Positions 1 to 32,162 of a stretch of DNA of 32,162 nucleotides are shown one piece after another. The translations under genes were made by a program, and so were the position numbers. Under the pieces are notes generated by a model. The model was not told the DNA's origin. It ran no database searches and saw only the letters and a list, made by a program, of their open reading frames with translations. Source of the stretch: Verrucomicrobiia bacterium (lineage in GTDB: Bacteria; Verrucomicrobiota; Verrucomicrobiia; Limisphaerales; UBA8199). Location: contig DASYZB010000155.1 of NCBI GenBank assembly GCA_035946615.1, positions 1-32,162 of the forward strand. The letters are read 5' to 3'. Positions within the stretch are counted from its first letter, which is position 1. Each line of letters opens with the position of its first letter.

Positions 1-20
1 TGGGCGGAAAAACAATTTTC

Positions 21-50
21 TTGGGTTCGATTGGGTTCGGATGGGTTCGG
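21..50. repeat. three tandem 10-bp units
   Basis: Three consecutive 10-base units (ttgggttcga, ttgggttcgg, atgggttcgg) lie head to tail, each differing by one or two bases. No gene overlaps them. This is probably simple slippage-prone intergenic DNA. The sequence just after it (about 66-95, accacggatt...cacggatggg) resembles the degenerate 'cacggat' dispersed repeats common in planctomycete and verrucomicrobial genomes, which is a recollection and not a search result. Confidence 0.6.
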
Positions 51-340
51 ACCCCGCTGGTTTGAACCACGGATTACATGGAGTTCACGGATGGGAGAGA
101 GGGACGATGGGGAGGGTTGTGTTTTCATAGGTTTTCGGAGCTTTTGGATGGTTGGCTTAAGTGTCGGAAATGGGTTACGGGTGATGGTTTGGTGCATAAG
201 TGTTTAAGGCGTATTGCTTTATTGAGTGTATGAGGCAGGCGACCGGCTCTGGGAGCGATCACAGCCTCTATTATATAACCCCATCGAGATCGCATTTCGG
301 CTCAATAAAAATGAAAAAAGTTTCATGACTGGCCTCTGGA

Positions 341-476
341 GAACCCCTCTCCGCCGGCCCTCTCTTTTCCCGTTGCGACGGCGCGACAGCGCGGCGGGTC
401 GGGATGGGAGAGGACAAGCACCGGCAAGTTAAAGATGTAGCTCATGTCAGGGACTCGTCAGTATCTCAAGTTTCAA
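341..476. repeat. dispersed palindromic repeat, copy A
   Basis: This block aligns over its whole length with 6473-6605. Shared landmarks are ccggccctctct, then gcgacggcgcgacagcgcgg (identical in both), then gggagagg, then a tail of type tgtag.gcatgt..gactc.tc.gta. Within the copy, the pyrimidine-rich left side (ccctctctt) pairs with the purine-rich right side (gggagagga), and the GC-rich centre can fold on itself, so the unit is a long imperfect hairpin. No transposase is nearby. It is best seen as a REP/MITE-like element. Confidence 0.7.
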
Positions 477-584
477 GATGTTCAGGTTCTGCGGCTTGCG
501 AGGCGGCCATGGGCCACCAGGCGCCCGGGTGTGGGTTTTTCAGGTGCGGATTCGGCGCCGGTCGGGCGGAGGGTGACAAGCCCG

Positions 585-602
585 AGACAGATTGATCTGT
601 CT
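585..602. other. 18-bp palindrome (8-2-8)
   Basis: agacagat-tg-atctgtct is a perfect 8-base inverted repeat around a 2-base centre. It sits in a gene-free area with no promoter or gene close by, so it could be a dimer-binding site, a small hairpin or chance. Confidence 0.35.
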
Positions 603-945
603 ATTATGTACGGATCATCAGAAACGCGTTTTTCCCGTTTGGCGGCGAAATAATGTGGAAAAAAGTTTGGGTTTTGTGAGGATTTGGGCATGAGATAAGC
701 GTAACGAGGGCGAAGGGTGGTGGAGGGGAGAAGGTCGTGGAGCGTGGGGGCAGGCGCGGATGAGGTGCGCGGCCAGCAGGCACAGAGATTGGGTGAGGGT
801 GTGCGGGATTTTCATGGAGTTTATGAGTTTATAGTTTTTAGATTAGTTCTCTACACTATATATGGGGCCACAGAACCTGCTACACTGGCAACAACCGGCA
901 GATGACCTGGTGACAAGGGGGCGTTGTGTCCCCCTCGTGGGCTGA

Positions 946-1221
946 TTAGTGGCGCAGGTGGAAAGCAGCGAGCTGCAGAATGGCCAGAAGTCCGTTATAG
1001 CCCAGATGTGTGGCGACTGCCGGACCGATTGCAGCCGAACGAAGGCGAAACCATAGAGCTGCCAGAGCCATGGTGCCAATCCCGATAGCAGCGGCGGGGT
1101 AGTGGATTACTTCCGTTAAATGCCGCAGGCAGAAGATGACCGTGGTTAGCGTGGCGGCAATGCGTGTTGTCGCGGGCTTTGTCCTTGCCTCCACAAAAGC
1201 AGGTGCGGCATTATCAGCCAT
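946..1221 (-). pseudogene. C-terminal remnant of a CPBP (CAAX-type) membrane protease
   Basis: This 91-residue ORF reads like the last third of a CPBP-family intramembrane metalloprotease. It has a membrane segment with an F-x-x-x-H type motif (IFCLRH, about residues 49-54), a Gly/Ala-rich helix, and the terminal H-x-x-Y-N motif (ATHLGYNG, about residues 70-77). Intact family members are roughly 200-300 residues and carry an upstream EExxxR motif that supplies catalytic glutamates. That motif and the preceding helices are absent here. The ORF start lies only about 45 bases from the divergent DUF3800 remnant, so there is no room for the missing part. I infer a truncated, probably non-functional relic; a small unrelated membrane protein is the alternative. 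Confidence 0.4.
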
Positions 1222-1256
1222 GAGCGAGTCACCCCTTTCATGGAACAGCCCACTTT

Positions 1257-1261
1257 GGAGG
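1257..1261 (+). promoter_or_regulatory. ribosome binding site for the broken DUF3800 gene
   Basis: GGAGG lies 5 bases before the GTG at 1267. This supports 1267 as the original start, not the ATG at 1283, which is in a different frame from the conserved N-terminus. Confidence 0.55.
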
Positions 1262-1266
1262 CTGCG

Positions 1267-2134
1267 GTGAAACTCGTCGCATATGCCGACGAGTCCACAG
1301 TGGCAGAAACTCCGAAGTTATAATCATCGCTGGCTGGATCGCGTTACGGGACGAATGGAGTCAGTTTTGTGTGTCGAGTTTTGTGTTGCATGGCAGAAGG
1401 TTTTAGACCAATACGCCGCCCCCTATTTCCATTTCCGGGAATGGGCTGATGCTTCGGCGGTTGTTAGGGGGAGACGACGAGCCAGTTCCGAATTTCTGAA
1501 GAAAAATCCGTATCGAGACTGGGCCCAATCAAAGTTGGATACATTTCTATCTGAGCTTGTCGATGTCGCCGCATCCTGCCAGGCATTGATGATTGGAGGC
1601 TACGTTCCAGCAAAGAAGCTTGCAGAAGACAAATCAAATGGACTGACCAAGACATCCCGAACGGCGGAAGAGCTCTGTATCGAGCACTTCTTCAACTCGG
1701 TACTGTCAACCATCAACAGGGAGCGTTCCCCGCTCAAAAGGCAGCCGATAGCGTTTGTCTTTGACTACTCCGATGACCCGGAATGGAGGAGGATTATTAA
1801 GGATGCATTCGAGTCCAGCCGCCTTAGGAACAGACATTTCAAGGAGATGTCGTTCGCTTCAAAGAAACGCCATTTGCCCCTCCAGGCTGCGGACATGGCG
1901 GCCTACCGTGTTCGCCAAAGGATGGAGGACCTGGTAACACTCGACCTGTCCAAGACATGGGAAAAACTCGGCACAAAACTTTTCCGAAAAATTAATGCGT
2001 GGAGCGCGGGCCTGAGCGACCGCGAAACAGGCGCGATTCTAAGGCGGGTCTATTTGGTTCCGGAAGATGCGACATATGATCAAGCAATGGACGCGATCAC
2101 CAGCCATCCGAATTATAAACCGCCAAAAAAATAG
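1267..2134 (+). pseudogene. DUF3800 domain protein, broken by two frameshifts
   Basis: Three frames must be joined to recover one DUF3800-type protein. From GTG 1267 the first frame gives VKLVAYADES, the family's N-terminal Y-x-D-E-S motif. From about 1296 the next frame gives HSGRNSEVIIIAGWIALRDE and then WSQFCV. From about 1386 the third frame gives VAWQKVLDQY, PYFHFREW and so on to the stop at 2134, including the C-terminal LQAADMAAYRVRQR motif. The first shift needs one missing base near 1293-1297. The second is a 14-base insertion at about 1373-1386, where agttttgtgt occurs twice 14 bases apart; removing one copy restores W-S-Q-F-C-V-A-W-Q-K. DUF3800 proteins are RNase-H-like, often linked to mobile elements or defence, with unproven function. 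The single-base shift could be an assembly error, but the 14-base duplication is less likely to be one. A truncated 283-residue product from ATG 1283 would lack the acidic N-terminal motif. Confidence 0.8.
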
Positions 2135-2600
2135 CTCTGTGGTGTCATTACAGGACCGGTCTCGATCCGGGCGAAAGTGCATTGCAATCAATGAGCTAGC
2201 CGAGCATGGTCTCAAGCATTTACGCCACGAGCACTGCGCCCCGGGATGAGCGGAAGCAAATCAGAGGGAGAGTTTGAGACCTGCGTCCATGTGCTCTCCA
2301 TCGGCAGGTTGGTGGGACCTGTCAAACAGCGGCGCGACTACCGGGCCCTTTTAGCGCTGAACAGTTTTTCTGGCAAGCATATTGTGTGTAGTTGTGCGGC
2401 TGCGCCTCGGCTGCGCCGGGGCTAATGACAGAGTCGAAGCAACGAGCCGCCATTTCTGAGTGTAGGACACGACGCAAGGAGTCGAGTCTCTGATCAGCAA
2501 CTTCCGGGTGAACAAAAGGCGGCCAGCTCACGATCTGATCAGAGACTCGACTACTTACGTCGTCTCTTACAAAGGCTTGGAACCGGGCATTGTTCTCTTA
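2135..2600. other. intergenic stretch with a long inverted repeat
   Basis: No coding sequence is supported between the DUF3800 remnant and the convergent end of the coiled-coil gene. The only clear structure is the 36-base imperfect inverted repeat at 2462-2570. A short GC-rich direct repeat (gcggctgcgcctcggctgcgcc) lies near 2397-2418. Confidence 0.5.
2462..2570. repeat. 36-bp imperfect inverted repeat, 37-base spacer
   Basis: The left arm (2462-2497) and right arm (2535-2570) are reverse complements at about 32 of 36 positions. The inner 17 bases are perfect (gtcgagtctctgatcag against ctgatcagagactcgac). The element lies 31 bases beyond the stop codon of the minus-strand coiled-coil gene. 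It lacks the U-run of an intrinsic terminator. It could be a transcript 3'-end hairpin, a convergent-gene insulator, or a collapsed mobile element with terminal inverted repeats. Confidence 0.75.
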
Positions 2601-5600
2601 TCAGCCCGCCCCGACCAATGGTTTTCCATTTCCATTTCCATTTCTCCAGCCATTGAGGAAGGAGGAGGCTTCGTTCAATTTTTGCTCGAGGGTCAGCACC
2701 TGGCGTGCGCCTTCGGAGGCGGCGTGTTTGGCCTCGTCGCGCTCCTTTGCGGTGCGAGCCAACAGCGCCTCGTAGGATTCGGTGGTGTTGCGAGTTATGA
2801 GCCGTGTCTCGGTTTCCCACTCCGCCCGCGCGGCCACCAGGCGTGCCTCGGCTTGCTCGGTCAATTGCACGACCAGCTCGCTCTCACGCTGCTTGGCCTT
2901 TGCTTGGGCGGCGTCTTCTTTCTGCTGCATTTCCTTGCGGAGCTGGGCTTCCAGTGCAAGGAGAGCGGCCTGGGCTTGCGCGTCGCGGCGGCGCAGGGCC
3001 TCTTCAGCCTGGGACTGCAACTCGGCTTGGACGGTGTCGAGCTTGGCGTGCCATTGTTGGTCACGCTGGCGTGATTTGGCCAGGAACAGCTCTTCTTTCT
3101 GCTGCGCCTCCTGGCCCAAACGAGCCTCGGCGGCCCGGACGCGCGACTCGGCCTGGCGTTGCCATTCCTCCTCGCGGAGGCGCAAATTCGAGGTCCACTG
3201 ATTTTGCAGTTCGATTTCCCGCGCGTCGGCCCGGGTGGCCAATTCCTGTTCGCGCTGCTTGAGCTTTGCCTGGAGAGCCAGTTCTTTCTGCTGCAGTTCG
3301 TGCTTCATGCGCGTTTCGGCCTCCCGCGATTGGGCTTCGAGCTGGCGTTCCAACTCCGAGTTCCGGGCGGCGGATTCCTGTTCTTGCTGCTTTAATTTGC
3401 GTTCAAATTCTTCTTCACGCTGGCGCAGCGTGTTGCCAAACTCCGACTGCTGCCGCTCGAAGCGGAGCTTCTCCTGGCGGGCCGCCTTCTCGAGCTCACG
3501 GGCGGCGTCATCCTTGGCCTGGGACAACTTGAGAGAGAAGGCATCGGCCTGCTGCCGCGACTGGGCGTCCGCCGTTTCGCGGGCGCGCTGGGCTTCCTTA
3601 AGGTCATGCGCCAACCTGGAGGAACCTTCCATGGTAGCCAGTTCGGCATCGGCTGCCTGACGCCGGGCCTGCATCACCTGGTTTTTGCAGTCTTCGGTCA
3701 CTTCCATCAATTTCTTGTGATGTTCCTGCATCATCGCCGTGCGCTCCGCTTCGGCGGCCACGCGCTGGTCGTCCAGCTCCTGGCGCGTTTGAGTCAGACG
3801 CTCCGACCACGCGCTCTGGCGCAATTGAACCTGGCGCTCGACCTCTGACTTCTGCAAATCGCGCAGGGCGTCTTTCTCGACTACCGTGCGGTTGAGCGAA
3901 TCTGCCATCGCTGCCAGCTTGGCCACCCATTCGGCTTCTTTGCTCTTGGAGGCCTCCGCGTGCTGCTCTTCCCGCTGTTTCAATTCCGTTTCGTGCCTGG
4001 CGGTGGCAGCGCCAACGACCTCGCGCGCCGCTTGCAGTTCGGCCTCTTTCTCGGCCAATGCCTTGTCGCGAGCCGTGATCTCGGTTGCGGCCTGCCTGGC
4101 AACGCGCTCGGCGCGCAAAATCTTCAGCCGCCCGGCGCGGGTGTAGAGCCAGTGCATACGGCGGCCCAGGAAGCCAAGCCGATGCTGGGGCCGCTGTTGC
4201 TCGGGCTCAAAGACGGTCGAGAAACCGATCTCGACCATCAACGTCGGAAGGAAAGCGACGATAAAAGCCAGCACCGGATAGACAAAAATCCGCACCATGC
4301 TGATCTGGTCGGTCAGCAGGTCGCCGCGTTCCTTGGAAGAGGCTTTGATGGACACGGGCCGCTCACCCTTGATGAGGCCGCGCACGATTTCGACCGTGGT
4401 GGCGATGCGGTGCACCTGAGTTTTGCGGATAGCCGCCTCGCGCGCCTCATAATACCCTTCAGCCCTCTTGCGGCTGGCGTCGATTTCCGCGCGGATACCA
4501 TCGCCCTTCTGAACGACGGCTTCAAACTCCTGGTCAAGTTGTTCCCGTTGCGCCTTTTCTTCTTTTGCCAACGTGGCCAGCGCCGCCGACAACTCATCGC
4601 GCTTTTTGTCAGCTTCCTCGCGCTTGATGCTCGAGCGGGTGTCGAATTCCTCGCGCAGCCGCCGGGCGTCGGCCTCGACTTGGGCCACACTGTCGCGGCG
4701 CTTGTTATTGACCGCCAGCAGTTCGGCTTCTTTGGCTTTGATTTGGGTGTCGAGTTCGGCGATCAAAGTAGGCTTGAGAATCTTGTTGACCTCGCGTTCG
4801 GGAGGCACACCGGGACTGACCGGTTCTTTCATCAACTCGCGCTTGAGAAAATTGGCATGGTCGTATTCCGCTTTGGCTTTGTCGTAGGCCGCTTTCTTAT
4901 TGGCGTATTCCGTCATTTTTGCCTGGTAAGCATTCTCGAGGCGGGCTTCTTCAGCGTTCCATTGGGTAGCTCGTCCCACCTCGATTTCACGGCGCGCGCG
5001 CAGGTCGGCCAGGCTCTTGGTGAGTTGTTCGGTGTCGGAATTGAACTGCGCGATGATATTTGCCTCGCGCGCTTCGACCTCAGACAGCTCCTTTTTTTGA
5101 TAATCGGTCAGGTTGATGGCGTCGAGGCGCGAGGAATCATTGCGCTTGACGGACTCCTCGAGCTCGGTTCTGGCCTTGCCCTCTTTGGCGGCCAGCTCCG
5201 CAAGCTGCCTATCGCGCTCCGCCCGCTTTTGTTCGATGGCCGCCAGCTCGCCGTTGAGCTGGCCAATCTTCACTTCTTCTGCGGTGGCCTTCTCGAGCAT
5301 CTGGGTGGCCGGCGCCAGCGCGACGCCCATCTCATAGACCGCCATGTCCTTGACTAATTGGAATGTCAGCACACAAATGAGCGGCAACCCCCCCGCCAAC
5401 ATCAAAACCTTTTGCCAGCCATGACGTGAAGCCGTCCAAATGGCCAGAGGCAGCTTGAGCAATTCGCAGGCAAGAATGGTCGCCCCAATGGGACCAATGC
5501 CAAAAAAAGTGACACCCATGCCTTGGGGCAGACAGACCACCTTCTGGTATTTCCATCCCGTTGACAGAATCACGATTTCCGTCACGGTGGCCATAAACAG

Positions 5601-5723
5601 CAACGGCAGTGTTAAGTAGGAAATCCGTTTGGTCCTCAGCCGCTGCCAGGGGGAAAATCCCATGTCCTTGCGGAGAGCGGTGTTGACGGGATTTTGCGAA
5701 TTTGTTGAACTGATGTTTTTCAT
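2601..5723 (-). CDS. four-TM, long coiled-coil membrane protein of unknown function (1040 aa)
   Basis: Three hydrophobic segments lie near the N-terminus (about residues 34-55, 68-97 and 104-125). A charged Glu/Lys/Arg/Ala-rich coiled coil follows (about 140-470), then a fourth TM (about 477-500, after MVRIF), and then a second, longer coiled coil (about 530-1025) ending in an Asn-Gly tail. The pattern of three N-terminal TMs, a coiled-coil loop and a further TM resembles DUF4407-type membrane proteins; that is an architectural likeness only, and no family assignment is certain. The heptads are rich in KQREQEL-type units and suggest a long rod, on the same membrane side as the N-terminus if the four TMs are correct. 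The ATG at 5723 has AAGG 7 bases upstream. The gene stands alone and is divergent from the NRPS operon. Low-complexity repetition makes homology-based function calls unreliable. Confidence 0.85.
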   Translation of the reverse strand: MKNISSTNSQNPVNTALRKDMGFSPWQRLRTKRISYLTLPLLFMATVTEIVILSTGWKYQKVVCLPQGMGVTFFGIGPIGATILACELLKLPLAIWTASRHGWQKVLMLAGGLPLICVLTFQLVKDMAVYEMGVALAPATQMLEKATAEEVKIGQLNGELAAIEQKRAERDRQLAELAAKEGKARTELEESVKRNDSSRLDAINLTDYQKKELSEVEAREANIIAQFNSDTEQLTKSLADLRARREIEVGRATQWNAEEARLENAYQAKMTEYANKKAAYDKAKAEYDHANFLKRELMKEPVSPGVPPEREVNKILKPTLIAELDTQIKAKEAELLAVNNKRRDSVAQVEADARRLREEFDTRSSIKREEADKKRDELSAALATLAKEEKAQREQLDQEFEAVVQKGDGIRAEIDASRKRAEGYYEAREAAIRKTQVHRIATTVEIVRGLIKGERPVSIKASSKERGDLLTDQISMVRIFVYPVLAFIVAFLPTLMVEIGFSTVFEPEQQRPQHRLGFLGRRMHWLYTRAGRLKILRAERVARQAATEITARDKALAEKEAELQAAREVVGAATARHETELKQREEQHAEASKSKEAEWVAKLAAMADSLNRTVVEKDALRDLQKSEVERQVQLRQSAWSERLTQTRQELDDQRVAAEAERTAMMQEHHKKLMEVTEDCKNQVMQARRQAADAELATMEGSSRLAHDLKEAQRARETADAQSRQQADAFSLKLSQAKDDAARELEKAARQEKLRFERQQSEFGNTLRQREEEFERKLKQQEQESAARNSELERQLEAQSREAETRMKHELQQKELALQAKLKQREQELATRADAREIELQNQWTSNLRLREEEWQRQAESRVRAAEARLGQEAQQKEELFLAKSRQRDQQWHAKLDTVQAELQSQAEEALRRRDAQAQAALLALEAQLRKEMQQKEDAAQAKAKQRESELVVQLTEQAEARLVAARAEWETETRLITRNTTESYEALLARTAKERDEAKHAASEGARQVLTLEQKLNEASSFLNGWRNGNGNGKPLVGAG
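2623..2640. repeat. hexanucleotide microsatellite at the 3' end of the coiled-coil gene
   Basis: Three perfect tttcca units, followed by an imperfect fourth (tttctc), encode the N-G-N-G-N-G tail on the minus strand. Copy-number changes would keep the reading frame, so the tail length can vary without breaking the gene. Confidence 0.6.
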
Positions 5724-5864
5724 AAATAAACCTTGTAAAAATCAGGGACAAAAGACGTGCTGGCTTGCTCTCTAAATCATAACGACGAGGTATTTCAACA
5801 GGGGGGTCTGCGATGCCGGGGTGCCGGTCGGTGCTTCATTCTGGCGCTGCCGCTAATCACGCGT

Positions 5865-5911
5865 CGAGTTTAGCAGCCTTCGTGCCAGTCTGGCCGCGGC
5901 TGCTAAATTCG
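5865..5911. repeat. imperfect 14-bp inverted repeat, 19-base loop
   Basis: cgagtttagcagcc (5865-5878) faces ggctgctaaattcg (5898-5911), with 13 of 14 bases paired. It lies about 140 bases upstream of the leftward coiled-coil gene, so it may be an operator or a hairpin in the leader. No T-run follows in either direction, which argues against an intrinsic terminator. Confidence 0.5.
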
Positions 5912-6199
5912 GCACATCGAATCAAAGGGTTGTCCGTTATCGGCACATTCAAATTTGCAGACACCAGGCAAATCCTTGGGGTCTTGGGGCTGCATCGTTC
6001 AGGTCTTCACCCACTTACGGTGTAGGGCTGTGGGTTTTAAGGTGGTGCCAGTCGTATGGCAACCGACGTAGTCGTTTATATCTATGGTCTTGCAAAGGTG
6101 TATCCCGCCACCGCGCGCGGCGGCTCCCAGGAGAAGGGAAAAGCATTTTGGCCTGGTATGCCAGGCAGAGGGATGGGGAAAAGACCGCTGGTGTTCGCC

Positions 6200-6287
6200 C
6201 GGACTTCAGCCCGCGTTAGGAGCGCTCGAGGCAATCAGAAAGTGCAGAGGATTCCTTTGGCATGGCATCCGGCGGCGCTGAAGTCCG
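6200..6287. repeat. inverted pair of cggacttcagc
   Basis: cggacttcagc (6200-6210) and gctgaagtccg (6277-6287) are perfect reverse complements 66 bases apart, with further partial GC-rich matching outside the core. Such motifs resemble REP-type intergenic palindromes. The role is unknown. Confidence 0.5.
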
Positions 6288-6472
6288 CGGCGGCAAGTGA
6301 ACTGGGTTTTCAAGGGGATGGGCAACCTTGTCTTGGGAATTTGGGCCGGGCTTATGAACGGCAGGAATGCTTCGCCTGGAAAAAGGTGGAGTCGGTTGCC
6401 AACATGACTGCCTTTGTCAGCCCGGTCGCTTCTCTTTTACCGGGAGGACCGCGGGATGGACTACACACAGAG

Positions 6473-6605
6473 GGATTCCTCTCTCCGGCCCTCTCTCCTC
6501 CCGCCGCGACGGCGCGACAGCGCGGCGAGCCGGAAGGGGAGAGGGAGAATCCTCGGCAGCTTGCGGTTGTAGCGCATGTTTCAGACTCCTCTGTAATACC
6601 TGTGA
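6473..6605. repeat. dispersed palindromic repeat, copy B, abutting the NRPS operon
   Basis: This is the second copy of the element at 341-476. It shares the gcgacggcgcgacagcgcgg core and has a better outer stem: ccctctctcc at the left faces ggggagaggg at the right, 9 of 10 bases paired. It ends about 9 bases before the NRPS1 ATG, so any hairpin would lie in the untranslated leader or promoter of the operon. It may influence operon expression or may simply be an intergenic insertion. Confidence 0.7.
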
Positions 6606-6613
6606 ATTAAAAC

Positions 6614-9600
6614 ATGAGCTCACTCCAGCTCAACTCGATTGCAGCCCCCGCCATCCTGTCGGGCCTGCTGCCTGATTGTTCCGGCGTGACAGGCGTCTTG
6701 CCGCTTTCGTTCATGCAGGAAGACGTGTGGTTCGTCGAGCAGATGGCGCCTGGCACGGCGTGCTATAATCTGCCGGAGGCCTGGCGGCTGAGGGGACCGC
6801 TAGATCTGGAGGGCCTTCGATGGAGCCTGGAACAGATCACCTGGCGGCATGAGACGCTGCGGACCAGCATCATTATTCGCGATGAAACGCCCGCCCAAGC
6901 CATCCAACGGCCGGCGCGTTTGGACCTGCCCCTCATTGAGTTAGAGCAACAACCGCAAAAGGAAACAGAATTGCTGCGCCGCCTGGTGGCCGAGGCGCGC
7001 AGGCCATTTGATTTGTCCCGCAGCCCGCTATTGCGCTGCCAACTCTTCCGATTGAATAGCGATGAGCACGTCCTGTTTCTTAATGTGCACCATTTGGTCT
7101 CGGATGCGTGGTCTCAGGAACTCCTGCTCGAAGAACTTCGACACCTTTACACGGCACGCATTACCGGAAAACCGGTGTCCTTGCCTGAGTTGCCCATCCA
7201 GTATGCCGATTTTGCGGCCTGGCAACGTGAGGCCTTTAAGGTCAGCGACTTCAAAGACCACCTGGATTATTGGCAAGAGCGGCTCCGGGGAGGCCTCTCG
7301 CCACTGGATTTACCGGCTGATTTTCCACGCCCCTCTGTTCCGTCATTTCGCGGCGCGACAGAATTGACGGTGCTGCCGCAGCCTTTGGTTGATGCCTTGA
7401 AAGAACTGAGCAGGGGTCATGGGGCAACGCTCTACATGACCCTCCTGGCGGCTTTTAAGGCTCTGCTGTACCGTTTGACGGGCGAGCAGGACATAATTGT
7501 GGGAGCCCCAATGGCGGGTCGCGAGCGTCTGGAGACGGAGCGCCTGATCGGCTTCTTTGTCAATACTCATGCCTTGCGGACAAATGTGAGCGGCGATCCT
7601 CCGTTCACTCAATTATTGTCCAGAGTGCGTGAGACGGTGCTGGGCGCGTGCAGCCATCAGGACCTGCCGTTGGAGCCATTGCTGCAGGGGCTCCAAACTC
7701 AACGCCAACCCGGACGCCACCCACTATTTCAGGTTGTCTTCGGGCTGCAAGCGGCCTCGCCGGACAACTGGTCCATGCAGGGCCTGGATGCGACGCGAAT
7801 CGAACTGGATAATGGGTCGGCCAAATTTGATTGGACGCTCCTGCTGACCGAAAAAGCCAAGGGGTTGCAGGTGCGGTCGGAATACTCGACAGACTTGTTC
7901 GAGGCCCAAACAATCAGGAGATTTCTGAGGCATTACCAGCATCTGCTCGAATCGGTTGTGGCTGCGCCGGACCAGCGCCTGCCGGACCTGGCGCTGCTTG
8001 ATCCGGTCGAACGGGAGCAGTTGTTGGATAGCTGGAACCGGACCACTACGGTTTATGAGCGGGACCGGTGCGTGCACGAGCTGTTCGAATCGCAGGCAGC
8101 GGAATATCCGCAGGCGCCGGCCTTGAGGAGCGAAGGCCGGACTCTGACTTATGCCGAGTTGAACAGCCGTGCCAACCAACTCGCCCGGCGGTTGCGCGCC
8201 TGCGGGGTAGGGCCGGAGGTGCGGGTTGGGGTGTGTCTGGAACGTTCGGTCGATCTCATCCTGGCGATGCTCGCTATCCTGAAAGCGGGCGGCGCCTATG
8301 TGCCACTCGACCAAACCTATCCGCGTGAACGGCTGGGCTTTATGCTGCGCGACACCGCAGCGGCGGTAATCATTACCGACACACGGTTTTACCGGGGCGG
8401 CCTCCCTGCAGGTGACAGCCGTGTGCTTTGCATCGATGCGGAGCAGGACCGGCTCGCGCTAGAATCTGCCGAAAACCTTCCGGTCGAAACGGGGCCCGCC
8501 AGCCTGGCCTACGTGATTTATACTTCGGGTTCGAGCGGGTTGCCAAAGGCAGCGGCCATAACTCATCGGGGCGTTGTCCGCCTGGTCCGAAACACCAATT
8601 ACATTCAGATTGTGCCTTCGGACGTATTTCTGCAATTGGCGCCGGTCACTTTTGACGCTTCCACTTTCGAGATTTGGGGGGCTTTGCTCAATGGGGCGGC
8701 CTTGGTTCTGTTGCCCCCACAGATGCCGGGGCTCGATGAGTTAGGCCGAGCGATCGAAAAAGGGGGCATCACGGTTTTATGGCTTACGGCGGGTCTGTTT
8801 CACCAGATGGTGGATTCACAACTACAGCGCTTTGGCGGATTGCGCTGGCTGCTGGCGGGCGGGGATGTGCTTTCGGCGCCGCACGTCAGCAAAGCAGCGC
8901 GGCAGTTGACCGGCTGCCGGATTATCAACGGCTATGGTCCCACCGAGAACACCACCTTTACCTGCTGTTACCGCGTGCCAGTTGGCTGGGCGGGAGAGCA
9001 TTCGGTGCCAATTGGACGTCCGATTGGCAACACGCAAGTTTATGTTTTGGATGAGAGCATGCAGCCATGTCCCATTGGCATACCGGGTGAACTTTACACC
9101 GGGGGGGACGGCCTGGCCCGAGGCTATTTGGGCCAGCCGGAATTAACCGCGCAAAAATTCGTTCCCAACCCGTTGGGAACACCAGGCGCGCGGCTTTATC
9201 GAACCGGGGACCTGGCCCGCTGGAGGGCGGATGGGAACCTGGAGTTCCTGGGGCGCCTGGATGAGCAGCTCAAAATCCGCGGCTACCGGGTTGAGCCTGG
9301 GGAGATAGAACACGTCATCGCTCAGCACCCTTGCGTGCAGCAAGCGGTTGTTGTGGCGCGGCCAGACTCAAGCGGAAGCAAGAGTTTGGCGGCTCACATC
9401 GTTGTGCGAGAGGGCAAGCGGCTGGAAGAGGCCGCGCTGCGCGAGTTTGTGGCCTGCAGGCTGCCGCACTTCATGGTGCCTTCATACTTTGTCCAGGCGG
9501 CCGAACTGCCCCTGACAATTAACGGCAAAGTGGATCGGCGGGCGCTTTCCCCAATACCGCTCCAACCGCTGCAGGCCAGCCCTGTGTCCGGCGAACCTCA

Positions 9601-9961
9601 TGACCTGGCAGAAAAAGCTTTGGCCGGAATCTGGTGCGAAGTTCTGGGGCGCAAAGCGGTTGGTATTCATCAGAATTTTTTCCACGTGGGCGGCCATTCA
9701 CTGCTGGCGATGCAAGTTATCTCGCGCATAACCCGGGCGTTTGGGGTGGAGCTGCCTCTGCGAGTGATTTTTGAATCGCCAACGATTTGCGGGCTTGCGC
9801 AAGCGCTTAACCAGGTGCAGCAGGCACAACCAGAGCAGGCTGCGCCAATGCGGCGGTTGCTACAGCCCGACAAGGCCGCCGACCTTCTGCAACGCATTGA
9901 CCAGCTTTCGGACCAGGAGGTGGAAATTCTCCTGAGCGACCCCGAACTGAAGAGTTTTTGA
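6614..9961 (+). CDS. NRPS module C-A-PCP (NRPS1), Val-type code
   Basis: This single-module nonribosomal peptide synthetase has a condensation domain (about residues 25-450, HHLVSDAW with H159/H160), an adenylation domain (about 488-975: YTSGSSG, FDASTFEIWG, NGYGPTENT, YRTGDLARW, NGKVDRR) and a carrier domain (about 990-1065, GGHSL with phosphopantetheine Ser1029). I read the ten specificity residues as D-A-F-W-L-G-G-T-F-K, one change from the classic valine code DAFWIGGTFK. The protein starts with a C domain although no upstream carrier is present, so it may act as a starter C (N-acylation) or receive a substrate from elsewhere. The C-terminal tail (QRIDQLSDQEVEILL) resembles a short docking segment. 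The ATG at 6614 has no strong Shine-Dalgarno. The stop overlaps a possible TTG start of NRPS2, implying coupled translation. Confidence 0.93.
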   Translation: MSSLQLNSIAAPAILSGLLPDCSGVTGVLPLSFMQEDVWFVEQMAPGTACYNLPEAWRLRGPLDLEGLRWSLEQITWRHETLRTSIIIRDETPAQAIQRPARLDLPLIELEQQPQKETELLRRLVAEARRPFDLSRSPLLRCQLFRLNSDEHVLFLNVHHLVSDAWSQELLLEELRHLYTARITGKPVSLPELPIQYADFAAWQREAFKVSDFKDHLDYWQERLRGGLSPLDLPADFPRPSVPSFRGATELTVLPQPLVDALKELSRGHGATLYMTLLAAFKALLYRLTGEQDIIVGAPMAGRERLETERLIGFFVNTHALRTNVSGDPPFTQLLSRVRETVLGACSHQDLPLEPLLQGLQTQRQPGRHPLFQVVFGLQAASPDNWSMQGLDATRIELDNGSAKFDWTLLLTEKAKGLQVRSEYSTDLFEAQTIRRFLRHYQHLLESVVAAPDQRLPDLALLDPVEREQLLDSWNRTTTVYERDRCVHELFESQAAEYPQAPALRSEGRTLTYAELNSRANQLARRLRACGVGPEVRVGVCLERSVDLILAMLAILKAGGAYVPLDQTYPRERLGFMLRDTAAAVIITDTRFYRGGLPAGDSRVLCIDAEQDRLALESAENLPVETGPASLAYVIYTSGSSGLPKAAAITHRGVVRLVRNTNYIQIVPSDVFLQLAPVTFDASTFEIWGALLNGAALVLLPPQMPGLDELGRAIEKGGITVLWLTAGLFHQMVDSQLQRFGGLRWLLAGGDVLSAPHVSKAARQLTGCRIINGYGPTENTTFTCCYRVPVGWAGEHSVPIGRPIGNTQVYVLDESMQPCPIGIPGELYTGGDGLARGYLGQPELTAQKFVPNPLGTPGARLYRTGDLARWRADGNLEFLGRLDEQLKIRGYRVEPGEIEHVIAQHPCVQQAVVVARPDSSGSKSLAAHIVVREGKRLEEAALREFVACRLPHFMVPSYFVQAAELPLTINGKVDRRALSPIPLQPLQASPVSGEPHDLAEKALAGIWCEVLGRKAVGIHQNFFHVGGHSLLAMQVISRITRAFGVELPLRVIFESPTICGLAQALNQVQQAQPEQAAPMRRLLQPDKAADLLQRIDQLSDQEVEILLSDPELKSF

Positions 9962-12900
9962 ACATGATTACCGGTCTTAAATCCAACGCCCCTGGAGGGG
10001 CTCAAGCCAGACGCGCCTTATTGGAGCAGCGCCTGCGCAAAGCCGCCGGCCCGGCCCGGCCCAGCGCGCTTTCGTTTGCACAGCAGCGTCTGTGGTTTCT
10101 CGATCAACTCGAGCCAAACAGTCCGCTGTACAACGTCGCCAGCGTGGCCCGGGTACAGGGCAAAATCCATGCAAGGGCGTTGGAGCAGGCCATTAATGCG
10201 ATAATCGCCCGTCATGAGGCCCTGCGCACCCGCTTTGTCTGCCCGGATGAATCCCCTGTCCAGGTTGTCGATGCCCGCCTTTGGATACCGCTCAAGACCA
10301 TTGACCTGATGCGCCTTGCCCCTGCCGAGCGCGAATCGGAAGCCGAACGGCTCACACATGAGGAGATTCATTTGCCTTTTGATCTGGGAGCGGGCCCCCT
10401 GCTGCGTCCGACACTGCTCCACCTCACACCCGATGAACACAGGCTGGTTCTGGTCATTCACCACATCGTGGCTGACGAATGGTCGTTGAAGGTTTTGTTT
10501 AGAGAACTGGCCGCCTTCTACGAAGGCTTTATTGAAAACCGGCCCAATCAATTGCCAGAGTTGCCTATCCAATATGCCGATTACGCGGCATGGCAGCGGG
10601 ACTGGCTGCGGGGCGATGTCCTTGAAAAGCAAATCGGCTTTTGGAAACAGCAACTGGGCGGGGAACCCCCAGCCACCGAGTTGCCGACCGATTTTCCACG
10701 CCCTCAAACGCCCGCGTTTCATGGTGGGAACCAGGCGCGAGTTTTCAGCCAGGACCTTGCCGTCCGGCTCAGCCAGTTTGCAGCGCAACACGAGGCAACT
10801 CTTTTTATGGTGCTCCTGGCGGCACTCAAGACCTTGCTCCATCGCTATACGAGGCAGGAGGACATTATCGTCGCTTCCCCGATCGCAGGACGCAACAGGG
10901 TCGAGACTGAAGGGTTGATCGGCTTTTTTGTTAATACCCTTCCATTACGGACGCGCCTGAACGGAGACCCGGCGTTTGAAGAACTTTTGGCGCGGGTTCG
11001 CCAGGTTACTGTGGGTGCTTATGCGCATCAGGATTTGCCCTTCGAACGGTTGGTTGAGGAGCTGCAGCCGGAACGCTCGCTCAGCCATCTGCCGTTCACC
11101 AAAGTAATGTTTGTCATCCAGAACGACGTCCTGCAACAAATCAATCTCCCGGGGGCTCAACTCCAGTTTGTTGAAAATGAGGCCGACACGGCGAAATTCG
11201 ATCTGACATTGCTCGTGCAGGAGAGGGCTCGAGGGCTGGTGGCCCGGGCAGAATACAATTGCGACCTTTTTCGGGGGGAATCAATTGAGCGGCTGTTGCA
11301 GCATTTCGAGACGCTTCTTGAAGGGATCGTGGATGCGCCTGGGCGGCGGTTATCGCAGTTACCAATCCTTTCTGCGGCTGAAACCAAGCAGATGCTCAGT
11401 GACTGGAATAGTAACGCGCGCGAATACCCTCGAGACAAGTGTGTTCACGAGCTTTTTGAGGCCCAGGCGCAGCGCCATCCGGACACCATTGCCATCCTCT
11501 TTGGGCAGGCATCGATAACCTATGGTGAGCTCAACGCTCGGGCGAACCAACTGGCGCATTATCTGAAAGGGCTCAATGTCGGACCCGATGTCCCCGTGGG
11601 AATCTGCCTTCGGCGCTCGGTGGACATGATCATTGGATTGCTGGGTATTCTGAAGGCAGGAGGGGTCTATGTTCCCCTGGACCCGGCTTATCCAAAAGAC
11701 CGGCTGGCCTTCATGTTGGAAGATACTCAAGCGGGGGTGCTCTTGACGCAGCAAACACTCCTGGCGCAGATGCCACAGAATGCGGTCAAATTAATCTCTT
11801 TGGATGGGGATTGGGAATTGATTGCGCGGGAAAGCAAACTCAACCCCGCCAATGTGGCCAACCCGCTCAACCTGGCTTATATCATGTACACCTCCGGCTC
11901 GACTGGCCGGCCCAAGGGCGTAGCCGTACCGCACCGCGCGATCAATCGGCTGGTGCTGAACACCAATTTTATTCAGATCGATGCCACCGACCGCATCGCG
12001 CAGGTGTCCAACATGTCTTTTGATGCGGCAACTTTTGAAATCTGGGGGGCACTGCTCAATGGGGGGCAGCTCATTGGGATCACCCGGGACGTGGCGCTGT
12101 TCCCCGCCGCCTTTTCGAGGGAACTCAGCCAGCAGGGGATCACCGCAATGTTTCTTACTTCAGCCTTGTTCAACCAATTAGCAGCCGAAGTGCCGCGCGC
12201 GTTTGCCGGGCTGCGTACTTTGATAGCTGGAGGCGATGCCCTCGATCCGAAATGGGTGCGGGTGGTGCTGAAGCAGGGGCCGCCCGCGCGCCTGGTGAAT
12301 GGCTACGGTCCAACGGAGAACACCACCTTTACCTGCTGCCATCTCATTGAGGCATTGGACGAGGAGGCGCTGAACGTTCCCATAGGCCGGCCCATTGCCA
12401 ATACCCAGGTGTATATCCTCGATCCGCATTTAAACCCGGCGCCTATCGGGGCTCCGGGCGAACTCTACGCCGGAGGGGATGGTCTGGCGCGGGGCTATTG
12501 GAACCAACCGGAACTGACGGCGGAAAAGTTCATTCCCAACCCATTCGACCCCAGCGGGGCCAGCCGGCTGTACAGGACGGGGGATTTGGCTCGTTACCGG
12601 CCTGATGGGACCATTGAATTTATGGGCCGCATCGATCAACAGGTGAAGATTCGCGGATTTCGCGTCGAGCCAGGCGAGATTGAGACTGTTCTGAATCAGC
12701 ACCCCCGAGTTCGGGAGTGTGTGGTGGTCGTTCGGGGAGAAGGAGCGGCTGCCAAACGGTTGATAGCGTACCTGGTGCCCAGCGGCGAGCCGGTGCCAAA
12801 CGCGAGTCAACTACGGGCCTTTGTTCAGGAAAAGCTCCCCGATTACATGGTGCCTTCGGCATTCATTCCCCTCGAAACGCTTCCCCTGACCCCCAATGGC

Positions 12901-15900
12901 AAAGTAGATAGAAAGGCATTGCCGGCGCTCAACCAGGAGAGGCCGGAGCTGGAACGGCAGTATGTGGCGCCTCGTGATGAGGTCGAGCGGCAGTTGGCAG
13001 CCATTTGGGAAAGAGCCCTTGGAATGCGCCCAATTGGCATTCAGGACAAGTTCTTTGATTTAGGCGGGCATTCATTGTTGGCGGTGCGTGTGATAGCGCA
13101 AATAGAAAAGAATCTGGGTAAGAAGCTGCGTTTAGCCACGATCTTTCAAGCGCCAACCATCGAGCAATTGGCCGCCATTGTTCGGGAGGAGATCAAAGAA
13201 TCGACTATTGCGGCGAGCACCTCGCTGGTTGAAATCCAGCCCCAGGGCTCGCGGCCACCTTTGTTTCTAGTGCATGGGGCCGGAGGCGGGATGTTCTGGG
13301 GGTATGTCAATCTCTCGCACCATCTGGGCGCCGATCAGCCGGTGTACGGCTTCAAATCCAGGGGGCTGGATGGGCGCCAGGAGTTGACCAGCATTCGCGC
13401 CATGGCCTCCACCTATGTCGCTGACTTGCGCTCGCTCCAGCCGCATGGGCCTTATTTTCTCGGCGGCTATTGTTTTGGAGGAAATGTGGCCTTTGAGATG
13501 GCCTGCCAGCTCAGCAAACAGGGCCAGAAGGTCGCCTTCCTGGCGCTGCTCAATTGCTCTCCTCCTAATTCCCGCTACACGCGCACCCAATGGACACCGC
13601 TTTGGGTTGGGCGATTCTTGCGAAACCTGCTTTATTATGCCAATTACGCCCGCCAATGGAGTCCCGCCCAGCGGCGCGAGTTCTTTCGCTGGAAGTGGTC
13701 GCTGGTCCGCAAACGGTTGACACATCATGTTGGTTCCGCCCCTGGCCCGCTTTCCTCTGTGGGCGCAGGAGACCTGGTCGATCTTTCTTCCTATCCGGAA
13801 GAGCAACGCCAAGTCTGGGAAGCCCATATCCAGGCCTTGCTCCAATTCCATCCCCAGCCATTCGATGGACGCGTGCACCTATTCCGCAGCCCTGGCCATC
13901 CCTTTTGGTGCTCATTTGACGCCGACTATGGCTGGAGCGATTTGGCCCGAGACGGGGTGAACATCACCATCATCCCCGGCGCGCACGAAAAAATTCTTGA
14001 AGAACCTTGTGTGCAAATCCTGGCACGTGGATTAGACAAGCTCTTGAATGAAGCCCAAGCTGCGGCTGAATCCTCCCACGTTGAACCAGCCGGGGGCGGC
14101 CTGGAGCCCGTGGCCGGGCAACCCAACAACCATTCCTTACAAAACAGGATGCAGACCACTAATGACCCGAGAGAGCAAGTCCGAGGAGCATTCCAGGAGG
14201 GTTTGCAACCAGGCGCGCAGCGGAATGCCATTGCAGGCGTTGTGGAGAATCATGCAATTGGGCTGGGACTAGACGATGGCTTTGAATCGACTTACCCGGT
14301 TCTTTTTCTTGCTCAAGCCCAGCGTGCGCCCTCGGCCATTGCGGTTCGGTTCGAAGGGGCCGAGTTGACATACGCTGAGCTAAACACTCGTGCCAACCGC
14401 CTGGCTCATTATCTGCAACACCTCGGGGTCGGACCTGAGGTTCTAGTCGGGGTCTGTCTGGAACGCTCGCTCGATTTGATGGTGGTGTTGCTGGCGATCT
14501 TGAAAGCTGGCGGCGCTTATCTGCCTTTGGACCCGGCATACCCCTCCGAACGGCTTGCCTATATGCTGAGCGATTCGCGGGCGCCACTGGTCCTGACAAC
14601 CCGGCGGCTGCTGTCGCGTCTGCCTCAAGGCTCGGTCCAATCCCTTTGCCTGGATGACCAGGAGGCTATCGAGGGCATCAGGGGCAGTTCAGGTTCGCAG
14701 CCAAACAGCTCGCCCTCTGCGCGGGACCTCGCTTACGTTATCTATACTTCCGGTTCGACGGGAGCGCCCAAGGGCGTCCAGATCGCTCATCGCGCCCTTC
14801 TGAACCATAATTTGGCCATCACGCGGGCCTTTTCACTGAAACGAACCGACCGGGTGCTTCAGTTCACGCCTCTTAGCTTCGACATCTCTGTCGAGGAGAT
14901 TTTTCCCACCTGGCTTCGAGGGGCGGCCTTAGTTCTGCGACCTGAGCAGTCGATTTCATCGTCGGAACGGTTCCTGGACTTTATTGAAGATGAGCGGCTG
15001 ACAGTTTTAAACCTTCCAACCTCCTATTGGCACGAGTTGGTCGATTTCCTTCAAACCAGCGAACGCCCGCTTCCCGAGTCGGTCCGGCTGATGATCATCG
15101 GGGGAGAGAAGGCCTCGAACGAGGCCTATAAAAGATGGAAGCAATGCGTCGGCGGCAGGGTGGCTCTCATGAACGGGTACGGAGCGACCGAGGCGACAGT
15201 TACCTCGACTCTCTACCTGGCCCGAGGCGATGAAGAGTCCCTGCCTATTGGCCGACCGATCGCCAATACCCACGCCCTGATCCTGGATGAGCAGCTCAAA
15301 CCGGCGCCCCAGGGGGCCGAAGGCGAATTGTTCCTCGGCGGGGCCGGACTGGCGCGGGGGTATCTCGACCGGCCAGAATTGACGGCTCAAAAGTTTATTG
15401 CCAATCCTTTTCCAAAGGAGATCGATTCCGATCGCTTGTACCGGACCGGCGATCTGGCGCGGTTGCTGCCCGACGGGAACCTCGAATTCCTGGGGCGCCT
15501 GGATGAGCAGGTCAAGATACGCGGCTTTCGCGTCGAGTTGGCCGAGATTGAGTCTGCCCTGCTTGGCCATCCCGATGTCAAAGAAGCGGTGGTGGTCGCC
15601 CGTGAGGACATGCCGGGCAAAAAGCGACTGGTCGCATATCTGGTTGCGCGGTCAACGCCGGGACCAAGAGTAAATGAGCTGGCGCATTTTCTTAAGCAAA
15701 AGCTCCCGGGTTATATGGTGCCCGCGGCGTTCATTTCTCTCAGCGCGCTACCCCTCACCCCGGCCGGCAAAGTGGACCGGCGCGGCCTGCCCTTGCCGAG
15801 CAATGCCCGGCCAGACATCGAGCAGGAATTCATCGCGCCTCGCACCCCGCTTGAGGAGAGACTTGCGGGGATCTGGGGCGATGTTCTGGAAATCAATTCC

Positions 15901-18900
15901 ATCGGCGTTGAGGATAGCTTCTTTGATTTGGGGGGCCATTCGCTTCTCGCGATGCAGATCATATCCAGAATTCGCGACACCTTCCATGAAGACGTTTCAT
16001 TGGCTGACCTCTTTGCGCATCCGACCATCGGTACGCTGGCAACGCATCTGATGCAGAGTGATACGCTCCAAGGGGCCTGGGCCAGCGCGTGTTTGGAACA
16101 GACAACCCGCCGGAGGCTTTCCTCCCGGCAACAGCGCCTTTGGGTGCTTGAGCAGTTCCAGTCCCGGCTCTCGCCTTTCAACCGGCCCCTGCTCTTGCGC
16201 TTGTGCGGACCGCTGGACCGGAGGGCATTGGAACAAAGCATTACTGAACTTGCCAGGAGGCACGAAGGGCTCCGGGCCATTTTCGCTTCAGATAACGGCG
16301 AGCCGGTCCAATATGTCTGCAACCCCGATGAGATCGCGTTGCAGGTAATTGATTTTTCCACCCTTGACGGCAATGAGCGGGAACGGGCATGTCTGGCTCG
16401 GGCCCAACAAGAGACGCGCCGGCCTTACATTATGGCCCAACCCGTCTTGCGTCCGCTGCTCTTTCGTCTGAACCCGACGGAGCATTGGTTGTTGCTGGCT
16501 CTACATGAGATTGTCGCAGATGACCGGGCCGAAAGAGTCGTATTTGAGGAACTGACCGCCCTTTACGAAGGTTTCGCTTCTCAAAATCCCATCTCCCTGC
16601 CGCCCCCGCTGCCCTACGATGAAGCGGCGGCGCAAGCGGATTCCTCGCCGTGTGAAACAGAGGATATGGAATACTGGAGGACCCAGCTTGCAGGGGCGCC
16701 GGAGCACATTGATTTGCCAACCGACCGCCCGCGCCCGTCCGAACATAATGGCGAGGGCGCTCGTTTGAAGATAAGCCTTTCCCCGCGCCTCACGTCAGCC
16801 ATCGAGCAGTTGAGCAGGGAGCGCTGCTGCCCCATCTTTACGACCTTATTGGCGGGATTCGCGACCATGCTTCATCGTTACACCGGCAGTAGCGACATGG
16901 TGATTGGCTCGACAAACCCGGGCCAGCCGGCGCGGGGTTCGGGCATTGCCAATTTTGAAAATCCAATTGCGCTGCGCTGCAATTTATCGGGTGACCCGCG
17001 ATTTCAGGATTTAGTGATGCGTCTGGACGAAGTGGTCTCGGGGGCGCGGGCGCACAGCAGGCTTCCGTTTGCGGCGCTGGTGGACCAATTGGACCCCGGG
17101 CGGGACGCGAAATATCCGCGCGTCTTCCAGGTGGGTTTTGTCCTGGAGGAGCAATCCTTGCCCCAGCGCATTGCCGGATCGCTCCGGTTCACCCCTCTGC
17201 AAATCGATAATCACACGGCCAAACTGGACCTGGCTCTCCGCCTGGCCAAGACGCCTGAAGGCTTCTCAGGCTGGATCGAATACAGCACCGCTCTATTCGA
17301 GCACGCCAGAATGGCGCGCCTGGTGAAACATTTTCTGGCTTTGCTGGAAGGGGCAGTTTTCTCGCCTGAAACGAAACTGTCCGCGCTGCCGCTCCTGCCT
17401 CAAGAAGAAAAGAAACAAGTGCTTATCGACTGGACGCGCACCGAACAGGATTATCCCAGGAACAAAACCATCGCGACACTCTTCTGCGAGCAGGCGGCCC
17501 GCACACCGGACGCGGAGGCGCTGGTCAGCGGGAATCAGCGTTGGAGTTATCGAAGGCTTTACAACGAGGCGGTTCAAATCGCCCTGGATTTGCAGCAACG
17601 GGGCGTCCAGCCTGAGAGTCTAGTTGGCATTTGCCTCCAGCGCACCCCCGAGATGGTGGCCGCTCTGCTGGGCACCCTTCTGGCGGGAGCCGCTTACGTG
17701 CCGCTGGACCCAGGCTATCCGGTGGACCGTCTCTCATTCATTGTGCAACACGCGCGTCTTTCGGTCTTAATCGCTCAACAGCCTCTGCTGGATTTGGTGC
17801 CCAAGGGCGATGCGCAGCTCTTCTGCGTGGAGGCCCGGCAAGACGAGGCTCAAAAGGACACTACCCTGCAGCCCATGCTGAAGGCGCCGCGGAGGGCATC
17901 TCAATCGTCGAGTCTGGCGTATGTCATCTATACCTCCGGCTCAACCGGACGGCCCAAAGGAGTCGCCATCGAACATCGCAGCGTTTCGGCCTTCATCCAT
18001 TGGGCGAAAGGGTTCTTCAGACCCGAGGACCTTTCCGGTGTTTTGGCTTCCACGTCCATTTGCTTTGATTTGTCCGTATTCGAGTTGTTCGTGCCCCTCT
18101 GCTGTGGAGGCAAAGTCCTGCTGGTTGACAATGCCCTGGGCCTGGCTGCTTTGCCCGCGGCCGATGAAGTCCGGCTCATCAACACGGTCCCTTCTGCCAT
18201 GCGCGAATTGTTGCGGCTCAAAGCGGTGCCTCCTTCGGTGCGAGTGATCAATCTGGCGGGCGAACCCCTCGCCACCAGTCTGGTCGATCGCATCTATCGC
18301 GAGACCAGGGTCCAGAAGGTTTATGACCTCTACGGCCCGACAGAAACCACGACCTATTCGACCTGCGCCTTGCGCTTGCCTGGCGCACGCGCCAGCATCG
18401 GCCGCCCGCTGCCTAATGAACAAGTCTATCTGCTGGACGCCCAGTTACAGCCGGCCCCCATTGGGATAGCGGCCGAACTGTACATCGGCGGCGAGGGCCT
18501 GGCCCGGGGTTATCTTTATCGCGACGACCTTACACGCGAGAGGTTCGTTCCACATCCTTTCAGACCAGGCGCCAGGCTTTATCGGACCGGTGACCTGGCG
18601 CGCTGGCGCTCTGATGGGAATTTGGAATATTTGGGGCGTATCGATTACCAGGTCAAGGTCCGAGGCTTTCGGGTTGAACTGGGCGAGATCGAGGCGGTGC
18701 TTCGGGCCCACTCGAGCGTGCGGGAAACGGTGGTGGTTGCGCGAGAGGACCATCCTGGCGACAAACGTCTGGTGGCCTATGTGGTGGCGGCCGATGCCAA
18801 AACGCTCTCAGCCCAGGACTTGCGCCAGGCCGCGATTGCCAAGCTCCCGGAATACATGGTGCCCTCGGCGTTTGTTTTTCTCGATGCCCTCCCCTTAACC

Positions 18901-21900
18901 CCTAATGGCAAAGTGGACCGCAAAGCTCTCCCTCCACCCGGCGAAGAGCAACGGGTAGGAGGGTTCATCGCGCCGCGGACACCCATCGAGGAGCAGCTTG
19001 CAGCGATTTGGCGTGAAGTGCTGCACATCAACCAGGTCGGGCTTCAGGATAACTTCTTCGATCTAGGCGGTCATTCGTTGTTGGCGACCCAAGTCATCTC
19101 GCGAATCAATGAACTCTTTAAGATCAATCTGCCGCTGCTGGCCCTGTTCAGCGCCCCTACGATAGCCCAATTAAGCGCCGGGTTGGAGGCGGGCCAATGG
19201 ACGGACCACGCGGCTCCCATTCTGCCACTTCAGGCTGTGACGCGAAGGGCCTCCCACCCGGTTTCATTTGTCCAGGAACGGCTTTGGTTCCTGAACGAGC
19301 TTCAACCGGGCGGTCATGCTTACAATGTTCCAACGGTTCTGCGCCTGAAAGGTCACTTGGACCGCAAAGCGCTCGCAAAGGCGCTCGACCACATCGGCCA
19401 GCGCCACGAAGCACTGCGCGCCTCTTTTCATTACGCCAACGGCGAACTGACCCAGGTGATAGCCCGGAAGTTTCAGTTCGATTCCCAGGACGTGGATTTG
19501 GGAAACGCCCCTGCGGAGGAGAAGGAAAAGCGGGCGCGGGAGTGGGCGTTGGGTGAGGCACGGCGTGCTTTTGATTTGGCAGCCGGCCCGCTGACACGCG
19601 TCAGCGTCGCTCGTCTGGAGGATTGCGAGCATCTATTGGCCGTGGTGATGCATCACACCGTATCGGATGGCTGGTCTCTGGCAATTTTCTTTAGAGAACT
19701 TCAGGCCCTCTACGATGCCTTTGCGGCTGGCAAACCTGCCCCGCCCCTCCCGAAGTTGTCCATCCAATACATCGACTTTGTCCACTGGCAACGCCAATGG
19801 ATGCGTGGCCCGGTCCTGGAACGGGAATTGAATTATTGGAAACAAAAACTTGATGGGGCGTCTCCTGCTGTAGAGCTCCCGGCGGACTTTGCTGCGTCAG
19901 AACAACCTGTTATGGAGGCGTTGCGCCGAACGGTGACCATCGAACCACGGCTGGTCCAGGCGATGAAGTCTCTGGCACAGCAACAAGGCAACACTCCTTT
20001 CATGGTCCTTTTTGCCGGGCTGGTCATGACGCTTCACAAATGGACCGCTCAACGCGATCTAGTTATCGGCACCGTTGTTGCTGGCCGCACGCGGCGCGAA
20101 CTGGAAGATATCATCGGCTGTTTTATGAATTTCCTGCCGCTCCGCGCGCAAATCCAGGGCGGTGAGACCGCCGAAGAGATTTTAGCGCGGGCCCGGGAGA
20201 CTGCGTTGGAGGCCCAGGCGCACCAGGATTGTCCGTTCGAGAAAATCGTCGAAGCAGTCAATCCGCAGCGCGGGCTCAACCGGAATCCTCTCTATAACGT
20301 CGGGCTTCTCGTTCAGAATTTTCCCAACCAACTTTTCCCCAGTGAAAAGCTCGAAGCCGCCAGCCTGCCGGTGGAGTTGGATGCGGCGTTGCTCGATCTG
20401 CGTTTTGAAGCGGAGCACACCCCGGTTGGGCTATGCCTCCACTGCGAGTACCGGGCGGACCTGTTTGCGCCAGGCACTATCGATCAACTCCTGGCCTCCT
20501 GCTTGGACGCCTTGAGGTTTATTGCCGAACAACCCAAGGCCCGATTGGCGGAGTTCCATGCCAGCCCTGCCTTGGAAACTCAGGCCGAAGCGTGCCGCTC
20601 TGGCAAAGCACGGCGGACCATTGCCATCACGGCAACCTTTACTGCGGAATTGCTTGCTGAGCCGCTCGGTTATTGGCTGAAGGAACTGGACCTGCCGGCG
20701 ATAGTGGAATTTGCGCCATACAATCAAGTCTTCCAGCAACTGCTCGATCCGTGCAGTCTCCTGGCGGCCAATGAAAACGGCCTGAACGTCGTCCTGCTGT
20801 GGTTGGAGGATTGGCAGCGCCGTGCCGGTGTTCCGGGCCAGGAGCGCGCGCAAGGTCCTGATGAGAACCTGGCGCGCAGTGTCCAGGAATTCAGCGCGGC
20901 TCTCAAAGCGGCTGCCTCCCGGACCTCAACCCCGTTCCTGGTTTGCCTTTGCCCGCCCTCACCGGCTACGCTTGCAGACCCCGTTCAATCCAAGGTTCTG
21001 GCCAGGGAAGAGGCGGCTCTAGTCGCCGGGTTGGAAGGATCAGCGGGGGTGTACGTGTTAAGCAGCGCGGATATTGGCCGCTGGTACCCCGTAAAGGAGT
21101 ACTATGATCCGAGCGGGGACGAATTGGGCCACGTGCCCTTTACGCCGCTATTCTTTACCGGCCTGGCAACGGCTATTGGGCGGAAGTATCATTCGTTGCA
21201 GCGCGCACCCGGCAAAGTCATCGTGCTGGACTGCGACCAGACTCTCTGGTCGGGTGTGTGCGGCGAAGACGGCCCTCATGGAATTCAACTCGACCCGCCG
21301 TGGAAGGCGTTGCAAGAGTTTATGCGCGCGCAGCAGGAGGCGGGGATGTTGCTCTGTCTGTGCAGCAAAAACAACGAGGCGGATGTGCTGGAGGTATTCA
21401 ACCAGCGGCTGGACATGCCCTTGCGGCGCGAACACTTCATTTCCTGGCGTCTGAACTGGCAGCCCAAATCCGAGAACCTGCGGTCTCTTGCTCAGGAACT
21501 GCAACTGGGCCTGGACAGTTTCATTTTCCTGGACGACAACCCGCTCGAATGCGCCGAGGTGGAGGCCAATTGCCCTGAGGTGCTCGTGCTTCAGTTGCCC
21601 ACCGAACCCCGGCAGATTCCCGATTTCCTGAATCATTGCTGGATATTTGATCATCTCAAACTCACAGCCGAAGATAAGCGGCGGGCGCAGCTTTACCGGC
21701 AAAACCAGCAACGCGAACAGCTTCGAGTCCAGTCGCCCAGTCTTTTGGACTTTCTGTCGCGCCTGGAACTCAAGCTCGATATTCATCCCATGCGCGTTGA
21801 GGAGTTGTCTCGTGTGGCGCAGTTGACTCAGCGCACCAACCAGTTCAATTGCAACCCGGCGAGGCTGACCGAAAGCGATCTCCAGCAACGGCTCTCCTCT

Positions 21901-23574
21901 TCTGAGGTCTTCGCTGTCCAGGTCAGTGATCGTTTTGGCGATTACGGTTTGGCCGGGGTGCTCCTCTGCCAATGGCGCACCGACCTGTTGCAGGTGGACT
22001 GGTTTCTTTTGAGCTGCCGCGTCCTGGGGCGCGGGGTCGAGCACCGCATGCTCTCCTGGCTGGGCGAGCGGGCGCGCGAGCGGAGCGCCAAATGGGTCGA
22101 TTTGCATTTCGTCAAAACGGCCCGAAACAAACCCGCTTTTGATTTTCTTGAATCTGTAGGAGCCGATTTCAAACAAGCGCTCAATGGAGGCTATGTGTTT
22201 CGGTTCCCGGCGGGGTTTGCGGCCGAAGTTGCCTTTCAGCCTTCTGTGGCAAACGTGACCCTCTCGGCGCAGTCTGCTGCTCCGATTCCCGCGTCTGGCG
22301 GCGGCTCAGCCCAAAACCAAGGACGCAAGTTCACCCAATGCCGGTCCATCGCGCTGGAGGCCAATGAGGCGGCCAAAATCCAACAGCGCATCGAGTCCCG
22401 GCGCGTTCTGCGCACGGTAAAACAGATGGACTATGCCGCGCCGCAAACTGAGATCGAACGCCGCTTGTGCGGGCTTTGGCAGGACTTGCTGCATGTCACC
22501 CGCGTTGGACTGAAGGACAATTTCTTTGAATTGGGCGGCCATTCGCTTCTTGCGGTGCGGCTCTTTGCTGAAATCGAGAAACTCACCGGGCGCAAATTCC
22601 CGCTCGTGACGTTATTCCAGGCGCCGACCCTGGGCCAACTGGCCAGGGTGCTGTCCCAAGCCCAGGGGCCCGCTTGCGGTTCGTTGCTGGTGCCCATCCA
22701 GCCCAAGGGGGCCAAACCGCCGTTATTCCTGGTACACGGGGCCGGCGGGGATGTGCTCTGGGGTTATGCGAACCTGGCGGCCTACACGCCCGCCGACCAG
22801 CCCATCTACGGCATTAAATCCCGAGGCCAGTCCGGGCTGGATGAACCGGCGACGATCGGCGAAATGGCCCAGCATTACCTCCAAGCTGTGCGCGAATTCC
22901 AGCCGCAGGGCCCCTACTATTTAGGCGGCTATTGCTTTGGCGGGAATGTCGCCTACGAAATGGCGCGCCAGCTTCGGGCTGCGGGCCAATCCGTCGCGCT
23001 GGTGCTTCTCATTGACAGCTCTCCGGCCAATGCCGGCTATGAAACGGTTGCCTGGTGGCGTCCAGGTTTTTGGTCGCGATTTGCGCGAAATTTCATTTAT
23101 TGGCTGCACGACTTCGCCCAGTTGCAGCCGGCTGAGCGGAGCGGCTTTATCCTGAGGAAATTCCGGGCATTGGGCCGCAAACTTAAGCGGCGCATCCAAG
23201 GGGAGAAAGGACCGGGTCCAGTTGATCTCGAAGAGGTGATCGATCCCGAGCGGATTCCCGATAACGAACTGAGGCTGTGGAAGGTCCATCTCCAGGCCCT
23301 GATTACCCATGTGGACCAGTCCTATCCGGGCGGTGTCAGCCTGTTCCGCACGCGCGGCCAGCCCCTGTTCTGCTCGCTCGAAGAGGATTTCTGCTGGGGC
23401 AAGCTCGTCCAGGGCGAAGTTGGGGTCACATTCATTCCCGGCTCGCACGAGAATATTTTTATGGAGCCCAACGTACAGGCTTTGGCTCGATTGTTCAAAA
23501 CGGCGCTGGCGGAGGCCCAGGGCGCGCCTGGCGAAGAAGGCAAGCCGGAGTTAAAGACCGCTGAGATTTCGTAA
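9958..23574 (+). CDS. giant NRPS with internal TE, degenerate C, FkbH domain and terminal TE (NRPS2, 4538 aa)
   Basis: Domain order, numbered from the TTG at 9958: C (35-455, HHIVADEW at 168), A (496-985), PCP (Ser1039), TE1 (1089-1365), linker, A (1445-1945) with no C before it, PCP (Ser1995), degenerate C (2050-2485, second His replaced by Glu2184), A (2500-2990), PCP (Ser3040), C (3095-3530, HHTVSDGW at 3232), FkbH-like HAD plus GNAT region (3545-4085), PCP (Ser4196), TE2 (4242-4520). Specificity codes as I read them: DAFFIGGTFK (Val/Ile-like), DIENIGGVTK (unassigned) and DLFNNALTYK (a small residue, Ala/Gly). There are no epimerase, methyltransferase or cyclisation domains. TTG 9958 overlaps the NRPS1 stop; ATG 9964 is the alternative, two residues shorter. 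The frame is open across the full 13.6 kb, so this is not an annotation merge. Known families indicate a peptide ending in a glycerate unit; the product itself is inferred. Confidence 0.93.
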   Translation: MNMITGLKSNAPGGAQARRALLEQRLRKAAGPARPSALSFAQQRLWFLDQLEPNSPLYNVASVARVQGKIHARALEQAINAIIARHEALRTRFVCPDESPVQVVDARLWIPLKTIDLMRLAPAERESEAERLTHEEIHLPFDLGAGPLLRPTLLHLTPDEHRLVLVIHHIVADEWSLKVLFRELAAFYEGFIENRPNQLPELPIQYADYAAWQRDWLRGDVLEKQIGFWKQQLGGEPPATELPTDFPRPQTPAFHGGNQARVFSQDLAVRLSQFAAQHEATLFMVLLAALKTLLHRYTRQEDIIVASPIAGRNRVETEGLIGFFVNTLPLRTRLNGDPAFEELLARVRQVTVGAYAHQDLPFERLVEELQPERSLSHLPFTKVMFVIQNDVLQQINLPGAQLQFVENEADTAKFDLTLLVQERARGLVARAEYNCDLFRGESIERLLQHFETLLEGIVDAPGRRLSQLPILSAAETKQMLSDWNSNAREYPRDKCVHELFEAQAQRHPDTIAILFGQASITYGELNARANQLAHYLKGLNVGPDVPVGICLRRSVDMIIGLLGILKAGGVYVPLDPAYPKDRLAFMLEDTQAGVLLTQQTLLAQMPQNAVKLISLDGDWELIARESKLNPANVANPLNLAYIMYTSGSTGRPKGVAVPHRAINRLVLNTNFIQIDATDRIAQVSNMSFDAATFEIWGALLNGGQLIGITRDVALFPAAFSRELSQQGITAMFLTSALFNQLAAEVPRAFAGLRTLIAGGDALDPKWVRVVLKQGPPARLVNGYGPTENTTFTCCHLIEALDEEALNVPIGRPIANTQVYILDPHLNPAPIGAPGELYAGGDGLARGYWNQPELTAEKFIPNPFDPSGASRLYRTGDLARYRPDGTIEFMGRIDQQVKIRGFRVEPGEIETVLNQHPRVRECVVVVRGEGAAAKRLIAYLVPSGEPVPNASQLRAFVQEKLPDYMVPSAFIPLETLPLTPNGKVDRKALPALNQERPELERQYVAPRDEVERQLAAIWERALGMRPIGIQDKFFDLGGHSLLAVRVIAQIEKNLGKKLRLATIFQAPTIEQLAAIVREEIKESTIAASTSLVEIQPQGSRPPLFLVHGAGGGMFWGYVNLSHHLGADQPVYGFKSRGLDGRQELTSIRAMASTYVADLRSLQPHGPYFLGGYCFGGNVAFEMACQLSKQGQKVAFLALLNCSPPNSRYTRTQWTPLWVGRFLRNLLYYANYARQWSPAQRREFFRWKWSLVRKRLTHHVGSAPGPLSSVGAGDLVDLSSYPEEQRQVWEAHIQALLQFHPQPFDGRVHLFRSPGHPFWCSFDADYGWSDLARDGVNITIIPGAHEKILEEPCVQILARGLDKLLNEAQAAAESSHVEPAGGGLEPVAGQPNNHSLQNRMQTTNDPREQVRGAFQEGLQPGAQRNAIAGVVENHAIGLGLDDGFESTYPVLFLAQAQRAPSAIAVRFEGAELTYAELNTRANRLAHYLQHLGVGPEVLVGVCLERSLDLMVVLLAILKAGGAYLPLDPAYPSERLAYMLSDSRAPLVLTTRRLLSRLPQGSVQSLCLDDQEAIEGIRGSSGSQPNSSPSARDLAYVIYTSGSTGAPKGVQIAHRALLNHNLAITRAFSLKRTDRVLQFTPLSFDISVEEIFPTWLRGAALVLRPEQSISSSERFLDFIEDERLTVLNLPTSYWHELVDFLQTSERPLPESVRLMIIGGEKASNEAYKRWKQCVGGRVALMNGYGATEATVTSTLYLARGDEESLPIGRPIANTHALILDEQLKPAPQGAEGELFLGGAGLARGYLDRPELTAQKFIANPFPKEIDSDRLYRTGDLARLLPDGNLEFLGRLDEQVKIRGFRVELAEIESALLGHPDVKEAVVVAREDMPGKKRLVAYLVARSTPGPRVNELAHFLKQKLPGYMVPAAFISLSALPLTPAGKVDRRGLPLPSNARPDIEQEFIAPRTPLEERLAGIWGDVLEINSIGVEDSFFDLGGHSLLAMQIISRIRDTFHEDVSLADLFAHPTIGTLATHLMQSDTLQGAWASACLEQTTRRRLSSRQQRLWVLEQFQSRLSPFNRPLLLRLCGPLDRRALEQSITELARRHEGLRAIFASDNGEPVQYVCNPDEIALQVIDFSTLDGNERERACLARAQQETRRPYIMAQPVLRPLLFRLNPTEHWLLLALHEIVADDRAERVVFEELTALYEGFASQNPISLPPPLPYDEAAAQADSSPCETEDMEYWRTQLAGAPEHIDLPTDRPRPSEHNGEGARLKISLSPRLTSAIEQLSRERCCPIFTTLLAGFATMLHRYTGSSDMVIGSTNPGQPARGSGIANFENPIALRCNLSGDPRFQDLVMRLDEVVSGARAHSRLPFAALVDQLDPGRDAKYPRVFQVGFVLEEQSLPQRIAGSLRFTPLQIDNHTAKLDLALRLAKTPEGFSGWIEYSTALFEHARMARLVKHFLALLEGAVFSPETKLSALPLLPQEEKKQVLIDWTRTEQDYPRNKTIATLFCEQAARTPDAEALVSGNQRWSYRRLYNEAVQIALDLQQRGVQPESLVGICLQRTPEMVAALLGTLLAGAAYVPLDPGYPVDRLSFIVQHARLSVLIAQQPLLDLVPKGDAQLFCVEARQDEAQKDTTLQPMLKAPRRASQSSSLAYVIYTSGSTGRPKGVAIEHRSVSAFIHWAKGFFRPEDLSGVLASTSICFDLSVFELFVPLCCGGKVLLVDNALGLAALPAADEVRLINTVPSAMRELLRLKAVPPSVRVINLAGEPLATSLVDRIYRETRVQKVYDLYGPTETTTYSTCALRLPGARASIGRPLPNEQVYLLDAQLQPAPIGIAAELYIGGEGLARGYLYRDDLTRERFVPHPFRPGARLYRTGDLARWRSDGNLEYLGRIDYQVKVRGFRVELGEIEAVLRAHSSVRETVVVAREDHPGDKRLVAYVVAADAKTLSAQDLRQAAIAKLPEYMVPSAFVFLDALPLTPNGKVDRKALPPPGEEQRVGGFIAPRTPIEEQLAAIWREVLHINQVGLQDNFFDLGGHSLLATQVISRINELFKINLPLLALFSAPTIAQLSAGLEAGQWTDHAAPILPLQAVTRRASHPVSFVQERLWFLNELQPGGHAYNVPTVLRLKGHLDRKALAKALDHIGQRHEALRASFHYANGELTQVIARKFQFDSQDVDLGNAPAEEKEKRAREWALGEARRAFDLAAGPLTRVSVARLEDCEHLLAVVMHHTVSDGWSLAIFFRELQALYDAFAAGKPAPPLPKLSIQYIDFVHWQRQWMRGPVLERELNYWKQKLDGASPAVELPADFAASEQPVMEALRRTVTIEPRLVQAMKSLAQQQGNTPFMVLFAGLVMTLHKWTAQRDLVIGTVVAGRTRRELEDIIGCFMNFLPLRAQIQGGETAEEILARARETALEAQAHQDCPFEKIVEAVNPQRGLNRNPLYNVGLLVQNFPNQLFPSEKLEAASLPVELDAALLDLRFEAEHTPVGLCLHCEYRADLFAPGTIDQLLASCLDALRFIAEQPKARLAEFHASPALETQAEACRSGKARRTIAITATFTAELLAEPLGYWLKELDLPAIVEFAPYNQVFQQLLDPCSLLAANENGLNVVLLWLEDWQRRAGVPGQERAQGPDENLARSVQEFSAALKAAASRTSTPFLVCLCPPSPATLADPVQSKVLAREEAALVAGLEGSAGVYVLSSADIGRWYPVKEYYDPSGDELGHVPFTPLFFTGLATAIGRKYHSLQRAPGKVIVLDCDQTLWSGVCGEDGPHGIQLDPPWKALQEFMRAQQEAGMLLCLCSKNNEADVLEVFNQRLDMPLRREHFISWRLNWQPKSENLRSLAQELQLGLDSFIFLDDNPLECAEVEANCPEVLVLQLPTEPRQIPDFLNHCWIFDHLKLTAEDKRRAQLYRQNQQREQLRVQSPSLLDFLSRLELKLDIHPMRVEELSRVAQLTQRTNQFNCNPARLTESDLQQRLSSSEVFAVQVSDRFGDYGLAGVLLCQWRTDLLQVDWFLLSCRVLGRGVEHRMLSWLGERARERSAKWVDLHFVKTARNKPAFDFLESVGADFKQALNGGYVFRFPAGFAAEVAFQPSVANVTLSAQSAAPIPASGGGSAQNQGRKFTQCRSIALEANEAAKIQQRIESRRVLRTVKQMDYAAPQTEIERRLCGLWQDLLHVTRVGLKDNFFELGGHSLLAVRLFAEIEKLTGRKFPLVTLFQAPTLGQLARVLSQAQGPACGSLLVPIQPKGAKPPLFLVHGAGGDVLWGYANLAAYTPADQPIYGIKSRGQSGLDEPATIGEMAQHYLQAVREFQPQGPYYLGGYCFGGNVAYEMARQLRAAGQSVALVLLIDSSPANAGYETVAWWRPGFWSRFARNFIYWLHDFAQLQPAERSGFILRKFRALGRKLKRRIQGEKGPGPVDLEEVIDPERIPDNELRLWKVHLQALITHVDQSYPGGVSLFRTRGQPLFCSLEEDFCWGKLVQGEVGVTFIPGSHENIFMEPNVQALARLFKTALAEAQGAPGEEGKPELKTAEIS
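13222..14060 (+). other. internal thioesterase domain TE1 of NRPS2
   Basis: An alpha/beta-hydrolase type-I TE with FLVHGAGG near its N-terminus. The nucleophile elbow is GGYCFGG (Cys1172 instead of Ser). The catalytic-Asp position, 27 residues later as in the surfactin TE, is Asn1199 (LLNCSPP). The His is His1343 in PGAHEKI. A long lid insertion rich in Arg/Trp lies after about residue 1205. TE domains normally end a synthetase; this one is followed by a roughly 75-residue low-complexity linker and an A domain. It may release a dipeptidyl chain, act as a transfer or editing domain, or be impaired because the Asp is lost. Confidence 0.85.
16110..17430 (+). other. degenerate condensation domain of NRPS2 (HExxxDD)
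   Basis: The fold-level landmarks of a C domain are present (SSRQQRLWVLEQF at the start, PLRPLLFRLN, CCPIFTTLLAGF, FENPIALRCNLSGDP, RLPFAALVDQL). The active-site motif normally written HHxxxDGW reads H2183-E2184-I-V-A-D-D-R. The second His, which is the catalytic base in C domains, is Glu, and the G-W pair is D-R. The other three C domains of the operon keep both His residues. Either the domain is catalytically dead or it has a non-canonical role. Confidence 0.8.
20590..22215 (+). other. FkbH-like glyceryl-loading domain of NRPS2
   Basis: The N-terminal extension typical of FkbH-family proteins (APYNQVFQQLLDP, NVVLLWLEDW) is followed by a HAD phosphatase fold. Its motif I is LDCDQTLWSG (D3758 and D3760), with SKNNEADV, WQPKSENL and FIFLDDNPLE as the later motifs. 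A GNAT-like C-terminal part has LTQRTNQFN, FGDYGLAG, CRVLGRGVE and ARNKPAFDFL. Family members dephosphorylate 1,3-bisphosphoglycerate and load a glyceryl group on a carrier protein. Here the domain occupies the place of an A domain between C and PCP, directly before the terminal TE. Confidence 0.9.
22681..23520 (+). other. terminal thioesterase domain TE2 of NRPS2
   Basis: A close paralogue of TE1 with the same GGYCFGG elbow (Cys4326), Asp4353 (LLIDSSP) 27 residues later, and His4497 (PGSHENI) 171 residues after the Cys. The Cys-to-His spacing is identical to TE1. It has a complete Cys-His-Asp triad and presumably releases the final product by hydrolysis or cyclisation. Confidence 0.88.
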
Positions 23575-23579
23575 CACCT

Positions 23580-25250
23580 ATGATGCTTCTAAAATTTATA
23601 TTCCGCACCTGCCGAGGGATGATGATTTTCACCACCGTGACGGCGATGCTCAGCGGCGCCTGCAATGCCGGGCTGATGGCATTGGTCACCGCCGCTTTGA
23701 CGCGCACCTCCGCCGGGCTCGCTGCATTGCTTTGGGCCTTCATCGCGCTGGGCCTGGGCAAGGTCCTTACGAATTTTGTTTCCCAGGTTGTGCTGGCAAG
23801 ATTCTCGCAGGGGGCTATTGCGCAGTTGCGGCGCGATTTGATCAGCAAAATCCTTGCGGTGCCATTGCGGAACCTGGAAGAAATTGGCTCGCCCCGCATT
23901 CTGGTGGCTCTGACGGACGATGTCTTTAACATCACCCAGGCGCTGCTGGCGATACCGGTCATCTCGGTCAATATCGCCATCCTTCTTGGGGGCGCCGCCT
24001 ATTTGGGGTGGCTCTCCTGGAGGATGCTTGCCGCGGTGGCCGCGTTAATTCTCTTTGGGGGCATCGGCTACCGCCTGGTCATTGCCCGCGCCTTTCACTC
24101 GCTGAACCGCGCGCGGGAGTCGGAAGACAAACTGTATGGCTATTTTCGCGCGCTCACCGAGGGCATCAAGGAGCTGAAACTTCATCGCAGCCGCCGCAGC
24201 GCGTTTTTTAATGATAATATCCAATCCACCACGGAGGCCTATCAGCGCGAGAACGTGCGGGCCGAACTCTGCTTCATCACGGCCCAGAACTGGAATCACT
24301 TGCTTTATTTCGTGCTCATTGGGGTCATCCTGTTTTTGGTCCCGCATCTGGCGGCTTTCAGCCAGAACACGCTCACGGGGTACGTGGTCACTACGCTGTA
24401 TCTGATGGGTCCGCTGGCGGGGGTGATGAGCAGCTTTTCGCTGTTTGGCCGCGCCAGCGTCGCCCTGCAGAAGGTCCAAACTTTGGGAATCTCCTTGTCC
24501 GAGCACTCGACCGAAACCTGTTCATTCGATCAATCCGAAGCGCCGGTCGCTTTCAACCGCCTGGATTTGCGCGCTATCCTTCATTCGTACCATTGCGAGC
24601 AGGACGACAGCCATTTCATTCTCGGGCCCATCAATTTGAGCTTTCGCCCCGGGGAATTGGTTTTCCTGGTGGGCGGCAACGGGAGCGGCAAATCGACTTT
24701 GGCCAAGCTCGTTGCAGGACTTTACGTGCCCGAGGCGGGCGAGATTCGGCTCAATGGGCAGTTGATTAGCGATGCAAACCGGGACGAATATCGCCAGCTT
24801 TTCTCCGCCGTCTTCGGCGATTTTTACCTGTTCGAAAACCTGCTCGGCTTGAAGAACCCGAACATTGACACCCAGGCCGAGGAGTATCTCCAACAGCTCC
24901 ATTTGAACCACAAGGTCAAGGTGCGGGACGGCGTTTTATCGACCACGGCTGTTTCCCAGGGGCAGCGCAAACGGCTCGCGCTTTTGACCGCGTATCTCGA
25001 GGACCGGCCCTTTTACCTCTTCGATGAGTGGGCGGCGGACCAGGACCCCCATTTCAAAGAAGTCTTTTACAAGCGCCTGCTTCCGGAACTTAAAGCGCGG
25101 GGCAAAACCGTCCTGGTCATCACCCATGATGATCGCTACTTCTACCTGGCAGACCGCCTGATTAAACTGGACTATGGCAAACTGGTCTTGGGTTCCACGC
25201 CGGAACCCAACGGCTGCTCGCGACCGGTCCTTGTTAAAGATGAGTTTTGA
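23580..25250 (+). CDS. cyclic-peptide-type ABC exporter (TMD-NBD fusion)
   Basis: This is a 556-residue half-transporter with about six membrane helices (residues about 8-300) fused to an ATP-binding domain. Walker A is GGNGSGKST (365-373), the signature is VSQGQRKR (from 458), Walker B is FYLFDEWAADQDP (about 478-490) and the switch His is in VITHDDRYF. The relaxed signature (V-S-Q-G-Q instead of LSGGQ) and the F-D-E-W-A-A-D-Q-D-P Walker B are characteristic of the cyclic-peptide/siderophore exporter family (PvdE/SyrD-like). It starts 5 bases after the NRPS2 stop, so it is co-transcribed. It most likely moves the operon's product across the inner membrane. The ATG at 23580 is followed at once by another ATG; no strong ribosome binding site is seen. 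No outer-membrane partner is in the window. Confidence 0.9.
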   Translation: MMLLKFIFRTCRGMMIFTTVTAMLSGACNAGLMALVTAALTRTSAGLAALLWAFIALGLGKVLTNFVSQVVLARFSQGAIAQLRRDLISKILAVPLRNLEEIGSPRILVALTDDVFNITQALLAIPVISVNIAILLGGAAYLGWLSWRMLAAVAALILFGGIGYRLVIARAFHSLNRARESEDKLYGYFRALTEGIKELKLHRSRRSAFFNDNIQSTTEAYQRENVRAELCFITAQNWNHLLYFVLIGVILFLVPHLAAFSQNTLTGYVVTTLYLMGPLAGVMSSFSLFGRASVALQKVQTLGISLSEHSTETCSFDQSEAPVAFNRLDLRAILHSYHCEQDDSHFILGPINLSFRPGELVFLVGGNGSGKSTLAKLVAGLYVPEAGEIRLNGQLISDANRDEYRQLFSAVFGDFYLFENLLGLKNPNIDTQAEEYLQQLHLNHKVKVRDGVLSTTAVSQGQRKRLALLTAYLEDRPFYLFDEWAADQDPHFKEVFYKRLLPELKARGKTVLVITHDDRYFYLADRLIKLDYGKLVLGSTPEPNGCSRPVLVKDEF

Positions 25251-25309
25251 AACGGCGCTCGTGACAAAGCCCCGCGATGGAGAATGATTGTTGCAGGCAA
25301 CCCGTTTGC

Positions 25310-26749
25310 TCATCTTGAAAGCGACGTGGAACAAGCGGCAGCGGGATTGCCTGCTGCCGCCACGGGCCGCACGAGGCGCTGGAAGGTCTCGTGCCATGCC
25401 TCCGCCTGGGTCTCGATCGAGAATTGCCGGACAAAATTCCGCCCGTTTTCGCCAAGCTGCCCGCCCGCCTTGCGATTGAAGTACAAGTGCCGCACCGCCT
25501 CTATCGTTTGGCCAACGTCCGCCAACATCCGCCAAATGCAGGTCTTTTGTTCCGGTTGCAAAATCCCTCCCACCGGCAGGCCCGCCTGCGCGCGGCCCAC
25601 GAACTCGGCGTGCGACGAATAATTTGTATAAACCACCGGCAACCCCGCGCACATCGCCTCCCAGGCCGGCAACCCGAACCCTTCGCCGCCGCTCAGAAAC
25701 AACAGGCCGTCCCATATCCGGTAGAGCATCGGCATGTCCTCGGGCGCCAAAGCTGATTTGTGCCCATGCTCGGGCGTGTAATACACGTCGCGGTCGCGCC
25801 GCAGGCCAAACTGCTCCTCGATGGCTCGCAACGGCCAGGCCTCCTCGGGTTCCTCGGGCATGTGGCACCACAGGAAAAGGTCCGGCAACGGGTTGGCCTG
25901 CTCGATTTCCATCGAACCGCAATGGACGCAACAGCCGTGGCGGTAATCGGGGCGCGACTCCTTGACCAGCAGCGGGGAATCCGCGCCCCCTTGCAGCGTC
26001 GGGTCCCACTCGAACAGACTGACCCGCCCGCAGGCCCGGCAAACCAGGTACTGTCCGCTGCGCAGGTAATGCAGGACCTTGTACAAAACCCAGACCTGCT
26101 TGCGCCATTGGTTGCGGCCAACCCAGCCGAGAACAAAAGACTCCGGCGGCATCCAGCGCGGAAACAGGTCGCATCGCATTTCCGCCCGGGTCTCCTGCGG
26201 CACGGGGGCAAACCTCTCGAGATCCGCCGGGCTGTAGCGGTAACCGAGTTTCTCGCGGGCCACCATCGGCAAGCAGCGCGCAAGGACCTCCATGGAGAAT
26301 TCGCTCTTCGTGAAAATCACGTCCGCGTGGTTGAGAATCGCGCCATATCCGGGCATCATCGGCAGGCCGTCGAAGTTAATATAGAGAATCAGCTTGTAGC
26401 GCCGGTCCTTTGGCGGCAGGCACAAATACAGGACTGCCTGCGGGTCGCCGAAGGCAAACACGATGTCCGGCTGCGCCTTGGGCAGCAGGAGGAAGAAGGT
26501 TTTCTGGCCGTATTTGTCCTCGGGCGTAAACTCGAGTTTGCCCTGGCGGTTTTTGAAGGTCATCGTCGGATAGACAGGCCATTGGGGCGTGGTCACGGCG
26601 TAACATTGGAATAAACCGAGCTGGTGAAGCTCGTACTGGCCCGGGTATTTTGCCAGCAGCCCGCCGAAGATGAGACGGGTGGCCTTGGCCATGCCAGTCG
26701 GCAAAACCGGGCTGTCGGTGACAATCAGGATTTTAGTTAGGCCTGGCAT
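25310..26749 (-). CDS. GT4-family glycosyltransferase with inserted four-Cys motif
   Basis: A 479-residue GT-B glycosyltransferase. The N-terminal Rossmann start is KILIVTDSP...PTGMAKATR. The sugar-nucleotide domain begins near SFVLGWVGRNQWRK (about 204). The donor-binding EX7E motif is E356...E364 within SGGEGFGLPAWEAMCAGLP, which is characteristic of family GT4. Unusually, between the start of the C-terminal domain and this motif there is an insertion with C237-x2-C240 and C274-x2-C277, a zinc-ribbon-like pattern. Donor and acceptor are unknown. The gene is convergent with the ABC exporter (59 bases between stops) and follows the TMTC-like gene, so it belongs to the right-hand envelope group and not to the NRPS operon. 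The start at 26749 has only a weak ribosome binding site. Confidence 0.85.
   Translation of the reverse strand: MPGLTKILIVTDSPVLPTGMAKATRLIFGGLLAKYPGQYELHQLGLFQCYAVTTPQWPVYPTMTFKNRQGKLEFTPEDKYGQKTFFLLLPKAQPDIVFAFGDPQAVLYLCLPPKDRRYKLILYINFDGLPMMPGYGAILNHADVIFTKSEFSMEVLARCLPMVAREKLGYRYSPADLERFAPVPQETRAEMRCDLFPRWMPPESFVLGWVGRNQWRKQVWVLYKVLHYLRSGQYLVCRACGRVSLFEWDPTLQGGADSPLLVKESRPDYRHGCCVHCGSMEIEQANPLPDLFLWCHMPEEPEEAWPLRAIEEQFGLRRDRDVYYTPEHGHKSALAPEDMPMLYRIWDGLLFLSGGEGFGLPAWEAMCAGLPVVYTNYSSHAEFVGRAQAGLPVGGILQPEQKTCIWRMLADVGQTIEAVRHLYFNRKAGGQLGENGRNFVRQFSIETQAEAWHETFQRLVRPVAAAGNPAAACSTSLSR
25919..26041 (-). other. zinc-ribbon-like CxxC...CxxC insertion in the glycosyltransferase
   Basis: CRAC (residues 237-240) and CVHC (274-277) are separated by 33 residues. 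This spacing suits a zinc-ribbon or rubredoxin-like knuckle. The stretch interrupts the usual GT4 C-terminal fold and continues into a Pro/Glu-rich loop before the EX7E motif. Confidence 0.6.
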
Positions 26750-26817
26750 GCATTCTGGTGGTCGGCCGCTTGCTTCAATTCAACTAGCCGACACTGACGT
26801 TCATTTTCCGGCGGCCG

Positions 26818-27894
26818 CTATTCGAGAAATATCCGCCAATAACGCCATAGCCTCCTGTATCTCCCCTGGGCTGACGCCATGCCGGCCCCAGCTACCTGCC
26901 ACCACGCCCAGTCGTGATGCAGCGGGTAAATCGGAGCCAAGCCATCCGGCCAAGCCGCCTTCCACAAATACAGGATGGGCACGACGACGGAGTTGCTTAG
27001 GCGGACGGCCAAAGGGACGTCTGCGAGCGTCTGGATGGCTCCCAAGTCGGCTTGCGCCAGCACCGTCACCCAGCACATTATCGCCGAGAGCAGGAAGAAT
27101 GGCGCCTTTTCGAGCAGGAGCCGCCAAACCGAGGGCGCGATCTCATCCAGTTTGGCCACTTGATCCCGGGCATCGAGCGGCGCGGGCCGCCACCCGGCCG
27201 ATTCTCCCAGGCGTAAGCGTCGGAGTGGCCAAAAATCCAGCAGTAAGAGGGTGACTGGCAGGCTCACGGCGATGGGCTTGCACAAAAGGGCGCCAGCAAA
27301 CAGCAGCAGGGAGAGCAAGTAGTTGCAAACGCCTCCTTGACGGGCATACCGCACATAACAAAGCGTCGTGAGCAGCCAGAACGAAGTGCAAACCAGGCTC
27401 TTCCGCTCGGAAATCCAAGCGACGGTTTGAACATGTAGCGGATGCACGGCAAATAGAACAGCCACCATCGCGCTGCGCCACTGCTTGCCTGTGAGATTGT
27501 CCAGCAGCGTAAAAAGCAGGAGTGTGTTGGCCACATGGAACCAAAGATTTGTCAGATGCTGAGGCCCAGCCTTCAGACCAAACAGTTGGCAATCCAACTG
27601 GTGGCTCAGCCAAACCAAAGGCTGATAAGAGGTCGCACCGCCGCTCAGCGTCGTAAAGGCCCACCTGAGATTAGCCAGCGTAAGGCCGGTATAAACGTGG
27701 GGATTGCGGCCAACAAAAAGAGGATCATCGTAGTTAATGAAGCTGTGGAGCGACACCTGCCAATAAACGGCGGCCGCGAGCCCCGCCAAGGCCCAGCGGA
27801 GCCTTGCTCTTAACTTTTCTTCATGCTCTTCCATAACACGCATCGCTTCCGAGAGGCGGCAGCCGAGTGATGTTCGCGACGGTTTTGCAACCAC
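26818..27894 (-). CDS. TMTC-like polytopic membrane protein, apparently truncated
   Basis: The protein matches the N-terminal membrane half of the large TPR/O-mannosyltransferase-like (TMTC/PMT-type) proteins common in Verrucomicrobiota and Planctomycetes. Landmarks are FINYDDPLFV with the acidic DD pair, WLSHQLDCQLFGL, VLFAVHPLHVQTVAWISERK, LLCKPIAVSLPVTLLLLDFWPL and EKAPFFLLSA. Full-length relatives usually have about 600-750 residues, with further helices and C-terminal TPRs. This one is 358 residues and ends in a basic, non-homologous tail (RYRRLWRYWRIF) just before the glycosyltransferase gene. It therefore appears to have lost its 3' half by deletion or frameshift and may be non-functional. 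The GTG at 27894 lies 16 bases after the previous stop; ATGs at 27843 and 27834 are plausible alternative starts. Confidence 0.7.
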   Translation of the reverse strand: MVAKPSRTSLGCRLSEAMRVMEEHEEKLRARLRWALAGLAAAVYWQVSLHSFINYDDPLFVGRNPHVYTGLTLANLRWAFTTLSGGATSYQPLVWLSHQLDCQLFGLKAGPQHLTNLWFHVANTLLLFTLLDNLTGKQWRSAMVAVLFAVHPLHVQTVAWISERKSLVCTSFWLLTTLCYVRYARQGGVCNYLLSLLLFAGALLCKPIAVSLPVTLLLLDFWPLRRLRLGESAGWRPAPLDARDQVAKLDEIAPSVWRLLLEKAPFFLLSAIMCWVTVLAQADLGAIQTLADVPLAVRLSNSVVVPILYLWKAAWPDGLAPIYPLHHDWAWWQVAGAGMASAQGRYRRLWRYWRIFLE

Positions 27895-27910
27895 TACCCC
27901 AACGGTGAAG

Positions 27911-29158
27911 TTATCGCTCGGAACCGAGGAGACGCTGCTTTACATTGTCGGGCAAAGCTGAGTTCTGCACCCAGGCGCGCGCAGCCGCCTGGTCCGCGTT
28001 CATCCAAGCGCCGGCTGCCGTCTGCATTTCCAAAAGCCTCTCCCTCTCGTCGCCTATTGACTCCGCCCAGGCTGCTGCCGCAGCCGGGTCCGTGCGGTCC
28101 ACGACCTCGACAAAGCTCCCCACAGCCGCGTCGCGGGTCGAGCCCGGGCTTTGCCCTTGCAGCCAATTGGCCGCGCCAGCCGGATCATTTATCGCCCAAG
28201 AAATCACCAGAGTACGCGCCGACTCGTCTCGCGCCTTGCCTTCGGGAAACTGATCCACCCATTTCGCCGCCGAGACCGGGTCCGAGGCGGCCCACGAGGT
28301 AAGGACGCTGTCCACGACGGCGTTTTGGGTGTCGCCGGCAGAAATGCTTGCTGCGAAAGCAGCGGCATCCGCTGGGGACTTCCGCCCCCACACAGCCCCC
28401 AGCGCAGACAAGGCATCCTTTTGCGCTTGCCCGGACAAATTATCGACTGCCCATCTGCCGGCTGCCGCTGGATCCGTTGAAGCCCATTCGCTCGTTACCT
28501 CACCCGCAAGATTGTTGAGCAAGCTCCCGGAAGGCTGGCTCAGGAGGGAATCCGCCGCAGCTTTGGGATCGCCAGCAGCCCATGATGTCAGGGCTTGGCG
28601 CGTAGCCTGGCTGCGGCCGGTTCCTGCCGGCAATCCTTGCGCCCAAGCCAACGCGCTCTGCGGGTCGCTAGTGGCCCACGCGCTTGCAATAACGCCAAAG
28701 AGCCGGTCCCGCTCACGGCCTGGGTCAAGCGATGTCGCAAGTTCGGCAGCGGCCGGGGGATTGATTTGGCTTAGCCGTCCAGTCAATTGCGCCAGCGCCA
28801 GAGCTCTGTCAACCCTGTTAGTGAGTTGTTGGGCCAATATAATTATCCGCCCGATTTCCTGCGGCCTAAGCGAGCCTATTAACGCCTGCAACTGTTGCTG
28901 GTTCTTATCTCCTGAGTGGGCCGCGGCGAGTGCGCGGAAGAAAGCCGCATCCTGATCTTCTTGGCGGGCGGACAGGGCGACCAATCGCCCGCGCGATGCG
29001 GTTGGCGCTCCCTGCCCTGCCGCATGGGCAAGGGAATTTGTCGAGACGACAGTGGAACCTACGCTTTCGTGCGCTTCACGTAATGGCACACGTCCGAGAA
29101 AAAACCCAAGGGCAAGTCCAAAGGCAACCAGTGAAAACTTGGACGTTATTACTTTCAT
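27911..29158 (-). CDS. secreted repeat protein with W-x-x-x-DP units
   Basis: A 415-residue protein with an N-terminal hydrophobic segment (residues 7-22, signal peptide or anchor) and then about eight degenerate helical repeats of roughly 32-33 residues between about residues 130 and 405. The recurring core is W-A-x-x-DP-x-x-A-x-x-W followed by a Gly/Pro turn (SAWATSDPQSALAWA, TSWAASDPVSAAKWV, ISWAINDPAGAANWL). The pattern suggests an alpha-solenoid of paired helices, analogous to Sel1/TPR scaffolds. Such proteins are frequent and uncharacterised in Verrucomicrobiota. It probably sits in the periplasm or outer layer as a protein-binding scaffold, which is inference. It is followed after 16 bases by the TMTC-like gene. 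Confidence 0.75.
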   Translation of the reverse strand: MKVITSKFSLVAFGLALGFFLGRVPLREAHESVGSTVVSTNSLAHAAGQGAPTASRGRLVALSARQEDQDAAFFRALAAAHSGDKNQQQLQALIGSLRPQEIGRIIILAQQLTNRVDRALALAQLTGRLSQINPPAAAELATSLDPGRERDRLFGVIASAWATSDPQSALAWAQGLPAGTGRSQATRQALTSWAAGDPKAAADSLLSQPSGSLLNNLAGEVTSEWASTDPAAAGRWAVDNLSGQAQKDALSALGAVWGRKSPADAAAFAASISAGDTQNAVVDSVLTSWAASDPVSAAKWVDQFPEGKARDESARTLVISWAINDPAGAANWLQGQSPGSTRDAAVGSFVEVVDRTDPAAAAAWAESIGDERERLLEMQTAAGAWMNADQAAARAWVQNSALPDNVKQRLLGSER

Positions 29159-29299
29159 ACTCGAACGATATTCGGCTTTCCACCGTCCTCAGGGCGGGCG
29201 AAAAACCGCCAAAGCGATTCATTATAGTCTCGCTGCCTCGACACCGCTCGCCGCGTCTATTTCCAAAGACCCGCAACCCCCGCCACCCCTCTCGAATCG

Positions 29300-29791
29300 T
29301 TACTGGCCAAGGGCAGAGGTATTCCCGAAAAAACGGCGTGGCGACGCAGCGATACGCGACCACCGCTCTGAGCCCCAAAGCCGCCAGAATGAATTCCAGC
29401 TTCCAAGAAACCACCAAAGAACCAACAGTTGAAGCATCACGTCCGCCATTCCGCGCGGCAGAGGCAGGCGGTCCGCCACTTGCCCGAGACAGGGGCATGT
29501 GTGGACCCCTAATAGGAAATTGCCCAGGTGATAGGCAATCAAGTTGCTGCTCAACCACAGGAGCATCAGCGAGCGCCTTAGATCGCTCCGGTTCCATACC
29601 AAAAGCGCGGCCGTGGCCAGTTCAAAGAGCGCCGCGAGAACCATCACTCGCCGGTAACCCAAATGAAGCAACTGGTCCTGAATCTGGAGAATTCTCGCGC
29701 CCCCTCCGGCGCTGTACAGCTTTGCCAGCGCGGTCAACAGCAACATGCCCGCCGCAGTTCTGTAAAACCAAATCTCCCGCCTCCAATTCAA
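29300..29791 (-). CDS. MauE/DoxX-like small membrane protein (TTG start)
   Basis: A hydrophobic protein of 163 residues with about four membrane segments. An early A-x-x-K-L motif (LLTALAKLYSAG) and a mid-protein E (LAALFELATAALLVW) are followed by a C-x-C motif in GVHTCPCLGQ. This layout matches MauE/DoxX-type membrane proteins, in which the Cys pair is linked to thiol-redox chemistry. The open frame extends upstream to 29974 but would overlap the pseudopilin gene. The TTG at 29791, with AGAAAGGA 9 bases before it, fits the gene spacing (37 bases after the pseudopilin stop). A role in redox maturation of the neighbouring exported Cys-containing proteins is possible but unproven. Confidence 0.65.
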   Translation of the reverse strand: MNWRREIWFYRTAAGMLLLTALAKLYSAGGGARILQIQDQLLHLGYRRVMVLAALFELATAALLVWNRSDLRRSLMLLWLSSNLIAYHLGNFLLGVHTCPCLGQVADRLPLPRGMADVMLQLLVLWWFLGSWNSFWRLWGSERWSRIAASPRRFFGNTSALGQ

Positions 29792-29800
29792 TCGAATTAA

Positions 29801-29808
29801 TCCTTTCT
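29801..29808 (-). promoter_or_regulatory. ribosome binding site deciding a TTG start
   Basis: AGAAAGGA lies on the minus strand 9 bases upstream of the TTG at 29791. It is the only good Shine-Dalgarno in this frame and favours the short form of the MauE-like protein. Confidence 0.55.
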
Positions 29809-29828
29809 GTTTGCTGAGCGCCCTGTCT

Positions 29829-30671
29829 TTAGGGGCCAGGCCATTGCTCGTTGTGAGGTTGATTGTCACTGTCCCAGCGGCGCGCCACATTTGGGTTCGA
29901 GAAGTAAAAAAACAATTGGGTCGGCAGGTTTTCCACATGACCGTCGCAAAAGGCCACGTTCCAGCGCGCGGCATGTCTTTGCGCCATCAAGCGCAGTGTT
30001 GAGGCGTTGGTATAGAAGGCAGGATAAGATGACGAGAAGTCCAGGCCGAAGTTCATAGCACCGCCCGGGGGGTCGGCCCCGGGCACGAAAGGCGTGTCAC
30101 CCATGGCGATCATATCGCTCGGGTGGAGCACTCTGCTTTCGGGAGTTGGTGGAAGAGCGCCAACCATGTTACTGGTGGACGTCGCGCCCACCCAGCCCAG
30201 CCCCTGGTTCCACAGATCCTCCGGAATGGGTCGGTTTAAATGTTCCCAGGCCTCGAGCCAACCAGAATCGTTATACGCATAGCTTCCAGACGACTCCGAG
30301 GCTCCAAAATAGAGAAAAAAAGCACCCCGCACTCGATTATACCCCGGGCAGGCATAAACACTGCGCGGTGGGCCAAGATATGTATCGGAACGTCCATTGG
30401 TAGAATAGCTGTAGTTGTTCGATGGCCAAGGCGCTCCGACAAAAGACTGGATTTCCCCGGGCAACCGTGCCGCGTCTGGGTACACGCCGCTCTGTTGCAC
30501 GTACATGCTGATGCCCAATGTGATTTGGTGCAGGTTGTTGCGGCATTGGGCTGAATCTGCCTGGATTTTTGCCCGATGTAGCGTTGGAAGCAGCATCGCC
30601 GCCAGAATGGCGATGACGGCGATCACGACCAACAACTCAATCAAGGTGAATCCATGGGAATTCTTTTTCAT
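29829..30671 (-). CDS. type-II pseudopilin-like protein with H-X9-DG motif
   Basis: A 280-residue protein starting MKKNSHG|FTLIELLVVIAVIAILA, a classic class-III prepilin leader (cleavage after Gly7, Glu at mature position 5) followed by a membrane/assembly helix. The C-terminal region has RHAARWNVAFCDGHVENL, which contains the H-x9-DG motif of pseudopilin-like proteins very common in Planctomycetes and Verrucomicrobiota. These proteins are processed by a prepilin peptidase and assembled or exported through a type-II-secretion/pilus machine; individual roles are mostly unknown. The ORF is open to 30989, but the ATG at 30671 with GAGGA 7 bases upstream begins exactly at the leader. A 147-residue secreted protein gene precedes it and a MauE-like gene follows. 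Confidence 0.88.
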   Translation of the reverse strand: MKKNSHGFTLIELLVVIAVIAILAAMLLPTLHRAKIQADSAQCRNNLHQITLGISMYVQQSGVYPDAARLPGEIQSFVGAPWPSNNYSYSTNGRSDTYLGPPRSVYACPGYNRVRGAFFLYFGASESSGSYAYNDSGWLEAWEHLNRPIPEDLWNQGLGWVGATSTSNMVGALPPTPESRVLHPSDMIAMGDTPFVPGADPPGGAMNFGLDFSSSYPAFYTNASTLRLMAQRHAARWNVAFCDGHVENLPTQLFFYFSNPNVARRWDSDNQPHNEQWPGP

Positions 30672-30678
30672 CGAACAT

Positions 30679-30683
30679 TCCTC
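30679..30683 (-). promoter_or_regulatory. ribosome binding site for the pseudopilin gene
   Basis: GAGGA (minus strand) lies 7 bases before the ATG at 30671. This excludes the longer upstream start at 30989. Confidence 0.6.
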
Positions 30684-30759
30684 GAATCGAACCGAGCGGG
30701 AGGCACGGGCGCTAACGTTAAGCCCGCGCCTTCCCTGGGACATGGAATCACCCGAAACG

Positions 30760-31203
30760 TTACGAGCATGTGCCGCTGCTAGGGTCAACCGTCCCCGCGT
30801 ATATCCCATGATCCCCTGGGGCAGTCGGTGGATCCCCAAATATCTCGCCGTAGGACCACGAGGCGAAAGACGATGTGTTCCCCGAAGCATCCGTAAAGTG
30901 GACTGGACCGACACAATAATTTGGAAGGGTACCACCGTCGCCGCCAGTGCCCTGGTACCCTCCCGCTCCGGTTCCCGACCACACAACATGGTGATTCGCC
31001 TGTGCGTAGACTATCCAGTCCTGGCTTGCGGTGATTGGTTGTTGACCGGCGCCTGTATTGCTATTCCAGGTTATGCCGTCTACTGTCGCACCACTTGCGA
31101 TACAGACCGCGCTTGTACCCTGATAATAGCAGGCCTCCGAGTAACTCGCGGCCAGCAGGCCGGCAACCAAGAGCCCTGTTTGTGGTTTGAATTTGAATCT
31201 CAT
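30760..31203 (-). CDS. small secreted Cys-containing protein of unknown function
   Basis: A 147-residue protein with a basic-hydrophobic signal peptide (MRFKFKPQTGLLVAGLLAASYSEA, cleavage predicted near residue 24). The mature part is Gly/Ser/Thr-rich with few charged residues and four Cys (in ACYYQG, AVCIAS, NYCVGP and the C-terminal GTCS), so two disulphides are possible. No family is recognised. AAAGGAGAG lies 7 bases upstream of the ATG. The start codon overlaps the stop of the preceding partial gene (ATGA), indicating translational coupling. The secretion signal and the adjacent pseudopilin suggest an exported surface or extracellular protein. Confidence 0.72.
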   Translation of the reverse strand: MRFKFKPQTGLLVAGLLAASYSEACYYQGTSAVCIASGATVDGITWNSNTGAGQQPITASQDWIVYAQANHHVVWSGTGAGGYQGTGGDGGTLPNYCVGPVHFTDASGNTSSFASWSYGEIFGDPPTAPGDHGIYAGTVDPSSGTCS

Positions 31204-32162
31204 GCTGTAACTCTCCTTTCATGTTTGCTGTTTTCTTTGTTCGGTTCTTTCGCTCCCAACACGAGAGCAAAAATCGCCACGTTCATCCCACCCCAAATTG
31301 TGTAGAGAAGCATCCTCGAAATGCGAGGCCGCGGGGGGAGCAGGGCGCCGAAGGGGTCCAAAATGTAAGCCATTTGCAAGGCCCCATTGGTGCCCCGGTC
31401 GTAAACTGCGCCATTGGGATAGACGCGGGTCGCCCAGCGGTTGAACTGGGCAAAAGGGGCGATACCAAAAGCATTGTCCGCCAGGAGGGTGTCGTCGATT
31501 TCGAAATTGATAATCCGCCACTCGTCCACTTCAATCTCGGTTTGCTTCCGATCGTCCGGAATCCAACAGCTCCTGATGACCGCCGGTAAATACGAATACT
31601 TGGGAGTAGGCGCGTAGGAGTAGCGGATGATGTAATGGTAGGTCTGGTGTGGAAAGGCGTAATGCACTTTCAAGCCGCTTGGACGCCCACCCGGCGCCGG
31701 CAGCAATTGGCCCGTGATGACAATGTGCTCGTGATCGAGTTCCGCTTCCGTTCTGAAATGGTTCCCAGCCCACTCCACCTTGCCAAAGCCTGCATACATG
31801 ATCCCCATATTCACCACTCGGCGCAGCGGCTCCAGCATGAATTGGCTCGTATAAAAGATCGAGACCGCCTTGCCCGCGATCGACGGGTCGCGGTCATCCC
31901 AAGTCGTTAAGCGCCCCGGCGGCTCGACCAGGGCGTGCTCGTGGCCGGAAATTGAAACCAATTCGGCTGCAACACTGAGATTGGTCACATCACCCAAGCC
32001 GCCAAGCCGTCGGAACAGCAGCCCGTTGGTCTGCCACCTTGCCTGGAAGTATTCGAACCTTGTCGATAGCGCGAAGGTGCCATCCAAAGGTCGGGCCCCG
32101 CCGTCCATCGGTACCTTTTGCTGGAAAACAAGGTTCCTGATGACAGGAGGCGACGAGATGAA
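31200..32162 (-). CDS. partial gene for an envelope protein with a C-terminal TM (5' end outside window)
   Basis: The frame stays open to the window edge and reads as normal protein upstream of the first internal ATG (32108): SSPPVIRNLVFQQKVP precedes it. The true start therefore lies beyond 32162. The visible 321 residues are mostly beta-rich, with YF-x-A-R-W near the front, many Tyr/Trp residues and no enzyme motif that I recognise. A single hydrophobic helix near the C-terminus (about LLYTIWGGMNVAIFALVLGA) is followed by a charged tail. The general look resembles LolA-like or other periplasmic beta-proteins, but that is only an impression. The stop overlaps the next start by ATGA. Confidence 0.7.
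   Translation of the reverse strand, partial: FISSPPVIRNLVFQQKVPMDGGARPLDGTFALSTRFEYFQARWQTNGLLFRRLGGLGDVTNLSVAAELVSISGHEHALVEPPGRLTTWDDRDPSIAGKAVSIFYTSQFMLEPLRRVVNMGIMYAGFGKVEWAGNHFRTEAELDHEHIVITGQLLPAPGGRPSGLKVHYAFPHQTYHYIIRYSYAPTPKYSYLPAVIRSCWIPDDRKQTEIEVDEWRIINFEIDDTLLADNAFGIAPFAQFNRWATRVYPNGAVYDRGTNGALQMAYILDPFGALLPPRPRISRMLLYTIWGGMNVAIFALVLGAKEPNKENSKHERRVTA
31211..31219 (-). promoter_or_regulatory. ribosome binding site for the small secreted protein
   Basis: AAAGGAGAG on the minus strand, 7 bases before the ATG at 31203. It lies inside the coding end of the upstream gene, consistent with coupled translation. Confidence 0.6.

Follow-up and report, generated by a model that had tools for sequence, protein, structure and literature searches.

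A candidate terminal glycerate module (C-FkbH-PCP-TE) in a nonribosomal peptide synthetase from Verrucomicrobiia

Organization of the synthetase locus

The window, a stretch of 32,162 nucleotides from a bacterium of the Verrucomicrobiia (contig DASYZB010000155.1), carries two nonribosomal peptide synthetase (NRPS) genes and a gene for a cyclic-peptide-type ABC exporter (Table 1). The earliest possible start of gene 2 is a TTG codon that overlaps the stop of gene 1, and an ATG follows at 9964. As originally predicted for 19240-23574, the 4538-residue open reading frame of gene 2 ends in C-FkbH-PCP-TE, a terminal module that lacks an A domain. Three AMP-binding stretches were recognized in this frame by Pfam, phmmer delimits its A domains as given in Table 1, and no A domain was found by either search, over the whole frame, in the stretch from the final C domain to the final PCP. 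The interval 19240-23574 is one open frame, and third-position GC is alike (0.65-0.72) across the seven domains measured. An origin of the terminal module in a frameshift or a misassembly was rejected, since 4538 codons are open, the window holds no Ns and the domain order recurs in other genomes.

Table 1. Features of the synthetase locus (window coordinates)
Feature	Position	Strand	Description and basis
NRPS gene 1	6614..9961	+	C-A-PCP; A code DAFWLGGTF, Val-like (Pfam, domain order, code)
NRPS gene 2, 4538 aa	9958..23574	+	C-A-PCP-TE1-A-PCP-C-A-PCP-C-FkbH-PCP-TE2
Module 2 C domain	10066..11397	+	HHIVADE
Module 2 A domain	11455..12903	+	code DAFFIGGTF, Val/Ile-like
TE1, internal thioesterase	13225..14052	+	Cys nucleophile, GYCFGG (sequence alignment and fold search)
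Module 3 A domain	14293..15852	+	code DIENIGGVT; directly after TE1, no C domain between
C domain between modules 3 and 4	16117..17397	+	degenerate motif HEIVADD
Module 4 A domain	17470..18987	+	code DLFNNALTY
Terminal-module C domain	19249..20565	+	HHTVSDGW, intact
FkbH domain, in A-domain place	20602..22185	+	SGNH-like, HAD (DCDQT ... CSKNNE ... DDNP) and GNAT parts
Terminal PCP5	22435..22659	+	LGGHSL
TE2, terminal thioesterase	22708..23529	+	Cys nucleophile GYCFGG, Asp at position I, His
Cyclic-peptide-type ABC exporter	23580..25250	+	TIGR01194, 510.7 bits (cut-off 286.2)

The residue positions of the A-domain codes were assumed to be those of PheA, with motif anchors in addition, and the code of module 4 is taken here to be Ala-like. 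In the available text of one study the code DAFWLGGTFK, which begins with that of gene 1, is assigned to Val (PMC9113097), and the module 3 code resembles DVENAGVVTK of OciB-A4, which serves the cyanopeptolin Ahp position, a likeness that is a resemblance only. An exporter gene of the same type lies directly downstream in seven of the seven clusters tested, and the genome has two PPTase-superfamily matches, one of which may be the AcpS of fatty-acid synthesis.

The FkbH domain and the C domain before it

The domain that stands in the A-domain place matches TIGR01686 with 319.7 bits (1.9e-95), above the curated cut-off of 146.65. In domain numbering, D210-x-D212-x-T214, S255-K256-N257 and D311-D312 are invariant among 15 FkbH domains of NRPSs, and the same residues are invariant in a second alignment of 18 rows, as is C254, which is nearly invariant in the 15-row set. 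The D210/D212 pair and the motifs that follow it are presumed to be the catalytic residues of FkbH; the original prediction had claimed a domain with all its motifs, and on realignment the Asp residues are indeed intact. The predicted model (pLDDT 87.4) has an SGNH-like, a HAD and a GNAT fold, with structural matches to BF1531 (residues 1-354, Z 32.1), MDP-1 (201-352, Z 16.5) and a GNAT protein (390-528, Z 14.6); no FkbH of known function was among the fold-search matches listed, which is not evidence of absence.

An FkbH of Planktothrix rubescens (L125) shares 52% identity with that of the window, another from Nostoc sp. KVJ20 (L163) shares 53%, and both have the same motifs; L099, L100, L104, L110 and the second piece of G054 were left out of this comparison. 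According to the accessible parts of the papers, the cyanopeptolin operons of Planktothrix load glyceric acid and glycerate loading has been proposed for the KVJ20 cluster; the two domains compared here may not be those very domains. A glyceryl-loading role for the window FkbH, which had also been predicted, is well supported by this homology. Some FkbH domains possibly load other C3 acids.

The terminal module fits the order C, with an intact HHxxxDG motif as predicted, then FkbH, then PCP, without A. In a tree of C domains, that of the window falls in a clade of 16 (support 1.0) drawn from Verrucomicrobiota, Acidobacteriota, Cyanobacteria and Bacteroidota, in which 15 members precede an FkbH domain. 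The HHxxxD motif is intact in all 23 FkbH-preceding C domains of the tree set, and also in that of G004. Eight of the 23 lie outside the clade and one clade member precedes an A domain, so an FkbH-specific type of C domain is not general. The tree left out domains of 380 aa or less, including the C domain before the FkbH of G004 (insertion) and a cut one in L128, as well as L099, L100, L104 and L110, which are copies of G009, G142, G144 and G030. By homology, and with vioprolide as precedent, the terminal C domain would form an ester with a hydroxyl of the glyceryl group.

Conservation of the ending in relatives

The complete C-FkbH-PCP-TE ending was found in one frame in at least nine of at least 23 FkbH-positive genomes, out of 320 of the order, in six families, and it is also present in an uncultured Aquimarina. 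The predicted terminal placement is real and recurs in relatives, and the arrangement is far beyond chance; its retention in several related bacteria indicates that the glycerate-module ending is probably real and in use. In the eight relatives that share the whole ending, FkbH is 53-60% identical to that of the window. The genome searches scored two to four candidates per genome, so the genome counts are lower bounds; architecture was examined in the 23 FkbH-positive genomes except G012, some others being cut by contig ends, and G143, in which TE2 sits in another frame, was kept out of the complete-ending count. Since the named scan took in the best 80 of 517 relatives, further terminal modules may have escaped it. 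In G009 an FkbH of the same lineage is followed by a further module (C-FkbH-PCP-C-A-PCP-TE), and the terminal placement is therefore not fixed within the clade.

The two thioesterases and the question of collinearity

The original prediction had not mentioned that both TEs have a Cys nucleophile, that the triad of the internal TE1 has Asn, beside Cys and His, where Asp would stand, that this TE1 leads directly into an A-PCP start, or that the C domain at 16117-17397 is degenerate. The combination of Cys and Asn is found in 14 of 14 aligned TE1s. The Cys nucleophile is no special mark of the cluster, because all aligned TEs from the order have it, whether inside or outside such clusters; nor does Asn mark an internal TE1, because C-terminal TE1-type domains carry it too, with the exception of G154 (Asp). 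TE1 continues in frame into an A domain in at least 10 of the 320 genomes (at least 11 junctions, four families), seven of these ten having served to build the junction model, and the TE-A junction and the C-FkbH ending occur together in four families. G132 would add a fifth if the split between its TE and A domain is an assembly flaw; the split was not used as a natural one because of an ambiguous base in the TE1 end. Between modules 3 and 4 the C domain reads HEIVADD against HHxxxDG, one catalytic His being lost, and in three of the four members aligned this domain, which feeds module 4, is degenerate, so the chain that arrives at PCP4 may not be the collinear one. The internal TE1 and this degenerate domain make a simple collinear line doubtful, and the protein may hold two lines or may use a TE as a condensing enzyme.

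Either of these would be an addition to the reading of a genuine terminal glycerate module, and both are tentative. That the protein holds two lines, and a TE for each, is possible but on the whole unlikely: line 1 (modules 1-2 and TE1) would make a Val-Val type unit, and TE1 would esterify the product of line 2 at a hydroxyl, for which the free one of glycerate is the simplest choice, in the manner of FrsA-TE (FR900359) and Sln9-TE (salinamide). This would suit the two TEs and the A-PCP start without a C domain after TE1, seen in the window and its relatives, and the TE1-type TEs that stand at protein C-termini in further clusters from the order, beyond which no A-PCP was seen in eight clusters inspected; glycerate, moreover, would keep one hydroxyl free. 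Systems in which TE transesterification connects two NRPS lines, with a TE each, have been described, but there, as far as the accessible text goes, the lines are separate proteins (PMC7794379), whereas the window has both TEs, and the A-PCP start that lies between, in one continuous ORF. Also against this reading, in G005 (C-A-PCP-TE-A-PCP-TE-A-PCP) the middle A-PCP-TE would be a line of one residue. Equally tentative is a condensing TE1, which would pass the PCP2 chain through its Cys to the aminoacyl amine on PCP3 within one collinear line, the TE being in C-domain place. The TE1-to-A junctions in one frame, the two such steps in tandem in G005, and the triad of Cys with Asn, which may suit hydrolysis less, are consistent with this, and a precedent is the gramicidin S TE, which couples the peptide bound to itself with another carried on a PCP. 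Against it, the same type of TE1 is found at protein C-termini in other clusters, with Asn in all but one; in G030:C436 what comes after TE1 is the beginning of a C domain; internal TE1s do not form one clade in a FastTree tree (which left out L099, L100, L110 and identical sequences); G005 ends in A-PCP without release; and three of the four members aligned have a degenerate C domain after module 3. Remnants of a C-A linker do precede the A domain after TE1, but such remnants are also normal in starter A domains. An arrangement that combines one collinear line, with the internal Cys-His-Asn TE doing the work of a C domain (PCP2 chain to PCP3 aminoacyl), and an ending on glycerate that gives an O-peptidyl glycerate terminus is rather improbable.

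Two further readings concern the ending itself. A decayed or non-productive FkbH module, left as a relic beside the TE, is very unlikely: while most members aligned have a degenerate C domain in the preceding module, the FkbH motifs, the PCP serine, the C motif and the Cys and His of the TE are all intact, and six families retain the module, at the FkbH identities given above. Slimmer still is the prospect that TE2 closes a strained beta-lactone from the 3-hydroxyl of glycerate, as the Cys TE of ObiF does with a beta-hydroxy amino acid. TE2 has the Cys nucleophile, and on chemical grounds an ester on the 2-hydroxyl would leave the 3-hydroxyl free, beta to the thioester; its Asp, however, is at position I, whereas in the accessible text on ObiF and SulM the triad Asp is at position II (PMC11298585), and a TE of that type is therefore not favoured. 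Neither ObiF nor SulM was among the TE fold-search matches listed, which is not evidence of absence.

Proposed mechanism and significance

With the domain order, the intact motifs, the predicted fold, the conservation and the linked exporter in evidence, the module is likely to be a genuine terminal glycerate module that combines glyceryl loading by FkbH, ester formation by the C domain and release by TE2. The FkbH domain would take glycerate, which arises when sugars are broken down, from 1,3-bisphosphoglycerate, strip the phosphate and put the glyceryl group on PCP5, and the C domain would esterify a glyceryl hydroxyl with the chain from PCP4, which carries the Ala-like residue. The O-acylglycerate chain would then be accepted by TE2 and released as a depsipeptide with glycerate at the carboxyl end, either free or cyclised, which would probably be exported by the adjoining ABC transporter. 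For the release step the observations are compatible alike with hydrolysis, with the lactonisation originally suggested and with transfer, and the scheme gives TE1 no part. With glycerate as its last unit, a nonribosomal peptide would carry an ester-linked hydroxy acid and a spare hydroxyl at the release point, and C-FkbH-PCP-TE would be a compact unit for finishing a peptide with glycerate. The TE-A junction in several families would provide a concrete case for TEs that hand chains on within a line.

Comparison with described systems

A literature search on FkbH together with Verrucomicrobi found nothing. In the described lines, as the accessible portions of the papers present them, FkbH is first, second, fifth of seven or next to last, and no terminal FkbH module was found in described glycerate-containing lines, in a literature that consisted mostly of papers open without subscription. 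The glyceric acid or FkbH loading domains of cyanopeptolin, suomilide and varlaxin feed a PCP as in the window, but those modules initiate (PMC2533009, PMC13122637, PMC10143770). The original prediction had named the vioprolide starter module as precedent, which is borne out as to an FkbH in an NRPS and an ester, since the C domain of the vioprolide C-FkbH-T joins glycerate through one, but not as to position. In the available descriptions of vioprolide and corramycin (FAAL-ACP-C-FkbH-T), the shared C-FkbH-PCP is the second module and is fed a fatty acyl chain (PMC8949500, PMC10099666), whereas the window module is terminal and hands on to no further module, PCP5 being followed by TE2 and a stop codon.

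An internal TE has also been described in alpiniamide synthesis, where the Cys TE of AlpA2 sits right before an NRPS module, and burkholderic acid has internal TEs as well, the function of both being unclear in the accessible text; the AlpA2 TE has Cys/Asp/His in a PKS context, as opposed to the Cys/Asn/His of TE1 (PMC6113372). The cystomanamide synthetase, (C-FkbH-PCP)4-(C-A-PCP-E-TE)5, is similar to the window in that FkbH replaces A in a late elongation module, and the G009 line ends in the same way, minus the E domain; the cystomanamide FkbH, however, is next to last, while that of the window is last (PMC9581180). An FkbH in place of an A domain is thus already known, and it is the last position, directly before PCP-TE, that is new relative to the cases described in the accessible literature.

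Domain organization of the locus

The genome holding the window comprises 5.6 Mb in 161 contigs, and its two NRPS genes are arranged head to tail (see table). The original prediction had placed a C-FkbH-PCP-TE module at 19240-23574, coordinates that do span the last module of NRPS gene 2, and had described FkbH as standing in place of an A domain; both Pfam and domain searches agree with this, since the terminal module is without a detectable A domain. The score of the FkbH model TIGR01686, 319.7 bits, is over double the cut-off. Three long candidate ORFs in the window gave no Pfam match.

Coordinates, strands and assignments of features in the window
Feature	Position	Strand	Basis
NRPS gene 1, C-A-PCP	6614-9961	+	domain searches
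NRPS gene 2, C-A-PCP-TE1-A-PCP-C-A-PCP-C-FkbH-PCP-TE2, 4538 aa	9958-23574	+	domain searches
C domain between modules 3 and 4	16117-17397		
ABC exporter, directly after NRPS gene 2	23580-25250	+	domain search
Long candidate ORF	2601-5723	-	no Pfam match
Long candidate ORF	1283-2134	+	no Pfam match
Long candidate ORF	27911-29158	-	no Pfam match

A terminal module for predicted glyceryl incorporation

The HAD residues D210, D212, T214, S255, K256, N257, D311 and D312 do not vary across an alignment of 15 NRPS FkbHs, in which C254 is almost invariant; a second set (n=18) has C254 invariant too. D210 and D212 are thus kept on realignment, and the mutated catalytic Asp that the original prediction had named as counting against it was not found. 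The AlphaFold model of the domain (mean pLDDT 87.4) matches BF1531 over residues 1-354 (Z 32.1), an SGNH/GDSL-type esterase over residues 2-201 (Z 14.3), MDP-1 over residues 201-352 (Z 16.5) and GNAT enzymes over residues 390-528 (Z at most 14.6), and because of these fold matches the predicted HAD/GNAT description is correct, with an additional SGNH-like part in front. The domain shares its motifs and 52% identity with an FkbH of Planktothrix rubescens PCC7821 (L125), and its motifs and 53% identity with one of Nostoc sp. KVJ20 (L163). Glyceric acid loading has been described for Planktothrix cyanopeptolin operons (PMC2533009), and glycerate loading has been proposed for the suomilide-type cluster of Nostoc sp. 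KVJ20; L125 and L163 are candidates for the domains concerned.

A tree built from 124 C domains places the terminal one within a 16-member clade (support 1.0) that draws on Verrucomicrobiota, Acidobacteriota, Cyanobacteria and Bacteroidota; FkbH comes next after 15 of these members and A after one, and eight further FkbH-preceding C domains are placed outside the clade. HHxxxD is kept in all 23 FkbH-preceding C domains of the tree set, as it is in that of genome G004, left out of the tree for its length. The terminal C domain therefore fits a type accepting glyceryl, which in itself does not prove ester formation. We consider it likely that FkbH would put glyceryl on PCP5, that the C domain would join it as an ester to the chain on PCP4, and that TE2 would set free an O-acylglycerate. 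In the C domain linking modules 3 and 4, the active-site motif is HEIVADD for the window, HSIACDT for G054, HELACDG for G079 and HHLASDA for G004, so that the second active-site His is lost in three of the four and kept in G004.

Distribution of the C-FkbH-PCP-TE ending

With up to four candidates scored per genome, at least 23 of 320 genomes of the order match the window FkbH at E <= 1e-75, and in nine of the 23, from six families, C-FkbH-PCP-TE is complete in one frame (G000, the window's own genome, and G004, G030, G054, G079, G132, G140, G141 and G144); architecture was read in 22 of the 23, all but G012. In G143 the ending is present but TE2 lies in a different frame, in G142 a contig end cuts it, and G009 has the order C-FkbH-PCP-C-A-PCP-TE; the ending was not seen in the visible stretch of ten, some of them cut by contig ends. 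A draw of 387 genomes from the phylum gave, G000 apart, at least two matches at E <= 1e-130, and in these two FkbH is located close to the beginning of a protein. Among the best 80 of 517 relatives, one terminal case lies outside the order, in an uncultured Aquimarina ([C-A-PCP][C-FkbH-PCP-TE], with a Ser TE). Fourteen FkbHs of the order, including all 12 preceded by C, form a clade (support 0.993); since the Aquimarina FkbH is placed outside it and the Aquimarina C domain inside the window's C clade, the trees suggest either two origins of the ending or domain exchange.

FkbH-PCP-TE order without C or A was found in 21 of 104 FkbH rows, from cyanobacteria, planctomycetes and acidobacteria (L176:9980-13003, L123:9950-13006, L127:9947-12853 and similar loci). 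Glycosyltransferases make up four of ten ORFs scanned beside four such loci, and because they neighbour the L176 and L123 genes, some of these genes may put glyceryl on glycan. The L127 copy adjoins a two-component system. FkbH-PCP also occurs as second copies at L070:9184-11709 (G140) and L071:9273-11567 (G143), on contigs apart from the terminal-module clusters.

The internal thioesterase

Aligned TE1 and TE2 members share the nucleophile motif GYC[FL]GG. The place of the triad Asp, verified by comparison with EntF and AB3403, is taken by Asn in all 14 aligned TE1-type domains (11 internal, counting G132). Among 12 TE2-type domains, of which those of G009 and G025 do not immediately follow an FkbH module, it is taken by Asp in 11 and by Glu in one. 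The TE1 model (pLDDT 82.2) matches the TEs of AB3403 (Z 23.4) and EntF (Z 23.3), tied with several others. A profile of TE1 plus the A-domain start, built from seven of the ten matching genomes, found full-length matches at no fewer than 11 places in at least 10 of 320 genomes, from four families, the junction being reached at a contig end in G009. C-FkbH is also present in nine of the ten; G005 has the junction but no FkbH match at 1e-75.

TE1 may ligate its chain to the PCP3-bound amine, for which the gramicidin S TE is a precedent and G005 speaks: this hybrid PKS-NRPS (L030:7461-19427 plus L031:2-430), with two tandem internal TEs, reads KS-AT-ACP-C-A-PCP-TE-A-PCP-TE-A-PCP (KS-AT-ACP read by eye), with no terminal release domain seen in it. 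Exporter, methyltransferase and PPTase follow its line. By analogy with FR900359 and salinamide, where TEs transfer to a hydroxyl (PMC7794379), TE1 may instead pass its chain to a hydroxyl, and for this in a two-line form the C-terminal TE1 relatives speak. Other clusters of this order also have TE1-type domains at protein C-termini, and all of these domains carry Asn except that of G154; no A-PCP was seen after the TE in the eight cases looked beyond, and an exporter-size ORF (554-626 aa) follows in six of them. A special role of internal TE1 is disfavoured by these C-terminal domains with Asn, by G030:C436, where the start of a C domain comes after TE1, and by a FastTree tree in which internal TE1s are not one clade. 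Hydroxyl transfer and ligation are both additions to the likely release of an O-acylglycerate by TE2, not alternatives to it.

Substrates and export

The A-domain codes from alignment are DAFWLGGTF, DAFFIGGTF, DIENIGGVT and DLFNNALTY for modules 1 to 4, the last of which we take to be Ala. DAFWLGGTFK is given as Val (PMC9113097), and the code of module 3 is similar to DVENAGVVTK, found in OciB-A4 at the cyanopeptolin Ahp position (PMC2533009); an Ahp-forming oxidase was not seen among the neighbouring ORFs scanned. For the residue that follows TE1, the code is of Pro type in G140, G141, G143 and G144 (DVQFIAHV = Pro; PMC2866473) and of Ala type in G009 and G132. The product is probably exported, because each of the seven clusters tested (the window, G054, G004, G140, G079, G141 and G005) is followed by an ABC exporter of the cyclic-peptide type, scoring 475-518 bits with TIGR01194 against a cut-off of 286.2. 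The window's genome has two PPTase-superfamily matches, and one of the two may be the AcpS that serves fatty acid synthesis.

Comparison with known systems

For alpiniamide and burkholderic acid, internal TEs whose function is unclear have been noted, one of them carrying Cys (PMC6113372). FkbH takes the place of A in vioprolide, corramycin (PMC8949500, PMC10099666) and cystomanamide (PMC9581180), stands at the line start in suomilide and varlaxin (PMC13122637, PMC10143770), as does the glyceric acid loading domain of cyanopeptolin (PMC2533009), and an FkbH-like domain lies in module 5 of 7 in a Flavobacterium cluster (PMC11298585). As far as the open-licence literature was searched, what is new here is an FkbH in terminal place beside a TE.
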